From: Parvicella tangerina
Lineage (GTDB): Bacteria > Bacteroidota > Bacteroidia > Flavobacteriales_D > Parvicellaceae
Direction: 5' to 3'
Length of the DNA stretch: 64,000 bases
Assembly (NCBI RefSeq): GCF_907165195.1
Contig: NZ_OU015584.1
Coordinates: forward strand, 3,606,978-3,670,977
The notes under the pieces are model-generated. The model saw nothing but the letters and a program-made list of their open reading frames with translations, was not told where the DNA came from and searched no databases. This document shows positions 1-64,000 of this stretch, one piece after another. Within the stretch, counting starts at the first letter, position 1. Every line of letters begins with the position of its first letter. Position numbers and translations under genes: made by a program.

Positions 1-1
1 T

Positions 2-442
2 ATTGGAAGGTTTGAAGGACAGCTAGACCGATTTCCTGAATTAGCATTTTTCATCCCGTTGATTGCTGCAATGGGAGGAAACATCGGGGTGCAATCCTCT
101 TCCTTGATTGTGCAAGGATTAGCTAATAACACGCTAAAGTTTGATTCTACCTTACAGAAAATACTTAAAGAAGTTGGTGTTGCATTGGTGAATGGAGCCG
201 TACTTTCTTCATTGATATTTATTTACAATTTTGCCTTTGGAGAGAACTATTCACTTTGTTTTACAGTTAGTGTGGCTCTTTTCGCAGTTATCATTCTGGC
301 AGGAATTCTGGGATCCTTAGTTCCGCTGTTGCTTCATCGTTACAAGATAGACCCTGCATTAGCTACCGGGCCTTTTATCACTACGTTAAATGATATCTTA
401 GGCCTACTCTTATATTTTATGATTGGATACGCTTTTTATTAA
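2..442 (+). CDS. mgtE: MgtE-type magnesium transporter, C-terminal part
   Basis: The frame is open from the window edge, so only the C-terminal membrane domain is seen (about 146 residues). The signature GGNIGVQSS followed by a long hydrophobic stretch, and the closing part with PFITTLNDI, are typical of the transmembrane Mg2+ pore of MgtE transporters in the inner membrane. At least four hydrophobic helices are visible. The cytoplasmic N and CBS domains that gate the channel would lie upstream, outside the window. It ends 18 bases before the next gene on the same strand, so the two may be co-transcribed. The family assignment is firm for this portion. Confidence 0.9.
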   Translation: MGRFEGQLDRFPELAFFIPLIAAMGGNIGVQSSSLIVQGLANNTLKFDSTLQKILKEVGVALVNGAVLSSLIFIYNFAFGENYSLCFTVSVALFAVIILAGILGSLVPLLLHRYKIDPALATGPFITTLNDILGLLLYFMIGYAFY

Positions 443-460
443 ATCTACGTTCTTCCTGTA

Positions 461-1576
461 GTGAACATCGGAATAAATACGCGCTTGCTTTTACCTCATA
501 AGTTGGAAGGGATTGGCTGGTTTACTTATGAAGTCGTAAAGCGAATCACGGAAAATCATCCAGAGCATCAATTCTACCTGTTTTTTGACAGAAGATTTGA
601 CTCAAAATTTGTGTTTGGTAAGAACTGCCACCCTATTGTGCTTCACCCACAGGCGAGGCATCCTATTCTCTACAAAATTTGGTTCAATCATAGCATCCCA
701 AAAGCAGTCAAGAAGCATAGCATTGACCTGTTCTTTTCCCCTGATGGTTTTTTGAGTTTAAGAACAAATATTCCTCAAATCCCTGTGATTCACGACTTAA
801 ACTTCGAGCATATTCCTGAAGATTTACCATCAAAACACACGAACTATTACAAAGAGTTCATGCCTCACTACGCAAGAATTGCGAAGTCAATACTTACGGT
901 CTCTGAATATAGTAAGCAGGACATTGCTGAAACCTACGGTATACCAAAAGATAAAATCCATGTAGCCTATAACGGTGCAAGTGAAAAGTTTCATCTCATC
1001 TCAGGTGGTGAAGTTCAGGCGATCCGTCAAAAATATACGGAAGGGTCCCCCTACTTTGTTTACGTAGGAGCGCTACACAAGCGTAAAAACATTGCACGAA
1101 TGCTAGAGGCTTTTGATCGCTTGAAAACGCAAAAGAATAAAGACTTAAAGCTGGTTGTTGTAGGCGAAAGACTGTTTAAGTCGCCTGATATAGATAAAGC
1201 CTTCCAAACTATGAAGCATCAGCGGGATGTGATTTTTACTGGACGGTTGGAGCAAAATGAATTGACCAAAGTGGTTGCTGCTGCGAAAGGAATGGTCTAC
1301 ATTTCCTATTTCGAAGGTTTTGGAATTCCTGTGCTAGAAGCCTTGCAAAGCGGTGTTCCTGTTCTGACTTCAAACAAAACCAGCTTACCTGAGGTTGGTG
1401 GGGATGTAGCCATTTACTGTGATCCATTTGATGTCACATCCATTGTGGAAGGAATGAACCAACTGGCAGAATCAACCATTGAACAATCCCAGCTTTTGGC
1501 TCAAGCTTCTCAATTCTCATGGGATAAAACGGCCGAAAAAGTTTGGGAAGTTATCGATGAAAATTTGCCCAAATAA
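461..1576 (+). CDS. GT4 family glycosyltransferase
   Basis: A 371-residue glycosyltransferase with a two-Rossmann GT-B layout. The N-terminal domain opens with INTRLLL and EGIGWFTYE, as in mannosyl or rhamnosyl transferases acting on cell-surface glycans. The C-terminal domain has YVGALHKRKNI (donor-binding lysine region) and the EGFGIPVLEAL motif with the E-x7-E glutamates that contact the nucleotide sugar. The start is GTG at 461; the family's usual N-terminus begins exactly there. The 3' end overlaps uvrC, which converges from the other strand, by 26 bases. The exact sugar and acceptor cannot be told from sequence. Confidence 0.88.
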   Translation: MNIGINTRLLLPHKLEGIGWFTYEVVKRITENHPEHQFYLFFDRRFDSKFVFGKNCHPIVLHPQARHPILYKIWFNHSIPKAVKKHSIDLFFSPDGFLSLRTNIPQIPVIHDLNFEHIPEDLPSKHTNYYKEFMPHYARIAKSILTVSEYSKQDIAETYGIPKDKIHVAYNGASEKFHLISGGEVQAIRQKYTEGSPYFVYVGALHKRKNIARMLEAFDRLKTQKNKDLKLVVVGERLFKSPDIDKAFQTMKHQRDVIFTGRLEQNELTKVVAAAKGMVYISYFEGFGIPVLEALQSGVPVLTSNKTSLPEVGGDVAIYCDPFDVTSIVEGMNQLAESTIEQSQLLAQASQFSWDKTAEKVWEVIDENLPK

Positions 1577-3350
1577 CACTCGCTTTCGCCTGACCAATTG
1601 ATTCGGTAAGCTCTTCCAATGAGGCTTCTTTAATCTTTGAAACCGATTTAAAATCTTTGATCAATTGTAACTGTGTCTTGTCTCCGATTCCTTTGATGCC
1701 CAATAATTCAGATTGAATAAAGTCCTTGCTTCGTCTATTTCTATGGTGAGCAATTCCGAATCGATGCGCTTCGTTACGTGCGTGCTGGATGACCTTGAGC
1801 GTCTCACTTCTTTTATCTAGATAAATAGGAATAGAGTCTCCTGGAAAATAAATCTCTTCCAGTTTTTTAGCGATTCCGATGATGGCAACTTTTCCAAAGA
1901 TCTTAAGTTTTTTCAAACTTTTCACCGCACTACTCAATTGTCCTTTTCCTCCATCAATTACAATGAGTTGAGGTAATGGTTCCCTTTCGTCTAACAAACG
2001 CTTATACCTGCGATAAACGACTTCTTCCATACTCGCAAAATCATCTGGACCTTCTACTGTTTTGATCGTAAAGTTTCGGTAATCCTTTTTATACGGTTTT
2101 GCATCTCTAAATACGACACAAGCCGCTACGGCATTGGTTCCATGGAAATTAGAATTATCAAAGCACTCAATATGTCGAGGTAATTCAGCTAATCGTAAGT
2201 CCTTCTTCATCGTCTCAAGGATACGTGTCGCGTGTTTCTCCGGATCAGTATTCTTAATCTGCTTGTACTTTTCGATTTTGTAGTACATCGCATTTCTTTG
2301 GGACAACTCAATCAAACTCCTTTTCTCTCCTTTTTGGGGAACGACAAATCGAACTCCTTCCAAATCTAAATTGACTTTAATCGGTGTTATGATTTCTTTT
2401 GCCTTACTTGGAAAACGCTCTCGTATCTCAATAATTGCAAACTCCAACAGCTCCTGATCGGTCTCCTCTAGTTTTTTCTTCAATTCAAGTGTATGACTCT
2501 GGATGATCGAACCATTCATCACTTTGAAAAAATTAATGTACGCACTATTCATATCAGACTCAATGCTAAAAACATCAAGGTTATGCAATGAGGCACTAAC
2601 TACGGTAGATTTAGACTGGTACTTCTCGACCAGTTCCAGCCGTTCTTTCATTTCCTGCGCCTTTTCAAACTCCATATTTGCAGAAAACCTTCTCATCTTG
2701 TTGCGCAGCTGCTCAATCACGGATTTCGTGTTCCCCTTTAAGATCTTCCTAACATCTCTTAAACGCTTTTCATATTCATCCTTTCTGACCTCTCCCTGAC
2801 AACATCCTTTACAATTACCTATGTAATACTCCACAGAAGTGCTAAACTCATCTGAACCAATGTTCTTTTCGGTCAGTTTATGCTTACAATGTCTTATCCC
2901 CAGCGATTGATTAAATAGATCAATGAGTGTTCGAATCATTTTGACGTTGCTAAACGGTCCGTAGTATTCAGAACCATCCTTCACCACTCTTCTGGTGTAA
3001 AAAACCCTTGGAAACGGCTCCTTCTTAATCATGATCCAAGGATAGGTCTTATCATCCTTTAGCTGGATATTGTATTTCGGTTGGTGCTTCTTGATTAGGC
3101 TGTTTTCAAGTAACAACGCATCCATCTCCGTCTTTACCTTAATCGTCTTGATATCGGCAATTTGCTTCACAAGAATCTGGGTTTTACCAGAATGGCCAGC
3201 ACTCGCATTGAAGTAGGAGGATACACGATTTTTTAGGTTGATCGCTTTCCCCACATAAATGATTCTTCCTTGACTATCAAAATACTGATAAACACCAGGG
3301 GTGCCAGGCAATGCTTTGATCTTTTCTTTCAGGAACTCGGGCGTCTTCAT
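1551..3350 (-). CDS. uvrC: UvrABC excinuclease subunit C
   Basis: UvrC makes both incisions in nucleotide excision repair after UvrA-UvrB loading. The 599-residue protein shows all expected parts: the N-terminal GIY-YIG nuclease (GVYQYF...IIYVGKA, about residues 18-95), a UVR/UvrB-binding helix pair (about 200-240), the RNase H-like endonuclease domain (ECFDNSNFHG and IDGGKGQL, about 380-530) and C-terminal helix-hairpin-helix repeats (LLGIKGIG). A cysteine-rich segment near 170-185 (HCKH, NCKGCC) matches the cluster region seen in UvrC. Length is normal. A TAnnTTTG box ends five bases before the ATG, so the message is probably leaderless. Confidence 0.97.
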   Translation of the reverse strand: MKTPEFLKEKIKALPGTPGVYQYFDSQGRIIYVGKAINLKNRVSSYFNASAGHSGKTQILVKQIADIKTIKVKTEMDALLLENSLIKKHQPKYNIQLKDDKTYPWIMIKKEPFPRVFYTRRVVKDGSEYYGPFSNVKMIRTLIDLFNQSLGIRHCKHKLTEKNIGSDEFSTSVEYYIGNCKGCCQGEVRKDEYEKRLRDVRKILKGNTKSVIEQLRNKMRRFSANMEFEKAQEMKERLELVEKYQSKSTVVSASLHNLDVFSIESDMNSAYINFFKVMNGSIIQSHTLELKKKLEETDQELLEFAIIEIRERFPSKAKEIITPIKVNLDLEGVRFVVPQKGEKRSLIELSQRNAMYYKIEKYKQIKNTDPEKHATRILETMKKDLRLAELPRHIECFDNSNFHGTNAVAACVVFRDAKPYKKDYRNFTIKTVEGPDDFASMEEVVYRRYKRLLDEREPLPQLIVIDGGKGQLSSAVKSLKKLKIFGKVAIIGIAKKLEEIYFPGDSIPIYLDKRSETLKVIQHARNEAHRFGIAHHRNRRSKDFIQSELLGIKGIGDKTQLQLIKDFKSVSKIKEASLEELTESIGQAKASVIWANFHR

Positions 3351-3355
3351 TATTG

Positions 3356-3363
3356 CAAATTTA
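3356..3363 (-). promoter_or_regulatory. -7 promoter box (TAAATTTG) of uvrC
   Basis: On the minus strand TAAATTTG matches the Bacteroidota -7 consensus TAnnTTTG. Only CAATA separates it from the uvrC ATG, so transcription would begin at or next to the start codon. Confidence 0.55.
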
Positions 3364-3436
3364 TTTTTTATAGTTGAGAGTTATTACTTTGAAGAATAAT
3401 AATTGTTATTACACGAACGCATATCCTTAACAGTAC

Positions 3437-3519
3437 TGTCATTCTGAACGCATTGAAGAATCTCCTGGGGGTGACTGTATGCCAAAATTGAGAGATTCTT
3501 CGAGTTACTCAGAATGACA
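3437..3519. repeat. Intergenic palindromic repeat
   Basis: Outer arms TGTCATTCTGA (3437-3447) and TCAGAATGACA (3509-3519) are perfect inverted copies, with a second nested pair GAAGAATCTC (3455-3464) and GAGATTCTTC (3492-3501). This is the layout of a dispersed palindromic repeat found between genes in many Bacteroidota genomes. It lies between the divergent uvrC and clpP genes. A role as RNA hairpin or MITE-like relic is inference. Confidence 0.7.
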
Positions 3520-3631
3520 AAAAGCTAACTCCCCTACTATTCAAAACTTCATTGTCAATTATTTCCTAAAGTTGCCTCTGCACTATTCCAAGAAAATAAT
3601 ACCTTTAACATTCAAACAAAAACGAAATAAC

Positions 3632-4327
3632 ATGAATGAATTTGATCCGAAGGAATTTCAGAAGTACGCTACCAAGCACGCTGGAATTTCATCTACAACT
3701 ATGCATAAATACATGTCTGCCATCAGTAAAGTACCTGTGGGTATGACACCTAACATCATTGAAGAAAGACAAATGAACGTAGCGATTATGGACGTCTTCT
3801 CGAGATTGATGATGGACAGAATTATCTTCTTAGGAACAGGAATTGATGATTACGTTGCGAACATCATTACTGCGCAATTACTGTTTTTGGAATCAATGGA
3901 TGCAAAAAAAGATATTCAAATCTACATTAACTCGCCAGGAGGAAGTGTTTATGCCGGTTTAGGTATTTATGACACAATGCAGTTTGTTGGCCCAGATGTG
4001 GCGACCATCTGTACAGGAATGGCAGCTTCTATGGGAGCCGTATTGTTGTGTGCGGGCGCTGACGGGAAACGAACTGGTTTACCACACTCAAGAGTAATGA
4101 TCCACCAACCATTAGGTGGGGCTCAGGGTCAAGCTTCAGATATTGAGATTACATTCAAAGAGATCCAGAAGTTAAAGCAAGAGCTTTATGAAATAATCGC
4201 TCTTCACTCTGGTCAGAAATATGAAAAAGTATGGGAAGATTCAGACAGAGATTACTGGATGAAAGCTCAAGAAGCAAAAGACTACGGAATGATTGATGAA
4301 GTGTTGGCTAGACCTGCTAAGAAGTAA
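3632..4327 (+). CDS. clpP: ATP-dependent Clp protease proteolytic subunit
   Basis: ClpP forms the tetradecameric serine protease chamber that works with ClpX or ClpA. The 231-residue protein has the catalytic serine in GMAASMGA, the histidine in MIHQPLGG and an aspartate in the DRDYW region, with IYINSPGGSVYAG forming the oxyanion strand. The ATG at 3632 (MNEFDPKEF) is preferred over an in-frame TTG 60 bases upstream because the added residues do not resemble the family N-terminus. clpX follows 297 bases downstream on the same strand, after a terminator. Confidence 0.96.
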   Translation: MNEFDPKEFQKYATKHAGISSTTMHKYMSAISKVPVGMTPNIIEERQMNVAIMDVFSRLMMDRIIFLGTGIDDYVANIITAQLLFLESMDAKKDIQIYINSPGGSVYAGLGIYDTMQFVGPDVATICTGMAASMGAVLLCAGADGKRTGLPHSRVMIHQPLGGAQGQASDIEITFKEIQKLKQELYEIIALHSGQKYEKVWEDSDRDYWMKAQEAKDYGMIDEVLARPAKK

Positions 4328-4348
4328 TAATTATTTATCACTAAAATT

Positions 4349-4388
4349 GGGCCCTTTTTATTCTTTTGAAGAATTTAAAGGGCTTTTT
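4349..4388 (+). terminator. Rho-independent terminator after clpP
   Basis: The stem GCCCTTT...AAAGGGC (4351-4357 with 4377-4383), with inner pairing of ATTC and GAAT, is followed by a run of Ts. It closes the clpP transcript and separates it from clpX. Confidence 0.75.
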
Positions 4389-4473
4389 CTTGCGATAAAC
4401 ATTAGAATTGGACCGTTCGTACAATGGCCCAAGCTTTTATCCTATTAAAAGACAAACGTGTTGATTTTTTTTC

Positions 4474-4551
4474 TACATTTGAAGTAACAACAACACTACA
4501 ACAACTACCATTGCCGCTCCTTTCCGTTTAACCGAATTGAGCGGTTTTTTT
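4474..4551 (+). ncRNA. Candidate small RNA between clpP and clpX
   Basis: A TACATTTG box (4474-4481, matching TAnnTTTG) is followed after about 30 bases of A- and C-rich sequence by a hairpin CCGCTC (4514-4519) with GAGCGG (4539-4544) and seven Ts. No open frame fits between. This layout predicts a transcript of about 65 bases ending before the clpX promoter. It could also be a leftover leader or attenuator. There is no family match I recognise. Confidence 0.35.
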
Positions 4552-4609
4552 GTTTCCAGAATTGACAAAATCAAACAACCTCTACGTTTAAGTTTCAACA
4601 TTATTACCC

Positions 4610-4617
4610 TATCTTTG
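4610..4617 (+). promoter_or_regulatory. -7 promoter box (TATCTTTG) of clpX
   Basis: A perfect TAnnTTTG box ends seven bases before the clpX ATG at 4625, so transcription would start at or just before the start codon. This suggests a leaderless clpX message. Confidence 0.6.
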
Positions 4618-4624
4618 TCATCCT

Positions 4625-5854
4625 ATGAGTAATAAGCAAGATATTAGATGTTCGTTCTGCGGTAGACAGAAGAAAGAGGTGGATGTATTAATCGCAGGGA
4701 TTACGGGACACATTTGTGATAGCTGTATTGGTCAGGCAAGTCTGATCGTGCAGGAAGAATTTGGTCATCTTGTAAAAGAAGATGCTGAGAAAAATATTCA
4801 ACTGATTAAGCCAGTTGAAATTCTAAATCATTTGAATGAATTTGTCATCGGTCAGGATGAGGCTAAGAAAGTCTTGTCTGTTGCCGTTTACAATCACTAC
4901 AAAAGACTTCTTCAGGGAAAAGATGAGGATGATGTAGATATTGAAAAGTCGAACGTAATTCTGGTTGGAGAAACAGGTACCGGAAAAACATTACTGGCAA
5001 AAACCATTGCTAAGCTGTTGAACGTTCCTTTCTGCATTGCTGATGCAACAGTATTAACAGAAGCAGGATACGTAGGTGAAGATGTTGAAAGTATCTTGTC
5101 TAGGTTGCTACAAGCAGCGGATTATGATGTTACTTCAGCTGAACGAGGCATTGTGTTCATTGATGAGATTGACAAAGTAGCCCGTAAGAGTGACAATCCT
5201 TCTATTACCAGAGACGTATCAGGTGAAGGAGTTCAGCAAGCGATGTTAAAATTGCTGGAAGGCTCAGTAGTTTCTGTTCCACCACAAGGAGGCAGAAAAC
5301 ACCCCGACCAAAAGATGGTTCAGGTAAACACAAAGAATATCTTGTTCGTTTGTGGAGGAGCATTTGACGGTATCAAAAAAGTTATCGAAAGGAGAATTAA
5401 AACACAAGCTATTGGTTTTAGTTCAAGTGAAGACAGAGCTGTAGAAAGCGAGAATATCCTATCCTACGTAAATCAATTGGATATTAAGCAATATGGTTTG
5501 ATTCCAGAATTGATCGGTCGATTCCCGGTTCTTACGTATTTGAATCCATTGGACAAGGAAACTTTGCTAAGAATTCTTCAAGAACCAAAAAATGCCTTGG
5601 TTAAACAGTACAAAAAACTCTTTAAGATAGATGGTATCGAGCTGGAACTTGCTCCTGAAGCACTTGAGTTCATTGTTGAAAAAGCAATTGAATTGAAATT
5701 AGGAGCACGAGGGTTACGTTCGATCTGTGAGGCTATTTTGACCGATGCAATGTTTGAAGGACCTTCTTTAGAATCCAAGAAGTTTACCGTAGATCTCTCT
5801 TATGCTCAAGAGAAGTTCGGTAAATCTAAAATTTCTAAACTCAAGGTAGCATAA
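4625..5854 (+). CDS. clpX: ATP-dependent Clp protease ATPase subunit ClpX
   Basis: ClpX is the hexameric AAA+ unfoldase that feeds substrates into ClpP. The 409-residue protein begins with the C4 zinc-binding domain (CSFCGR...CDSC, residues 9-34). It continues with Walker A GETGTGKT (about 115-122), Walker [10 protein letters not shown], a GYVGEDVE pore loop, an LIGRFPV sensor region and the GARGLRS sensor-2 arginine near the C-terminus. Length is normal. menC begins two bases after the stop, so clpX, menC and menE probably form one transcript. Confidence 0.97.
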
Positions 5855-5855
5855 G

Positions 5856-6905
5856 ATGTTAAAAGCGTCTTTTGTTAAATATCCACTAGCCTTTAAAAAA
5901 CCCAGTGGTACCTCCAGAGGAATACTAACAAAAAAAAACAGTTGGCTTTTAAAAATATTTGATGACGCTAACCCAGCTGTTTTTGGTTTGGGAGAAGCAT
6001 CTATTATTGAAGGACTAAGCATTGACCTTCCTTCGCAAATGGAAGACATGTTAGATTGGGTAGTTCGTCATATTACGCAACCTTATGATGCTATCATGGC
6101 ACATCTAACGGATTTTCCATCCATTCTGATGGCGGTAGAAATGGCCTTTCTGGACCTCAAAAATGGGGGGAACAGAATCTGGTTTAAGAGTCCACTCACC
6201 AAACAAGACCAGCCCATCAAAATCAATGGTTTGATCTGGATGGGAGATAAAGACTTCATGCTTCAACAAATAGAAGATAAGCTGCAACTTGGTTTCTCTT
6301 GTCTGAAGATGAAAATCGGAGCGATCAACTTTCAACAAGAAATCGCTATTTTAAGATCAATTCGCCAAAGATACGATGAGCATGATTTGGAGTTAAGAGT
6401 AGATGCAAATGGAGCCTTTTCTACCGAAGAAGCCCCTGACAAATTAAATCAACTTGCATCGCTAGATCTTCACTCTATCGAACAACCTATTCAACAAAAT
6501 CAGATCAGTGCAATGGCGGAGTTGTGTGCTGCAACACCTTTACCTATTGCGCTTGATGAGGAATTGATTGGAGTTAGAACTCCCCAGGATAAAAAAACGT
6601 TACTCGAAACCATAAATCCTCAATACATTATCTTAAAACCAAGTTTACTCGGAGGATTCAGCGCAACTTATGAATGGATTGAATTGGCAGGGGAAATGAG
6701 TATTCCCTGGTGGATTACTTCTGCGTTAGAAAGCAATGTGGGACTGACAGCCATCGCGCAGTTTACCTCTCAATTCTACAATCCCCTTCCGCAAGGATTG
6801 GGAACCGGACAGTTATATACCAACAATATTCCCTGCCCGCTTCAATTAAAAGGAGAAATGCTATTTCATGATTCTTCCTTATCTTGGGAACTACCAAATT
6901 TCTGA
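5856..6905 (+). CDS. menC: o-Succinylbenzoate synthase (enolase superfamily)
   Basis: MenC dehydrates SHCHC to o-succinylbenzoate in menaquinone synthesis. The 349-residue protein has the enolase-superfamily barrel residues: the KMKIG lysine pair, VDANGAF (first metal ligand Asp), SIEQPI (Glu), ALDEEL (Asp-Glu) and ILKPSLLGG (catalytic Lys). Sequence alone does not exclude a dipeptide epimerase, but the menE-like gene four bases downstream supports MenC. It starts two bases after clpX. The menD, menB and menA genes are not in this window. Confidence 0.87.
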   Translation: MLKASFVKYPLAFKKPSGTSRGILTKKNSWLLKIFDDANPAVFGLGEASIIEGLSIDLPSQMEDMLDWVVRHITQPYDAIMAHLTDFPSILMAVEMAFLDLKNGGNRIWFKSPLTKQDQPIKINGLIWMGDKDFMLQQIEDKLQLGFSCLKMKIGAINFQQEIAILRSIRQRYDEHDLELRVDANGAFSTEEAPDKLNQLASLDLHSIEQPIQQNQISAMAELCAATPLPIALDEELIGVRTPQDKKTLLETINPQYIILKPSLLGGFSATYEWIELAGEMSIPWWITSALESNVGLTAIAQFTSQFYNPLPQGLGTGQLYTNNIPCPLQLKGEMLFHDSSLSWELPNF

Positions 6906-6908
6906 GTC

Positions 6909-7949
6909 TTGATTAAACTTTCCTTCATTGACCTTGAGTATACGCAATCTCTAAACGCGTGTTTGAAAAGTGACCTCTTGAACGAGTATGATCTCGCTAT
7001 CAAACCTTTTTTAGAAGCGTATTTTAATCCTCATTCATGCGTTCAAGTGTCAACCTCGGGATCTACAGGTGAGCCAAAGCTGATTGAGCTTGATAAGGAA
7101 AAGATGGTTGCCAGCGCCAAGGCTACTTTAGACTATTTCAATCTAAAGAAAGGAGATACTGTTCTCCTTTCCCTACCCACAAAATTCATTGCAGGAAAAA
7201 TGATCTGGGTAAGATCTATTGTAGGTGAACTCAATGTGCTCGTTTCGAAACCAACTTCAAACCCAATAAAATCGCTGGATAAAAAAGTTGAATTTGCCGC
7301 GATGACTCCCCATCAGGTTGGAGTTTGCTTAGATGAAAATCCTGAAAAATTTGATTTGATTGACCAGTTGATTATTGGAGGGGGAGCTGTTAGTGAATCA
7401 CTCCTTGTGCGGATACAAAAGCTTACTACTAAATGCTACGCTACCTACGGAATGACGGAGACAATCACTCATGTAGCGGTAAAGAAGTTAAATGGCACCG
7501 ATCAATCCGCATGCTATGAAGCGGTCGGTCAAACAACATTCGAAGTTGGGGCTCAGGGCAACCTGATCATAAACGCCCCACACCTATCACATAAAAAAAT
7601 CGAGACGAATGATATCGTACGTTTGATTAACTCAAGACAATTTGAATGGCTGGGACGTCTGGATTTTGTCATCAATTCCGGAGGAGTGAAACTATTTCCT
7701 GAACAAATTGAAAGCAAACTTGAAAACATCATCAATAACCGATTCTTTGTATGGAAAGAAAAAGACGAACTCCTTGGTGAAAAAGCAGTACTGGTAATTG
7801 AGGGGACATCCACATACCTACCTGATCTTTCAAAGGTGCTTGACAAAATTGAACGACCTAAACTTACCTATAGAGCGGATGAGTTTATTTACACCGAGAA
7901 CGGGAAATTAGACCGAAAAGCATCTTACCTCAAGGCACTTAAAACCTGA
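6909..7949 (+). CDS. menE: o-Succinylbenzoate-CoA ligase-like AMP-binding enzyme
   Basis: MenE activates o-succinylbenzoate as an adenylate and then as a CoA thioester. The protein has the ANL-superfamily P-loop STSGSTGEPK (about residues 49-58), the YGMTET adenylate motif and a short C-terminal lid containing NGKLDRKA with its conserved lysine. At 346 residues it is shorter than the usual 450-500, as is common for Bacteroidota MenE. The start is probably TTG at 6909, since the next ATG lies beyond the P-loop. The 3' end overlaps the convergent phosphatase gene by 11 bases. Confidence 0.86.
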   Translation: MIKLSFIDLEYTQSLNACLKSDLLNEYDLAIKPFLEAYFNPHSCVQVSTSGSTGEPKLIELDKEKMVASAKATLDYFNLKKGDTVLLSLPTKFIAGKMIWVRSIVGELNVLVSKPTSNPIKSLDKKVEFAAMTPHQVGVCLDENPEKFDLIDQLIIGGGAVSESLLVRIQKLTTKCYATYGMTETITHVAVKKLNGTDQSACYEAVGQTTFEVGAQGNLIINAPHLSHKKIETNDIVRLINSRQFEWLGRLDFVINSGGVKLFPEQIESKLENIINNRFFVWKEKDELLGEKAVLVIEGTSTYLPDLSKVLDKIERPKLTYRADEFIYTENGKLDRKASYLKALKT

Positions 7950-9909
7950 TCCCTATCATACATACATCATCGATCTGCTCCAGATCTCCCTGCCAATTAT
8001 TAAAGAAGTCTACCAAGGATTGACGTTGCTCTTCCATCGATTGATCCTGGATAGAGAGAATTAGCTTTTTCAGATTACTTGTCTTTAGTTTTTTGCCGTG
8101 TTCGCCTCCAAACTGGTCTGCATAACCATCTGAGAAGAGATAGATCGTATCCCCACCCGACAAGGTAATTTTGTTCTTTTTGAATGGCTCTGTAATATCC
8201 ATCTTACCGATAGGTTGACTATCGGCTTTATAAACCTCTAGTTCACCTGTTTCTTTTCTAACGACCCAAAGTGGGTTATTAGCACCAGCATATTCTAATT
8301 GAATCTGGTCGTTCTTTTCAGACTGCTCCATTGAACATAAGGCGATGTCCATCCCATCCATCATCGATCTTTCTTTAGACTTGGCAAACTCATTCACCAC
8401 TAAATCTCTTGTCTTGTTTAAAATTTCATCGGGGTTTATCAAACCATACTCGTGAACACTTCGATTCAAACTATTATTACAAACAACGCTAACCATGGCT
8501 CCTGGCACTCCATGACCCGTACAATCGGCCACTGCAAAAAGGACCTTATCATCCCGCTGCTCTAACCAGTAAAAATCGCCTGCTACAATATCTTTTGGGG
8601 CATAGATCACAAAAGAGTTCTTAAAAACACTTCTAACCAGTTCATCAGAAGGCAATAGCGCTGATTGGATACGCTTTGCATAATTAATCGAGTCTAATAT
8701 CTCCTTATTCTTACTACCCAGCTCACCATAGGCCTTGTCAACTTGACTTTTTCTAAAGGCAATGATCTCTTTTTGCTTTCTGGCTACCTTCAACCGATTA
8801 AAAACAAAGATCAAAAAACCGATCATCAGCAACAAAATACCTGAAACTGTCCAAACAATCATTCGTTGTTTTTCTTGCTCTCGCTGATGCTGAAGTTCCT
8901 TGATTTTTTTCTCCTTCTCGCTCTTATACTCCAGAATATTCTTTACGATATCCCGATACTTCGACTCACCCGAAGTCTTCTTGGCAAGGTCAACATGTTG
9001 TCTTAAATATTCATAGGCCTCCTTGTAACTCTCCTGCTGATAATTAATTTGCGAAAGCTCATCTGAAATAAGCACAATGTTATCCAAAGAGCCCGTTTCT
9101 TCTGCTAATTTATTGGCTTGTAAAAGAAACTCCTTGGCATCCTGGATATTGTTTTGAGCTAAATACACCTCTGCAAAGTTTCGATACGTCTCAGCGAGTC
9201 TTTTTTTATCCTTGATTTTTGAATAGTTTAACAGCGCCTGTTGAAAGTATTCTCTCGCATTGTCATACGCTTTCTGCTTTAGAAAAGTAGATCCTATCAG
9301 TAAATAGGAATCTGCGATGCTTCTGGTATCATCCGTTTCAAGACGATGTTTAAGCGCTTGTTGATGATAATATAGTGCTGAATCCAATTGATTCGTAGAC
9401 AGGAAATAATTACCCAGATAAGAGTAGCTAAATCCAATGTCATAATCATTTCCCAAATCAAGTCTTATGTTCAGAGACCTTCGATAGAAAGGCAAAACCT
9501 GATTTGTATCTCCAAGGTTGAAGTACACAAAACCAATGAGCATATTTGCAAACCCTTGGTTTTTTCGGTCACCACATGCTTCGGCAATTCGCAGTCCCTC
9601 CACAGCATTTTCCATAGCTGCTTCAAAGTCGCTCTCATACAGGTTGATGTAACCAAGGTTAGTGTATGACTCTGCTAAACCTCTGCCCCAATTGATTTCA
9701 GAAGAATAGTCTTTAGCTACTTCAATATACGCCTTTGCAGCTTCAAGATTGCCATCAATGCGCTGCTTGTTGGCTGAATCGACAATCGTATAAACATACA
9801 CGCTATCTGCTTCAGAGACGTCCGCATTGTATTCAATATCTTCTGAAGTGTCTGCACAACTCACAAAAGCTAAAACAGCAATTAGATATAGGAATTTCTT
9901 GATTCTCAT
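7939..9909 (-). CDS. TPR lipoprotein with SpoIIE-type PP2C phosphatase domain
   Basis: A sensor-effector protein of about 656 residues. It has a lipoprotein signal (lipobox AFVSC), about six TPR units (roughly 45-300), a charged coiled coil, one membrane helix (about 350-372) and a cytoplasmic SpoIIE/PP2C Ser/Thr phosphatase domain. The phosphatase motifs are GDFYW, DCTGHGVPGA, GMDIAL and LFSDGYADQFGG, containing the metal-binding aspartates. Such proteins usually dephosphorylate anti-sigma-antagonist-type or other partner-switch proteins; the partner is not visible here. The start is taken as ATG at 9909 rather than TTG at 9918. A paralogous phosphatase domain occurs at 15279-16427. Confidence 0.88.
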   Translation of the reverse strand: MRIKKFLYLIAVLAFVSCADTSEDIEYNADVSEADSVYVYTIVDSANKQRIDGNLEAAKAYIEVAKDYSSEINWGRGLAESYTNLGYINLYESDFEAAMENAVEGLRIAEACGDRKNQGFANMLIGFVYFNLGDTNQVLPFYRRSLNIRLDLGNDYDIGFSYSYLGNYFLSTNQLDSALYYHQQALKHRLETDDTRSIADSYLLIGSTFLKQKAYDNAREYFQQALLNYSKIKDKKRLAETYRNFAEVYLAQNNIQDAKEFLLQANKLAEETGSLDNIVLISDELSQINYQQESYKEAYEYLRQHVDLAKKTSGESKYRDIVKNILEYKSEKEKKIKELQHQREQEKQRMIVWTVSGILLLMIGFLIFVFNRLKVARKQKEIIAFRKSQVDKAYGELGSKNKEILDSINYAKRIQSALLPSDELVRSVFKNSFVIYAPKDIVAGDFYWLEQRDDKVLFAVADCTGHGVPGAMVSVVCNNSLNRSVHEYGLINPDEILNKTRDLVVNEFAKSKERSMMDGMDIALCSMEQSEKNDQIQLEYAGANNPLWVVRKETGELEVYKADSQPIGKMDITEPFKKNKITLSGGDTIYLFSDGYADQFGGEHGKKLKTSNLKKLILSIQDQSMEEQRQSLVDFFNNWQGDLEQIDDVCMIGIRF

Positions 9910-9967
9910 CACCTGCAAAGATGACCATTTCCTTTAGCAGATGAAAGCAGAAATTTAAAATCGCTGG

Positions 9968-10534
9968 TTAATTGATTCCATACACCCAGAAAGGAGGCAT
10001 GTTCCAGGGCTCCATGTTTTTCTTTTCGATAGGCATTTCTTTGTATACCTTCTTCATAATGGGCGGCATGTACGTGAAAAAACGATAGATGGTTCCTTTC
10101 TCGGTGAAATTCATAATAGTTTGATCAACCTTTTCTTTAATCTCTCCTTTCAAAAAGGGCAATCCAGAGACAATCAAGTCAACTTTTTCAAGTCCATGTT
10201 TTTGAAGCACATCTTGCAACAAGTGCGCACTCGTGTTTTCAAGAATAATGCGATCACCAAATTTACGCTCTAAAATATCTAAATAAGAGGCTTCTAACTC
10301 GATGACTACAATCTTAGTACCTGACTTTGCCTGAGCGATGATCTCTTTTGTAAAAACACCACTTCCAGGTCCAAGCTCTACAATAACATCAACCTGATCG
10401 AAATCGATCCCTTTCAAGATTGCCTTGGTAGCCGCCTTCGAACTTGGGATCACGGACGCATTCCGAGTTGGGTTCTTGATGAAATTTCTAAAAAAAAGTG
10501 CTTTCTCTGATTTTACATTATCCTCCTTACGCAT
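9968..10534 (-). CDS. PmtA-like SAM-dependent methyltransferase
   Basis: A class I methyltransferase of 188 residues. The SAM-binding motif I is ELGPGSGVFT, followed by VVIELE (acidic residue for the ribose) and LIVSGLPF (motif IV). The N-terminus FFRNFIKNP and IPSSK resembles phospholipid N-methyltransferases and rRNA dimethylase relatives, so phosphatidylethanolamine methylation is a reasonable guess but not proven. The start is the ATG at 10534, one codon inside a possible GTG. It stands alone on the minus strand. Confidence 0.75.
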   Translation of the reverse strand: MRKEDNVKSEKALFFRNFIKNPTRNASVIPSSKAATKAILKGIDFDQVDVIVELGPGSGVFTKEIIAQAKSGTKIVVIELEASYLDILERKFGDRIILENTSAHLLQDVLQKHGLEKVDLIVSGLPFLKGEIKEKVDQTIMNFTEKGTIYRFFTYMPPIMKKVYKEMPIEKKNMEPWNMPPFWVYGIN

Positions 10535-10676
10535 CACTATTCATTTTACACCACAAAGATGTTTAATATGTGTTTTTTGAAAATGAATCCAATTCGATGG
10601 GTACGTAAAGAAAATGTTAGGATTAAATGAAGTGTCTCATTTGAACCGATCAACCACAAGGATGTACTGATATGAC

Positions 10677-11174
10677 ATGAAAACATTACTATCATTGATT
10701 GTAGTTCTGATTGGTTTGGGGCTCCACGCGCAAGAAGTTTTTACAGTAACCGGCAAAGTTCAACATATATCCTACTACCAGGGAGGTGCACAACTTTCTG
10801 ATGAAATGATGTCACCCAAGCCTTTGCCTAATACAAAGCTCTATATCGTTCAGTACTATGGTCCAAAGGAGAAAACAAAGGTAGTATCATCCTTTACCAG
10901 TGATAAAAATGGAAATTATGAAGTGAAGTTACCTCCAGGTCTATATGGTTTTGTGTTGAGCAAGGATGAAGCAAATACTGGCATTTATCTTCCCGGGATG
11001 AAAGTGACGAAGAAGGATTCTACAGTGAATGTGAATGATTTGCTGAATGCAGGTGAAGCACATCAGGATTACTGGATACTGAGCACAAATGGTCCTTTTG
11101 AAGTTATCAACAAAGATCTCTATAACGTTGATCTTACGCATTATGACGTTACGATTTGTTATATGTGTCCTTGA
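10677..11174 (+). CDS. Secreted protein with carboxypeptidase-regulatory-like fold
   Basis: A 165-residue protein with a clear Sec signal peptide (to about residue 19, ending HAQ). The remainder is beta-rich. The pattern PLPNTKLYIVQYY, then TSDKNGNYEVKLPPGLYGF, is that of a carboxypeptidase-D regulatory-like (transthyretin-type) domain. Such modules sit in periplasmic or surface proteins, and no enzyme motif is visible. It ends in a short cysteine pair (CYMCP). The following 280 non-coding bases (11175-11454) hold nothing I can name. Confidence 0.55.
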   Translation: MKTLLSLIVVLIGLGLHAQEVFTVTGKVQHISYYQGGAQLSDEMMSPKPLPNTKLYIVQYYGPKEKTKVVSSFTSDKNGNYEVKLPPGLYGFVLSKDEANTGIYLPGMKVTKKDSTVNVNDLLNAGEAHQDYWILSTNGPFEVINKDLYNVDLTHYDVTICYMCP

Positions 11175-11454
11175 TTCATGTTCTTAGACTTCCACAAAAC
11201 CTCTGGCTATCAAAGAGTAACTCTGACTAAGGCTATCAATTTCTGACCTCCCTTTGATCAGTCATTATGTAGTTTCAGCAGTAAGCATAGCCGGCCCTGA
11301 AATTCGAATTATTACAAATCTCTAATGTACGATGCAGAAATAGTACTGATCTAAGCAACGCATTCAGGTGAACATGCGTTATTACACTAAAGAGCAATAC
11401 GGGGCTTATCGAATCTAACGGAAATCAAGCAACTGCTCAATTTATTATTCAGCG

Positions 11455-12216
11455 ATGAAAGCTCTACTAGTTATCATAGTGGCAATTCCTTTCTTGGCTC
11501 AAGCACAGGAACAATTTTCTTTTGAACTTTTCTTTGAAGATGAGCTAGGAAATAAGGATACGTTGACTCTAGGACATGATCCAAACGCAACCGACTCAAT
11601 TGATGTGACTTTTGGAGAGATCAATATTAAGTCTCAACCCTGGAGTTCTGTTTTTGAAGTTCGTTCATTTGAAAATTACTTTGTACCTGATACAGCAATG
11701 TTTAAGAAGGACATTAGAACAAATCAATCTAACTTCCCAATCTTGGTTAAATCAGTTTACGATTCCATTAAAATATCTTGGAACTCAAATGCGTTTTCAG
11801 GGGCAATACACGGTTCTTCATTAAGTAACGACCTTGGTTCACTGGCTTATTTGAGCCAGCAGGACTCGATCACTATTTCAAAGAATGAATTGTTGTCTGA
11901 AGTTTATGGCGCAGATACATTGTATCGTCTTTATCTAGATTTTAGTGCTGTGTTTTCTTCTATCTCTTGGAATAAATATGAGCACTTTGAAATTCATCCC
12001 AACCCTAGCAATGGTGAGTTTTGGATTGAACTCAATGAACAGATTAAGAATGGTGAAATAATCATCACCGACCTCACCGGGAAACAAATTGCAAAGGTTT
12101 CCGTAAGTAACACTACTAATGTATCCCTCGGTAATATCAGCGAAGGCGTATATTTAATTAATCTGGTAAGCGAAAACACCATTATTGACTCACAGAAAAT
12201 TGTCATTCAGCGATAA
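11455..12216 (+). CDS. Secreted protein with T9SS C-terminal sorting domain
   Basis: A 253-residue protein with an N-terminal signal peptide (ends AQAQ) and a C-terminal type A sorting domain of about 75 residues (IHPNPSNGEFW, TDLTGKQ, LSEGVYL-like, KIVIQR). The sorting domain directs outer-membrane passage by the type IX system and cell-surface attachment. The central 150 residues show no family I know. The last 215 bases are almost identical to the end of the next gene, showing recent duplication or gene conversion of the sorting domain. Confidence 0.8.
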   Translation: MKALLVIIVAIPFLAQAQEQFSFELFFEDELGNKDTLTLGHDPNATDSIDVTFGEINIKSQPWSSVFEVRSFENYFVPDTAMFKKDIRTNQSNFPILVKSVYDSIKISWNSNAFSGAIHGSSLSNDLGSLAYLSQQDSITISKNELLSEVYGADTLYRLYLDFSAVFSSISWNKYEHFEIHPNPSNGEFWIELNEQIKNGEIIITDLTGKQIAKVSVSNTTNVSLGNISEGVYLINLVSENTIIDSQKIVIQR

Positions 12217-13714
12217 CATAATATCTTTCTTTTGTAAGACAATCACCATAGTTGCCTTTCAGGTAGCTATGGTTTTTAGTTTTTATGGCCAATACCTCAA
12301 TCAGGTGAATGAGACAGAGGATAAAATGGAGCTTACCTATTGCTATGATTTTAATGAAAGTTTAGGTTCTCTGTTTTCGGTGAGTACTACACTAAAAGAT
12401 ACTAACGTAACTGGTACTGGAGTTAACTTTTTAGAGTTCAAACGCTATGATGGCAACCATAACGTTATTTTAAACAAACAATACGGGGACACCACTCATC
12501 GTTACACCAATTTTTATGGAATGGAGTTTTTCAAAGGCAATTATTATAGTTGCGGGGTAAAGCGTAGAGTTGCTAATCCTGACACGCTCTTTGGATACGT
12601 TATGAAGTGGGATACGTTGGGAAATGTTATCTGGGGAAAAGAGTATTATTTCAACAATGAAGATGTTCGGATAGGTTATATGTCCAGTACCGACTCTTCT
12701 ATTTACTTTGCATGTAACAAATCTAACTTCTCAACTTCATCAGATATTGAAACAATTTTGACCGAAATAGATACCGCAGGTACTGTTCTGTGGGATACTA
12801 TAATTTCGGGCTACGACCAACAACCCAATTCGATCAGAACCACTAATGATAAGGGATTAATATTGTCGACAAATAGTAATTATCAAATTGGAGCAAGAAA
12901 TCCAATTATTTATAAGTTGGACTCATTACACAACATAGAATGGAGTAAAGTGTTAGGTCCCAACGACCGCGATCACGCATTACAGTTTTTTGAATTGCCT
13001 TCTGGTAATTTTTTGGGAGTAGGTAGTTCAGAAGAACCTTCCACAGGATATAGTCGAGCATGGTTAGTCGAGCTGGATAAAAACGATGGGCAGGTATTAA
13101 AAGATACGGTCTATTGGTTTGCTCCCAGAAGTTCAACTTTTAATGGTTTTTCCAATCTTATTTTCAGAAATAATGAGATTATTCTAAATGCCAGCAAAAG
13201 TGCCAGTTCATTACTAAGTGGACAGCCTTATCATGCCTTGTTAGTATCCTTAAGTTATGATTATGAGATTAACTGGGTAAGAGAATATGCTCATCGTGAA
13301 AGTGCGAACGGTTTCTACCATATCTATGAAAACAATGATTTCTACTACCTACAAGGTTTGGTTTGGCAGGATGATCCATCCAACACACACGATGAATGGT
13401 TTTTAGTAGTAGATAGTTTAGGCTGTGATGATGTCTGGTGTACAGTGGGTGTTGAAGAGGTTCAACATGAAAATAGTTGTAAAATGACTATTTACCCCAA
13501 CCCGAGCAACGGTGAGTTTTGGATCAAACCCAATGAACAAATTCAGAAAGGCGAAATAATCATCACCGACCTTACAGGGAAACAAATTGCAAAGGTTTCC
13601 GTAAATAACACTACTAATGTATCCCTAAGTAATATGAGCGAAGGAGTATATTTAATTAACCTGGCAAGTGAAAACACCATTATTGACACGCAGAAAATTG
13701 TTATTCAGCGATAA
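12185..13714 (+). CDS. Large secreted protein with T9SS sorting domain; start uncertain
   Basis: A protein of about 480-509 residues made of repeated beta-propeller-like strands (for example KWDTLGNVIWGKEY and KLDSLHNIEWSKV), ending in a type A sorting domain (YPNPSNGEFW...KIVIQR). The furthest upstream start is TTG at 12185, inside the end of the previous gene. The first ATG at 12269 would lie within the hydrophobic signal segment (about residues 19-36). The true start may therefore be a non-ATG codon or have been damaged when the upstream gene was placed here. A surface adhesin or structural role is inference. Confidence 0.72.
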   Translation: MTHRKLSFSDNIISFFCKTITIVAFQVAMVFSFYGQYLNQVNETEDKMELTYCYDFNESLGSLFSVSTTLKDTNVTGTGVNFLEFKRYDGNHNVILNKQYGDTTHRYTNFYGMEFFKGNYYSCGVKRRVANPDTLFGYVMKWDTLGNVIWGKEYYFNNEDVRIGYMSSTDSSIYFACNKSNFSTSSDIETILTEIDTAGTVLWDTIISGYDQQPNSIRTTNDKGLILSTNSNYQIGARNPIIYKLDSLHNIEWSKVLGPNDRDHALQFFELPSGNFLGVGSSEEPSTGYSRAWLVELDKNDGQVLKDTVYWFAPRSSTFNGFSNLIFRNNEIILNASKSASSLLSGQPYHALLVSLSYDYEINWVREYAHRESANGFYHIYENNDFYYLQGLVWQDDPSNTHDEWFLVVDSLGCDDVWCTVGVEEVQHENSCKMTIYPNPSNGEFWIKPNEQIQKGEIIITDLTGKQIAKVSVNNTTNVSLSNMSEGVYLINLASENTIIDTQKIVIQR

Positions 13715-13728
13715 CATAAAAACGTTAT

Positions 13729-15087
13729 CTACTTTCCAATACAGAAATTCTGAAAAATATGCCCCAAGAGATTATCGGTGGTGATCTCTCCTGTGATACT
13801 TCCTAAATGGTGAATTCCCTGCCTTATGTCCATTGCTACAAAATCACCTGAAACTTTATTCTCCAACCCCTCTTTGGCTTTTTGGAGTGCATCAGCAGCT
13901 TCTTTCAAGGCCTCATAATGTCTTGCATTCGTCACGATCAAGTCCGTTTTGTTGATGCTTGGGAGTTTTGATGCTTTACTTAACAAGTCCATGACCAAAT
14001 TGCAGTCCTCACTGGATTTTGCATTCACCTTAATCACATTTTCGATAGCCACTTCAGGATCAGCCAGATCTTTTTTATTCCCCAATAGGATAACCTCCGC
14101 CCCGCTATTCATCACCTTGATATCGTCTATTGCTTCCCTCAGTTCCGCTTCCTTATATGCCTGAAGGTCAAAAAGCAACATTACGATCTGCGACTTCGCA
14201 ATAACCTCCTTAGCGCGTTGCACACCAATTCCCTCAATAATATCGTCTGTATCACGCAATCCAGCCGTATCGATCAATCGAAATTTTAAACCATTAATAA
14301 AAATGGGCACCTCTATCTTATCGCGCGTAGTTCCAGCTATATCACTCACAATAGCAACATCATCTTTGGTTAATGCATTGATCCATGAGGACTTACCCGC
14401 ATTGGGCTTTCCAACAATCGCTACACTAACACCATCTTTAATGGCTGTACCTGTTTTAAAGGATCTTTTAAGTTCTTCTACCCTACTCAACACCCTGGTC
14501 ACCAAGGCAACTAACTCCGTCCTATCCGCAAATTCTACATCTTCTTCTGCAAAATCCAATTCTAACTCTACCAGAGATGCGAATCGAATCAATTCTTCAC
14601 GCAAAACAGATAACTCTCTTCCAAAAGCTCCTTTCATTTGGGTCATCGCCAAACGATGTGCCCCTTCGCTCTCGGCATGGATCAAATCCGCAATCGCTTC
14701 AGTTTGGCTCAAATCCATCTTGCCATTATAAAACGCTCTTTTTGAAAATTCTCCTGGTTCAGCGATTCGTGCCCCTGTCTCTACCAATAAATTCAGCAGT
14801 TCATTTTGAATGAAAGAAGAGCCATGACAAGCAATTTCTATAATATCCTCTCCAGTAAAAGAATGAGGGGCTCTAAAGACCGTTAATACAACTTCATCTA
14901 GTGGCTTTTTTTCCTTTTGAATAGTCCCGTAAACTGCCTGATAGGGAGTTGCATTGAGGATGTCTTTTGAAAATAGTTCGTTCGCTAATTCAATGGCTCC
15001 CTTGCCACTCAATCGGATCAGGGCTATAGCTCCTACTCCTGGTGGGGATGAAATTGCACAAATGATATCGTCACTGGTTTGCTTCAC
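13729..15087 (-). CDS. mnmE: tRNA modification GTPase MnmE
   Basis: With MnmG, MnmE makes the 5-carboxymethylaminomethyl group on U34 of certain tRNAs. The 452-residue protein has the N-terminal tetrahydrofolate-binding domain, a helical domain and the inserted G domain (GKPNAGKSS, DTAGLRDT, NKKD), and it ends in the catalytic FCIGK cysteine motif. The start is GTG at 15087. A TACCTTTG promoter box lies four bases upstream, suggesting a leaderless message starting with GTG. Its 3' end faces the preceding T9SS gene. Confidence 0.97.
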   Translation of the reverse strand: MKQTSDDIICAISSPPGVGAIALIRLSGKGAIELANELFSKDILNATPYQAVYGTIQKEKKPLDEVVLTVFRAPHSFTGEDIIEIACHGSSFIQNELLNLLVETGARIAEPGEFSKRAFYNGKMDLSQTEAIADLIHAESEGAHRLAMTQMKGAFGRELSVLREELIRFASLVELELDFAEEDVEFADRTELVALVTRVLSRVEELKRSFKTGTAIKDGVSVAIVGKPNAGKSSWINALTKDDVAIVSDIAGTTRDKIEVPIFINGLKFRLIDTAGLRDTDDIIEGIGVQRAKEVIAKSQIVMLLFDLQAYKEAELREAIDDIKVMNSGAEVILLGNKKDLADPEVAIENVIKVNAKSSEDCNLVMDLLSKASKLPSINKTDLIVTNARHYEALKEAADALQKAKEGLENKVSGDFVAMDIRQGIHHLGSITGEITTDNLLGHIFQNFCIGK

Positions 15088-15091
15088 CTTA

Positions 15092-15099
15092 CAAAGGTA
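15092..15099 (-). promoter_or_regulatory. -7 promoter box (TACCTTTG) of mnmE
   Basis: On the minus strand TACCTTTG matches TAnnTTTG and ends four bases (TAAG) before the GTG start, so the transcript would begin at or near the start codon. Confidence 0.5.
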
Positions 15100-15278
15100 G
15101 CTATGTTTTATTTCTAAAATTAAATTTGGATTTCTATTTGCTTTTTTTCTAATTTTGACCCCGAAATGAAATCTACATTAAATAGGACGTATTGCTTTTG
15201 GAGGCATTGTATGCACAAGTCAATTATTGGCTAAGACCGACCCCTGCCCACGTTTCAACTATTTAATATCATTTCGTC

Positions 15279-16427
15279 ATGAATAACATAAAAGCAATAC
15301 TCAATCAGATTAACAACATCATTTTACTTTTAGACACTACTGGAAAAGTACAGTACGTAAGTCCATCTGTTAAAAATATTTTAGGTTACGCTCCAGAAGA
15401 CCTGGTGGGTGAACAATGGTGGAATAAGACTAATTCAGGAACTGACATCGTGGCTTTGAAAGATCGGGTTTTAGATCAGCTTGAGCGTTCCGTGCGGATG
15501 GGAGGAGTTCAAACCGAACGACCTGTGACCACCTCTTTTGGTAGCACGAAGTGGTTTTTATGGAACACCTCCATTGCTGCCGATGGGATGATTGTATCTA
15601 TTGGCACCGATATTACTGAGAAGAAAAAGCAGGAGATTGAACTTGCCAAAAAAAACAACCTTCTTTCTGAAAAGAATGATGAAATTCAGGACAGTCTCGA
15701 TTATGCCAAACGTCTGCAAGAAGTCATACTACCCGAAGCAAGTGTTTTTCAAAACGCCTTCTCAGATGCTTTTTTATTTTTCTCTCCCAAAGACAAGGTC
15801 AGCGGAGACTTTTACTGGTTTCATGAAAACGATGATTCCGTTTTCGTAGCTGCTGTGGATTGCACGGGGCATGGTATTCCAGGGGCTTTACTGAGTGTCG
15901 TTGGCAATTCACTTTTACGTGAAATTGTGATCAAAAAGCAAGTGGAGTCAACAGGAGAAATTTTAAAGGAGCTCGATCTGGGATTAACCGAAGCAATGTC
16001 TAAAAACAACGAACTTAAAGCCCGTGACGGGATGGACATTGCTTTGGTGAAGTATACGAAGTCGATCAAAACACTTCATTTTTCTGGCGCATACCGACCT
16101 TGTATTTTGATCAAAGATGAAATCGAAGAACTTCCAGGATCTAAGTATCCAATTGGTTTCTATCTAACAGACGAAAAAATATTTGAGGAAACATCTGTCG
16201 AGCTAAAGGAGGGAGATCGCTTTTATCTATTTTCTGATGGGATAACCGATCAATTTGGAGGACCAATGGATAAGAAGTTTAAAAAAGCTCAACTGAAAGA
16301 CCTGCTGATGAAAACGACTCAAATGTCTATGAATGAACAGAAAGAGTACATTCAATACGTCTTTAGAAACTGGCAGCAAGGTACAGAACAAACAGATGAT
16401 GTGCTATTAATCGGGGTTGAGGTTTAA
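15279..16427 (+). CDS. PAS-domain SpoIIE-type PP2C phosphatase
   Basis: A cytoplasmic phosphatase of 382 residues. A PAS sensor domain (about 5-125: LLLDTTGKVQYVS, ILGYAPEDLVG) is joined by a coiled-coil linker to a SpoIIE domain (about 160-382) with SGDFYW, DCTGHGIPGA, GMDIAL and LFSDGITDQFGG. PAS input would tune dephosphorylation of a partner-switch protein. No membrane segment is present, unlike the TPR paralogue at 7939-9909; the catalytic domains of the two are closely related. It stands alone, divergent from mnmE. Confidence 0.88.
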   Translation: MNNIKAILNQINNIILLLDTTGKVQYVSPSVKNILGYAPEDLVGEQWWNKTNSGTDIVALKDRVLDQLERSVRMGGVQTERPVTTSFGSTKWFLWNTSIAADGMIVSIGTDITEKKKQEIELAKKNNLLSEKNDEIQDSLDYAKRLQEVILPEASVFQNAFSDAFLFFSPKDKVSGDFYWFHENDDSVFVAAVDCTGHGIPGALLSVVGNSLLREIVIKKQVESTGEILKELDLGLTEAMSKNNELKARDGMDIALVKYTKSIKTLHFSGAYRPCILIKDEIEELPGSKYPIGFYLTDEKIFEETSVELKEGDRFYLFSDGITDQFGGPMDKKFKKAQLKDLLMKTTQMSMNEQKEYIQYVFRNWQQGTEQTDDVLLIGVEV

Positions 16428-16550
16428 GTTGCTCATTCTCAAAAGGTGTTAATCGTGATATCCTCTTAATTTTCCAATATTTTTTTTTAAGTTTACACCT
16501 ACACAATTAGGTGTCAATTTTAAAACTAATTACTAACTAAAGTAGATAAT

Positions 16551-17213
16551 ATGGAAATTAATTTAGAAGGCAAACCGGCCTTTGGCTACTTACATGTGGA
16601 TCTGGCTCCAGGAGAGTCATTCGTTGCGGAATCAGATGCAATGGCGAGCATGAGTGGTGAAATGGAAATGAAAGCCAAATTTAACGGAGGATTCTTCCGT
16701 GGTCTCGGTAAGAAAATGTTTGCAGGTGAAAGCTTGTTTGTTAATCATTTTTCAAACCCAACAGACAAAACACTTCGTTTAACAGTTACTCAAGGATTTC
16801 CGGGTGATATCATGATGATGGAACTCAAGGATGGGGAAGACTTTTACATGCAGCCAGGTGCTTATATCTGTTCTGAACCTTCAGTTAAGTTAAAAATGAA
16901 GTGGGCAGGATTCCACTCATGGTTTGGTGGAGAAGGATTATTCAGGCTTAAAGTAGAAGGTCCCGGTAAATTTGTGTTCGGAGCTTATGGCGGTCTGATT
17001 GAAAAAGAAGTTGATGGAGAATTGATCGTGGATACCGATCACTTGGTGGCTTATCCTCCAGGTTTTGAGATCAAAACGCAGTTGTCAGGTGGATTAATTT
17101 CATCGCTAACGAGTGGAGAAGGTTTTGTGATGAGGGTAAAAGGAAAAGGAAAGGTGATCTTACAAACCAGAAGCTTTGCTGGTCTTGCAGGATGGATTAA
17201 CAGAAACCTTTAA
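16551..17213 (+). CDS. AIM24/TIGR00266-family protein (first of three)
   Basis: A 220-residue all-beta protein of the AIM24 family, related to the mitochondrial AIM24 protein and to bacterial TIGR00266 proteins. Typical pieces are GESFVAESDAMASMS, FAGESLFVNHF, PGDIM and FGAYGGL, with a C-terminal GEGFVMRV. No enzyme residues or signal peptide are visible. It is followed by two more paralogues with gaps of about 30 bases, forming one operon. The molecular role of the family is not known. Confidence 0.8.
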   Translation: MEINLEGKPAFGYLHVDLAPGESFVAESDAMASMSGEMEMKAKFNGGFFRGLGKKMFAGESLFVNHFSNPTDKTLRLTVTQGFPGDIMMMELKDGEDFYMQPGAYICSEPSVKLKMKWAGFHSWFGGEGLFRLKVEGPGKFVFGAYGGLIEKEVDGELIVDTDHLVAYPPGFEIKTQLSGGLISSLTSGEGFVMRVKGKGKVILQTRSFAGLAGWINRNL

Positions 17214-17241
17214 TTGTTGAACTTCTTAAATCGAATTTAAA

Positions 17242-17922
17242 ATGAATATAGATATAGAAATGAGACCAGGAAGTTCAGTTGCGAAGGTAACGATGAACGC
17301 TGGTGAAACACTTACCGCTGAGGGGGGATCGATGATTGCTATGAGTAATGATATGCAGATTGAAACCACTACGCACAAAAAAGGTAAGCGAGGAATTATG
17401 AAAGGGTTAAAAAGAATGATCGCTGGAGAAGGATTCTTTATTAACCACTATACTCCAGGTGCAGATGGCGGAGAAGTTTATTTGGCTCCAACACTTCCAG
17501 GAGATATGTTCGTTAAAGAACTAAATGGAGAAAACCTTGTGATTACAGGAGGAGGATATTTAGCTTCTGAACACGGCATTGAAATCGACCTTAAATGGGG
17601 TGGTTTTGGAAAAGCGCTCTTAGGTGGCGAAAATTTATTTTGGGTAAACGTTAGCGGATCCGGCAAAGTATTGATCAACGCTTATGGTGAGATCTACCCC
17701 GTAGAAGTAGATGGGAATCACATCGTAGACACTGGTCATATTGTTGCTTACGAACCTTCGTTAGAAATGAAGATCACGAAAGCTGGTAGCAGCTGGATGT
17801 CATCCATGCTAGGAGGTGAAGGTTTTGTAGCCAAATTCTCTGGAAAAGGAATTGTTTGGTGTCAATCGCACAATCCAAATAGCTTTGGTACAGCAATCGG
17901 ACCAAGTCTTCGACCAATTTAA
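17242..17922 (+). CDS. AIM24/TIGR00266-family protein (second of three)
   Basis: A 226-residue paralogue of its neighbours with the same strand pattern: PGSSVAKVTMNAGETLTAEGGSM-like opening, IAGEGFFINHY, PGDMF, GGENLFW, INAYGEI and GGEGFVAKF. Identity to the flanking copies is moderate by eye, so the triplication is old. It begins 28 bases after the first copy. The three may form a mixed oligomer; that is inference. Confidence 0.8.
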   Translation: MNIDIEMRPGSSVAKVTMNAGETLTAEGGSMIAMSNDMQIETTTHKKGKRGIMKGLKRMIAGEGFFINHYTPGADGGEVYLAPTLPGDMFVKELNGENLVITGGGYLASEHGIEIDLKWGGFGKALLGGENLFWVNVSGSGKVLINAYGEIYPVEVDGNHIVDTGHIVAYEPSLEMKITKAGSSWMSSMLGGEGFVAKFSGKGIVWCQSHNPNSFGTAIGPSLRPI

Positions 17923-17954
17923 TGTATTACCCAATTTAAAATCACTTGATTATT

Positions 17955-18626
17955 ATGGAAAAATTTGAATTTCAATTCGATCATAAGCCTGACTATAGCT
18001 TTCTGACCGTTCAAATACCCGCGGGTAAGACGATGAAGGTAGAAGCTTCTGCGATGGCAACTATGGATACTAATATTAAAATGAAAACCAAGTTTAAAGG
18101 TGGCTTTAAGCGCTTCCTAACTGGTGAATCTTTATTTATTAACGAGTTTACAGCCGAAAATGGAGCTGGTGAATTATGCATTGCACCTGCAGCTCCAGGT
18201 GATATGGATCATATCTATCTGGATAACGAAACTGTGTTCTTGCAGAATTCAGCGTACGTAGCTTCTCACCCTAATATCGATCTTGCTACGAAATGGCAAG
18301 GGCTGGTAAAAGGTTTCTTTTCAGGAGAAAAACTTTTTCTGATCAAAGCATCCGGTCAGGGAGACCTTTGGTTCAATAGCTACGGAGGAATCATGCAAAT
18401 TGACGTAACAGACAATTATGTTGTTGATACTGGGCACATCGTTGCCTTTACGGACGGGCTTGAATACAAAGTTTCTAAAGTGGGTGGCTATAAATCCCTC
18501 TTCCTTTCTGGAGAAGGTTTCGTTTGTAGATTTTCAGGACAAGGAAAGGTTTGGATACAGACCAGAAAGATACAACCATTGACCACTTTCTTAATGCCAT
18601 TTAGACCAAGAAAGAATAAAGGTTAA
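17955..18626 (+). CDS. AIM24/TIGR00266-family protein (third of three)
   Basis: A 223-residue paralogue (starting MEKFEFQF) with FLTGESLFINEF, PGDMDHIYL, SGEKLFLI, FNSYGGI and SGEGFVCRF. The ATG at 17955 is chosen over an in-frame TTG nine bases upstream. A strong two-way terminator follows at 18650-18683 and closes the three-gene operon. Confidence 0.8.
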   Translation: MEKFEFQFDHKPDYSFLTVQIPAGKTMKVEASAMATMDTNIKMKTKFKGGFKRFLTGESLFINEFTAENGAGELCIAPAAPGDMDHIYLDNETVFLQNSAYVASHPNIDLATKWQGLVKGFFSGEKLFLIKASGQGDLWFNSYGGIMQIDVTDNYVVDTGHIVAFTDGLEYKVSKVGGYKSLFLSGEGFVCRFSGQGKVWIQTRKIQPLTTFLMPFRPRKNKG

Positions 18627-18649
18627 ATGATTTAAAACTTCTAAGCAAA

Positions 18650-18683
18650 AAAAGGGAGGCTCGTCATAGAGCCTCCCTTTTTC
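18650..18683. terminator. Two-way terminator between AIM24 operon and blaR1
   Basis: A 14-base-pair stem (AAAAAGGGAGGCTC with GAGCCTCCCTTTTT) and a six-base loop, with A and T tracts on both sides. It can serve both convergent transcripts. Confidence 0.9.
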
Positions 18684-18703
18684 ATTCTGCAATGTTATTT
18701 CTT

Positions 18704-19918
18704 TTAGAGTTTAAAAGCGATAGGCAATGTCATTTCAACACTTACCTTCTCTCCATCCTTTTCTCCTGGGATCCAATCGGGCATGGCTCTAACTACTCGA
18801 AGCGCCTCTTCATCCAACGAAGATTCAACTCCTTTTTCTAGGGTCACATTTTTAATGCTTCCATCCTTTTTCACCACAAAACTGACAAAAACAGTACCTT
18901 GCGTATTGCTCTTCTTTGCAGATTCCGGATAGTTGACCTCTTTAGTCATGTAGGCAATTAGAGCTTCCATTCCACCTTTAAATTCAGGCTTCTTGTCTAC
19001 TTCATTTTCATCAATTTGTTTTACTTCACCCTGTCTAACAGACTCCACTACTTCAGTAGAGGCATTTGAAATAAACGAACTCGCTGTAGAGATGATTACT
19101 AATCCCGCAGCAGCGAGTATCCAACTCCAGTAAGTGTTTCCTGGGTTTTCTTCTTTTGATAAATTCTTAATTCTCATTTTAAGCATTTTTTTGTTATTAA
19201 ATGGTTGTATAAATTGTATTGAACTAGTTCCAAAATGTGCATTGAGTAGGGAATCAACATAAGATTCATGTCCTACTTTTTCTTTTACGATGGTATCAAC
19301 TTCAAACTCATGGGTAAGTTTCAGTTCCTTAGCTATTCCATAGACCACTGGGTTGAACCAACAGACCGTTTTCATCAACTCCATTCCAATAATATCCAGA
19401 CTGTGCCTTCTTTCACTGTGTGTAAGTTCGTGCATTAAAATAGGGGTATAGTCTTTATACTTAAGAGGGATATGAATCCTATTGCCAAAAGAAAAGGCTA
19501 CGGAAGTTTTGCTAAAGGCAATTTTTCTTCCTTCATACTCCTCCCATTGATCCATTGAAAATATAAGGCGATACAAACTCATGAATCGAACAATAGATTG
19601 CAAACCGAACAAGAAAACCCCTGCTAACCATATCGCAATAAGCAAATCACTTAGGGTCCAGGAGGACTGGATGGTTGGCTTCAGAACAACTTCATTTAAG
19701 AGTAAACTCGGCATCTCTATTGCAGCGTTTTCTTCAATTAGACTAAAGTCAACCGCAAAATGATTCGCAAAGGCGCTGATCAAAATGGAAAACGGTACGA
19801 TCAATAGGAGGTAGACTCTTTTGTACAAAAAACCACCTGATAACTTACGCAAACTGAACTTATACAGTACAAACAGCAGCGTAGATATGATCAAGAACTT
19901 ACTTACAATCAGCATCAT
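18704..19918 (-). CDS. BlaR1-type M56 sensor metallopeptidase with TonB C-terminal domain
   Basis: A membrane protein of 404 residues. Three N-terminal helices (about 1-20, 30-52, 90-110) precede an M56 peptidase domain with zinc motif HELTHSERR. A fourth helix (about 275-293) is followed by a TonB-type periplasmic domain (FKGGMEALIAYM...YPESAKK...GTVFVSFVV). BlaR1 relatives sense a signal and cleave the BlaI repressor encoded five bases upstream. In Bacteroidota such pairs are common and not limited to beta-lactam resistance. No beta-lactamase gene lies nearby. Confidence 0.87.
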   Translation of the reverse strand: MMLIVSKFLIISTLLFVLYKFSLRKLSGGFLYKRVYLLLIVPFSILISAFANHFAVDFSLIEENAAIEMPSLLLNEVVLKPTIQSSWTLSDLLIAIWLAGVFLFGLQSIVRFMSLYRLIFSMDQWEEYEGRKIAFSKTSVAFSFGNRIHIPLKYKDYTPILMHELTHSERRHSLDIIGMELMKTVCWFNPVVYGIAKELKLTHEFEVDTIVKEKVGHESYVDSLLNAHFGTSSIQFIQPFNNKKMLKMRIKNLSKEENPGNTYWSWILAAAGLVIISTASSFISNASTEVVESVRQGEVKQIDENEVDKKPEFKGGMEALIAYMTKEVNYPESAKKSNTQGTVFVSFVVKKDGSIKNVTLEKGVESSLDEEALRVVRAMPDWIPGEKDGEKVSVEMTLPIAFKL

Positions 19919-19923
19919 GTCTA

Positions 19924-20268
19924 TTACTTTTCGTTGATCATATCCTCCAGATCTTTGAGATCAAGGTTTTCTCGTTTTATCAGAAAGGAGACCAGCTTCT
20001 TATAAGACCCTTCGAAATAGCCATTCTTCAATGAATGAATCTTGAACTGTGAATACTCCTCTTTAGTATAGACTGGAGAATAACGAAATGCTTTACCAAA
20101 CTTTTCATATTCAACAAATCCCTTATCTACCAATATTCTGATTACCGTAAGAATCGTGTTATAGGCATGATTGCCCTCAACGCGCTCCACGATATCTTTT
20201 GCAAAACCCATTTCAATGTCCCAAAGGGCATGCATAACTTGTTCCTCTGCTTTCGTTAATTCTTTCAT
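19924..20268 (-). CDS. BlaI/MecI-type transcriptional repressor
   Basis: A winged-helix repressor of 114 residues. The opening LTKAEEQVMHALWD and the recognition region AYNTILTVIRILVDKGFV are diagnostic for the BlaI/MecI/CopY family. It dimerises on dyad operators and is released when cut by its partner M56 protease, encoded directly downstream. The dyads at 20279-20300 and 20322-20337 upstream are the likely binding sites, so the pair should be autoregulated. Confidence 0.92.
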   Translation of the reverse strand: MKELTKAEEQVMHALWDIEMGFAKDIVERVEGNHAYNTILTVIRILVDKGFVEYEKFGKAFRYSPVYTKEEYSQFKIHSLKNGYFEGSYKKLVSFLIKRENLDLKDLEDMINEK

Positions 20269-20278
20269 ACTTCAATTA

Positions 20279-20337
20279 TATAACTATTTTTTTAGTTATA
20301 CAACTAATAACATAAATAATAAACTAGATAATTAGTT
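20279..20337. promoter_or_regulatory. Probable BlaI operator dyads
   Basis: TATAACTA-N6-TAGTTATA (20279-20300) is a perfect dyad directly upstream of blaI. AACTA-N6-TAGTT (20322-20337) is a second, shorter copy. The ACTA/TAGT half-sites and position fit BlaI/MecI-type operators in Bacteroidota. Confidence 0.7.
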
Positions 20338-20359
20338 ATCGGTCGTTTAGCGCAAAAAA

Positions 20360-20383
20360 AAGGCAGAACAAATGTTCTGCCTT
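20360..20383. terminator. Terminator after the MORN-repeat gene
   Basis: AAGGCAGAACA and TGTTCTGCCTT form an 11-base-pair stem with a two-base loop, next to an A tract that reads as Ts on the minus strand. It ends the leftward transcript of the MORN-repeat gene. Confidence 0.8.
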
Positions 20384-20405
20384 CAAACTCTTGCATACAA
20401 TAGGT

Positions 20406-21302
20406 CTACTCTACCACACCATTTCCAACGTATTTACCATTTTTGTAGACTTCAATCTTTTCTAACAAACCATATTCATCATAGATATAGTGCTTACCAT
20501 TGAATAGCTTACCATTCTTAAACTCCCCATCCATTAGGATATCCTTATTGTCATTGTAGGTCTTGTGATACCCATCAACAATACCGTTACCAGATTTTTG
20601 AGCTTCGTTCTCATCTCCCTCCGCAGCGATACCTTCTCCAACTTCTTCCTCTTCTTTCTGAGAGTCAAGAATTACTGGAGGATTAACTCTTTCCTTTTCT
20701 CCTGAACTTGTACCGTTTCCTTCAGCATCGAACGTAATGATCTCTTTAATATCACCATTGGGCCAATATCTGGTTGCAGTTCCTACATTCACACCATTAT
20801 TAGCCGTAAACTCTAGTTCAACTTGTCCGTTTTCGTAGAAGTATTTTTGCACACCCTCAGCCTTACCATTCTCATTAAAATTCTTTTCCTGTGCTACAAC
20901 CCCATTTTCATGATATCTTAAAAATTTGTCCGTGTAAGCTTTTCCCTGCCAGTTACCCGCTTCTTCTACTGTATTCTCTTCGTTATCATAATAAGTGATG
21001 AAATCACCTACGGCTTTTCCATTTTTGTAAACGATTTCGCTTTTCAAATTACCAGTAGGAAAATACTTCTTCCACTTTCCATCTTTTCTGTTCATCTTGT
21101 AACGCCCTTCCTCAATTACATCGTCTGGCGCATAATCTGGCATGTTGCGCATGTGAGCAAAAATCACCCAATAGCCATGCTTTTTACCTTCCACCTTTTG
21201 ATTGAGCGTATCCGAACTTTGATCCGTGGGATCAGTAGGATCTCCAATCGCCAAAATCGGCAGACTAAAAATAAGCAATAGTATGAGTAGCAAATTTTTC
21301 AT
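20406..21302 (-). CDS. Secreted MORN-repeat protein (YwqK-like)
   Basis: A 298-residue protein with a signal peptide (about 1-20). It is built from repeats of the type KNGKAVGDFITYYDNE, YHENGVVAQEKNFNENG and YFENGQVELE, the YwqK/MORN pattern common in Bacteroidota exported proteins. An acidic linker around 215-240 separates the last repeats. Although annotated in databases as an antitoxin-like family, nothing here indicates a toxin partner. A terminator follows. Confidence 0.8.
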   Translation of the reverse strand: MKNLLLILLLIFSLPILAIGDPTDPTDQSSDTLNQKVEGKKHGYWVIFAHMRNMPDYAPDDVIEEGRYKMNRKDGKWKKYFPTGNLKSEIVYKNGKAVGDFITYYDNEENTVEEAGNWQGKAYTDKFLRYHENGVVAQEKNFNENGKAEGVQKYFYENGQVELEFTANNGVNVGTATRYWPNGDIKEIITFDAEGNGTSSGEKERVNPPVILDSQKEEEEVGEGIAAEGDENEAQKSGNGIVDGYHKTYNDNKDILMDGEFKNGKLFNGKHYIYDEYGLLEKIEVYKNGKYVGNGVVE

Positions 21303-21449
21303 GTAGCTAATTTAGTCAAAATCAATTTTGAATCTACAGTTTTTCGACAAACGGAAGCTTCGATTCGACTAATGAAGTCTACGTAAACTCCCTTATAATG
21401 TTAGGTTTGACGGATGAGAATACACAAATCGCTGATGAATAGTTCATTT

Positions 21450-22397
21450 TTAATTACGAACAGCTTTGGATAAGTTTTCTAACATAATTTTAGACAGTTT
21501 CTGAAGGTCAACTTCATTCTTCCAACCCCAATCTTGCCGTGCTGCAGAATCATCTATTGAGTCTGGCCACGATGCCGCAATTTCATTTCGGTAATCCAAC
21601 TTATAGTCCATACGAAATTGGGGCATTTGCGTTCTAATTGAATTCGCTAACTCTTCTGGGGTAAATGATATACCAGACAGGTTATAGCTTGTGCGAACTT
21701 TGATCATTTCTGAGGGTTGCTCCATGATGTCCACAGTTGCCTTTACCGCATCCCCCATATACATCATCGGCAAACGCATTTGAGCATCCAAAAAACAAGT
21801 GTAGTGTCCGTTTGCAATCGCTTGATGAAAAATATCTACGGCATAATCGGTTGTTCCTCCTCCTGGCAATGATTTATACCCAATAAGCCCTGGGTATCTG
21901 ATACTCCTCACATCAACGCCATATTTCTTATGGTAATACTGACACCAATTCTCCCCGGCTTGTTTACTGATCCCGTAAACTGTTGTTGGTTGCATGATGG
22001 TATCTTGTGGGGTATTCACCTTGGGCGTATTAGGTCCGAAAACTGCAATACTACTGGGCCAGAAAACTTTGTCAAGCAATCCATCTTTCGCTAGATTCAA
22101 CACATTAAACAAGCCCTCCATATTCAGCTTCCAGGCGAACTCTGGATTCTTTTCAGCTGTTGCAGAAAGCAGCGCAGCCAACAAATAAACCTGTCTCACC
22201 TCATTTTGCGCAATGACTTCTTTCAGCCTTTCAAAATCAAGGACATCTAACTGCTCAAACGTCCATTCATACTGATCAACTCCTTCTTTAATATCTGATG
22301 CAATCACCTTATCAGCACCATATCTCCTTGCTAATTCAGCGCATAGCTCCGTTCCAATCTGTCCATTAGAACCTATTACTAAAATTCTTCCGTTCAT
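21450..22397 (-). CDS. NAD-dependent epimerase-type L-threonine 3-dehydrogenase
   Basis: A short-chain dehydrogenase of 315 residues in the UDP-galactose-4-epimerase branch. It has the N-terminal NAD motif GSNGQIGTEL, catalytic YGISK (Tyr-x3-Lys) and RYPGLIGY. The pattern DYAVDIFHQAI and MRLPMMYMGDAVKA matches the SDR-type threonine dehydrogenases that oxidise L-threonine to 2-amino-3-ketobutyrate. A sugar epimerase is the main alternative. hflX lies immediately upstream. Confidence 0.8.
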   Translation of the reverse strand: MNGRILVIGSNGQIGTELCAELARRYGADKVIASDIKEGVDQYEWTFEQLDVLDFERLKEVIAQNEVRQVYLLAALLSATAEKNPEFAWKLNMEGLFNVLNLAKDGLLDKVFWPSSIAVFGPNTPKVNTPQDTIMQPTTVYGISKQAGENWCQYYHKKYGVDVRSIRYPGLIGYKSLPGGGTTDYAVDIFHQAIANGHYTCFLDAQMRLPMMYMGDAVKATVDIMEQPSEMIKVRTSYNLSGISFTPEELANSIRTQMPQFRMDYKLDYRNEIAASWPDSIDDSAARQDWGWKNEVDLQKLSKIMLENLSKAVRN

Positions 22398-22424
22398 GTG
22401 ATGTTGTGTGTAGTACTTACAAAG

Positions 22425-23618
22425 CTATTCATATTCCTGATACAAAAAATCATTGTAAGGAAATCTTGTAATATGAATTTGCCGAACTTCCTTGTAGAGC
22501 ATTTTTTTGAATTCATCAATGTTCAGATTTTCATAAGCACTAATGAATATCACCTTCTTATCTAACTTACTCATCCAGGTCTTTTTAAGGTCTTCAATGC
22601 TGGGTTTAGAATGTATTCCTTCCTCAAAACCTCCTGAAGCTTTATAAGCATCAATTTTGTTAAACACTACAATCGTTGGCTTATCTGCGGCACCTATTTC
22701 TGCAATGGTTTCGTTTACGGTATTGAAATGATCTTCAAATGAACTATGAGAAATATCTACAACATGCAGTAAAAGATCCGCTTCTCTAACCTCATCTAAT
22801 GTAGACTTGAATGATTCAACCAATTGATGTGGCAGCTTTCGGATAAACCCAACAGTATCGGATAGCAGAAAAGGAATGTTCTTGATCACCACTTTTCTGA
22901 CAGTGGTATCCAATGTAGCGAAGAGCTTGTTTTCTGCGAAAACATCCGACTTACTCATGCGATTCATTAACGTGGATTTACCCACGTTGGTATATCCCAC
23001 TAAAGCAACACGTACCAACTTTCCTCGATTCCCCCGCTGGACTTTCTTCTGCTTATCGATTTTCTCAAGTTTGGCCTTTAGTCGTGATATTTTATCCTTA
23101 ATTATTCTTCTATCGGTTTCTATCTGTGTTTCACCAGGACCACGCATTCCGATACCACCTTTTTGTCTTTCAAGGTGCGTCCACATTCTCGTTAACCTAG
23201 GCAACAAATACTCATATTGCGCTAATTCAACTTGTGTTTTTGCATCTGCTGTTCGAGCACGACTGGCAAATATGTCCAGAATCAGATTACTTCTGTCGAG
23301 GATCTTAACATTCAACTCTCTTTCAATGTTACGTATTTGAGTTGGCGAGAGATCATCGTCAAAAATAGCCATATCGATCTCATGCTCTTTGATGAACTCT
23401 TTGATTTCCTGCAACTTTCCCTTTCCTACAAAGGTAGCTACATTAGGCAGTGGCATCTTCTGGGTGAAGCGCTTCACCGTAGTAGCCCCAGATGTCTCGG
23501 CCAGAAAAGCAAGCTCATCAAGATATTCCTGTGTAAGTTCTTCCGTAACGCCATCTGTTATCAACCCAATGATAACGGCCGTCTCTCTCTTCTCTTCTAA
23601 TTGATTTAGATCCCCCAT
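22425..23618 (-). CDS. hflX: Ribosome-associated GTPase HflX
   Basis: HflX binds the 50S subunit and splits stalled ribosomes under stress. The protein (about 397 residues) has the N-terminal HflX domain (TFVGKGKLQEI, AIFDDDLSP, RTADAKTQVELAQYEYLLPRL-like segment, GPGETQIE) and a G domain (GYTNVGKSTL, DTVGFI, NKID). The ATG at 23618 is chosen because a TATTTTTG promoter box overlaps the more distal in-frame TTG at 23636. Confidence 0.93.
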   Translation of the reverse strand: MGDLNQLEEKRETAVIIGLITDGVTEELTQEYLDELAFLAETSGATTVKRFTQKMPLPNVATFVGKGKLQEIKEFIKEHEIDMAIFDDDLSPTQIRNIERELNVKILDRSNLILDIFASRARTADAKTQVELAQYEYLLPRLTRMWTHLERQKGGIGMRGPGETQIETDRRIIKDKISRLKAKLEKIDKQKKVQRGNRGKLVRVALVGYTNVGKSTLMNRMSKSDVFAENKLFATLDTTVRKVVIKNIPFLLSDTVGFIRKLPHQLVESFKSTLDEVREADLLLHVVDISHSSFEDHFNTVNETIAEIGAADKPTIVVFNKIDAYKASGGFEEGIHSKPSIEDLKKTWMSKLDKKVIFISAYENLNIDEFKKMLYKEVRQIHITRFPYNDFLYQEYE

Positions 23619-23633
23619 GCATTCTAATTTACG

Positions 23634-23641
23634 CAAAAATA
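23634..23641 (-). promoter_or_regulatory. -7 promoter box (TATTTTTG) of hflX
   Basis: Minus-strand TATTTTTG matches TAnnTTTG and ends 15 bases before the ATG at 23618. Its position rules out the upstream TTG as start. Confidence 0.45.
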
Positions 23642-23722
23642 ATCAAAGCCACCAAAAGACTTAAAAAATACAATGAAATACGATTTTTTTCTACCTAAAC
23701 TGAACGGAATTGACAATTTTTA

Positions 23723-23730
23723 TATATTTG
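23723..23730 (+). promoter_or_regulatory. -7 promoter box of the tRNA gene
   Basis: TATATTTG matches TAnnTTTG, with TTGACA at 23710-23715 upstream. About 100 bases of leader then run to the tRNA. Confidence 0.45.
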
Positions 23731-23833
23731 CGCTCCCTAAGCGAGATTTAAAGAATCTTTTGCAGCGACAAGTGACCAGAACAGTTGTATAAAGAACTCG
23801 CCTAGTAAGAACGAAATTGCTGAGATTTACCAA

Positions 23834-23907
23834 GGCGCGGTAGCTCAGTTGGTTAGAGCGCAGGATTCATAACCCTGAGGTCGGGAGTTCAAATCTCCCC
23901 CGCGCCA
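23834..23907 (+). tRNA. tRNA-Met (CAT anticodon)
   Basis: A complete cloverleaf: acceptor GGCGCGG (23834-23840) pairs with CCGCGCC (23900-23906), discriminator A at 23907. The D-loop contains AGCTCAGTTGGTTAGAG, the anticodon loop is TTCATAA (anticodon CAT) and the T arm contains GTTCAAATC. It is elongator Met or possibly the Ile2 tRNA, which is read as CAT before lysidine modification. CCA is not encoded. The 3' 47 bases are the integration site of the downstream element. Confidence 0.95.
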
Positions 23908-23908
23908 C
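23861..23908 (+). repeat. attL direct repeat (48 bp)
   Basis: Starts CAGGATTCATAACC and ends CCCCGCGCCAC. It is identical to 57083-57130 and covers the anticodon stem to the 3' end of the tRNA, so the tRNA remains intact on the left side. Confidence 0.95.
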
Positions 23909-23932
23909 TACCCACAGATTGTGGGATTCAAG

Positions 23933-23964
23933 AAAAAAGCAGTTCACTATTGAGCTGCTTTTTT
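23933..23964 (+). terminator. Terminator after the tRNA
   Basis: AAAAAAGCAG (23933-23942) pairs with CTGCTTTTTT (23955-23964) around a 12-base loop, with Ts following. It ends the tRNA transcript just inside the element. Confidence 0.8.
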
Positions 23965-23969
23965 CGTTT

Positions 23970-23995
23970 GAGGTCGCTTTTTGAGGTCGCTTTTT
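23970..23995 (+). repeat. Left arm repeats: two tandem 13-mers GAGGTCGCTTTTT
   Basis: GAGGTCGCTTTTT occurs twice back to back (23970-23982, 23983-23995). The same motif pair with the same 13-base period occurs at the right end (56961-56985). This suits arm-type binding sites for the tyrosine integrase. Confidence 0.65.
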
Positions 23996-24041
23996 TTATT
24001 TTTTTGTACATTGACTTTAATTAGATTAATTTGACGGAATA

Positions 24042-25220
24042 ATGGCTAAGAAAAAGAAAAAACCCATTTTAAAAGTAGTATTCGACACAAATGTTATTTA
24101 TAACGGAACTGCACATCATTTAATCAATAATGCTACTTCTGAACTGATTTCAACTCATTCAAGTTTTCATGATTTGGACGTTTTTTGGTTTTTACCTGAA
24201 ACAGTTATCAAAGAACGATCATTTCAAATGATAAAATCTGGTGTCAAATTACTTGATTCGGTCGAAAAAATTGAACGATTAATTAATCACAACCTAAACA
24301 TAACACAAACCATTATAGAAGAACGGGTTGATTCAAACATAAAAACTCAGCTAAGCGAAAAATCAATTGAAACAATCGAATTGGACATTTCTGAGGTTTC
24401 GTGGAACGATCTTATAAACAATGCTCTTAAGAGAAGTCCTCCATTCGAAGATAACAAATCTGAAAAAGGGTTTAGAGATTCATTAATTTTGGAATCGTTT
24501 ATTCAACTGGTAAATAATTCACCCAAAACTCCCTCAATTTGTAGAATTGCAATGGTAACAGAGGATGCTTTGCTTCTTGAGGCTCTGGAAAAAAGAACTC
24601 AATTAAATACAAACATTAAATTTTGCAAAAACTTGGAGGAACTGGAAAGCTTTATAAACATTTTAGTATCTAAAATGGAAGAAAGTAAAGTTACAGAAAT
24701 ATCGTCTCTCGCATCATTAATGTTTTTCAACAACAAAGACAACTGTGGACTTTATTATGATGAAAATATTCGTGATCAGATTAACAATAGATATAAGAAC
24801 ATACTTGAAAAAAAACCAGATCTAATAGCCTCTTCTGTTCAACAAGGTACTTGGTTCATTTCAAACGTGAATTTTGTAAAAAAAGAAAAACAACGTTTTT
24901 GGTGGAGTAGTCCTATACGAATAGAGATGTCCTCTCAAAAATGGACAAGCTCTGCTGTAGGGAGAAGCGGTAGTGCCAATACCATGCATGAGAGAAGTCT
25001 CTATCCAAAGTCTCAATCTTTGTTAGATATAATTACGAGCACTTCAAATCCCAACATCCCTAATATTAACAGTCCGATTCCTGTCTTATCAGAACATAAA
25101 AAAGGGGAAATTAAATTCGAAATTGTTTGGAGTGTCACACTGAATGTTAAAGGGAAACTTATTAATCCCAAAATTGAAGAAATCAAATACATCGAGACTA
25201 ATTGGGACACCACAGAGTAG
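24042..25220 (+). CDS. PIN-domain protein (DUF4935-like) beside attL
   Basis: A 392-residue protein with a lysine-rich start and a PIN-type nuclease domain. The VVFDTNVIY strand supplies the first acidic residue (D15), LPETVIKE the second acidic site, and FRDSLILESF a third. The layout resembles the DUF4935 branch of PIN proteins, which act as RNases or nicking nucleases. The C-terminal half (about 215-392) is unrecognised, ending in a beta-rich stretch. It lies between the integration site and the integrase, a usual place for cargo, so a host-defence role is plausible but inferred. No antitoxin-like partner is adjacent. Confidence 0.65.
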   Translation: MAKKKKKPILKVVFDTNVIYNGTAHHLINNATSELISTHSSFHDLDVFWFLPETVIKERSFQMIKSGVKLLDSVEKIERLINHNLNITQTIIEERVDSNIKTQLSEKSIETIELDISEVSWNDLINNALKRSPPFEDNKSEKGFRDSLILESFIQLVNNSPKTPSICRIAMVTEDALLLEALEKRTQLNTNIKFCKNLEELESFINILVSKMEESKVTEISSLASLMFFNNKDNCGLYYDENIRDQINNRYKNILEKKPDLIASSVQQGTWFISNVNFVKKEKQRFWWSSPIRIEMSSQKWTSSAVGRSGSANTMHERSLYPKSQSLLDIITSTSNPNIPNINSPIPVLSEHKKGEIKFEIVWSVTLNVKGKLINPKIEEIKYIETNWDTTE

Positions 25221-25224
25221 TACA

Positions 25225-26529
25225 TTATTCAAAAACTCTGAACTCAATGGCAGCTTCAGATATTAAACTTGATTTGGTATAGTGCTTTTTAACCGTGCTA
25301 ATATCAGCATGATCAGTTATCACGGCTGCTTTGTCCCCAAACTTCTTGAATAATTCAGTGATATAAGTATTTCTCAAATCGTTCAACTGAAGTTCCTTTT
25401 TTATTCCAGTTAGATGCCAAAAATGACCAAACGCTCTGCTCATAAAAAGAGGCAATCTATCCCTATCTCTGCTCTCATTGTTTGCGATCAAGTATTTATC
25501 TGTATCCTTGTAATTATCCATTTCCAATTCATTCATCAATAAATTCAATAGTTCTGGGATAATTGGAACCCACTTTATTCTGGAACTTTCAGTTCTTTTG
25601 CCATCCACCAAACGGATCACCTTAAAATTAGGAACTTTGATCAAAATAGGTCGCCTGTGCTCATCGTACTCAATTGATGACCATCTAAGCGATAAAAATT
25701 CTTCTCTCCGAAGACCTGTGTACAAAGCCAACTTGAATGCTGATGCCAACCATTCTTTGTAGTAGTATTTATAATACTTGACCCTCATGTCTCTTGAGTT
25801 CTCTGGAGTAATTACAGAAACCAATTTTTCAAACTCCTCTTTTGTAATGGTCTCGTTCCTTTGAGAAGTTGGTAATGCTATTACTTCAATAAAAGGGTTC
25901 TTAATATCGTACCCTTTTCGTTCAATCAGCCAATTTATGAACTGGCGCATACCTGATATGTGCTTATTATATGTTTTATTACTGTATTTCTCCACATTTA
26001 GTAAATAGTCGTGGTATTTACCTATAATGTCTTGGTTAATTTGAAACACCTTGAATAGTTCAAGGTTATATCCACTATAACTAAGAACTCTCGTAAAACG
26101 TTTGAAAATTCGAACAACCTCATTTATATGGGCTTTACTGCGATTCTTTTGCAGATGTTCGGGTACTCCAATATTATTAAGAAAGTCAATATACATACTC
26201 ATGGTATCGACTAGAATATCGTACTGAACACCTTTCTGAATATTATCCTCTGGAATATTATAATTATTTGCTTCTAATTCTTCCCTGAACTCATACGCCT
26301 GCTTAGATGCTTCTCTCAAGTTTCGAGTTTCAAGATTTCTCGTCCTTACGGAGTTCGTCATTGGGATTTTAAATGACACCTTAAAAACATGACTATTCTT
26401 GTTAGGACAGGCATCAATGGGCTTCTTGGATAATCCACAAACACCATTACCTGTTCTCTTCTTACATTTAGTACAATAAGTGAATAAGCCAGGTACTCCT
26501 TTCGTTTTTGGAATTTTCAACGCTTTCAT
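25225..26529 (-). CDS. int: Tyrosine integrase of the element
   Basis: A site-specific recombinase of 434 residues that would integrate and excise the element at the tRNA. An N-terminal C4 cluster (C19, C22, C31, C41) looks like a small zinc ribbon, followed by a SAM-like core-binding domain (about 105-205). Catalytic residues visible are R274 (TGLRREE), R386 (LNDLRNTY), H407 (DHADIST) and the nucleophile Y417 (KKHY). The first His of the usual HxxR box is Asn (N383). It follows the accessory gene by two bases, so the two are co-transcribed. Confidence 0.92.
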   Translation of the reverse strand: MKALKIPKTKGVPGLFTYCTKCKKRTGNGVCGLSKKPIDACPNKNSHVFKVSFKIPMTNSVRTRNLETRNLREASKQAYEFREELEANNYNIPEDNIQKGVQYDILVDTMSMYIDFLNNIGVPEHLQKNRSKAHINEVVRIFKRFTRVLSYSGYNLELFKVFQINQDIIGKYHDYLLNVEKYSNKTYNKHISGMRQFINWLIERKGYDIKNPFIEVIALPTSQRNETITKEEFEKLVSVITPENSRDMRVKYYKYYYKEWLASAFKLALYTGLRREEFLSLRWSSIEYDEHRRPILIKVPNFKVIRLVDGKRTESSRIKWVPIIPELLNLLMNELEMDNYKDTDKYLIANNESRDRDRLPLFMSRAFGHFWHLTGIKKELQLNDLRNTYITELFKKFGDKAAVITDHADISTVKKHYTKSSLISEAAIEFRVFE

Positions 26530-26531
26530 AA

Positions 26532-26903
26532 CTAATCACTATTTGATAAAAATGATTTACCTCCTTCACTTTTTGGTTTGTATCGTTGTGTTGATCTAAC
26601 AAACTTCTTAGGATTCAAAGTCTCCATTGCCTTTTCAAAATCTTGTTTTATGAATGATCTGAAAAGTTCACCCCATTTATCGGGGTATTGCTCTTTTAAC
26701 TGATTAATCAGGGGCTTGTAAAATGAAACCAAAAATTGTGTCGCATTTACTAATCGTTTCTTGCCTTGCGCGAACACAATAACGCCATTCTTCTTGCACC
26801 ATTTTAGTACTGATCGAATATCATTATATCCAAGTTTTCGCATAATATGTTCAATACTAAAATCTTGCTGTCCATTTATTGATATGTCTAATGCTTCATT
26901 CAT
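26532..26903 (-). CDS. Small helix-turn-helix protein, possible excisionase
   Basis: A 123-residue basic protein. The segment FSIEHIMRKLGYNDIRSVLKWCKKNGV reads as a MerR/excisionase-type winged helix (about residues 16-45). The remainder is helical with a basic, flexible tail. Placed two bases before the integrase and overlapping the upstream gene by four bases (ATGA), it is a good candidate for a recombination directionality factor or integrase regulator. This is inferred from position and fold. Confidence 0.55.
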   Translation of the reverse strand: MNEALDISINGQQDFSIEHIMRKLGYNDIRSVLKWCKKNGVIVFAQGKKRLVNATQFLVSFYKPLINQLKEQYPDKWGELFRSFIKQDFEKAMETLNPKKFVRSTQRYKPKSEGGKSFLSNSD

Positions 26904-27550
26904 TTGATATTATTCTTTATCACCATAAAGACAGGCTTTTCATTGGTTGTAATATAGCCGTTCTGATCAGTTGTAAATCTCGAATATCCCGTTGAATCCC
27001 CAACATTTCCGCCTGCCGTCTTCAGATAGCCATTTCCTTCTTCAATGATCAATTCTCCGTGAGCCGCGAAATGACCATCGGTATCATATCCTTTACCTGA
27101 CTCTCTCGTGTAAACTATGAGATCTCCTTTTTTAGGTGTGTACTCATTGATCCTATAGCCAACTAAAGGGGCATTGGGATTATTCCTGTTTCGTTTTGCC
27201 TCTTGGAAGTAACCACTATGGGCTGCGCTATAGGGAAATTGACTGTTCGCACCAGCGGAAAAGAACAGGTAGGATATAAAAGCACTTGACCAAGGATAAG
27301 TAGCCTGTACGGATGGGTTTTGCATATCTGATTTAGAGAACATTTTTCCAACTGCCTTCCAATAGGCAATGAGCCAATCTGAAACAAACGGAGATAATTC
27401 GGTATAACCCTTCCATTTTTCCACCTCTTTCTTGGCTAACGATACTAACCGATCTTTAAACCCATTTTTCTGCTTTCTTACAAAATACCAAGCTATGCTA
27501 CTACTTAGCAAGAGCAGACACATAATCAATATGTAATGCCTTGTTTTCAA
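26900..27550 (-). CDS. Membrane-anchored DUF2272 cell-wall enzyme
   Basis: A 216-residue protein with one N-terminal membrane helix (about 5-24). Its domain matches the DUF2272 pattern: PWSSAFISYLFFSAG, FPYSAAHSGY, KKGDLIVYTR, HGELII and AGGNVGDS. DUF2272 proteins are CHAP/NlpC-like predicted peptidoglycan enzymes. In this element it would be a virion-associated or lysis enzyme. It overlaps the downstream accessory gene by four bases, joining it to the integrase operon. Confidence 0.68.
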   Translation of the reverse strand: MKTRHYILIMCLLLLSSSIAWYFVRKQKNGFKDRLVSLAKKEVEKWKGYTELSPFVSDWLIAYWKAVGKMFSKSDMQNPSVQATYPWSSAFISYLFFSAGANSQFPYSAAHSGYFQEAKRNRNNPNAPLVGYRINEYTPKKGDLIVYTRESGKGYDTDGHFAAHGELIIEEGNGYLKTAGGNVGDSTGYSRFTTDQNGYITTNEKPVFMVIKNNIK

Positions 27551-27736
27551 GAATTTATCTTAGATTTGAATGGGTAAGGTGGGCAGAGTGAATCAACTCA
27601 TTTGCTAGTCATTTCAGTGAGGCTGACCACTCTGTTTCCCCTTACTTGTTTTTGATCAACAAGTTTTCCCATTTTAATATTACTCGATCTTCTTACTTTC
27701 GGTTGAGCCAATTATTAAACGCTTGGCTCTTTTGAT

Positions 27737-28021
27737 TTATTGGCTGCTCTCAATGAGGTAGTCCAACTTCTTCTCAATACTCTCCAGTCGCTTCTCTATG
27801 TGATTGAATTTCTCTTGTAATACAAGTTGACCTCCTGAGAGTTCATCTAGTTCATCTTCATTCGACTCAACCCTTTCAGTAATGACTTCAATCTTCTCGT
27901 TAGTGTAACTCATCGATGAAGTCGTGTTGTAATAAAACGGGATCAACATAAATGTTGCCGTAATGATTACCCAAACTAGGTTTTCAGTTATCTTTTTCGA
28001 TATGTCTGATTTAGCTTTCAT
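27737..28021 (-). CDS. Small coiled-coil membrane protein
   Basis: A 94-residue protein starting MKAKSDISKK at the ATG 28021; an upstream in-frame extension overlaps the previous gene and is discarded. One membrane helix (about 14-32) is followed by a heptad-rich coiled coil (about 45-92: EKIEVITERVESNEDELDEL-type pattern). It lies at the end of the structural operon, and its topology suits a virion spike, anchor or spanin-like protein. No family is recognised. Confidence 0.6.
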   Translation of the reverse strand: MKAKSDISKKITENLVWVIITATFMLIPFYYNTTSSMSYTNEKIEVITERVESNEDELDELSGGQLVLQEKFNHIEKRLESIEKKLDYLIESSQ

Positions 28022-28028
28022 TCTTGTT

Positions 28029-28463
28029 TTATCCTTCTTGAGCCTGAGATAAAATGTCTGCAAGCAATTTGCATTCTTTCATCTGACCCTTTATATATAA
28101 TGCAATTGCTGTGGATGGTTGCAAAACCTCATTTTCTTGCTTTAAATGAATCAATAAAAACATCTGGGTCGTAGTTCCCAATTGGTACTGTGTTACCCCA
28201 TAATTAAAAATGTCTTTTACAATTTTACGAACCGTCATATTAATTAGTCCACTCATAGCTCCAACTCCTGAAGCTTTTGCCATTTCTTTAATATCAATTC
28301 TTCTTAGAAACGTGGCTTTATCAAAAACCGACAGCACCGGTTTTGCCTTCTGATTTTCTAAATCGATTCTTATCCCTACGCTTTCGGTAGGTAAACTCTC
28401 CTGCTCTGCAATGCCTCGCATTAGATCTGAACAGGCTTCTACAATCATTTTTTCTGCCTTCAT
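28029..28463 (-). CDS. Unknown protein, paralogue of the upstream gene
   Basis: A 144-residue protein with no membrane segment. Its pattern (VGIRID..., an FLLIHL strand, then IKGQMKECKLLADILS at the C-terminus) parallels the neighbour at 28475-28915 (VCIRIR..., VAVLFY, VNGKLKQCMYVSDLLAIL). The two therefore look like ancient duplicates. The ATG at 28463 is preferred to a TTG nine bases upstream. Function unknown; a virion component is possible from context. Confidence 0.6.
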   Translation of the reverse strand: MKAEKMIVEACSDLMRGIAEQESLPTESVGIRIDLENQKAKPVLSVFDKATFLRRIDIKEMAKASGVGAMSGLINMTVRKIVKDIFNYGVTQYQLGTTTQMFLLIHLKQENEVLQPSTAIALYIKGQMKECKLLADILSQAQEG

Positions 28464-28474
28464 AACGCTCAATT

Positions 28475-28915
28475 TTAGTTTAACAATTCATCACCTGTTC
28501 CTAGTATGGCTAGTAAATCTGAAACGTACATACACTGTTTTAACTTTCCGTTTACTGCCCCAACTACGACTGGTCGCTTTGATTTGGAAGATTCATAAAA
28601 GAGTACTGCTACATCCTCCTTTGATCCTACCTTGAACTTCTGCTTGGTCATTTGATAGAATGCTTTGATACAACCGTAAAATTCTTCTATTCCAAACCTC
28701 AAGGCGGTCAGCTTCTGACTACTCAGTTCTAAATAATCAAGTCGCACAATGGACTTGAAAGTAAATAGTCCCAATTCCATTGCCTTCTGCTCTCCGACAA
28801 ATCTGATCCTGATGCAAACATTTTTCTTGGGTTTACCTTTTCGCTTACCAATTTGCTCCAGCACCTCAGAAAATGCCGTATCAACTCTACTTAATATGTA
28901 GTTTGAATCTTCCAT
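28475..28915 (-). CDS. Unknown protein, paralogue of the downstream gene
   Basis: A 146-residue soluble protein, basic near residue 25-30 (GKRKGKPKK). Three conserved regions are shared with 28029-28463 (see that entry). The pair sits between the LEA-type protein and the coiled-coil membrane protein in one leftward operon. No known family recognised. Confidence 0.6.
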   Translation of the reverse strand: MEDSNYILSRVDTAFSEVLEQIGKRKGKPKKNVCIRIRFVGEQKAMELGLFTFKSIVRLDYLELSSQKLTALRFGIEEFYGCIKAFYQMTKQKFKVGSKEDVAVLFYESSKSKRPVVVGAVNGKLKQCMYVSDLLAILGTGDELLN

Positions 28916-28919
28916 CTTT

Positions 28920-29396
28920 TTATAATAAATCTCCTATCGTGAAATAGGATCGAATAGGTATTGGGAATACGGGTAGTACTCCAATTTTAGCAGACAACTT
29001 ACCTGAAACCGTAACTTGCAGATCATTCAGCAGCATCATATCTACACCATTAAAGGCAGGAATCTTCTCTTTTATGTCATCAAATTTGATTTGTAAGTCA
29101 ACTAGCAATGTAGAAGTTCCTCTTTTCATAACTCGAAAACTCTGCTCTGCACTTGCTTTAGATACAAGATGTCCCGCAATAAAAATTTCATAAAACTGCT
29201 TGCTGACCTTAACATTAAATTGGGTTGGATTCTCTACCGAAAACACTACTTTAAAGTTGATCGCTGTTGCGCTAATTGTATGGACTTGAATAGAGATCGG
29301 TTGATAGTCTATTTGATTGGAAAACCAAAGTCCAAATAGCCCTAGACTAAATCCTGTTCCTGCGACTGCTGTTCCTATTTTTACTCCCGTTTTCAT
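28920..29396 (-). CDS. LEA14/WHy-type membrane-anchored protein
   Basis: A 158-residue protein with an N-terminal hydrophobic segment (about 7-26) and a beta-sandwich matching the LEA type 2 (WHy) pattern: INFKVVFSVENPTQFNVKVSKQ-type strands, then FYEIFIAGHLVSKA and GTSTLLVDLQI. These domains have an immunoglobulin-like fold. In a virus-like element it may be a surface or membrane-associated virion protein. It overlaps the muramidase-like gene by four bases. Confidence 0.6.
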   Translation of the reverse strand: MKTGVKIGTAVAGTGFSLGLFGLWFSNQIDYQPISIQVHTISATAINFKVVFSVENPTQFNVKVSKQFYEIFIAGHLVSKASAEQSFRVMKRGTSTLLVDLQIKFDDIKEKIPAFNGVDMMLLNDLQVTVSGKLSAKIGVLPVFPIPIRSYFTIGDLL

Positions 29397-30022
29397 GAAG
29401 CCTTTCTTTTTAATTGATTCAGTTGGATGATCACTTCTTTCGGCAATCGATTTTGAAGCCTTAATTCAGGGTAAGTTCTCTCCGTCTTTCTAACTTGATC
29501 ATTCATCCTAATCTCCCCCAGTAATCTTAAAAAGCTTTTGCGTTTATTTTTGTTCGCCATTCTCATGTAGCACCATTTCATTCTCGCTCGAAGCACTTTG
29601 TAAAGCGCTACATCATTTAGGCTATTTAAAACATCTATTCCCCTAGGGGTAAATACTTCGTAGTGGTTTAGCTGTGATTTCAATTTACCCGCTACTCGCT
29701 CCAAATTCAGTCGCATTCCCGTTGTGCCTATGCTCATTAAGCCTAAGTAGATTAAAGCTGCCACATCTTTATGATCAATGTTGATCAGTCCCATACCTAA
29801 CCATAGTCTTTGATAAAGCAATCCGAATGCTTCATTTTGGGTCAGTTCTCTCATTTCCTCTGCGTTGGGAGTCCTCCCCAAATATTCAGCTAACATAGGT
29901 GCAGTTATACCCCATTTTGTTCCTACAAACTGTCCTGAAACAAATGATTCTTCGCTGCTTAAATTCAAGGCATAACCTCCCTGAAGTCCGATCTTTTTTG
30001 CTATTTGCTTAAACCTTTTCAT
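29393..30022 (-). CDS. GH108-type muramidase-like protein lacking the usual Glu
   Basis: A 209-residue protein. The segment GGYALNLSSE, then GTKWGITAPMLAEYLGRTP and MRELTQNEAF...YQRLW, follows the N-acetylmuramidase (GH108) pattern, normally EGGY near the start with the Glu as catalyst. Here the residue before GGY is Gln (LQGGY), so the enzyme may be inactive or use another acid. The C-terminal half is basic and does not match the standard peptidoglycan-binding module. In phages such proteins open the cell wall at entry or exit. Confidence 0.6.
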   Translation of the reverse strand: MKRFKQIAKKIGLQGGYALNLSSEESFVSGQFVGTKWGITAPMLAEYLGRTPNAEEMRELTQNEAFGLLYQRLWLGMGLINIDHKDVAALIYLGLMSIGTTGMRLNLERVAGKLKSQLNHYEVFTPRGIDVLNSLNDVALYKVLRARMKWCYMRMANKNKRKSFLRLLGEIRMNDQVRKTERTYPELRLQNRLPKEVIIQLNQLKRKAS

Positions 30023-30040
30023 ATGCTTTCCTTTTTTTGA

Positions 30041-30562
30041 TTAATAATCTTTGAATATCACGGCATCAGACCGCACCCATCCATAGCTATCACTTACTCC
30101 TAATCCTGCATCAATTTTTACTTTGAACCATGTATAGGCATACCCACTTTCATCCCCCTTTTTATAGTCAACTACTTTCCCTATTCGTTTTCCTGAAGCG
30201 GCTTTGGTAATCTTGTTACTCCAAAAATCCCAACCGCCATTATCTACTAGAGCAGAAGATCTTACCCATGCATAACCTAACCCTCCAAGTAAACTTGGTT
30301 TTGGGTAAAGTGTCTTCCCTATTAATTCCATTGATGGGTAATCGAGTTCTCCTTCTACATTGAACTGATAACCTCCATTTTCTGGTCTGCCATCTTCCGT
30401 TTCTCCATATACTCGTTGTGCTTCAAGCTTTTTTCTTCGCTCCTGCTCTTCCTTTTCCTTCTGTTTGGGTAAAAAGACAAACTGATAAATCAGCAATGCA
30501 GTAAGTCCCAAGCCTGCAAAAACGCCTGCTCCAATAATGATATGTTTCGTTGTTGTGTTCAT
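30041..30562 (-). CDS. Single-span membrane protein with SH3-like repeats
   Basis: A 173-residue protein: an N-terminal membrane helix (about 8-30), a charged stretch (KQKEKEEQERRKK), then two related segments each ending in a WVRS motif (AWVRSSAL and GWVRSDAV), typical of SH3b-like cell-wall binding strands. It may bind peptidoglycan or the cell surface, next to the muramidase-like gene. Family membership is inferred from these short motifs. Confidence 0.5.
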   Translation of the reverse strand: MNTTTKHIIIGAGVFAGLGLTALLIYQFVFLPKQKEKEEQERRKKLEAQRVYGETEDGRPENGGYQFNVEGELDYPSMELIGKTLYPKPSLLGGLGYAWVRSSALVDNGGWDFWSNKITKAASGKRIGKVVDYKKGDESGYAYTWFKVKIDAGLGVSDSYGWVRSDAVIFKDY

Positions 30563-30567
30563 TTTTT

Positions 30568-31053
30568 CTATGTTCTTGGCAGATTTGCGACCTTTCCCAT
30601 TAGCAGTTGCGTTTGTACTTTATCTCCTTTTAATGCATCCTGTAGGACGGTGTATAGATCGGTGTCATATTCTTGCTCGAAATAGTATGCGATCTTCGAT
30701 AAATCGTCATAGTGTCCCAAGCCGTCAAAGGCGTTTACTATAGCACTTTCATTATCGGATGAATACCAGCTTCCATAGTTATCCCAAACCTTCTTTGCGC
30801 GATCAATCGCTACTAGTCGAGAAATGGTTGCTCTTCCCGATGTTAAGTGTCTATTAGGGTCAAAGGCTGAACTAGCTTGTAAACTTTCAATTCCTCCAAC
30901 TGCGCCTGACTTATAGGGATCGCCATAAGCATCATCCAGTCGCTCTCTGACTTTTCTCTTGCGAACGCCTGGCACAATCAAAGCTGCTCCTAGTCCAATG
31001 ATTGCAACGCTACTGAAACCTATGACTAAATGTATTTTCGCTTCCCTAGTCAT
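30568..31053 (-). CDS. Membrane-anchored annexin-like repeat protein
   Basis: A 161-residue protein with an N-terminal membrane helix (about 6-27). The C-terminal 75 residues resemble one annexin-type repeat: AKKVWDNYG, then a helix ending IVNAFDGL, then IAYYFEQEYDTDLYTVLQDAL. The calcium-loop consensus is not complete. It follows the 31053-31505 gene with a one-base overlap. Membrane binding on the viral or host membrane would fit, but this is inference. Confidence 0.5.
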   Translation of the reverse strand: MTREAKIHLVIGFSSVAIIGLGAALIVPGVRKRKVRERLDDAYGDPYKSGAVGGIESLQASSAFDPNRHLTSGRATISRLVAIDRAKKVWDNYGSWYSSDNESAIVNAFDGLGHYDDLSKIAYYFEQEYDTDLYTVLQDALKGDKVQTQLLMGKVANLPRT

Positions 31054-31505
31054 TATCCTATCATTTTTTGAGGCATTCCTCCTTTCAACATTCCTCCAGT
31101 TCTAGCCGCAATGGCTAATTGAGCAGCATCATTCAACGTCTTTCCTTTTTTGATCTGAGCGATGATGTAATATGCTCCAATGCCCATCACCAAAATTGTA
31201 GTTCCGATGATAATTGCTCTTGTCCATTCCAGTCCCGATACAAACCAGTCTGTTACGTCATGAGTAACATCTGAAAGTTCTCCCGTCCAGTTGGTAGTTA
31301 GTTCCACTCCTTGAGAACTCATGTACTCTCTTAGTGAATGTGTGTCTGCAACTGACCCTGTTCCTGCTCGTTGATTCCAAAACTTTACGAAGTAAGCATT
31401 GGTTTCTGTCTTGCTAAACCATCTTTTCAATTGCTTGTGCCATGCAATCCATTCTTCTGAACTACTGGTTGAATTGGGGATATATCTACTTGGGTCGCTT
31501 TTCAT
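31053..31505 (-). CDS. Small membrane protein of the virion-like operon
   Basis: A 150-residue protein. The N-terminal soluble part (about 15-75) is helical with tryptophans in WIAWHKQLKRWF. A membrane helix spans about 93-116 (IIIGTTILVMGIGAYYII), and the tail is Gly- and Met-rich. No known family. It overlaps the annexin-like gene by one base and follows the metallopeptidase-like gene by 11 bases. Confidence 0.5.
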   Translation of the reverse strand: MKSDPSRYIPNSTSSSEEWIAWHKQLKRWFSKTETNAYFVKFWNQRAGTGSVADTHSLREYMSSQGVELTTNWTGELSDVTHDVTDWFVSGLEWTRAIIIGTTILVMGIGAYYIIAQIKKGKTLNDAAQLAIAARTGGMLKGGMPQKMIG

Positions 31506-31516
31506 CTCTTCTTCTT

Positions 31517-32299
31517 TTATCGCGTGCTACATCTTGTTTTTTCGTGCTGCTTAAATCGCTCTACAAACTGATTGACTGCTCTCCATCTCCTTTTGTTCAA
31601 GGCGGTTATCTTCCCTCCAAAAACAACCTTAAAACAGCGCAGGACTTCAACCGAATCAAACCCTAAATTCAGGGCTATATTTGTAGCGATTAGATCTGCA
31701 CTCAGTTCATTATTAGCCTTTCTGCCGTACTCTGAGTTTTTATAGCGGTGTGCATATTCATGTAGCAGTACCACCATTAGCATTGGGATAGAATAATTAA
31801 TGAGCTTACTTTTTGAAGCTTGTATTATTCCTGTTTGCTTTCCGATTCTAGCAGGGGTCGAAACCTCTTCCTCCTGCTCCATGATCTTATCCTGTAGCAA
31901 AATGGTAAACTCCTCACTTTGATAAATCGTTCCTTTCTCTCCTGCGTTTAGAGATTTAAGGTTCAATGCAAACCACTTGGCAAACTTGATAAATCGTTTA
32001 TCGCGTGCTGATAGTTCGACAGGACACTTGGTATCTCTTTTGATCTGAATCCCTTCGATTACATAATGTGCATCGCCAAGTGGCAAATCCTTACAGACTA
32101 TCTCAACCCTTAACCGATCTGATACAATAGGCAGCTTAAATCTTAATCGATTCAACCCTTTCAATGACACTTTGCGGTAGATAAACTGCGCTCCACTTAT
32201 CGGATTGAAAATGGATACAATCAATCTGACTGGTCTGAGTGCCTTGATGGTCAACAGCAGATTAAAAGGTTTTTGATATGGCAATAAATCAAATCGCAT
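31517..32299 (-). CDS. Metallopeptidase-like protein with HEYAH motif
   Basis: A 260-residue protein. The C-terminal half has a zinc-peptidase motif HEYAH (180-184) preceded by a hydrophobic helix, with NELSAD (from about 197) supplying a possible third ligand in the ExxxD style. The first 95 residues are beta-rich and unrelated to proteases I know. No signal peptide. In the element it may process virion proteins, such as a capsid maturation enzyme, or act on host proteins. It overlaps the upstream gene by one base. Confidence 0.5.
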   Translation of the reverse strand: MRFDLLPYQKPFNLLLTIKALRPVRLIVSIFNPISGAQFIYRKVSLKGLNRLRFKLPIVSDRLRVEIVCKDLPLGDAHYVIEGIQIKRDTKCPVELSARDKRFIKFAKWFALNLKSLNAGEKGTIYQSEEFTILLQDKIMEQEEEVSTPARIGKQTGIIQASKSKLINYSIPMLMVVLLHEYAHRYKNSEYGRKANNELSADLIATNIALNLGFDSVEVLRCFKVVFGGKITALNKRRWRAVNQFVERFKQHEKTRCSTR

Positions 32300-32727
32300 C
32301 AGCTTACTTTTTTAGTTATCCTACCGAGTAAAAAGCACCCAACTCCCAAACCTAGCATTAGAGCAGTTAACCACATCCAATTTTGCTTGAAAGCATCTGC
32401 AAATCCTACCTCGCATACATGAGGCTCTTCGGTCTCTACTTTTTTATCGGCTACTACCTCAAATTCTTCTAAAAACCCTTGATCATAAACCTTGTCTTCT
32501 TCACTTGTCTTGACAACGGCTACTTCTTTAGTTATTGGCTTTTCCTCGATGGGTTCAACCTTATCTAATTGCGTTGTTACTTCTACCTGCTCCACCTGCT
32601 TTTCATCAGGGCGAATTACTTTTATCTCTGGAGAATCTATGCGAGGATCGTCAACCAGTTGGTCTGAAATCTTCACTTGTGGCTCTCTTGTTTTGAAAAG
32701 GGTCGATAATTTATTTTCTGTTTTCAT
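32299..32727 (-). CDS. Acidic tail-anchored membrane protein
   Basis: A 142-residue protein with a long Glu/Lys/Val-rich, low-complexity stretch (about 20-105). One C-terminal membrane helix (about 117-137: LTALMLGLGVGCFLLG) is followed by a basic tip. The form recalls virion membrane proteins that bridge membrane and capsid. No family recognised. It overlaps the two-span protein upstream by 17 bases. Confidence 0.5.
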   Translation of the reverse strand: MKTENKLSTLFKTREPQVKISDQLVDDPRIDSPEIKVIRPDEKQVEQVEVTTQLDKVEPIEEKPITKEVAVVKTSEEDKVYDQGFLEEFEVVADKKVETEEPHVCEVGFADAFKQNWMWLTALMLGLGVGCFLLGRITKKVS

Positions 32728-32920
32728 ACTTTCTCTTTTTTAATTGATAGCCTATTGCGCCAAACAAACAGGCGAAAAAAAACGTGATGGACACTCCTTT
32801 AAATCCGAATACAATGGTCACTGTAGTTCCCACTAATGAGCCTACCCCAAACCATTTAGCATAAGCCTTAGCACAGTTCTGGTATTGCTCTTTTTCTGAT
32901 ATGTCCTGTTTTCGATTCAT
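32711..32920 (-). CDS. Small two-span membrane protein
   Basis: A 69-residue protein with two adjacent hydrophobic segments (about 22-40 and 43-60) and a basic C-terminus (KKRKYENRK). It shares its first base with the stop codon of the upstream gene and overlaps the next by 17 bases, showing tight coupling. It could be a virion membrane protein or holin-like; there is no proof of either. Confidence 0.5.
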   Translation of the reverse strand: MNRKQDISEKEQYQNCAKAYAKWFGVGSLVGTTVTIVFGFKGVSITFFFACLFGAIGYQLKKRKYENRK

Positions 32921-33501
32921 TAGTTTAACTCCTTAACCGATGGCGTACCGCCAAATTTTGCAATCTCAGACTGTTTGTTTTTGTTGGCATAAATGATGGC
33001 TATTGTAATTCCTATCAGAATCAGCACACCAACTGTTATCCCAATAGCAAGATTGGTTCTTCGTCTTCGCTCTTCTTCCTCTCGTTGTCTTTGCCGTTCT
33101 GCTTCCATCTGTATTCGAGTGGCTTCATCCATTGTTCCTCCTGTGCTCAAACTTTGGTTTCTGCCAATCCCTGAAAGGATACCACCAATTGCCTGCATGG
33201 CTGCTCCTGCGATAGTCATTCCTTGACCATTTGCATTGAGGTATTCGCTGGAATCCTCCATCAACATTCCCGTTACTGCTGCTCTTAATTCTGAGCTTAA
33301 AGCGAGGTGTTTAATGAGGGATGAATACAGTACAGCTTTTGGAGCGACAATGCTTGCCTTTATCTTTAGGCTTGTTAGTAAATCAACAATTTCTTCTGAC
33401 CTGCTTTGAACCAATTCTCTGAGCTTTGCCCTAACGATTAGGTGGTTCGTCTTGACCTTGCCTTCTTTCTCGTTTCTTATGATGATTTCTGATAGTTTCA
33501 T
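32920..33501 (-). CDS. Membrane protein with C-terminal single span
   Basis: A 193-residue protein. The first 100 residues are helical and basic. A Gly-rich middle (ANGQGMTIAGAAMQAIGG) is followed by a very charged stretch (RQRQREEEERRRR), then a membrane helix (about 150-170: IGITVGVLILIGITIAII). It overlaps the coiled-coil gene upstream by four bases. No known family. It fits the run of virion-membrane-like proteins. Confidence 0.5.
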   Translation of the reverse strand: MKLSEIIIRNEKEGKVKTNHLIVRAKLRELVQSRSEEIVDLLTSLKIKASIVAPKAVLYSSLIKHLALSSELRAAVTGMLMEDSSEYLNANGQGMTIAGAAMQAIGGILSGIGRNQSLSTGGTMDEATRIQMEAERQRQREEEERRRRTNLAIGITVGVLILIGITIAIIYANKNKQSEIAKFGGTPSVKELN

Positions 33502-34181
33502 GATGCTGCCACTTTTAATTGATTGGCTCTGAATTTCTTAATCGCCACTATGATTCCAATGATTAACAATAGACCGACTCCTGCGATAATGAACCACTGG
33601 GTTTGACTTGCTTTCTTGTCGGCTTCTTCCTTTTCTTGTTGCTGCTGTTCAGCTTGTTTTTGCTGCGCCTGTTGTTGTTGCTTTTGAAATTCTAACTCTT
33701 GCTGCTGCTTAGCGACTTCAATTTCTCCTAGTTGTTTGGCAGCTTCAGGGTCAAGCCCTTTTTCAATTCCTTTTCCTTCTGCCTCAACTAATGCTTTGAT
33801 CTGGTTTTTAAGATCGCTTATTCTTGATGGCAATCGCTTTTGTTCTGCTTTGGCTGAATCTATTTTGCCTTCATATACATCAATCTTCTTTTCCAAGTCG
33901 TAAATCACCTGTCCTACATCTTTTCCCCCATTTTCTTTTGACCACTTCTTCTTTTTTCGATTGCTCAGTCCTGCTAAATAGTTAATGTCTGACTGCATTC
34001 TTGAAATAGCATCTTGATAGTTCTTTAGCACAGCAGGCAACTCAACCAATCTGTTCTCCAGCTTTTCAAGGCTCTTTCTAAGATCATCCAGCGTGCTTGC
34101 GCCATTGGCTGAATAATACGCTTCAGTAATCGGACTTACTCGACCAAAATTCCATCCTGATATTTTTGTATCTACATTCAT
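33498..34181 (-). CDS. Coiled-coil protein with C-terminal membrane anchor
   Basis: A 227-residue protein. About residues 25-190 form a long helical coiled coil, Gln-rich toward the end (EFQKQQQQAQQKQAEQQQQ). One membrane helix follows (about 197-218: FIIAGVGLLLIIGIIVAI) with a basic tip. The form suggests a spacer or scaffold between membrane and shell. It is the first gene after the terminator-bounded capsid unit. Confidence 0.55.
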   Translation of the reverse strand: MNVDTKISGWNFGRVSPITEAYYSANGASTLDDLRKSLEKLENRLVELPAVLKNYQDAISRMQSDINYLAGLSNRKKKKWSKENGGKDVGQVIYDLEKKIDVYEGKIDSAKAEQKRLPSRISDLKNQIKALVEAEGKGIEKGLDPEAAKQLGEIEVAKQQQELEFQKQQQQAQQKQAEQQQQEKEEADKKASQTQWFIIAGVGLLLIIGIIVAIKKFRANQLKVAAS

Positions 34182-34283
34182 TTTTTGCTGTTCTTTTACC
34201 CTAGTTTTTAGACAGTTCTTTTCCTGCTCTCCTTTTTCAAGAGAGTTGGGTATGATTTAAAATGTAAGGTTGGTTGTAAGAAA

Positions 34284-34309
34284 AGGGAGGTTAATTCACC
34301 CCTCCCTTA
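34284..34309 (-). terminator. Terminator overlapping a small gene's stop codon
   Basis: AAGGGAGG and CCTCCCTT form an eight-base-pair stem with a ten-base loop that contains the stop codon of the small gene at 34291-34464. On the minus strand it is followed by a T-rich tract. Confidence 0.8.
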
Positions 34310-34464
34310 ATCTTGTTTATCATTGCTTCCATGTTGTCAAGCTCTCTAAAAAGAAGCGTCTTGACCTCTTGGATTCGCTCTATATCAAACTGCTTGATGG
34401 CTTCAGCAAGCTTGGCTTGATACAGTTGTATATCGATGGCAATGTCTATAATAATTACTGCCAA
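34291..34464 (-). CDS. Small helical protein downstream of the candidate capsid gene
   Basis: A 57-residue frame that is too short for most gene lists. It reads as a single amphipathic helix (IAIDIQLYQAKLAEAIKQF, then EVKTLLFRELDNMEAM, ending IKGGVN). The only plausible start is TTG at 34464, as no ATG is in frame upstream. A terminator covers its stop codon. It lies between the capsid-like unit and the membrane-protein block. Function unknown; a minor capsid or scaffold peptide would fit. Confidence 0.5.
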   Translation of the reverse strand: MAVIIIDIAIDIQLYQAKLAEAIKQFDIERIQEVKTLLFRELDNMEAMINKIKGGVN

Positions 34465-34474
34465 AAAACATTAA

Positions 34475-34499
34475 GTAAAGCCCCCAAATCGGGGGCTAC
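34475..34499 (-). terminator. Terminator after the candidate capsid gene
   Basis: AGCCCCC and GGGGGCT pair around a short AAATC-type loop, and on the minus strand a T-rich tract follows. It sets the 34518-35442 gene pair off from the next genes, allowing separate dosage. Confidence 0.7.
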
Positions 34500-34517
34500 T
34501 CTTAGTTTTTTTCTCAG

Positions 34518-35225
34518 TTATCCTGAGATTTTCTTTGGGCGAATTGAAATCGCTCCTGTGTTCACTTTGGCATTAGCAAATGCCTTGATCGGATCTCTAC
34601 CTTTTAACGTGTCTCCCGTATTCACCTCATACATCGGGAAGATCGAATAGATGATTCTTGTCTTTGGTTCTACTTCCACTTCAAAGAAAGTGCTACCGTC
34701 AACGTCTATTTCTTCTTCTCTGTCAATATCAATGATATTCTTCAGGTTCTGATACGGTGAACGATAAATGTGCAAATTGATCAGTCTTTGAGACAAGTTC
34801 CCTCGTCCGTTCTTCTCATTGATCACAATAGGCTTGCTCAATTGCAAATCGCTATCTGATTCTACTCTGATGTGCTGAATCTTAAATGGTAAAGTAGATG
34901 ATCGTTGCAATAACTCCACATACTCTACACCTGATTGTCCTGTAGTGATCTCGATTCCTCTATCTGATCCAAAGTTGTCTTTAAGCAAAAACTTATCGTT
35001 GCCATAAAGGACTGCTTTAAGTGCTTTGTCAGTTGGATTGAATACGATGATCTGATAAGGGTTGGCTCTAAAGAGTTTCTTTTGAGGTAATTTCATCTCT
35101 GAATGGTTTTCATATTCTTCATAAACCTCATACTCCTCTCCATCCAAATGATGAAATTGCTCTTTACCTTCAAGCTCACCTAAGATTCTTTCAAATTCCG
35201 ATTTGTTTCTTTTTACCTTTTTCAT
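34518..35225 (-). CDS. Candidate major capsid protein (beta-rich, jelly-roll type)
   Basis: A 235-residue soluble protein, almost entirely predicted beta after a charged 45-residue start. It has two similar-sized halves: one with PYQIIVFNPTDKAL, then YVELLQRSSTLPFKI and HIRVESDS; the other with NIIDIDREEEIDVDG, then FFEVEVEPKTRIIYSIFP. This rhythm (N-rich strand, LxxSxxxPFKI, IRxxS, then a VDG turn) recalls double-jelly-roll capsid proteins of tailless phages, though 235 residues is short. A terminator directly downstream and a small membrane protein upstream suggest a separate, strongly expressed unit. Assignment is inference. Confidence 0.5.
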   Translation of the reverse strand: MKKVKRNKSEFERILGELEGKEQFHHLDGEEYEVYEEYENHSEMKLPQKKLFRANPYQIIVFNPTDKALKAVLYGNDKFLLKDNFGSDRGIEITTGQSGVEYVELLQRSSTLPFKIQHIRVESDSDLQLSKPIVINEKNGRGNLSQRLINLHIYRSPYQNLKNIIDIDREEEIDVDGSTFFEVEVEPKTRIIYSIFPMYEVNTGDTLKGRDPIKAFANAKVNTGAISIRPKKISG

Positions 35226-35226
35226 T

Positions 35227-35442
35227 TTACTGAATTGTTTGGGTTACTTCCTGTGCATTCTCTTTGGCAACCGTTGTAGTTGTCGAAGGAGCTGGAAGTT
35301 TTTCTTTTGCCTTCGGAGTATCGGTGCTTGTCGTGTTTCTTGATTCCCAGAACTTAATTGCCGAATAGGCTAAGATGCTAGCGAGAAACGTAACGATCAA
35401 ATTCGATACTGCCGGATGTTTTAAGATTTCTCCAATTTTCAT
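35227..35442 (-). CDS. Small N-terminally anchored membrane protein
   Basis: A 71-residue protein with one membrane helix (about 14-32: LIVTFLASILAYSAIKF) and a Thr/Pro/Lys-rich tail (STDTPKAKEKLPAPSTTTT). It is one base from the candidate capsid gene and heads the leftward operon. It may be a virion membrane protein. Confidence 0.55.
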   Translation of the reverse strand: MKIGEILKHPAVSNLIVTFLASILAYSAIKFWESRNTTSTDTPKAKEKLPAPSTTTTVAKENAQEVTQTIQ

Positions 35443-35571
35443 TTCTACTAAATTTTTGTTTTAAAAACGCGCTTTAGAAAAATCAACGGAGGTTTCCAAA
35501 TTTGGTTATAGGTTTATGTGAGCATGGAAATAGGCGCTTTTAGGTAATAGAAAGGTTGTCAGTAAGTTACA

Positions 35572-35599
35572 ATGCTCGTATATATGCTCGGAATGCTCA
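35572..35599. promoter_or_regulatory. Three ATGCTC repeats upstream of the capsid operon
   Basis: ATGCTCG at 35572 and 35584 and ATGCTCA at 35593 are direct repeats with spacing of 12 and 9 bases, about 130 bases upstream of the first gene of the leftward operon. They may be an activator or repressor site. Confidence 0.35.
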
Positions 35600-35643
35600 G
35601 ATAAATTGTACCCACCGAGTAATGTCAAAACTTTGATATGACA

Positions 35644-36267
35644 CTATTTGATATAAACGCAATCACTTCTATTCCAAGTCAATGATTCCGCAAACTCGGA
35701 TTTACTTTCCAATCCATTTAAATTATGAATAGGGTCTAAGTCTTTGCTTTCTTTCTTTTCAATAATTAAATAGAATTCTGACATCGAGGTCTCAAAATGA
35801 TTTACACTTGGAGACATTTCCAAGCCCTCAATAAATTCAACGATAAAGTCATAGTTATTAAGTACGTCTTCTACTGAGTTAAATTTAACGTTTAACACTT
35901 CTCCAAGTTCATATGTTCCAAAATCTAGACTTGATCCAATTCCTCCATTGCAATAGAAAGTTGTGAAGGAATATCCCTCAATTTCATTGATAGGAACTGA
36001 TATAGGATAGTAAAACGCATCTTTACTTAATCCCAACAAAACGATTTCTCCTTTGCCCTCAACCTTTAAACGTACTGAAATCTCTTCAAGGGTCATATCT
36101 TCATGCCCCCAAATATTTATTACTTCTATATTTTCAAGGCTATTCAATTCATCTCTAATTTGGTTCAATTCTCCGTAATAACCGTAATGGTGATTTACAC
36201 ACAACGTCAATAAAGGAAGCCCCAGCAATATCAGCCCCCACTTAAATATCTTTGGCATAAATTTCAT
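35644..36267 (-). CDS. Unknown single-span membrane protein (cargo)
   Basis: A 207-residue protein with one N-terminal hydrophobic segment (about 8-24) and a mixed alpha/beta soluble part outside the membrane. There are no motifs I recognise. It begins the AT-rich cargo block of small exported proteins, whose style differs from the virion-like operon to its left. It may be an immunity protein, but no evidence fixes that. Confidence 0.5.
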   Translation of the reverse strand: MKFMPKIFKWGLILLGLPLLTLCVNHHYGYYGELNQIRDELNSLENIEVINIWGHEDMTLEEISVRLKVEGKGEIVLLGLSKDAFYYPISVPINEIEGYSFTTFYCNGGIGSSLDFGTYELGEVLNVKFNSVEDVLNNYDFIVEFIEGLEMSPSVNHFETSMSEFYLIIEKKESKDLDPIHNLNGLESKSEFAESLTWNRSDCVYIK

Positions 36268-36343
36268 TTATCAATATTTGAAAGCCAGTTTTTGGTTATA
36301 CTAACCAAAATATTTGATCTTTTATTGCATACGTTTGTTAACA

Positions 36344-36790
36344 CTAATTATTCTTTCTATAGTAAATTGGAGGCTTCTCCGAAACAAATCTGCGGTATTC
36401 ATTGCTTATATGAAACTCTCCATTAGGATTCAACCAAAAGTCTAAAACAACTTCATCCCCATTTTTCTGCTCAGCAGGTAAATCAACCCTATAAATACAG
36501 CTATTCCAAAGTTTAAAGTTTATCGAATCTTTCTGAAATGATGATAATTCAGATAATTCCTCCTTGAGACAAAAGAACAAGCCTTCCTCTGGAGAAATGG
36601 AGTATCTAATTTCTTTAATCTCCCAAGACTCTATGCTAATATCGTCACTATAGGCACGCATCCAAATATCAATTTGCAGCGAATAGAAGTCTTTATTTTT
36701 TTTCAGAATCTTTTTGTAATCATTGTAGGATTGAGAAGTTACTTTAAACGAACACATACAAAATATTGCTAAACACACCAAAAATCTCAT
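36344..36790 (-). CDS. Small secreted protein (cargo)
   Basis: A 148-residue protein with a signal peptide (about 1-19, ending TSQ). The mature start SYNDYKKILKKNKDFYSL is repeated in a broken copy at 37066-37156, so the gene has been partly duplicated. The remainder is unrecognised, with a strand such as EVVLDFWLNPNGEF. Function unknown. Confidence 0.55.
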   Translation of the reverse strand: MRFLVCLAIFCMCSFKVTSQSYNDYKKILKKNKDFYSLQIDIWMRAYSDDISIESWEIKEIRYSISPEEGLFFCLKEELSELSSFQKDSINFKLWNSCIYRVDLPAEQKNGDEVVLDFWLNPNGEFHISNEYRRFVSEKPPIYYRKNN

Positions 36791-36819
36791 AATTACAAAA
36801 ATCTAGGGCTCTTTCTATT

Positions 36820-37062
36820 CTAAAAAAGTTGTCTAAATGCATAAAATGCCACAAACAATATGTTATAAATTAAAAGAATATTGTACCGTGACTTCGAAAG
36901 AAAAAATAGAAAAATCAAGTCCATAATAACAAAAGGGGTTACAAATAAAGTTAGAATATATCCTTTTGAAATTGCATTAACATCATCAATCCAATAAAGT
37001 AACAACATTAAAAATACTCCTATGAAAACTGTAATTATGTGTATTTTTTTTTCCTCTAACAT
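36820..37062 (-). CDS. Small three-span membrane protein (cargo)
   Basis: An 80-residue, very hydrophobic protein with three membrane segments (about 8-26, 33-54, 60-76). Its ATG lies four bases beyond the end of the duplicated fragment at 37066, so it probably came with a recombination event. No family recognised. It could be an immunity-type inner-membrane protein. Confidence 0.4.
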   Translation of the reverse strand: MLEEKKIHIITVFIGVFLMLLLYWIDDVNAISKGYILTLFVTPFVIMDLIFLFFLSKSRYNILLIYNILFVAFYAFRQLF

Positions 37063-37156
37063 TTTTCAGCGAATAGAAGTCTTTATTATTTTTTAGAATC
37101 TTTTTGTAGTCATAGTAGGTTTGAGAATAACTTAAAAGCGACAGGAGAAAAAGCAT
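36986..37156 (-). pseudogene. Truncated copy of the 36344-36790 gene
   Basis: The frame starting MLFLLSLLSYSQ (37156) continues YYDYKKILKNNKDFYSL, nearly identical to the N-terminus of 36344-36790. About 60 bases match closely at DNA level (36676-36733 against 37066-37127). Beyond 37066 the similarity stops abruptly and the frame runs into the next gene. This is a 5' gene fragment left by duplication. Confidence 0.6.
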
Positions 37157-37202
37157 ATCATCGTGATCGCTTTTCCCATATATTATGAAGTTTAAATTAT
37201 AT

Positions 37203-37538
37203 TTAGTCTCTTTTAATGTTCTTACACGGGGAACAATAGGAATCAATACTGTCTGTCATGTGATGTCTAATCTCAATTAAGGAGTCATTATAAAATGTAA
37301 TTAACCAATTAACTTCATTATTTAGCCATATTCCTTCTTGGGTTAACTTTGTATTCCTGTTAACACCTCTCGAAAATTCAATTTCTTCAAAATCGTTGAA
37401 ATATAAAACATGAAATAAGCCTTCGCCCAAGTTCTGAATTCTATAAATAGTTGTGTCCTTGTATTCAATTGAAATATCTTGTTGTCCAATAGCTCCAATA
37501 ACAATAGCACAAAGTAGATATGTGATTATTATTTTCAT
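37203..37538 (-). CDS. Small secreted protein (cargo)
   Basis: A 111-residue protein with a signal peptide (about 1-18, ending GAIGQ). The mature part is beta-rich (IYRIQNLGEGLFHVLYF) and ends with a CSPC cysteine pair. No family recognised. It is of the same size and style as the neighbouring exported proteins. Confidence 0.5.
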   Translation of the reverse strand: MKIIITYLLCAIVIGAIGQQDISIEYKDTTIYRIQNLGEGLFHVLYFNDFEEIEFSRGVNRNTKLTQEGIWLNNEVNWLITFYNDSLIEIRHHMTDSIDSYCSPCKNIKRD

Positions 37539-37669
37539 AGTACACTAACTCGATGAAGTGATTTTTATTCTACAATTTTCAACCCAAATCCAATAAACTA
37601 ATTATAAAAATCTTGGTTTTTTACTTTTTTGACAGGCTTTTACTTTAACTTAAAGAGATCCTAAAAACT

Positions 37670-38209
37670 CTATTTAATGTATTCAATCTTTGTGATTAGT
37701 CTAAGTATTCCATCATAGAACCTTTTACACTCAACAATACGTCCTTCTATGTCATAATAATATTCAAGTCTTAATTGTTCAACATCTTTTGAATCCACAT
37801 AGGTAACTGATCTAACTCTCATCAAATTATCATATTTCAATGATATATTATCCCATTCAGTTAACCTCTTATCTGTATTAGGTATGGTTATTAAGTCATG
37901 AGTATCTTCAATTAATAAGGATACCCCACACTGATCTATCTCAAACTTCATCGTTTGACAAGAGCTTTTTCCACACAAATAATGACGTTCGAATAAATTG
38001 CCATTTTCATCGAAAAGGAGCTCCTCTGATAAAGAAATATTAGTTTCAACTCCTTCTTTAATTTTTTGGTCATAAAACCTTACTAAGGTATAATTACGCG
38101 TGGAATCGCCAATTAGAAAATCGGAATAATCATATTCTAAATCAATACCGAACTGCCCAAAAAAGGAAGTACAGATAAAAAGACACAATATTTGTATAAT
38201 GACTTTCAT
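37670..38209 (-). CDS. Secreted protein downstream of the mini-Rhs gene
   Basis: A 179-residue protein starting MKVIIQILCLF with a signal peptide (to about residue 20). A longer in-frame start overlapping the mini-Rhs gene is rejected. The C-terminal half shows repeated strands (RSVTYVDSKD, LEYYYDIEGRIVEC) like short YD/RHS- or MORN-type repeats. Its position seven bases after the mini-Rhs gene makes it a candidate immunity or partner protein; this is inference. Confidence 0.5.
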   Translation of the reverse strand: MKVIIQILCLFICTSFFGQFGIDLEYDYSDFLIGDSTRNYTLVRFYDQKIKEGVETNISLSEELLFDENGNLFERHYLCGKSSCQTMKFEIDQCGVSLLIEDTHDLITIPNTDKRLTEWDNISLKYDNLMRVRSVTYVDSKDVEQLRLEYYYDIEGRIVECKRFYDGILRLITKIEYIK

Positions 38210-38216
38210 ATCTTTA

Positions 38217-39437
38217 TTACTTAAAAGGAGGTAAAATATTGCCTCCACTACCTGAAGAACCTTGAGACTTTTTTGGTGGTGCTGATAATTCAGATGGCGT
38301 ACCAGTCATTGCACCACTTGGAATTTTTGCTCCTCTGGTTACAAGATTAAAGTTCACAGGTTGGCTATTGAGAACAGATTGCGTTAAATTATATATCTGT
38401 GCATGTAAGAGAGTCGATTGATTAGCTCCGTCCCATGAATCGCTCCCCCCTCTTTCTTGTGGAACACCACCGTATCCACCTGCCTTCATATCATCATTTT
38501 CCATTATAAACAATGATAACATATATCCATTTATGTCTGATGATAACGAGTATGGAACAGTCCCAGTATTTAGTAGTTTAGAAGGCTCATATGTAGATCT
38601 GGGGGTTGCATTTTCTTCCATTTCATTGTGAAAATCCATATTCATAAATAATACAAAATCTTCATCTCCAGAAGGCTTTACAAACCCACTACCATTTATA
38701 TTATCATCGTACATTCCTCCTAATTTATCTAATTGGTCCATATCATCTTCTGATAAGCCTAAACCTTCAAAACCTGGCTCATCAGCGATATAAGAATCAT
38801 CATGATACGCCATAAAAGTATATTCTTCAGAAGCATTTATCATTTCATAGTAACCATAAGCAAGAGCTTTAAGTTTAGGGTCATCAACTTGTTCAATTAC
38901 TTTTTGAAATTCTTCTTCGTCTATCTTCTCAAAACTCAATGTACCAGCAGTTTGGGTAAACAAATCCTGTAACGCTTGATTGCTACTAAACGTTTTCATT
39001 ACTGTGTTATATATATATGCCCAAGATTCATCATTTCCAGCGGAAACAATATTACCATCGGGGTCTAAAAATCTAATTGGGGAATTTATTGCAAAATTGT
39101 AAGGCGATTCACTTGGAAGTAATTTATAATATGGATCGGGGGACAACCACCTACTAACTATTTCAGGTTCTAAAGTAGCCTCAGAATACATTGTATCTAT
39201 TTCAATGAATCCAATTACCTGCATTGTATTCGTGTTTAAAACCGCTGAACCTATTATTTCAATACTATCCAAATCAAAAAACTCATCGAATTTTCCATTA
39301 CTTAGGGTAAGAACTTCGTCTTTTTCTCCAAACCTTTCGTAAGGATTATAAGTATTGTCTTGACCAACTAAACTTATTGGAATGCCCAATAATAAAGCGA
39401 AAACGCAATAACAACTAATTCTTCGTATCATATTCAT
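38217..39437 (-). CDS. Mini-Rhs core protein with variable C-terminus
   Basis: A 406-residue secreted protein: a signal peptide (about 1-25), a conserved lead (EVLTLSNGKFDEFFD, then DTMYSEATLEPEIVSRWLS) and the Rhs-associated core signature SPDPYYKLLPSESPYNF...INSPIRFLDPDG (about 93-130). No long YD-repeat shell is present. After DPDG, about 275 residues of unfamiliar sequence form the variable part, which in Rhs proteins is often a toxin. It overlaps the transglutaminase-like gene upstream by four bases (ATGA), the last-but-one member of a five-gene operon. Confidence 0.65.
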   Translation of the reverse strand: MNMIRRISCYCVFALLLGIPISLVGQDNTYNPYERFGEKDEVLTLSNGKFDEFFDLDSIEIIGSAVLNTNTMQVIGFIEIDTMYSEATLEPEIVSRWLSPDPYYKLLPSESPYNFAINSPIRFLDPDGNIVSAGNDESWAYIYNTVMKTFSSNQALQDLFTQTAGTLSFEKIDEEEFQKVIEQVDDPKLKALAYGYYEMINASEEYTFMAYHDDSYIADEPGFEGLGLSEDDMDQLDKLGGMYDDNINGSGFVKPSGDEDFVLFMNMDFHNEMEENATPRSTYEPSKLLNTGTVPYSLSSDINGYMLSLFIMENDDMKAGGYGGVPQERGGSDSWDGANQSTLLHAQIYNLTQSVLNSQPVNFNLVTRGAKIPSGAMTGTPSELSAPPKKSQGSSGSGGNILPPFK

Positions 39438-40486
39438 TTTGATTGAGTTTGTAATTTAACAATTTTTTCGTTGCTATACATAGCCTTATTTTCTTTTAAA
39501 TCTAATAACCAATTTAAATACATTTTTTCAGGCATTTTCCTGTAACCTAATTTGTAAATTTTGATGACTAAATTTTCATATTCCTGAAAAAGTTCACCAG
39601 ACATGTTATTGTCTAACTTTCTCTTTATTACCTCAGCTTTAAACAGCAGAGCATTGATGTAATTCGGGTAATACTCTAATGCTTTGTCTAAACACAATTC
39701 AATAAATTCATCGTCAATATGACCGTATTTCTTCTCATACCCTTTTGCCAAGTCAACCAAACAAAGTGAAATGGTTTGCGTATCGTTCAATGTGTCCATA
39801 TAGATCCCTGATCTAATAGCGTCAAGATGTATATAACCAGATGCCATTAACCAAGCATCAAGAGGAAAGGCTGCGCTTGTTAATTCCGTATTATACATCC
39901 CTCCCTGAACTGATCGGTGTTTGATGTAAATATGATTTGGGGCTAAGGCAAGACTGGCGGAAATCCCTGATTCTTCTGCTAAAATCTTATACAACAACGG
40001 TAAAGAATGGCAATTACCATTTTTTTCTTTTAACAGTTTGGAAACAAACATTTTCGTCCAATCCTTATCACCTGTAAAATCTTTAAAATCATAGGTAAAA
40101 GGCAAATGATAAACTTCAAGGCTATCATTAATTTGAATGGGTATAGTATCTGTAAAGACACTAAATAATGAGGCTCGAAACAGCATCGTATTTCTATCCG
40201 AATGATTGTATGCGAAATTATCTGCATTGGCATAGGCATATTCATTTACAAGATAAGCTAGCTCTTTAACATCTCTATAAAATTCAATTAAATCCAAATT
40301 ACCTAAAAAGGCGTTTTCAACCATATAAACTGCATTTTTCAAACTATATTCATACTCATTCATTAACATTCCTGTTAAACCATAATAGGCTTTTTCATAA
40401 CCTATGTCTTTGGTTTTTGTAGATGCGACTTCCTGCGCCTGAATAGAATAGTATATGCTAACTAATATTATGATGATGTACCTCAT
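39434..40486 (-). CDS. Secreted transglutaminase-like protein (second copy)
   Basis: A 350-residue protein with a signal peptide (ends IQAQ). The middle has a transglutaminase/cysteine-protease-like pattern: C159 in NGNCHSLPLLY, H185 in PNHIYIK, then YNTELTSAAFPLD with a possible third residue. Helical TPR-like repeats follow (YYPNYINALLFKAE). It is clearly related to the C-terminal 330 residues of the upstream gene. Both are coupled by four-base overlaps to the mini-Rhs gene, so they may modify or process it; that is inference. Confidence 0.6.
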   Translation of the reverse strand: MRYIIIILVSIYYSIQAQEVASTKTKDIGYEKAYYGLTGMLMNEYEYSLKNAVYMVENAFLGNLDLIEFYRDVKELAYLVNEYAYANADNFAYNHSDRNTMLFRASLFSVFTDTIPIQINDSLEVYHLPFTYDFKDFTGDKDWTKMFVSKLLKEKNGNCHSLPLLYKILAEESGISASLALAPNHIYIKHRSVQGGMYNTELTSAAFPLDAWLMASGYIHLDAIRSGIYMDTLNDTQTISLCLVDLAKGYEKKYGHIDDEFIELCLDKALEYYPNYINALLFKAEVIKRKLDNNMSGELFQEYENLVIKIYKLGYRKMPEKMYLNWLLDLKENKAMYSNEKIVKLQTQSK

Positions 40487-42279
40487 TTATTTGTGACTAT
40501 TTTTGAAAAGTTGATATAAAACTTGTTATGCTCCTGTTCCTGTTGTTTTTCTTCTATGGTTTTTAGCCAACTTGAATAAATTTCTTCAGGCATCGGTTCA
40601 TATCCAAGCCCATCGGTTAAAGCATACAATTTATTTCGCTGAATAAATATTTCTTTCGTTTTAGGATCAGATAAAATTTGATCTTCTGTTGAATAGCCTT
40701 TTTGCCTTATTACATATTCAAGTAAAACAGAATAATAGTTTGACTTTTCGAGAATAGCATTGATATTATTAGGGTGGTATTTTAAAGTTTGGTTAATACA
40801 TTTTAGATTGAAATCCTCATATCCTTGCTGAATATCGGGTTTTCCAAATCTCCATTTATAATATTGAGCTAAGTCCGTCAGACAATTGGCAACAACTTGT
40901 TCTTTATTCATTGTATCTAAGTAAATTCCCCCTTTAATAGCCTCTGCCTTAATATATCCCGATCCTACAATCCACGAATCTGAAGATAGCCTGCCATTTG
41001 TTAACTCAACATTATAAAAGTTCCCTTTATTGTCTTTTACTTTGATAAAACTGTGTGATGGAGACAACGAAAGATATGCACTCCCGCCAAGTTCCTCAAC
41101 AAGAATTAGATAATAAAGTGGTAATGATTTGCATTGCCCACTATTCTCAAACATCAATTTCGAGACAAACATTTGACGCACATCGTAATACCCAAACGGG
41201 TCATCGAAATCATACTGTTTAGGAAAAGTTGTTACAACTTTTTCTAGCCCCATCATATCAATCCGTAAAGTATCGCTTATATACTTATGCGTCATATAAT
41301 TAATCGCATGATTATCCCTTGACGAAAGTCCCTCTTGGGACATTTTTATTTCAATCATCTTTTCGGACTCATCCAATGCAGCGCAGAAGTCTTTGTAATT
41401 CATTTGCCCAGAAAACCAAGCGTTTTCGGTTAGAAAAACTGCCCTTTTAATACTTAAAGGTTTCTTACCTTCTAACATCTCTACAATTTCATTGTAAGCT
41501 TTTTCAAAGTGTAATTTCTCCGATTCAGAACTCAAACGCGGCATGGTATAATTGACCTTTTCATCCGTAGCATTCGATTCTACAATTAATGATTTCACAA
41601 AAGCTACTGTTTGGATCTGCTTGGGAGGGATAAACGACTTAGCATTTAAAGTCGAATTATTCTTGTTTAGCCTCTCAAAAACTTGATTAGGAGTTTGTGA
41701 ATTTACATTTTGACTACTTTCAGGCGAACTAGGTTGTAAAGTTGAATTAAAAGAATTTGAGTTAGATCCAGAATTAAAATGTTGAAATGACTGATCAGTT
41801 GAAACAGGCGTATAGGTATTAAATTGAGGTGATTTGGGCTCAGTAATTTGTCCCAAGCATGTACATGTATTACTAATCGAAATAAAAATGACCAAGATAG
41901 CAAGGCTTTTTATCTTAAGAATTAAGGATTTTCCATTATCTCTAATTTGACTCTTCGCCTTTAGATAATATTCAACCTCATAAATACTTATCTCAGCCAT
42001 CATAAAGGCTCTAACAACGAAAAGTGTTTGAATTGTTTTGAAAGGATTTCGAATCAAAACAATGTTACAAATAGTACCTATCATTAGTGTAACGAATAAT
42101 GTCAAATCACACCAAATAGCAGAAAGACTTCCTTCACGAAGTATTTGACTATAAAAGATAGGATGTCTATTTGACATATTAGGAGTGGGTATTATGGGAG
42201 TCAAGACCAATTTAACAAAATAATCCCTTATGAATCTATTATTACCCCTTAAATCTTTATGAAATAATTCTAAACCCAT
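40483..42279 (-). CDS. Membrane-anchored transglutaminase-like protein (first copy)
   Basis: A 598-residue protein. About 1-140 contain two hydrophobic segments (LTLFVTLMIGTICNIVL and LAILVIFISI), followed by a Ser/Asn/Pro-rich linker. From about 250 the sequence parallels the next gene: FVSKLMFENSGQCKSLPLYY (catalytic-type Cys), PSHSFIK (His) and FYNVELTNGR, then TPR-like helices. The first 115 residues look like an added membrane module not present in the paralogue. It overlaps the next gene by four bases. Confidence 0.55.
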   Translation of the reverse strand: MGLELFHKDLRGNNRFIRDYFVKLVLTPIIPTPNMSNRHPIFYSQILREGSLSAIWCDLTLFVTLMIGTICNIVLIRNPFKTIQTLFVVRAFMMAEISIYEVEYYLKAKSQIRDNGKSLILKIKSLAILVIFISISNTCTCLGQITEPKSPQFNTYTPVSTDQSFQHFNSGSNSNSFNSTLQPSSPESSQNVNSQTPNQVFERLNKNNSTLNAKSFIPPKQIQTVAFVKSLIVESNATDEKVNYTMPRLSSESEKLHFEKAYNEIVEMLEGKKPLSIKRAVFLTENAWFSGQMNYKDFCAALDESEKMIEIKMSQEGLSSRDNHAINYMTHKYISDTLRIDMMGLEKVVTTFPKQYDFDDPFGYYDVRQMFVSKLMFENSGQCKSLPLYYLILVEELGGSAYLSLSPSHSFIKVKDNKGNFYNVELTNGRLSSDSWIVGSGYIKAEAIKGGIYLDTMNKEQVVANCLTDLAQYYKWRFGKPDIQQGYEDFNLKCINQTLKYHPNNINAILEKSNYYSVLLEYVIRQKGYSTEDQILSDPKTKEIFIQRNKLYALTDGLGYEPMPEEIYSSWLKTIEEKQQEQEHNKFYINFSKIVTNK

Positions 42280-42285
42280 ACCAAC

Positions 42286-43158
42286 TTATTTTTGCTCAAT
42301 GCACTTGGCATATTCCTGAATTAATTTTGCAGATTCAGAATCAACAGTACCATCGTATATATATAGTCTATTATCCGTAATTTTCTTAGTTTTTAAAACC
42401 TCCAAATCTTCTTGATCTAATTGAATAAAAGCTGTATAAATAAAGCTTCCTTTTTTACCAATGTTCACTTCAATTTTGGCATCATCTTTAGACATTTTTG
42501 TTCCATCGTCAAATAGCAAATAGAGACCTTTTCCATCAACATTAGCGGTTTCTCCATCTTCATCGACTTTAAGAAAATAATTAATCTCACTTCCTTTTAC
42601 GACTTTAACCAATGAAAAGCCACTCTCTTGAGGAGAATAGAAACTGGTTTTGTCCTCAAATTTATCCTTAACAACTGTAATTTTTTCACACCAATAGCCT
42701 TCAGGAAAATTAACACCTCCAATTACTATCAATTCCAAATTATGTTCATATCGCGAGTCATACTTGTAATAAATAGTCCCTAATGATTCATTTGTTAAAG
42801 CGAAAACAAAGAATTTTCCCTTATCAAAATCAAATTTGGGCGTTTCCTCATAAACTCCTGTTACTTTGAACTCCATTCCTACTAGTTTTGAATAATCTGA
42901 AGTGAATGTATAATCACCTAATTGGAATGGTTTAAAGTCTCTTTTCTTTTTACCAATAGGCTCTGTTGTAAGTGTTCCTGTCACTGTATCAAACTCTATA
43001 AAGAAATTTTGATAGGCATACTGCTGTAGCTTTTCTGGTATTTCCTTTGGTTTAACAGTCATATTTAGGTAAAGGTCAACGTCTTTTCCCGCAAAATTCT
43101 GAGCAAAAAAAATGGTATTAGCCAATAATGGGATTAGCGTTAATAGTTTTGAATTCAT
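42286..43158 (-). CDS. Unknown secreted protein at the head of the mini-Rhs operon
   Basis: A 290-residue protein with a signal peptide (about 1-19, ending FFAQ). The mature part is beta-rich, with strands such as FFIEFDTVTGTLTTE and IYYKYDSRYEHNLELIV. No family recognised. It starts a five-gene leftward operon (6-base gap to the next gene) and lies just downstream of the long palindrome at 43216-43326. Confidence 0.55.
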   Translation of the reverse strand: MNSKLLTLIPLLANTIFFAQNFAGKDVDLYLNMTVKPKEIPEKLQQYAYQNFFIEFDTVTGTLTTEPIGKKKRDFKPFQLGDYTFTSDYSKLVGMEFKVTGVYEETPKFDFDKGKFFVFALTNESLGTIYYKYDSRYEHNLELIVIGGVNFPEGYWCEKITVVKDKFEDKTSFYSPQESGFSLVKVVKGSEINYFLKVDEDGETANVDGKGLYLLFDDGTKMSKDDAKIEVNIGKKGSFIYTAFIQLDQEDLEVLKTKKITDNRLYIYDGTVDSESAKLIQEYAKCIEQK

Positions 43159-43215
43159 TGAAAATGTTTTAATTAATACATATTAGAAAAAACGAGGGGC
43201 AGTACTTCACAAAGC

Positions 43216-43326
43216 TGTACAGGAGGTATTGGGATACCCACGAAACAAACTAAGCAAAGCCCACCCCATTCGGGGTGCGCTGCTCAAATCCTTGTTTCGT
43301 GTGAAAGTTCCCAATTTTCCTGTACA
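43216..43326. repeat. 111-bp nested palindrome
   Basis: Successive inverted pairs nest around one centre: TGTACAGGA (43216) with TCCTGTACA (43318); TTGGGA (43229) with TCCCAA (43309); CACGAAACAA (43239) with TTGTTTCGTG (43292); AGCA (43253) with TGCT (43281); and the core CACCCC-ATTC-GGGGTG (43262-43277). All are perfect. It could be a folded RNA leader, a single-strand recombination site like an integron attC, or a replication structure. Confidence 0.75.
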
Positions 43327-43429
43327 AGAATTTAGCATTACACTAAATCACAAATATGTTTACAAGTAAATTCCTATTATTATTTTCTGTTTTGTTATGG
43401 TGTAAATATATGAATATTCAAGTCTCTTT

Positions 43430-43606
43430 TCAAATACCCAATTCAGCTTTTACATCCTTAACCATGACACCAACTTTAGCTACCGCATCTTTTAACTGCT
43501 TTTCGGTAACACCTAGTTTTTCCGTCCAATAATCAATTTCCCATTGCTGACCTACATTTATTTTTGTTGGGTCTTCTGGTTGTTTTTGATCTAAATCATC
43601 TGCCAT
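43430..43606 (-). CDS. DUF3606 small protein
   Basis: A 58-residue protein starting MADDLDQKQPEDPTKINV. The pattern EIDYWTEKLGVTEKQLKDAV and AKVG matches the short DUF3606 family seen in many Bacteroidota and Proteobacteria, a predicted small helical protein of unknown role. It stands alone between the palindrome and the iteron-like region, reading leftwards. Confidence 0.75.
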   Translation of the reverse strand: MADDLDQKQPEDPTKINVGQQWEIDYWTEKLGVTEKQLKDAVAKVGVMVKDVKAELGI

Positions 43607-44204
43607 ATGTTTTATATTTTAAAATTAGGCTGTAATAATAGAGAAATAGACAATGCTAGTCAACCCGTATTTATACGTGGTTTTTTTGCGTAAAAACACC
43701 TGAATTAAACTAAATCAGACTAAATTAGCTGTATGAGTTTGTACGCAAAGACTCGTCTTTCTGAGACATTAGGCTATTTTGTGTGACATGTTTAGCCATT
43801 GAAAATAGTTTAGGTTAAAATCATCCTAAATCTTTAGTGTTCTACCTTAGTAAATACGGAGGATTTAGGTTAATTCTAATTCATCAAAATTGTACTAACC
43901 TAATTTAGTCTAAACTAGGTTAACGACAACCTAAATTTAGGTTAATCTTAACTACTTCCACAAACCGCTACCAACTGACAAAGAAAAAATATTTTGTTAA
44001 AAATGAAACTTTTTTAAAAATCTTGCCGTTGCTTTATATGAGGCTGCCGAAAGGTTTGCTCAACTAGCATAATCTTTCGAAACCTTGCCAAGTAGGTTTT
44101 AGTCATTTCCTGAAAGGCAAGCAGAAGTAAAAAGCAATCGCTTGATCGCTTCTGAATTTCATATCAACTCATTGCGATTAGTAATTAACTAAAAACTTAA
44201 TTCT
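43607..44204. other. 598-base non-coding control region
   Basis: No protein frame is convincing here. The region separates the leftward and rightward gene blocks. It contains tandem ACTAAATCAG/ACTAAATTAG 10-mers (43709-43728), the TTTAGGTTAA iteron-like array (43809-43945), and imperfect inverted repeats near 44045-44125 (AAGGTTT with AAACCTT, TTGCC with GGCAA). An origin of replication and the main regulatory switch of the element are the best guesses. Confidence 0.5.
43809..43945. repeat. Iteron-like TTTAGGTTAA array
   Basis: Copies of (T)TTAGGTTAA in both orientations: 43809-43818 forward, 43825-43831 reverse (CCTAAAT), 43863-43873 forward, 43896-43904 reverse, 43915-43923 forward (CTAGGTTAA), and the perfect palindrome AACCTAAATTTAGGTT at 43928-43943. 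Seven half-sites in 137 bases is far above chance. Confidence 0.7.
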
Positions 44205-45716
44205 ATGAGCAATCGAGAAATATCATCGTATTCCACAAAGGAACTGCTTACCAAATGGGCTAGTCTTGCTAAGTTCATTCAACACTACGAAGGAAAGGAC
44301 TGGGATGAGGCTAAAAAGAAAGCGCGAACGCTTTTTGAAGACAAAGACCAAACTTTAGCATATATCGAAAGTAAGCGATCTGTTCAAACCTCGCCTCCAC
44401 CTTCTAAAAAAGTACAGAAAGAGGTTTCTACACCTGATCCATCCACAAATCAACCTGAGACAAAACCGAAATCTCAAAAGAAAAAGGTTAAGAAACCTAC
44501 GAAAAGGGATTTACCCTCTCAGAATTATCAAAAACTCATAAAGGTCGCCCCCGATATTGAAGAAAGGCTATTGGATGGTCAAGAAGTATATGGCAAATCT
44601 AAAGTGGCTGGATTTATGGATTTTGTCTTAGAATGGGTTTACACTGAGAAAGAAGGGGTTTATCACCTTGCCATAACGCATTATCAAGAAATGAATGGAG
44701 ATCTTGTTCCAGATCCCGACATGCGTGTGCTTTTTGACATCAACCAAGAGACTTTGGAACCTCTTAGCTATCAAGACTTTTATCGTTATCAGGAAGTTTA
44801 CGAAGATATTTTTAGTCGTGATAGAATTTCAATGAAGCTTCGAAGCTCCTTGAACCAATTCTTAAAAACATGGCTTTCCAATCTAGCCAATCAAGGACAC
44901 AAAATTGTTTGGAAGCACAATCAAGCTCCCGAAAAGGTTTCTCCTGTTTTGGAAGTCGTGAAAGATGAAAAAGAGGAGTCAGAGCAGGTGATTCAAAAAG
45001 AAGATCTCAGCCAAAAGAAAAGACAAGATACACGAACAGCTAAAGCTCTCTTTAAGGAGTTTTATAAAAAGCTTACTTCTCTTTTTCCTAACATCGTTGA
45101 AAAATTGAAAAGCAACGAAGTAGATGGGGTATTCTCCAATTCAAAAGACGAAACCTATGACTTAGTGCCTGCCGAATCAAAGAGTAAGTTTATCAAGCGA
45201 TTTGGCATCAATGAAAACAAGGAAAACGGAGCAAGTTCAATTATTTCAGTCAATGTAAGAAACCAAAGAGCGTGGTTAACCTTTGCCGAAAAAGGACTCG
45301 TAGATGTTGACTCAGCCTACTCAGAAAACGATCACAGACCACTAACAGAAAAGAACAACCAAGCCAATACGACATTCATCGGGTGGTTAGTCGCCCTTGA
45401 ACTGGAAGGCTATAAAATCAAATGGAACGAAAAAGAGGAACTAGCTCCCAACTCTCCTCAGAAGGAGGGAGAAGTACAATTAACTAATCGACACATCAAA
45501 GAAGGCTTTAAGCAAAAACACATCGATTGGATCAATAAACACAGAAAGGGACTTTTGCTAGTGCCGAGAACTAAAAAGATCATCAACAATACCAAAAGCA
45601 TCGAAGATGACCTATCCAAAAAAGCCATGAGGGCAGGAAAAAGAATTTCACGTACAGGAGTAATTTATTATGAAGGGAGAAGTAATCGAGCCGATGTATC
45701 AAGACATGGTTTCTAA
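44205..45716 (+). CDS. DUF6908-domain protein heading the rightward operon
   Basis: A 503-residue protein. The N-terminal 60 residues (STKELLTKWASL) are followed by a Lys/Pro-rich linker. A DUF6908-like domain (about 110-250) has LAITHYQEMNGDLVPDPDM, YQEVYED and FLKTWLSNLANQG. A second region (about 285-410: FIGWLVALELEGYKI) looks like a worn copy of it. The end (AMRAGKRISRTG, then YYEGRSNRAD) is a conserved basic tail. DUF6908 occurs mostly in plasmids and mobile elements; its role is unknown. As the first gene after the iteron region it may act in replication. Confidence 0.65.
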   Translation: MSNREISSYSTKELLTKWASLAKFIQHYEGKDWDEAKKKARTLFEDKDQTLAYIESKRSVQTSPPPSKKVQKEVSTPDPSTNQPETKPKSQKKKVKKPTKRDLPSQNYQKLIKVAPDIEERLLDGQEVYGKSKVAGFMDFVLEWVYTEKEGVYHLAITHYQEMNGDLVPDPDMRVLFDINQETLEPLSYQDFYRYQEVYEDIFSRDRISMKLRSSLNQFLKTWLSNLANQGHKIVWKHNQAPEKVSPVLEVVKDEKEESEQVIQKEDLSQKKRQDTRTAKALFKEFYKKLTSLFPNIVEKLKSNEVDGVFSNSKDETYDLVPAESKSKFIKRFGINENKENGASSIISVNVRNQRAWLTFAEKGLVDVDSAYSENDHRPLTEKNNQANTTFIGWLVALELEGYKIKWNEKEELAPNSPQKEGEVQLTNRHIKEGFKQKHIDWINKHRKGLLLVPRTKKIINNTKSIEDDLSKKAMRAGKRISRTGVIYYEGRSNRADVSRHGF

Positions 45717-45742
45717 AAAGCAAACACTAAAAACGTAGCAAT

Positions 45743-46087
45743 ATGAAAACAGAAGCAGCAGAAAAATGGGAAGCTAAGAATGACTTACCCCATGAAGAAT
45801 ACATGGATGATCATGGTATTCACTTCAGTACACTTCCCAAACAAATCAAGGAAGTAATCGTAGCATTTGACAAGGTATATGAAAAGGCGTTGGCAGATGG
45901 ATTTGTGGATGAGAAGGAAGAAACAGAAATCTTCCAAGAATCAGAAAAAATTAAAGCACTAATCATGAAAGAAAATAAAGAAATAGACAACTCAAATAAT
46001 GGAGGTAATGGGTTACTTGGTTTCTTATTTGGACTAGCATTAGGCGCATTAGGAGGTGCAGCAGCATCAAAAAGTAGTAGTTCATGA
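45743..46087 (+). CDS. Small protein with Gly-rich hydrophobic C-terminus
   Basis: A 114-residue protein: an acidic helical part (about 1-85) and a glycine-zipper-like hydrophobic end (LLGFLFGLALGALGGAAA) capped by serines. No family recognised. Its stop codon overlaps the start of the DnaA-like gene by four bases. A membrane role in assembly or lysis is possible. Confidence 0.5.
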   Translation: MKTEAAEKWEAKNDLPHEEYMDDHGIHFSTLPKQIKEVIVAFDKVYEKALADGFVDEKEETEIFQESEKIKALIMKENKEIDNSNNGGNGLLGFLFGLALGALGGAAASKSSSS

Positions 46088-46602
46088 AAGTACCCGCTAA
46101 AATAAAAGTATCTACCTCCGAGTTGCTTCAGGCTCAATCTAAGTTTCTGTTGTTATGCGCCAAATACGGATGCAAAATGATCGATGAGATTATGGATAAT
46201 ATGCTTCTTAGAGCCTATAAGCAAAACAACCGTTATGCAGGTAATTTTTTGATCAGCAAAGTTTGCGAAGAGTTTCAGGTAACAAGGTACGACCTGTTTG
46301 AATCAAAGGCTAGAAAAGAAATGATTGATGCTCGAAAGGTTTATTGTGCCGTAGCTTATCAAACGCTTAACCTAACTCAAGACCAAATTGGCAAATCAAT
46401 AGGTGGCGATCGAAATTTAGTTTATCGAGCAATCAAAGACATTGAAGAATCTTTAACTACCCCAAACCCAGTACCCTATCAAAAGGAGTTACTCAAGAAA
46501 TACAACAGGGTATTATTCAGGGTAAAAGCCTACCTAGAATTTAAGGCTAAAAGCACAAAAAAGAATGTCAATCAGACTAAAAAAGAAAAACAGCAAGACT
46601 AA
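46084..46602 (+). CDS. DnaA domain IV-like DNA-binding protein
   Basis: A 172-residue protein. The core (about 80-125: AYQTLNLTQDQIGKSIGG-, DRNLVYRAIKDIEE) matches the C-terminal helix-turn-helix of DnaA, where a GG.D...V..AI.KIE motif reads DnaA boxes. No AAA+ domain is present. The first 60 residues are helical and basic. It overlaps the preceding gene by four bases. It is a good candidate to bind the TTTAGGTTAA array 2 kb upstream as initiator or regulator. Confidence 0.6.
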   Translation: MKVPAKIKVSTSELLQAQSKFLLLCAKYGCKMIDEIMDNMLLRAYKQNNRYAGNFLISKVCEEFQVTRYDLFESKARKEMIDARKVYCAVAYQTLNLTQDQIGKSIGGDRNLVYRAIKDIEESLTTPNPVPYQKELLKKYNRVLFRVKAYLEFKAKSTKKNVNQTKKEKQQD

Positions 46603-46607
46603 AGACA

Positions 46608-47546
46608 ATGGAGTTTTTTAAGAAAATAGGAAGACCCACAGATGAGGAACAAATGATCATTGATGCCATTGGCAACATAATCAAGCAAAGAGGACTATCA
46701 GCCTCTGACATTCCTGAATGTTACAATTTAGACGACCTGATGACAGCCGTTGAACTATTGGAGGCAATAGAGGTTCAATCGACTGCTGCTGATAGTATGA
46801 ATCAGATAGACGAGGTTGAACAAGAGGAAGAAAGCGGGCAAGATGACATTCCAGAAATTGAAACTGATGAGAGCTATGATCAAAATGAGTCAGGGAGGGA
46901 AAATCAGGAAATACCTGCAATGACGGAAAATGACCTACCTAATTTTGAGGATTCGGATTATGACCCTTTTGCAGACCCAATCATAGAACGATCTTATACA
47001 GGGGTAAAGGCAAATACCAATGAAGAACAAAAAGAAGAGGAGAACGATGAGTTAGACTTAAACGATAGCGGAAATACACCTCTGAGTGATCTGAACCCCA
47101 AAGCTAAATTAAGAGCTGCGGAAAAAACCGCAGAAGCCATACTTAAAGGCTATAAAAACTTAGCTCCTGAACCCTTTAAATGGTGGTGTAAGTTTCCTGA
47201 AGACAAGATTGAGCGAATGACCTTTGAGGGGGAAATTAATCCTGATATAGAAGTTGAGCAAGGTGTCACCTTTGACGAGTATATCAAACAGACCAATGAG
47301 CAAATCGATGAAATCTTTGAAGTTCAGGAAGAAACACTAGAAGAGATCAAAGAGCCTTTGGTGGAAGTTCTATTAGAACAGGAGCTAGAACTAACACCAC
47401 AGCAACGTTTGGGCATGGCAGTACTTAGTCACTTGATCCAAATGTTTACAATGGCAATGAAGCTATGGGGACAGAACAAGCGCATTTTGGAATACCAAAA
47501 GCACCTGACTCATTTAGCTCATCAAGCAAGGGCGCAAGCAGCCTAA
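46608..47546 (+). CDS. Acidic protein upstream of the packaging ATPase
   Basis: A 312-residue, strongly acidic protein (about 60-180 rich in Glu/Asp). The conserved-looking C-terminal part contains PFKWWCKFPEDKIERM and a helical tail with AVLSHLIQMFTMAMKLW, weakly hydrophobic. No known family. It lies five bases after the DnaA-like gene and 12-24 bases before the ATPase, so it is likely a partner in replication or packaging. Confidence 0.5.
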   Translation: MEFFKKIGRPTDEEQMIIDAIGNIIKQRGLSASDIPECYNLDDLMTAVELLEAIEVQSTAADSMNQIDEVEQEEESGQDDIPEIETDESYDQNESGRENQEIPAMTENDLPNFEDSDYDPFADPIIERSYTGVKANTNEEQKEEENDELDLNDSGNTPLSDLNPKAKLRAAEKTAEAILKGYKNLAPEPFKWWCKFPEDKIERMTFEGEINPDIEVEQGVTFDEYIKQTNEQIDEIFEVQEETLEEIKEPLVEVLLEQELELTPQQRLGMAVLSHLIQMFTMAMKLWGQNKRILEYQKHLTHLAHQARAQAA

Positions 47547-47558
47547 AACAAAGCATGA

Positions 47559-48428
47559 TTGGCTATGGTAATGCCAAAGGATCGGGAGGCAAAGATGATG
47601 CTGGTCGCTGGTCGAAAGGGAGTAGGAAAAACCTACCAGACCCTTTTGAATATCGCAAGGTATCTAAGAACTACTCCAAAGAAGAAAGGGAGGAAAGTAT
47701 TAATATTTGATGTCAACAATGAGTTTGGTAATGTTAGAAAGGATCACAAGAATCCCAACTTACCAAACATCGGACTAATAAAACTGGGACAAGTTCCTGC
47801 ATTTTCAAAAGTCACAGAAGCAGTAGCTAAAAGAGTATCCATTTTCAAGGATGAAGGTGGGAGAATGAGCCTTGCGGAAATGGGTAAAGCCCTAGGCTAT
47901 ATCCTAGATCACTACAGAAATGGCTTATTGCTTATCGAAGACATAAGTAAGTATATCACCGATTCCTTACCAGGGGATTTAATCGGATCAATATGTACGC
48001 AAAGACATGTTTCGGTTGACGTAGTGATTCACGTACAAACCGTAGGAAAACTATTTAACCCCAAACTCTGGGGAAACTGCAATGAAGTCCGACTACACCG
48101 AGCAGATGACACCATAAAAAGGCATGAAAGCAAAGTTGATGGAAACTTGGAGCACATGTTCATCATGGAAAAGTTGATCGCTATTAAAAATAAACAAGGT
48201 GACAAACGTTTTCATTGCTTTTTAGATAAGGATGCTAATAAGATCAGAGGCAAGTTTACGAATACAGAATTTGTCAAAGCAATCGAAGCCTATTTGTCAA
48301 GTAACTACAAGAAAATTCTAAGACCGCTTTTAGATGAAAGAGACATCTACACAGGGGCTAAGAAATACCAAAATCAAAAACAGGCGGTAAACTCCTACAT
48401 CATGCGATTGATGAAGGAATACCTGTAA
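47559..48428 (+). CDS. P-loop packaging-type ATPase (FtsK/HerA/A32 class)
   Basis: A 289-residue ATPase with Walker A GRKGVGKT (18-25), Walker B LLLIEDIS (123-130) and a sensor Gln in VIHVQT (about 160). The order and the absence of a membrane helix fit the FtsK/HerA superfamily, including genome-packaging ATPases of tailless phages and the Zot-like branch. It is the strongest sign that the element encodes a virus with ATP-driven DNA packaging. The start is unclear: TTG 47559, ATG 47565 and ATG 47571 are all in frame and none has a clear ribosome site. Confidence 0.7.
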   Translation: MAMVMPKDREAKMMLVAGRKGVGKTYQTLLNIARYLRTTPKKKGRKVLIFDVNNEFGNVRKDHKNPNLPNIGLIKLGQVPAFSKVTEAVAKRVSIFKDEGGRMSLAEMGKALGYILDHYRNGLLLIEDISKYITDSLPGDLIGSICTQRHVSVDVVIHVQTVGKLFNPKLWGNCNEVRLHRADDTIKRHESKVDGNLEHMFIMEKLIAIKNKQGDKRFHCFLDKDANKIRGKFTNTEFVKAIEAYLSSNYKKILRPLLDERDIYTGAKKYQNQKQAVNSYIMRLMKEYL

Positions 48429-48462
48429 GTAAATAATTGTTTAACAGTTAAAATTCAGTAGT

Positions 48463-49647
48463 ATGAAAAAGCAGAAAAACATCCTCGTATTAAGTGGCGG
48501 GGGATTCAAAGGAGCTTTCCAAGTGGGAGCATTAGAAACACTTAACGCCAATTGGCAAGAAATCACAGGATTATCGACCCCGATGCACTTCGATAAGATT
48601 TCAGGTGTAAGTGTCGGAGCATTGAACGGTGCTATGATGGCAATGGGACATGAAGGATTTGAAAATCTATTGCACTTATGGTATGATTTAGTCGGAGTCA
48701 ATGGAGTTTCAGAAATTTACACTTCTACCATTGTGGAAGTAATCGAAAAAGACAAGGAAGCTTCTTTAAAGTTTCGACCTGAAGGAATCGTAAAACAACT
48801 CATTCCCGAGTTTAAAGTTCCGTTTAACTTCTTTAAAGATTTACCAATTATCTTTTCAAAGAACAGACGTGTTGAGTTCCTACAAAAGCTACAGCATAGG
48901 ATTTTGCAAGAGGTTGGTAAATCCTTCCAAAACTTCAAGGGAATTGCGGACAACACTCCCCTATTGGAAAAGTTGAAAAAGTATCTAGACAGAGATAAGC
49001 TGGTTTCTGAGTTCAGATGTGGATTTGTTTCACTGGACACCGGAGAATATCATAGCGTTTTGGCTCATGAATTTGAAACAAATGATGACTTTGTAAAAGG
49101 CGTGCTTGCTTCAACAGTCATGCCTATTGTTTGGACTCCAGTTGATCGAATTGCTTTCAAGAAAGATGGCAAAAGAGTCATCGCCCGAAATTGCGTAGAT
49201 GGCGGGGTCAAAAATGTCACGCCATTAGGCGACATTATCAGAAACATGGACAAGGATGATAATTACCGTATTTTCATTATCAATTGTCATGATGGTAAAA
49301 TACAAGAAGATGATTTTGACAATAAAAACATCGCGCAAATCGCACTTCGCTCATTACAAGAAATTGCAATGGGAGAAATCTTTAACAATGACTTATCTGA
49401 GTTTATCAAAGTGAATGATCTAGTTAAGCAGAATAACGAGAATAAAGCTCCTGACCTTTTTAACTACTCATGGAAGGATCGAATGCGAACGGACAGAGTA
49501 TTAAAGGCGTTCGATTACGTTATTATTGAACCTGACACTGGAGTTCTCGGAAATCCGCTTATATCTACTAGTAGAATCTTTAAGAAGCGAATTAACCACG
49601 GAAAGCTAAAGGCAAAGTCAATTAAAAGATTCCCTTCTGATGGATAG
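48463..49647 (+). CDS. Patatin-like phospholipase
   Basis: A 394-residue lipase of the patatin family. It has the oxyanion-hole motif SGGGFKGA (11-18), the nucleophile elbow GVSVG with Ser50, and the catalytic Asp246 in CVDGGVKN. A charged insert (about 95-185) separates the two halves. No signal peptide, so it acts in the cytoplasm or on the inner membrane face. It overlaps the next gene by eight bases. It may degrade membranes at lysis or defend the host against rival phages. No CBASS cyclase is nearby. Confidence 0.85.
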   Translation: MKKQKNILVLSGGGFKGAFQVGALETLNANWQEITGLSTPMHFDKISGVSVGALNGAMMAMGHEGFENLLHLWYDLVGVNGVSEIYTSTIVEVIEKDKEASLKFRPEGIVKQLIPEFKVPFNFFKDLPIIFSKNRRVEFLQKLQHRILQEVGKSFQNFKGIADNTPLLEKLKKYLDRDKLVSEFRCGFVSLDTGEYHSVLAHEFETNDDFVKGVLASTVMPIVWTPVDRIAFKKDGKRVIARNCVDGGVKNVTPLGDIIRNMDKDDNYRIFIINCHDGKIQEDDFDNKNIAQIALRSLQEIAMGEIFNNDLSEFIKVNDLVKQNNENKAPDLFNYSWKDRMRTDRVLKAFDYVIIEPDTGVLGNPLISTSRIFKKRINHGKLKAKSIKRFPSDG

Positions 49648-49852
49648 TCTATTAAAGAAAAGGAATGATTTAAGCAGGCAAGGATTAGAAATATTCATTC
49701 TGCCTGCTAAAACTTCCAAATACTGCGTTGAGGTGTACAATTTTAAGGTCAGCGTCTTCCCTATTCTTCAACTTTATTTAGAAGGTGATAATTACGATCA
49801 GCTACTCTCAGATGCCATCGAGAATGCTCAATCCTACTTAGCAAGTCAATAA
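49640..49852 (+). CDS. Small unknown protein after the patatin gene
   Basis: A 70-residue soluble protein of mixed strands and helices (FILPAKTSKYCVEVYNF). It overlaps patatin by eight bases and is followed one base later by the next small gene, so translation is coupled. Control of the lipase is a possible role; no family recognised. Confidence 0.55.
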   Translation: MDSLLKKRNDLSRQGLEIFILPAKTSKYCVEVYNFKVSVFPILQLYLEGDNYDQLLSDAIENAQSYLASQ

Positions 49853-49853
49853 C

Positions 49854-50153
49854 ATGAATGTGATAGGTGTTTATACATTATTTGCTCCCGAACTATTAGA
49901 ACGACTTGATTGCTCTTTGGAAGAGCTTAAACAATCAAGAATTGAATGGGGACGAGTATTTTTTGAAGAGAATAAACCTGTCAGAGAAGAAAACTTTATG
50001 AATGACATGCTTAATGGGAATAGAACGACTATTGAGGAATACGACAACGTTACTGGTATTATTAAGCTAGCTTTTGAGCATCCTGTCCCTTTGGACATCA
50101 TAAAGGAGAAATTTGAATACTTCATTCCTGTTTTTGAGGATGATAGTGTCTGA
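49854..50153 (+). CDS. Small unknown protein
   Basis: A 99-residue acidic protein (IGVYTLFAPELLERLDCSLEE). No motifs known to me. It is the last gene of the rightward operon that begins at 44205; the next gene starts 53 bases on. Confidence 0.5.
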   Translation: MNVIGVYTLFAPELLERLDCSLEELKQSRIEWGRVFFEENKPVREENFMNDMLNGNRTTIEEYDNVTGIIKLAFEHPVPLDIIKEKFEYFIPVFEDDSV

Positions 50154-50206
50154 TTCCTAAATCTTTATTGATTTTATTAATATTGCATTTCAAAAATTCG
50201 ATCAAC

Positions 50207-50797
50207 ATGATACTGGAACTATCTGACACTTGGCTTAAATTTGAAAAAGCAAGTCTTAAGTTTAATACTAAAAATATAGAATCGGCATTCAAGACAAAAA
50301 ACAACAAAACGCTAGGTGAAACACTTGAACACCCAAAGTACTTTAAGCTTAAAGAGAAAATAACTTCACCAATTGATTCTTATTTAGACATGCCTTTAGG
50401 TGATTTCTTACTTAAAAATAAAAGTGAAGGAAATGAAGATTATAAGTTGTTCTTAAATAGGCATGGAGATAATATCTTTTGTGATTTTCAACTACAATCT
50501 CACCTTGAAAGCAAAGGCATTTACGCTTGGGTTGTTGGAAGTGATATCAAGTATATAGGCAGATGTACAGATAACTTCAAAAAGAGAGTTAACTACGGAT
50601 ATGGAAGAATCAATGCAAAGAACTGTTTCATTGATGGACAATCAACTAATTGTCATCTAAACTCTGAAATAAACAAGCTAGAAAACATTGATTTTTACGT
50701 ACATGAAATGAATAACAGTAGCACGGAACAAATTAACGAACTGGAACTGAAGATTCTTAATGAACTTAATTTTGACTGGAACATAAAAAACAACTAA
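50207..50797 (+). CDS. GIY-YIG nuclease-like protein
   Basis: A 196-residue protein. The C-terminal half has the GIY-YIG layout: GIYAWVVG, then IKYIGRCTDNFKKRV (the YIG-type strand with the Arg on the following helix) and a late acidic residue (ELELKILNEL). The N-terminal 95 residues are unknown. Start at ATG 50207 rather than a TTG 39 bases upstream. It could be a homing-type or restriction nuclease in the cargo region. Confidence 0.6.
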   Translation: MILELSDTWLKFEKASLKFNTKNIESAFKTKNNKTLGETLEHPKYFKLKEKITSPIDSYLDMPLGDFLLKNKSEGNEDYKLFLNRHGDNIFCDFQLQSHLESKGIYAWVVGSDIKYIGRCTDNFKKRVNYGYGRINAKNCFIDGQSTNCHLNSEINKLENIDFYVHEMNNSSTEQINELELKILNELNFDWNIKNN

Positions 50798-50810
50798 TAA
50801 TAGCACTATT

Positions 50811-51011
50811 ATGAATTATCTAAATGTAGATGAACTATTCGAAAACTATCCTGAAATCAATAATGATTTTAAGTGGAAAGACTCCGATATTACAGAGTTT
50901 TTTGAATGTAAGTTAGTTAATGGTAAAATGGACAAAGGTGTGCTTCTGATCTCCAGAAAGAGCTTTGAAGATCTAATTGAGTTTAGAAGGCAAGTAGAAA
51001 AAAAGGACTAA
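50811..51011 (+). CDS. Small unknown protein
   Basis: A 66-residue acidic protein (LNVDELFENYPEIN, ending RRQVEKKD), 13 bases after the GIY-YIG gene and likely co-transcribed with it. The segment LLISRKSFEDLIEFRR is a predicted helix. Function unknown. Confidence 0.45.
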   Translation: MNYLNVDELFENYPEINNDFKWKDSDITEFFECKLVNGKMDKGVLLISRKSFEDLIEFRRQVEKKD

Positions 51012-51047
51012 TTTAGAAGGCATAACATCTCAGACAATCTAACAGCT

Positions 51048-52106
51048 ATGAGAAATTTTCTAAGTGTATTTTTCTTACTATTCCTTTTTGGATGTAATTC
51101 CATTGAGGACAATAACAAAACTGAAGAGTCAGTTTTAAAACCAGGTGATGAAGGTTATGCAGAAATGATCGCGAATTCCTTTTGCGAATGTGCAGAAATT
51201 TCTAAAACAAACTCTTCAACCAATAAATTTGAAATGTCAAATGAATGTTTCGACAAATGGGAAGAGGAATATGGATCTGTGAATCTGAATGAAGAAGAAA
51301 CTAAATTATTTCAGAAATTAATCGATGAATGTCTTTTTGAGATGGGGCAAGCTATCGAAATTCATTTAGATGATCAAAAAACAAGCTTCTTTCAAGAGTT
51401 CTCAGAATTAATTGACGATAGTGAGAAGTTAAGCAGATTAAATGATTTAATAGTTGACGAACAAGATTTTACAGGTTCTGGAGCCATATTATCAAATACA
51501 CCTTGGTTAGTTGATTATATTGAGAATATCTATGATTCAACAGGAATATTCTTATCAGCATTTAAACCGAAGGATGGTCTTGATAATTTCCAATATGTTA
51601 AAAATCTAGAATTTGTTCGTTTCTATGGAAAAGAAGTCGTAGAATTAGACCTTTACGAAAACAGATCTTATGACATTGAAAACGTTAATGCTGTTTTTGA
51701 AAACAACTATGTAGAGCTTACCTTAAATTTTAATCTAATTCATTTTGATGAAGGCTATAAAATGTTCAATGCTCCTAAAGGTGTAGATGTTAAAGTATTT
51801 AACAATGAACAATTTGGAAAAGTGCTTGTTCAAGGCAACAGTACAACCAACTCTAGTTACAGTATACCAAAAGTCAAAATAGATCCTGAGAAATTAAAAA
51901 ATCTTAATGTTACTTTGTCAAATAAGACTTGGACTATTGGAAGTAGTAAAGACCTTGTTTTGAGTATTCAGGGCACACCGACAAGTATCATGGATCTCGG
52001 TGGTGGACAATATTACTACATGTATGGGGTTAGTAGAGTTACAATTATGGATGGAGTGGTAACTAGTTACAATAATTTGGATAAGAATTTAAAGGTTAAA
52101 CTATGA
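51048..52106 (+). CDS. Lipoprotein of unknown function
   Basis: A 352-residue protein with a lipoprotein signal (lipobox LFGC, Cys about residue 16). An acidic helical part with a CECAEISK/CFDKW/CLFEM cysteine set (about 47-100) is followed by beta-rich sequence from about 140. The C-terminus (SIQGTPTSIMDLGGGQYYYMYGVSRVTI) resembles an SmpA/OmlA-like lipoprotein strand pattern. It overlaps the next lipoprotein gene by four bases. Confidence 0.6.
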   Translation: MRNFLSVFFLLFLFGCNSIEDNNKTEESVLKPGDEGYAEMIANSFCECAEISKTNSSTNKFEMSNECFDKWEEEYGSVNLNEEETKLFQKLIDECLFEMGQAIEIHLDDQKTSFFQEFSELIDDSEKLSRLNDLIVDEQDFTGSGAILSNTPWLVDYIENIYDSTGIFLSAFKPKDGLDNFQYVKNLEFVRFYGKEVVELDLYENRSYDIENVNAVFENNYVELTLNFNLIHFDEGYKMFNAPKGVDVKVFNNEQFGKVLVQGNSTTNSSYSIPKVKIDPEKLKNLNVTLSNKTWTIGSSKDLVLSIQGTPTSIMDLGGGQYYYMYGVSRVTIMDGVVTSYNNLDKNLKVKL

Positions 52107-52405
52107 TTAAACTACTCATAAATTCAGTCGTAACAATAACTGTTTGTTCTCTTCTCGTAAGTTGTTCAGATCCTCGTGAAATACTTGTAGATGATCCAGA
52201 TGCAAAGGAATATGTTGACGAGTTATGTAAGGAATTGGAGGATGAAGAGTGTAATAAGTTGAAGAATGAGTTAAAGAACATTTTGACATACGGTAATTTT
52301 GGAAAAGAAGGAAAGGCGCAAGTCATTCAGTATTATTCAATTAAATATGAGGATTTAACTCTGGGAGATTTGTTGGATACCGATGTGCCCGAAGTAGAAA
52401 AATAA
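52103..52405 (+). CDS. Small lipoprotein
   Basis: A 100-residue protein with lipobox LVSC (Cys about 21), followed by an acidic helical mature part. It overlaps the previous lipoprotein gene by four bases, so the two probably act together. No family recognised. Confidence 0.55.
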   Translation: MIKLLINSVVTITVCSLLVSCSDPREILVDDPDAKEYVDELCKELEDEECNKLKNELKNILTYGNFGKEGKAQVIQYYSIKYEDLTLGDLLDTDVPEVEK

Positions 52406-52510
52406 GTCCTCCTAAATTTGGTATCTTTTCTATTGTTTGAACCTCTAGAAAAGCTGTTTGCCTATCCTTTTTTTAACACAAACACTACGTAAATATATTA
52501 CGAAGTGGCT

Positions 52511-53173
52511 ATGTATCTTCGGCTTGATTCAAAATTAAAAACTCTTGTTTTAGAGTGCATAAAAAAGATTATGACAATTACTGATAATGACCTTTACACC
52601 GAAAAAGAATTAATCGATTTATACATCGAATTATCCAACATATCCCCCATCGCTGAGTGGAATGAAGAATCCTTGTCAGATAACCCACCTATATTAGTCC
52701 GTTTCAGAGCTTTTAAAGCCCTTTTTAGAGCCTTTTATGGTCAATACAATCTCGAACTAGTAAAATGCTTTGTTGACGAGCTACCTGTCAAGATCTTCGG
52801 TGACGGACTCAAAAGGAGCTTATTTGATGAACTTTATAGACAAGGTAAAATAAAAAGTGATGTTAAATTTGAGGATGTAGAACCCAAGCTTATCGAACAT
52901 TATTTTTTACCTCATGAATTTATCAAGCTGAAGAAAATACTGGCAAATTTGAAAGATTTTTCCCAAGCATCTGGGAAAATGTATGTTGATGATGCTTCAA
53001 TTATTGCTCATGGAATTTGGGAAGACATTGATCCAGAAAAAATTGTTAGTATTGATCTAATACTAAAATCACTATATAATCCCGATCATAAAACATTCAC
53101 TAAGCAGGAATTGATTGAGAAATATGATTTTCCTGATGTAGATTTAACAGACATAGATGCTGAGTGGTTTTAA
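52511..53173 (+). CDS. Unknown protein, first of a four-gene cargo set
   Basis: A 220-residue helical, acidic protein (start ATG 52511, with an in-frame GTG six bases upstream). It has no membrane segment and no known motif; pieces such as RFRAFKALFRAFYGQYN and AHGIWEDIDPEK could be conserved. It is followed after 14 bases by a PD-(D/E)XK-type nuclease gene. The four genes from here to 54575 are tightly packed on one strand and may form a functional unit such as a defence system. Confidence 0.5.
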   Translation: MYLRLDSKLKTLVLECIKKIMTITDNDLYTEKELIDLYIELSNISPIAEWNEESLSDNPPILVRFRAFKALFRAFYGQYNLELVKCFVDELPVKIFGDGLKRSLFDELYRQGKIKSDVKFEDVEPKLIEHYFLPHEFIKLKKILANLKDFSQASGKMYVDDASIIAHGIWEDIDPEKIVSIDLILKSLYNPDHKTFTKQELIEKYDFPDVDLTDIDAEWF

Positions 53174-53187
53174 ATTCAAAATAGTAA

Positions 53188-53733
53188 ATGAAATATTCCA
53201 ACAATGATATAGTTAAAGCTATTAGGAACTATGCTAAAGCATATCGTCAACTTGAAAAAATACAAGATGAATACAACTGTAAGGATAATCCTCAGCCAAT
53301 TATTAGAATTCCAAAAGGCGATCAAAAGACTGGTGTAGCTGGAGAGTTCTATGGCAGGTTAGTTTTAGCTAAGATTTTGGAAGGTGTTTCTGATTCTGAT
53401 GTTCAAATTGGAGGTAATCATTCTGAAAAAGGGTTCGATTTAATTGTTACTAGAAACAATCAAGAGGAATATTATCAAGTGAAAACTGTTTCAGAATATA
53501 GTAGAACTAAAATGACTACCCCACTACATACCGCAACAAACTCTGGAAGGACAATCAACGGTGTCCTTTTTATCCTTCTAAATGTGGATTTCGTTTCTGG
53601 CAAATTTCACTTCATTCAAGACATGTCAAAACTTAAGGATAAGAACGGTAAATCTATGGCTACAAAGTCATTATGGAACCTACCGAACATAAAGAAATTT
53701 CGTTGGAACAATAACGACCTAATCCTTGAATAG
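53188..53733 (+). CDS. PD-(D/E)XK-type nuclease-like protein
   Basis: A 181-residue protein with a restriction-endonuclease-like core: a helix with Glu (VAGEFYGRLVLAKIL), then GFDLIVTRNNQEEYYQVKTVS carrying the D...QVK catalytic set, then FILLNVDFV. This order matches PD-(D/E)XK enzymes that cut DNA. The next gene begins directly at the base after the stop codon. The role in the set is probably nucleic-acid cleavage; target unknown. Confidence 0.6.
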   Translation: MKYSNNDIVKAIRNYAKAYRQLEKIQDEYNCKDNPQPIIRIPKGDQKTGVAGEFYGRLVLAKILEGVSDSDVQIGGNHSEKGFDLIVTRNNQEEYYQVKTVSEYSRTKMTTPLHTATNSGRTINGVLFILLNVDFVSGKFHFIQDMSKLKDKNGKSMATKSLWNLPNIKKFRWNNNDLILE

Positions 53734-54264
53734 ATGGATAAGTTTAACCAAGCTCGACTGAAATACAAACCTACTGTAATAAAATATCTGTTGGTTGCTG
53801 AAACACCTCCTAAATCGGATTCCAATAGATTTTTTTACTTTGAATATGTAGACAAACAAGACAGTCTGTTTTTAGAGATTATGAAAGTGCTTTATCCTAT
53901 AGAAACTTCATCTTTAAGCATCAAGGAAATCAGACTTAAAAAAGAGGAATTCTTAAATAGGTTTAAAACGGATGGATTTTATCTAATCGACTCGCTAGAT
54001 AAGCCGTTCGAAGAAAAATATAGCTCAAGACAAAAGATAGAACTTATCAGAAAAGGACAAGTCGACCTATTGTCCAAGATTACGAAACTACTTTCTTCAG
54101 AGACTAAAGTCATTCTAATTGCATCCCCTGTTTATAAAGCTAATATTGAATTTTTGAAAGCAAATAAAGTACCTGTTATAAATTCAGAATTTATTGACTT
54201 TCCCGGATCAGGGGGGCAAAAGAAATTTCGAGAGAAAATGTGGTCAATTTTAAACAATATTTAG
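53734..54264 (+). CDS. Unknown protein, possibly uracil-DNA-glycosylase-like fold
   Basis: A 176-residue protein starting at the base after the nuclease stop. LLVAETPP near residue 20 followed by an aromatic FFYF, and a late VILIASPVYK strand, then DFPGSGGQKKF, recall the uracil-DNA glycosylase superfamily layout, but catalytic residues are not certain. An unknown Rossmann-like enzyme is the alternative. Confidence 0.45.
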   Translation: MDKFNQARLKYKPTVIKYLLVAETPPKSDSNRFFYFEYVDKQDSLFLEIMKVLYPIETSSLSIKEIRLKKEEFLNRFKTDGFYLIDSLDKPFEEKYSSRQKIELIRKGQVDLLSKITKLLSSETKVILIASPVYKANIEFLKANKVPVINSEFIDFPGSGGQKKFREKMWSILNNI

Positions 54265-54266
54265 AC

Positions 54267-54575
54267 ATGGAGGTAGAATTTGAAGTAGTTAGATTTGGTA
54301 AAATCAGAAGTGATCGTTTCATTGAAAAAACATTACAAGAAAATGTAGAATTGCTTAAAAACAGTATTCGATCATTCCTATCGGAGGATAATTCAGTTGA
54401 CAAGGTTTATTTAGACATCATAATTCCTTCAAGAGGTCAGGATATCAAAGTAAATATTTTCCATATTAAAGAGGATCACGTAAAAAACAGATTAAAATTT
54501 AACTATCCTAATTCGATATATACTGGTAGTCAAACTAAGCTAATAGAAAATGCCCAAAATCAAGTTTGGAAGTGA
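54267..54575 (+). CDS. Small unknown protein, last of the four-gene set
   Basis: A 102-residue protein starting at ATG 54267 (MEVEFEVVRFGK), two bases after the previous stop; a GTG start at 54240 would overlap and is less likely. It is basic and beta/alpha mixed (KVYLDIIIPSRGQDIKVNIF). No family recognised. It is placed as the fourth gene of the set. Confidence 0.5.
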   Translation: MEVEFEVVRFGKIRSDRFIEKTLQENVELLKNSIRSFLSEDNSVDKVYLDIIIPSRGQDIKVNIFHIKEDHVKNRLKFNYPNSIYTGSQTKLIENAQNQVWK

Positions 54576-54672
54576 TCAAGTTTTACAAAAGTGTCTATAG
54601 GTACGTAAATGTGAAAAAATAGAACAATTTTGTTTATTGGCGTTTGCTTAAATTTCTTTACAAAAAAACGTT

Positions 54673-55476
54673 ATGAATAAAATTAATGCAACCCTTAGGA
54701 TAATACGAAAACAAAAACGAATAACGCAAAAGAGTATGGCTGAGCGTCTTAATATTGCTCGGTCAACCTATAGCAAACTTGAATCTGGGAATACTAGGAT
54801 AGACGTGGCGATGCTCACAAACATTTGTCGTATTCTAGAAGTATCGACTACTGAAATAATTAAAGAAAATGGTGACTATACACTCGATTCAATATCTGAA
54901 GAACTAGACATTATGATGGGGATTGCGGAAACAAGTTTATTTGAGGATCTTCATAAAACAGTCGCTTACGATCAGTTAACGACAGAACAAAAAAAGAAGC
55001 TCGAAGAAAAAGGATTTGGTGATCGCAAGAGCTATGAAAACACTCCTTTTAACGGAAGGATTTTTTCTTTCGGTCAGAAAGAAGTCTTCCGTTATATGAT
55101 GGACAACTGTGGGATGGAAATGTTTTTTAGATTGAAACTTATTACTACGGATTACTGGTTAGACAAATGGAAGGATTATCTGGAAGACAAGAAGTCTAAG
55201 CACAAATATTTCGAAGAAAATGGTGACTTTCCTGCTCAAGATCAGAATCATCTAGAAATTGACGAAAAAGACTATTTTGTAGTCGTATTTATCGACTTAA
55301 AATTTCCAAACAACAAATCCAAAACAGTGCAAATATCAGAAAGAGATTTTCCTAATAACAGTGATGATCCTGACGAAATTTTAGACTACGTAATATTGAA
55401 AACTGATGCCCTTCATGGAGAAATATTGTGTTTTTCTGTAGATGGATACGACTCAGTCTGTGAAATCGTTGAATAG
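54673..55476 (+). CDS. XRE-family regulator with unknown C-terminal domain
   Basis: A 267-residue protein. The N-terminal 60 residues are a lambda-repressor-type helix-turn-helix (RKQKRITQKSMAERLNIARSTYSKLE). The C-terminal 200 residues (including MDNCGMEMFFRLKLITTDYW and KDYFVVVFIDLKFPN) match no known sensor. It could be the element's repressor or a regulator of the cargo set. Its 97-base upstream gap has no clear dyad. Confidence 0.75.
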   Translation: MNKINATLRIIRKQKRITQKSMAERLNIARSTYSKLESGNTRIDVAMLTNICRILEVSTTEIIKENGDYTLDSISEELDIMMGIAETSLFEDLHKTVAYDQLTTEQKKKLEEKGFGDRKSYENTPFNGRIFSFGQKEVFRYMMDNCGMEMFFRLKLITTDYWLDKWKDYLEDKKSKHKYFEENGDFPAQDQNHLEIDEKDYFVVVFIDLKFPNNKSKTVQISERDFPNNSDDPDEILDYVILKTDALHGEILCFSVDGYDSVCEIVE

Positions 55477-55513
55477 TTTGCTATATTTGATTTAAATCAA
55501 AAACAATTAATTT

Positions 55514-55978
55514 ATGGCTATCTCCTACAAAACGAACCTAAATGATGTAACCCCTAGTGATATTGAAACCTACAACGACTTTCATATTCTAGTTGATCTT
55601 GTTAGATTAAATATTGATTCCAACAGAAATGTCGAATTTATCAAAGAATACTATGATTTCATATCCTTCCTTTTGACGGAGTATCCGATAGTTGAAGAAC
55701 ATTACACTTACTTTGCAACAAAGTCTGGTATCTCTCCAACAGGCGACATAGAAACGTCAGCCCAAAATTCTTGCAACAAATTCATTTTATATATGGATGA
55801 GGATAACAAAGTACACTTTAATGTTGAATATAAATTTCGAGTTATTTTAACATCACTATACCGAGAAAATCTTCCAAAGGAAGTTCAATTCACGGAAGAA
55901 AGACTAAGTGAACTCGTGGAGAGGTTTTGGTACTTTGTAGATTACGGACAAAAACAAACACCTTCGGTTGTTTTTTAG
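55514..55978 (+). CDS. Unknown acidic protein
   Basis: A 154-residue soluble protein after the XRE gene (37-base gap). It is mostly helical with no known motif; FHILVDLVRLNID and LSELVERFWYFVDYG are predicted helices. Probably co-transcribed with the regulator. Function unknown. Confidence 0.5.
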   Translation: MAISYKTNLNDVTPSDIETYNDFHILVDLVRLNIDSNRNVEFIKEYYDFISFLLTEYPIVEEHYTYFATKSGISPTGDIETSAQNSCNKFILYMDEDNKVHFNVEYKFRVILTSLYRENLPKEVQFTEERLSELVERFWYFVDYGQKQTPSVVF

Positions 55979-56035
55979 CAAAAAAATTGAATTCTATTTA
56001 TTACTTTGTTGAGAGATTGTAGATATTCATCATTA

Positions 56036-56179
56036 TGAGCATTCAAATACGCTCACTTTATAGAAAACTCCTATTGAAGCAGATTCTTCAATAGTTGAGC
56101 ACAAAATATTGCTCATTTAATTATAATAACCTCTTCATTTTAACTATTAATTAGTTAAATGAGCCTATTATTAAGCTCA
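56036..56179. repeat. Three TGAGC-N10-GCTCA dyads
   Basis: TGAGC-N10-GCTCA occurs exactly three times: 56036-56055, 56096-56115 and 56160-56179, spaced 60 and 64 bases apart. An extra hairpin ATTGAAG-N6-CTTCAAT lies at 56074-56093. The array lies directly upstream of 56202-56879. It may be an operator array or a set of RNA hairpins. Confidence 0.7.
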
Positions 56180-56201
56180 AGAATAAAAATAAGAATAGGA
56201 A

Positions 56202-56879
56202 ATGATCTACATTATACCAACCGAAAAAGGTTTAGGTGTCGAAATTTGGGGAACCTACAAGGATTTAGATAACCTCTATTTAGTAATCGGAAAATTCTGG
56301 AACAATACAAATTACCTCAACAAGAAAGGTTTTGAAAGTAGAGATAAACTGATAAGTGGGTTTTCATACGAAATTAGAAAAGCAAAGGAAGGAAGTCGAC
56401 TAAAAAGGACTTCAAGTCATTTTACCTATGATCAAATCGAATATTTTGGAACTAAAATTTCGTGGGTTCATTTTTTATTTTCAATGACATCAATTAAATA
56501 CAATATGGGAATCAACGAAATCAACAAGTTTGATATTTCAATGATTTTACTGCTAGAGTTTTGGTTGGAAAGTGCTATGAAAAAATACGATGAAGTCGGA
56601 GCAAAGAATTTAATTGGATTTATTGACGGTGGAATTTACGCTGCAAACGATAATATTTATCACTTTATGCGATGTATAAATATGGAATATTTTAAACTTA
56701 AAGGAGGAAAAAGAGCTTTTAGAAAACTTCCTGAACTTTTGAAGCTTGGAATTTTTAACACCAATGAATATCTTGAGTACCAAAAATTTTTAACAACTGA
56801 ATCAAAAAGACTAAACTGTGAAATAATAAATATGGAAATTAACGATGATCATGTAGATTATGAAAATATTAAATGGTAA
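56202..56879 (+). CDS. Unknown protein, possibly DUF6904-like
   Basis: A 225-residue protein beginning MIYIIPTEKGLGVEIWGTY. This opening, with IPTEKG and a following DLDNLY helix, resembles the DUF6904 family seen in various bacteria, but I am not sure. The rest is helical with several aromatic residues (WVHFLFSM). It is the last gene before the right end of the element, controlled perhaps by the dyad array upstream. Confidence 0.45.
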   Translation: MIYIIPTEKGLGVEIWGTYKDLDNLYLVIGKFWNNTNYLNKKGFESRDKLISGFSYEIRKAKEGSRLKRTSSHFTYDQIEYFGTKISWVHFLFSMTSIKYNMGINEINKFDISMILLLEFWLESAMKKYDEVGAKNLIGFIDGGIYAANDNIYHFMRCINMEYFKLKGGKRAFRKLPELLKLGIFNTNEYLEYQKFLTTESKRLNCEIINMEINDDHVDYENIKW

Positions 56880-56960
56880 TCATCTTAATTGAAGAACATC
56901 AACGTACACGGATAAACTTTTATATTTCAAGCTCAAATGCTCATGTTTTTTTCAATTCTA

Positions 56961-56985
56961 AGGTCGCTTATTAAGGTCGCTTTTT
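56961..56985 (+). repeat. Right arm repeats AGGTCGCTT x2
   Basis: AGGTCGCTTA (56961) and AGGTCGCTTTTT (56974) have the same 13-base period and orientation as the pair at 23970-23995. They lie about 100 bases inside attR. Probable arm-type integrase sites. Confidence 0.65.
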
Positions 56986-57082
56986 GCTAAAATTCGAACC
57001 AAAATGCAGATTTTTGACAATCAGAAAATCACTAGAAATCCTTTGTTTATAAGAGTTTGTGGTTTTATATCATTTCCGACCT

Positions 57083-57130
57083 CAGGATTCATAACCCTGA
57101 GGTCGGGAGTTCAAATCTCCCCCGCGCCAC
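57083..57130 (+). repeat. attR direct repeat (48 bp)
   Basis: Identical to 23861-23908. It carries only the tRNA part from the anticodon stem to the 3' end, so no second working tRNA is made. It marks the right boundary of the element. Confidence 0.95.
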
Positions 57131-57134
57131 ATCG

Positions 57135-57164
57135 AAACCCAGAAAGTTATTTCTGGGTTTTTTT
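57135..57164 (+). terminator. Terminator directly after attR
   Basis: AAACCCAGAAA and TTTCTGGGTTT pair around a four-base loop, followed by Ts. It would be the terminator that followed the tRNA before the 33-kb element entered. Confidence 0.8.
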
Positions 57165-57284
57165 ATGCTTTGTTATGAGCAAAACTTGTTTTAGCGAATA
57201 AGCAAAGCGTAAAAAATCATTTGTGAAACAAATTAAGTTTTGATATGGTCAGTTTACTCAAAAACATTCACGAGTGCAACGAGT

Positions 57285-57302
57285 AAATCTCCCCCGCGCC
57301 AC
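57285..57302 (+). repeat. Third, partial att copy (18 bp)
   Basis: AAATCTCCCCCGCGCCAC repeats the last 18 bases of attL and attR, 155 bases beyond attR. It too is followed by a terminator hairpin (57303-57334: AAGCCCGAGTC with GACTTGGGCTT). The 57131-57284 interval looks like a relic of an earlier insertion. Confidence 0.65.
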
Positions 57303-57437
57303 AAAAGCCCGAGTCGTTAGACTTGGGCTTTTTTAATTTCATAGCCAGTAATTCGAAATACACGAAAGAAAATCCTTCAAATACTCCTTTTCTCACCTCA
57401 AATAATCAATTTCTAATTTACGTTTCGAATCATTAAT

Positions 57438-57445
57438 TACATTTG
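57438..57445 (+). promoter_or_regulatory. -7 promoter box (TACATTTG) of asd
   Basis: TACATTTG matches TAnnTTTG and lies 16 bases before the asd ATG. Confidence 0.5.
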
Positions 57446-57461
57446 CTAAAAATCGAATTAA

Positions 57462-58451
57462 ATGAAACTAGCGGTAGTCGGTGCCACAGGAATGGTGGGA
57501 AATGTTATGCTCGAGGTTCTTAAAGAAAGAAACTTTCCTTATGATGAATTGATCTTGGTCGCTTCTGAAAGAAGTAAAGGAAAACAGCTTTCATATAATA
57601 ATAAATCATATACACTGTATGGACTGCAGGAAGCTGTTGATGCGAAACCCGATATTGCTATTTTTTCTGCCGGAGGCTCTGTATCTAAAGAGTGGGCTCC
57701 AAAATTTGCCGCTTCAGGAACAACTGTAATTGATAATTCTTCCGCATGGCGAATGGATTCGGATAAGAAATTAGTTGTTCCAGAGATCAATGCCAATGAA
57801 CTAACCAAAGACGATAAAATTATTGCTAACCCGAACTGCAGCACAATCCAAATGGTATTGGCGCTCCTTCCTATACATAAGAATTTTGGCATTGAAAGAT
57901 TGGTGATCTCTACTTATCAGAGTGTTACTGGCACTGGAGTGGCAGCTGTAAAACAACTAGAAGATGAAAGATCAGGAAAGCAACCAACGATGGTCTATCC
58001 ACACCCTATCGATAAAAATTGTCTGCCACATGGTGGTGATTTTGATGATAACGGTTATACCAGTGAAGAAATGAAGTTGGTGAATGAAACACGCAAAATT
58101 CTGGGTGACGAAACTATTCAAATCACGGCTACGGTTGTCCGGGTTCCCGTTATTGGTGGTCATTCTGAGGCAGTTAATGTGCAAACTCGAAAAGACTTTT
58201 CGTTAAAAGAAGTTAGAGCTCTGCTAGAGGCCACACCGGGTATTGAAGTTCAAGATGATCCTGCTAATAACATTTACCCAATGCCGATTACTGCACATCA
58301 TAAAGACGAAGTATTGGTTGGTCGAATTAGAAAAGATCTTTCAGTCCCCCATGGACTAGACCTTTGGATAGTGGCTGACAACCTCCGAAAAGGAGCCGCA
58401 ACTAATGCTATTCAAATTGCGGAATATGTCCTCTCAAAAAAATTGGTGTAA
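57462..58451 (+). CDS. asd: Aspartate-semialdehyde dehydrogenase
   Basis: This enzyme reduces aspartyl phosphate to the semialdehyde in lysine, threonine and methionine synthesis. The 329-residue protein has the NADP motif GATGMVGNVML at its start, the catalytic Cys in NPNCSTIQM, the substrate-binding YQSVTGTG loop and the catalytic His in PVIGGHSEA. Length is normal. It stands as the first backbone gene beyond the element, with its own promoter box. Confidence 0.96.
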   Translation: MKLAVVGATGMVGNVMLEVLKERNFPYDELILVASERSKGKQLSYNNKSYTLYGLQEAVDAKPDIAIFSAGGSVSKEWAPKFAASGTTVIDNSSAWRMDSDKKLVVPEINANELTKDDKIIANPNCSTIQMVLALLPIHKNFGIERLVISTYQSVTGTGVAAVKQLEDERSGKQPTMVYPHPIDKNCLPHGGDFDDNGYTSEEMKLVNETRKILGDETIQITATVVRVPVIGGHSEAVNVQTRKDFSLKEVRALLEATPGIEVQDDPANNIYPMPITAHHKDEVLVGRIRKDLSVPHGLDLWIVADNLRKGAATNAIQIAEYVLSKKLV

Positions 58452-58494
58452 ATATTCTCGCCCGAAATAGTTTACAAGTAAAATATTTTTTCGG

Positions 58495-58502
58495 TAGTTT
58501 TG
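58495..58502 (+). promoter_or_regulatory. -7 promoter box (TAGTTTTG) upstream of marR-type gene
   Basis: TAGTTTTG matches TAnnTTTG and ends 17 bases before the ATG at 58520. It may drive the four-gene run to 62281. Confidence 0.45.
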
Positions 58503-58519
58503 TAGCAAATTGAAATCAG

Positions 58520-58972
58520 ATGTCTACAATTAGCGAAGAAATTCAGAGTTCGTTTGAAACGGATCAGCAAATGGCCATTGTAAACATTCTTTACACAGCC
58601 AACTGGTTAAAGAATTTACACGGAGAGGACCTAAAGAAATTCAACATCACTCTGCAACAGTATAATATTCTCCGTATTTTACGGGGAGGTAAGGATTGGA
58701 TGGCAATGAACGATGTTAAATCCAGGATGATCGAAAAATCCCCCAATGCAACGAGGCTAGCTGACAAACTCATCTCTTCTGAATTCATCGAACGAAAACG
58801 ATGTGATGTAGATCGAAGGGTGGTTTATGTTAAGATCACTTCCAAGGGAAAAAAGCTTTTAAAAACCATTGATGACCAGAAAATGCTCTTACCTACAGAT
58901 GGTTTCCACGAAAACCTGAGCGCTGATGAAGCAAAAACATTATCGAACCTTTTAGACAAACTCAGAGGGTAA
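58520..58972 (+). CDS. MarR-family transcriptional regulator
   Basis: A 150-residue winged-helix regulator. The core is LQQYNILRILRG, then SPNATRLADKLISSEFIERKRCDVDRRVVYVKITSKGKKLL-type wing sequence with the DRR turn of MarR proteins. It shares its last base with the ATG of the nitroreductase gene, so it probably controls that gene and perhaps the downstream MATE pump. The ligand is unknown. Confidence 0.9.
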   Translation: MSTISEEIQSSFETDQQMAIVNILYTANWLKNLHGEDLKKFNITLQQYNILRILRGGKDWMAMNDVKSRMIEKSPNATRLADKLISSEFIERKRCDVDRRVVYVKITSKGKKLLKTIDDQKMLLPTDGFHENLSADEAKTLSNLLDKLRG

Positions 58973-59604
58973 TGAATTATTTAGAGTCACTAAAGTGGCG
59001 ATATGCTACCAAAAAGTTTGATGCCCAAAAAAGAATCGAGCCAGAAGTCCTTGATCGAATTATTGAAGCTGGCGGATTAACGGCCACATCATTAGGTCTT
59101 CAAGCAATAAAGATTTTGAGACTTGAGGACGAAAATCTGAGAGAAGCTATTCTTCCTCATTGCTTTAATCAACGTCAAGTAGTAGATGCAAGTGATCTAC
59201 TCATTTTATGCGTTGACACGGACATCGATCAAAACAAGATTGATGCCTACATTAATCTTGTTGCAAAGACAAGAAACCAACATATCGATGACCTGCAAGG
59301 ATTTAAAAAAATGATTTCTGGCTACCTTAGTAGTTTTGAGAGCAGGAAACCCATGCAGGAATGGCTAGCCAGACAATCTTATATTACACTGGGAACGCTT
59401 TTAACAGCTTGTGCGATGGAACGTTTAGATAGCTGTCCGATGGAAGGTTTTAGGCCTAAAGAGGTTGCAAAAGTTCTCCAGCTTGAAGAAGAAGGATTAT
59501 TTCCAATATTACTTCTTCCTGTTGGTTATCGTGCAGATAACGATCGCAATCAGCACCTGCGTAAAGTCAGAAAACCACTAGACGAATTCTTATTGGTCCG
59601 TTGA
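58972..59604 (+). CDS. NAD(P)H-dependent nitroreductase-family oxidoreductase
   Basis: A 210-residue flavoprotein of the NfsB-type nitroreductase family. The opening WRYATKKFD with a catalytic-type Lys-rich loop, TATSLGLQAIKI (FMN-binding Ser region) and the C-terminal LPVGYRADND are characteristic. It reduces nitro compounds or quinones with FMN. It overlaps the marR gene by one base, and the regulator is its likely control. Confidence 0.88.
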   Translation: MNYLESLKWRYATKKFDAQKRIEPEVLDRIIEAGGLTATSLGLQAIKILRLEDENLREAILPHCFNQRQVVDASDLLILCVDTDIDQNKIDAYINLVAKTRNQHIDDLQGFKKMISGYLSSFESRKPMQEWLARQSYITLGTLLTACAMERLDSCPMEGFRPKEVAKVLQLEEEGLFPILLLPVGYRADNDRNQHLRKVRKPLDEFLLVR

Positions 59605-59612
59605 ATTCTCGT

Positions 59613-60863
59613 ATGGTCATATTCAGCATTGTGCTATTCATCTATTTATTGGCTGAATTGTACATCTTCTTTAACTTGAAACTGGTTGTAAGACAGAGTA
59701 GATGGTCATCTATTTACTGGAGTATATATGCATTGTCCTTTATTTTTGTGGTGGTCTCTATTAGTTCTATGATGCTATCATTTAATACGAACGAGACTGC
59801 CTTTACGCATAGAACTCCTTTAGCAAACTTTTTATTAGGACTCACCTTTACCATCATTTTCACAAAAATCATTTTGGCATCGTTGTTTATACTCATTGAT
59901 CTTTCAAGAGCGGTTACTTGGGTAATTGATCAAATAGTCCAGCTCTTCGATAAGAATAGTACTAAGATCACCCTTGAGGGGAGAAGGAGTTTTTTAATCA
60001 AATCAGGATTAGCATTAGCTGCAATTCCTTTTGCTTCCTTTCTTTACGGCATTACGTTTGGCAAATATAATTACAAGGTCAAAAGAATTACGCTTAAATC
60101 AAGTAATCTGAATCCTGCATTCGATGGGTACAAAATTGTCCAGATCAGTGATATTCATGCAGGTTCTTTCGACAGTCAGGAAAGCGTGTTGAGAGGCGTT
60201 AAGCTAATTAATGAACAAGATCCTGATCTAGTTGTATTTACAGGCGACCTTGTCAATGATCGCGCTGAGGAAATTGACAACTACATTGATGTATTTAAAA
60301 ATATCACCAGTAAAGATGGTGTGCTCAGCATCACGGGAAATCATGATTATGGAGACTATTATCAATGGGATTCAGAACAAGCAAAGAAGGATAACTTTGA
60401 ACGTCTGATCCAAAAACACGAAGACCTCGGTTTTGATTTGCTAATGAATGAAAGTCGCAAAATCACTAGAGGCAACGAGCACATTAATATTGTAGGAATA
60501 GAAAATTGGGGGCTACCGCCTTTCCCACAAAAAGGAGATCTCAATAAGGCGCTTGATGGTGTTGATGATTCATTTACGGTTCTACTATCTCATGATCCGA
60601 GTCATTGGGATGAACAGACGCTAAAACACCCTAAGCACATTGACCTAACACTTTCTGGGCACACACATGGAATGCAATTTGGGGTTGAGATACCGGGAAT
60701 CAAATGGAGCCCAGTTAAGTATCGTTATCCAAGATGGGCAGGCCTTTACGAAGAACAGAAACAGCACCTCTATGTTAACCGAGGTTTTGGGTTTCTTGGA
60801 TTGCCCGGGCGTGTAGGTATTTGGCCAGAAATAACAGTTATCGAATTGACATCAGAAGCATGA
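59613..60863 (+). CDS. Membrane-anchored metallophosphoesterase
   Basis: A protein of about 416 residues with four N-terminal membrane helices (about 1-150). A calcineurin-type phosphoesterase domain follows with the metal motifs SDIHAG, GDLVND, GNHDYG and SGHTHG. A short twin-helix FLIKSGLALAAIPF segment precedes the domain. This resembles YaeI-like proteins that hydrolyse lipid-A-precursor pyrophosphates, but the substrate is not certain. ATG at 59613 is chosen over TTG at 59601. The stop overlaps the ATG of the MATE gene. Confidence 0.85.
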   Translation: MVIFSIVLFIYLLAELYIFFNLKLVVRQSRWSSIYWSIYALSFIFVVVSISSMMLSFNTNETAFTHRTPLANFLLGLTFTIIFTKIILASLFILIDLSRAVTWVIDQIVQLFDKNSTKITLEGRRSFLIKSGLALAAIPFASFLYGITFGKYNYKVKRITLKSSNLNPAFDGYKIVQISDIHAGSFDSQESVLRGVKLINEQDPDLVVFTGDLVNDRAEEIDNYIDVFKNITSKDGVLSITGNHDYGDYYQWDSEQAKKDNFERLIQKHEDLGFDLLMNESRKITRGNEHINIVGIENWGLPPFPQKGDLNKALDGVDDSFTVLLSHDPSHWDEQTLKHPKHIDLTLSGHTHGMQFGVEIPGIKWSPVKYRYPRWAGLYEEQKQHLYVNRGFGFLGLPGRVGIWPEITVIELTSEA

Positions 60864-62281
60864 AGAAGAATAAATCCACATTATTAGGTACAGAGAATAT
60901 CTCTTCATTGCTGCTTAAACAAGCAATACCCGCTGCAATTGGTTTCTTTTTGATGTCAATAAATATGGTGGTTGACACCATTTTTGTAGGTAAGTATATT
61001 GGCAATCTTGCCATTGGTGCTGTGAGTATCGTTACCCCGATAGCCTTTCTGATGACCTCTTTCGGAATGGCAATTGGTATTGGTGGAGCAAGTGTCGTTT
61101 CAAGAGCATTGGGAGCTCAGGACAAGGACAAAGCCCAGCTTGCTTTTAATAATCAAATTTCCCTTGCTTTTATCATTGTAGCCATCTTCACAGCTGTGAG
61201 TTTTATTTTTAAAGACCCGATTCTGAATGCGTTTGGTGCGAAGGGAGAGCTCTTTTCACCTGCATCCAAATACTACCTCATCACCATGATCGGAGTGCCT
61301 TTTTTATCCTTTGCGATGACTGGGAACAACAACTTAAGGGCCGAGGGAAAAGCAAATCAGGCTATGATGGCACTTCTTATTCCCTCGCTGATGAATATGC
61401 TGCTGGACTATATTTTTATTGCACAATTGGATTACGGCATGGAGGGAGCAGCGTGGGCAACTGCGATTTCTTTTATCTCTTCTGGTCTCTTTATCATTCT
61501 GTACTTCATATTTGGTGATACTGAATTGAAAATAGATCCAACTTTGTTTGGACTCAAAAAACAAATTGTAAAAGAAATTGCCTCAATAGGAATGATTAGT
61601 ATTTTGAGACAAGGCGGAATTAGTTTATTGATGATTGCCTTAAACCAAATGCTGCTAAAATATGGGGAAATCAACGGTGTGGGAGGTGAGAATGCTGTTT
61701 CCATTTATGGCATTGTGAACCGAATAGCCATGATCGCTTTTTTCCCTTTGATTGGTATTGCCCAAGGACTTGTGCCCATAGCAGGGTATAATTACGGTGC
61801 CAAAAAGTATGACCGGGTTAAAGAGGTGATTAACTTGTCCAACCTATCTGGCTTTGTTTTAGGCTTATTGCTTTGTCTTTCTTTGCTGTTAAACAGTAGT
61901 ACAATCCCTAAATTGTTTTTAAATAAAGAAGATTACCACCTCATCCCGATAGCTTCTGATGCGATCTTCTACGTTTTTATGATGTCCTTCCTTACTGTTT
62001 TTCAGCTGGTAGGAGCTAGCTATTATCAAGCTCTAGGAAAAGGTATTCCAGCGTTACTTCTCACCCTAACAAAGCAGGTGTTTTTCTTGCTTCCTTTTGT
62101 GTTAATCTTGCCAAATTTTTACGGACTTAAAGGAATTTGGTACTCATTTACTATAGCAGACGTAGCTAGTGCTGCAGTTTGCTTCTTTTTCTTGAGGATA
62201 GGCATCAATAAAATGATGAAACGTTGGGATAATCAACCTGTTGAACCTCAAATTGAATTAGAAGAAAATTTGGTGGATTAA
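60860..62281 (+). CDS. MATE family multidrug efflux transporter
   Basis: A 473-residue inner-membrane transporter with twelve predicted helices. The N-lobe begins LLKQAIPAAIGFFLMSINMVVDTIFVG-type sequence and the C-lobe FPLIGIAQGLVPIAGYNYGA matches the MATE duplicate. It exports drugs or metabolites by Na+ or H+ exchange. ATG at 60860 overlaps the previous stop (ATGA); an upstream start is not needed. Part of the marR-nitroreductase-phosphoesterase-MATE run. Confidence 0.92.
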   Translation: MKKNKSTLLGTENISSLLLKQAIPAAIGFFLMSINMVVDTIFVGKYIGNLAIGAVSIVTPIAFLMTSFGMAIGIGGASVVSRALGAQDKDKAQLAFNNQISLAFIIVAIFTAVSFIFKDPILNAFGAKGELFSPASKYYLITMIGVPFLSFAMTGNNNLRAEGKANQAMMALLIPSLMNMLLDYIFIAQLDYGMEGAAWATAISFISSGLFIILYFIFGDTELKIDPTLFGLKKQIVKEIASIGMISILRQGGISLLMIALNQMLLKYGEINGVGGENAVSIYGIVNRIAMIAFFPLIGIAQGLVPIAGYNYGAKKYDRVKEVINLSNLSGFVLGLLLCLSLLLNSSTIPKLFLNKEDYHLIPIASDAIFYVFMMSFLTVFQLVGASYYQALGKGIPALLLTLTKQVFFLLPFVLILPNFYGLKGIWYSFTIADVASAAVCFFFLRIGINKMMKRWDNQPVEPQIELEENLVD

Positions 62282-62287
62282 AAGCAA

Positions 62288-63118
62288 TTACCAACCATAA
62301 TCGAACAAGTTCTGAGAACCGTTCGGGCCAGACTTCGGTTTGTGTTTATAGTAAGCGCTGCCAGCAGCTTTTTTGCATTGGGCATCACTTTTAAGCATAG
62401 CCCATTCATTGAGAATCCCCTCTAAAATAAACGCTCCAGGATAGAGCAAATTAGTGGTATGAACGAGCGGGTAGCTATTTGTTTTATCATAATACTGCTT
62501 AAAGTATCCGTTTGATGCGCAACTAATGCTCACCGCATCTTTAAGTTTTGTTGTGGAACTCGCTTTCGTAAACGTGGTCTTTTCATCCATCAAACCATTG
62601 TGTCCATTAAAAGCAACGAGATCAGCATTTCCATTTATCTGAACATTCCAATTGCCAACCTGCAAAGAGTCTTCCAATTGACCTGATAACGAGTTGAAAT
62701 AATCATTTAAACATTCATGCATTCGATCTCCTCGGTAGGCATCTGCAATAAGAATCACAATAGCACCGTTATCGAATTCTTTCTTGAAAACAACTCTTTC
62801 CAGGATATCATCTCTTACATTCTCATAGGCATTCAACATTTCCCAGTCTGGAAGATCTCGAAAAAACCTCTTCACTCCCTTACTCGTCATCCAATACAAA
62901 TTATGATCAGGGTCCATTCCATTTCCTATAGAAGGAGAAGTAGGCACGATACCTTGATGCTCGTTATCACATAATGGAACTAAAACATGCGCAACCAGCG
63001 GCTCACCCCGCTCAATCTTTTGATTCAGGTAATTGACAATCGAACTTCTATTCGAAATCTTCTGGGCATTGAAAACTGACACCCCAAAAAGGGCAATCAG
63101 AAAAACTAATGATCTCAT
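62288..63118 (-). CDS. Conserved secreted protein of unknown function
   Basis: A 276-residue protein with a signal peptide (about 1-19, ending FNAQ). The opening PLVAHVLVPLCDNEHQGIVP, with a later NLYWMTSKGVKRFF and AFNGHNGLMD, looks like a conserved family without a known role. It has a run of short helices and a C-terminal FDYGW. It faces the MATE gene tail-to-tail with a six-base gap. Confidence 0.6.
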   Translation of the reverse strand: MRSLVFLIALFGVSVFNAQKISNRSSIVNYLNQKIERGEPLVAHVLVPLCDNEHQGIVPTSPSIGNGMDPDHNLYWMTSKGVKRFFRDLPDWEMLNAYENVRDDILERVVFKKEFDNGAIVILIADAYRGDRMHECLNDYFNSLSGQLEDSLQVGNWNVQINGNADLVAFNGHNGLMDEKTTFTKASSTTKLKDAVSISCASNGYFKQYYDKTNSYPLVHTTNLLYPGAFILEGILNEWAMLKSDAQCKKAAGSAYYKHKPKSGPNGSQNLFDYGW

Positions 63119-63210
63119 CCTTTACAATTTATAAATTTTAACTCATCTTTTCAAAAAGGGTACAACGCTTAATAAACGTATTAATTAGTGAGCTTTCGTG
63201 CAAAATCCGT

Positions 63211-63218
63211 TAACTTTG
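63211..63218 (+). promoter_or_regulatory. -7 promoter box (TAACTTTG) of ribBA
   Basis: TAACTTTG matches TAnnTTTG and ends 24 bases before the ribBA ATG. No FMN riboswitch is visible; the space is too short. Confidence 0.5.
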
Positions 63219-63242
63219 CCGCAGATTTACTTTTATCAAGAT

Positions 63243-64000
63243 ATGGAGGTGCAATTAAACACGATTGAAGAAGCAATCGAAGACATCAAAAACGGTAAGG
63301 TCGTTATTGTAGTAGATGATGAGAACCGTGAAAATGAAGGAGACTTTGTAACGGCTGCTCGTAACGTAACTCCTGAGATCATCAACTTTATGGCTACTTA
63401 CGGAAGAGGGCTGGTTTGTGCACCCATTGTTGAAGACCGTTGTGATGAACTCGGTCTTGACCTGATGGTTCAAAACAACAGTGCCCAATTCGAAACACCA
63501 TTCACTGTATCAGTTGATTTGATTGGTCATGGCACCACTACAGGAATTTCTGCCAGTGATCGTTCAAAAACGGTGAAAGCGCTTATTGACCCAACTATTG
63601 ACCCTAAAGAACTTGGGAAGCCAGGACACATCTTCCCTTTACGAGCAAAAAAAGGCGGGGTTTTGAGAAGAGCAGGACATACAGAAGCTGCTATTGACTT
63701 AGCCAGACTTGCTGGGTTTGAACCTGCAGGTGTCATCGTTGAGATCTTAAATGAAGATGGAACAATGGCAAGGCTGCCGCAGTTAGTAGAAATTGCTAAA
63801 AAGTTTGACCTTAAACTTATTTCCATCGAAGACCTTATTAACTTCAGGCTTAAGCATGAGTCACTGATTGAAAAGATCGTTGAAGTAAAGATGCCCACGA
63901 AACATGGAGACTTCAAACTGGCTGCTTTCAGACAAACCACCACAGGTGAAGAGCATCTTGCCATCTATAAAGGCGAGTGGGAAGAAAGTGAACCCGTTTT
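63243..64000 (+). CDS. ribBA: Bifunctional DHBP synthase / GTP cyclohydrolase II, start
   Basis: Runs off the window, with 252 residues visible. The DHBP synthase domain (1 to about 205) converts ribulose-5-phosphate to the four-carbon riboflavin precursor. It has [11 protein letters not shown] (metal and substrate binding), [15 protein letters not shown] and [17 protein letters not shown]. The following residues ([17 protein letters not shown]) are the start of the GTP cyclohydrolase II domain, so this is the fused enzyme. Promoter box immediately upstream. Confidence 0.93.

Follow-up and report, generated by a model that had tools for sequence, protein, structure and literature searches.

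Closest described tailless phages

The shell proteins of P23-77-type phages are single jelly rolls. P23-77 itself, a Thermus phage (Matshushitaviridae, Helvetiavirae), has a genome of 17 kb, a virion-associated lysozyme and two adjacent annotated major capsid proteins, VP16 and VP17. PRD1 and PM2 (Tectiviridae, Corticoviridae; Bamfordvirae) have a double-jelly-roll capsid protein and many small structural proteins, and the annotations of PRD1, PM2 and P23-77 all showed the order packaging ATPase, small protein(s), capsid protein. Among prokaryotic viruses with a double jelly roll, the known genomes measure about 7-18 kb (PMC5894146). The Flavobacterium phage FLiP (Finnlakeviridae) has a ssDNA genome of 9.2 kb and a double-jelly-roll capsid protein and is without a packaging ATPase (PMC5894146).

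The window analysed here is a stretch of 64,000 nucleotides of Parvicella tangerina (NZ_OU015584.1, positions 3,606,978 to 3,670,977), and it contained a provirus with a small beta-rich protein of 235 residues. We put a probability of roughly 0.75 on the reading that this protein is the major capsid protein and that the provirus represents a tailless phage lineage not described before, one that operates in the manner of the PRD1 and P23-77 viruses.

The capsid candidate and its predicted fold

The candidate gene was located at 34518-35225 on the minus strand, and its assignment draws on an AlphaFold2 (AF2) model, fold matches, family membership and synteny. Directly upstream lay a gene for a 71-aa protein with one predicted membrane helix at residues 11-29 (35227-35442, minus strand), so that the pair proposed in the initial annotation, a 235-residue protein preceded by a small membrane protein, was present as claimed. 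A small ORF occupied the position of the 71-aa gene in related proviruses, and miniproteins with a transmembrane (TM) helix were found there in virus contigs. The 235-aa gene is real and not a chance ORF, because a second copy, 79% identical, was found elsewhere in the Parvicella tangerina genome and relatives at 40-50% were found in other genera. The motifs (PF, IR..S and VDG) that had been picked out from the sequence contained positions that the family conserves, F114, S123 and D176-G177.

Searches of Pfam and PHROGs with the 235-aa protein gave no match, and a sequence search against solved structures gave nothing credible. Sequence-profile comparison of the family with the capsid proteins of FLiP, PM2, PRD1 and P23-77 showed no link; the hhalign value for P23-77 VP16 and VP17 was 0.1%, the targets being single sequences.

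The AF2 model built from 40 sequences showed residues 56-200 as a single beta-sandwich with a pLDDT of about 90 (mean 72, pTM 0.60), and residues 1-52 and 203-235 were modelled as disordered. This run superseded a poor one with only 5 sequences (pLDDT 48). The core was beta apart from short helices, which bears out the earlier description of the protein as nearly all beta. Matches obtained with VIA over residues 52-202 included P3 of PR772/PRD1, in its second jelly roll (Z 6.3-6.5), the coat of CPMV (Z 5.7), the nanovirus FBNSV (5.5), STMV (5.4) and SPV1 (5.3). With the coats of CPMV, STMV and SPV1 the likeness was one of overall fold, but CPMV and STMV have RNA genomes, SPV1 belongs to another, archaeal virus family, and no sequence relation was seen. 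Even these best viral matches were weak (Z 5.3-6.5), no VIA match reached a Z of 8, and jelly rolls of non-viral proteins (AlgX, CBMs, PHM, nucleoplasmin) scored about equally. Foldseek gave no match in the PDB at E 1e-3 and low-TM matches only among viral models. The check by model and structure search that the initial annotation had proposed thus returned a jelly-roll-type model with capsid matches, but the matches were weak and non-viral folds scored alike. The model supports one jelly roll, with the strand order judged from the structure matches and not from the model coordinates; the fold alone is no proof of capsid function.

The same annotation had seen two similar-sized halves and had considered a double jelly roll with rolls of about 100 residues each. 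A length of 235 residues with about ten strands would suit two very small domains, and the top viral match among solved structures is itself a double-jelly-roll protein. However, what was modelled with confidence is a single domain, residues 56-200, between disordered ends, with one roll filling the protein, and the matches to P3 covered one roll only (P3 residues 256-389). The two halves were therefore not recovered, the double jelly roll is contradicted by the model, and we consider it highly improbable.

Genomic features of the provirus

The candidate gene lay in an integrated element of 33.2 kb flanked by 53-bp att repeats at tRNA-Met. The proximal repeat (23856-23908, plus strand) was the 3' part of the tRNA gene (23834-23908, ARAGORN), and the distal one, a direct repeat (57078-57130, plus strand), was 96% identical to it over 53 nt. 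On the minus strand, the element encoded a tyrosine recombinase (integrase; 25225-26529; Phage_integrase, 4.6e-12) and a protein of 123 aa that weakly matched a helix-turn-helix family (26532-26903; HTH_56, E 0.001, below the curated cut-off). Further genes formed two arms, a minus-strand structural arm at 26900-35442 and a plus-strand ATPase arm at 44205-49647.

The structural arm contained 16 genes, ten of which encoded a TM helix. Reading along the coordinates, all on the minus strand, it began with a DUF2272/CHAP-like peptidoglycan hydrolase with an N-terminal TM helix at residues 6-24 (26900-27550; DUF2272, 5.4e-21), which was kept in the elements of Fluviicola and of a metagenome-assembled genome (MAG). 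A small membrane/coiled-coil protein (27737-28063; TM 25-43) was conserved in related proviruses. Two conserved structural-arm proteins followed, at 28029-28472, with relatives in proviruses and virus contigs (1e-4 to 5e-6), and at 28475-28915, which matched the same virus ORFs. Next came a LEA_2-like beta protein (28920-29396; LEA_2, 2.2e-7; virus relatives to 9e-14) and a candidate GH108-like lysozyme (29393-30022; Glyco_hydro_108, 5e-4, just under the cut-off; endolysin phrog_315, 1.1e-3). Two conserved membrane-anchored proteins were encoded at 30041-30562 (TM 8-26, with a soluble C-terminal part) and 30568-31053 (TM 9-27), and a further membrane protein at 31053-31505 (TM 97-115) had virus relatives to 2e-7. 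A putative metallopeptidase with a HEYAH motif (31517-32299) had virus relatives at 1e-24 to 1e-35, its Pfam match not being significant. The remaining genes, all conserved, encoded a membrane protein with a C-terminal TM helix (32299-32727), a small membrane protein (32711-32920), a helical protein with a C-terminal TM helix at residues 152-170 (32920-33501) and, as the next gene after the capsid candidate, a coiled-coil protein with a C-terminal TM helix at residues 196-214 (33498-34181).

The ATPase arm, all on the plus strand, started with a DUF6908 protein (44205-45716; 9.3e-23) that was kept in the relatives L017 and L019 described below. It continued with a small protein with a C-terminal TM helix (45743-46087), a protein with a DnaA C-terminal-type helix-turn-helix, possibly involved in replication or regulation (46084-46602; Bac_DnaA_C, 1.4e-8), and, immediately before the ATPase, a conserved protein that also occurred in virus contigs (46608-47546; 1e-9 to 1e-18). 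The packaging-type FtsK/HerA ATPase (47559-48428; HerA DUF87, 1.6e-4) was followed by a patatin-like phospholipase (48463-49647) with weak PADLOC phospholipase-effector matches and relatives in L017, L018 and L019.

Relatives in cellular genomes

The structural arm occurred a second time on the same chromosome (G000:C1, about 2082100-2090900; L003/L004), with 75-81% DNA identity and beside other recombinases. No ATPase homologue accompanied this copy, a point against the capsid reading, and since the genome has one ATPase gene only, the copy seems motorless. Between the two arms of the provirus, the region at 35644-43158 of the window was rich in A+T and consisted of genes for host-like and for secreted proteins; several of these had paralogues beside the second arm copy (L003, 2415-6236), which suggests shared cargo.

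Two genomes shared the two-arm design, that of Fluviicola chungangensis (L017) and one whose database entry is named Glaciecola amylolytica (L019), and a Bacteroidia MAG (L018) carried the structural arm. The L019 record (CP034120.1) bears a gammaproteobacterial name; it belongs to the same order as Parvicella tangerina, and because it groups in this Bacteroidota order, the name or the sequence of the record looks wrong. In Crocinitomix algicola (L016) the element is a decaying provirus, with an internal stop in its capsid gene (10001-10693) and most of the arm missing. The capsid family was detected in 10 of the 399 genomes sampled, all of this order, and a profile search of a phylum-wide sample returned the Parvicella tangerina genome only.

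Virus contigs, gene order and the packaging ATPase

When IMG/VR was scanned with the capsid protein, as a single sequence or as the close family, nothing was found. With the ATPase alignment as query, relatives were found on IMG/VR contigs, and the profile of the 235-aa family matched the ATPase-adjacent protein on these contigs at 1e-15 to 1e-49. Queries built from the virus-contig relatives then yielded 57 capsid loci and 75 ATPase loci on contigs of up to 102 kb. In 54 of 55 capsid loci, a homologous ATPase gene preceded the capsid gene on the same strand, each of the 52 ATPase loci with sufficient sequence had the capsid gene downstream, and a single-TM miniprotein was present in 25 of 30 short gaps between the two; the loci overlap in part, so these counts are not fully independent. 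The ATPase adjoined the capsid gene in the virus contigs, whereas in the provirus it sat in the opposite arm. Besides the capsid protein, the ATPase, its upstream partner and the metallopeptidase-like protein were strongly shared across the lineage, and the LEA_2 protein and its neighbours were also common to some virus contigs.

Both Walker motifs were present in the ATPase family alignment, A as GRKGVGKT and B as LLLIEDI. In hhalign, the family matched the P23-77 packaging ATPase at 87% (E 3.7e-6, 155 columns), three P-loop controls reached at most 4%, and the similarity to P9 of PRD1 and P9 of PM2 was weak.

A 101.8-kb contig of virus-like genes of the same type (G098:C1:1-101828; L168-L173) was found in a Flavobacteriales assembly, the single assembly from which a host for the large forms is assigned. 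It contained two capsid-family genes, for proteins of 242 and 320 aa. A second, shorter gene of ATPase-like type (4889-5572) lay on the contig too, along with genes resembling those for DNA methyltransferases and one resembling that for an acyl carrier protein.

The element might instead be non-viral, a conjugative or secretion-like mobile element whose 235-aa protein is a surface or ligand-binding beta-sandwich. The equal scores of non-viral beta-sandwiches would fit this, as would an ATPase superfamily that also powers conjugation. However, the same core occurred on long IMG/VR contigs and on the 101.8-kb contig, no recognisable conjugation apparatus was found among the scanned arm proteins of the provirus, and the order ATPase, miniprotein, jelly-roll gene agrees with tailless phages. 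We therefore regard a non-viral element as very unlikely.

Markers of tailed phages were also searched for. The HK97 capsid (PF05065) and the large terminase (PF03237) were found in 0 of 18 virus contigs, and the portal (PF04860) in 0 of 24; these contigs are linear and possibly incomplete, and gene absences there are no proof. A separate search for DNA polymerase A (PF00476) also gave 0 of 24. HK97 capsid, large terminase and portal were also not found among the scanned provirus proteins. A tailed lineage, in which the 235-aa protein would be a head decoration or fibre protein, could draw on one 20-kb contig (L022) with an HK97-type, tailed-phage capsid gene (PF13252; 336-1316, minus strand). 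That gene lay at the contig edge, was absent from the 23 other contigs and possibly reflects a chimera or a neighbouring phage. Apart from it, the hallmarks of Caudoviricetes were lacking in the provirus proteins and contigs scanned, and a tailed lineage is extremely improbable.

The terminator hairpin

A GC-rich, terminator-like hairpin was located directly 3' of the capsid gene (34479-34497, minus strand). The folded stretch of 66 nt gave -25.6 kcal/mol (z -4.7), none of 200 shuffles was equally stable, and this 3' region was the most stable among the 16 same-strand genes of the module. The strong hairpin expected after the gene was thus present. The further claim that the unit is set apart by terminators held at the 3' end but not at the 5' end, since a scan of the minus strand 5' of the miniprotein-capsid unit found no terminator-like site.

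A terminator was scored where a hairpin of at most -14 kcal/mol, with a T-rich stretch after it, lay no more than 130 nt from the stop codon. Among the non-redundant virus loci, 33 of 33 capsid genes had one, compared with 24 of 718 other ORFs. At a threshold of -10, the enrichment at capsid genes over other ORFs gave a Fisher value of about 1e-30. This energy-based test replaced a strict contiguous-stem test, which under-called. When each of six proviral copies was compared with its own arm, the capsid gene had the strongest 3' hairpin in every one, and a hairpin followed the homologous gene in all relatives examined. The hairpin sequences differed among the proviral copies, and therefore the structure and not the sequence has been kept; the T-tract criterion was satisfied in only 5 of 9 provirus-type copies. 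In one subgroup of virus contigs (L052, L062, L066, L078 and others), a conserved AATTAnTGTATAAT-like motif was observed between the capsid stop and the hairpin, 20-60 nt after the stop.

Gene order and terminator also bear on whether the 235-aa protein is a jelly-roll virion protein of a minor kind (minor capsid protein, penton or base of a spike) in a virus whose shell is made by another gene. PRD1 P5, a vertex protein, was among the Foldseek matches, penton or spike jelly-roll proteins could have the same synteny, and the two family members in some genomes (G098, L051, L072 and L114) indicate that the fold serves a second role too. Yet in nearly all loci the neighbour of the ATPase was a member of the 235-aa family that had a terminator to itself, and no other shell-protein candidate was common to the lineage. 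A minor role is accordingly judged unlikely.

Proposed model and comparison with known viruses

The capsid role is well supported, because the jelly-roll-type model, the linkage to the ATPase (and often the miniprotein), the conserved private terminator and the provirus setting all point to it. The word major, meaning the most abundant shell protein, was part of the original proposal and would follow from the gene order and the conserved unit. We infer the shell geometry, an internal membrane, packaging of double-stranded DNA and high expression, the membrane because the structural arm is rich in TM proteins. Under this model, each subunit would consist of a jelly roll of about 145 residues with a disordered tail at either end, the N-terminal one acidic. 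An icosahedral shell would be built from many such subunits and would enclose a lipid membrane in which several of the single-pass membrane proteins of the element are embedded. The FtsK/HerA-type ATPase would pump the DNA into the preformed shell, and the lysozyme- and DUF2272-type enzymes may breach the cell wall when the virus enters or leaves. The miniprotein and capsid genes would form a short unit closed by the hairpin terminator, so that capsid mRNA could exceed the mRNA for the downstream membrane proteins. Integration at tRNA-Met would proceed via the tyrosine recombinase of the element.

Compared with P23-77, the likenesses were the predicted single-roll capsid protein, a detectably similar packaging ATPase, the order ATPase, small ORFs, capsid gene, and a lysozyme, here a candidate. 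The differences were one capsid candidate seen instead of two adjacent major capsid proteins, and size, with 17 kb in P23-77 against 33 kb for the provirus and up to 102 kb for the contigs; each element in this genome had one member of the capsid family, paralogues occurred in some relatives, and an unrelated second jelly-roll protein may exist. Of the features of Helvetiavirae, a single jelly roll (as modelled) and a homologous packaging ATPase (as judged by sequence comparison) would be present, and the lineage may belong there. With PRD1 and PM2 the element shares a predicted jelly roll nearest the second roll of P3, the gene order and the many small structural proteins. For Bamfordvirae, an FtsK/HerA packaging ATPase beside the capsid gene was true of the virus contigs, but the double-roll capsid appears to be lacking, with one modelled domain, and on this feature the lineage falls outside the group. 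FLiP resembles the lineage in its Flavobacteriales host and in a membrane-containing virion with a lytic enzyme, the membrane being inferred here; an ATPase, a single roll and no match to the FLiP capsid protein place the element outside Finnlakeviridae.

The Charybdis element (preprint, PMC12324425) was considered as a prior description and concerns something else. The literature search, of partial coverage, found no description of this lineage, and a prior one is possible. A tblastn search of GenBank phages with the provirus-type and virus-type capsid proteins and ATPases gave no match, and the lineage is not among the GenBank phage records or PHROGs searched.

Through the capsid-ATPase core, a provirus of Flavobacteriales is connected with virus contigs as long as 102 kb, and the tailless phages compared here have 9-17 kb. 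Capsid protein, ATPase and terminator are signatures for finding such viruses, Fluviicola and Parvicella tangerina are lysogen candidates for isolation, and the family offers a way to test whether single-jelly-roll shells can package about 100 kb. Tentatively, and at somewhat under even odds, these viruses form a deep new tailless lineage with one small single-jelly-roll capsid protein, ranging from proviruses of about 20-33 kb to free forms of at least 100 kb. If so, they would be a new high-rank branch with genomes far larger than those of the compared tailless membrane-containing phages, and they would test the upper size for such shells.
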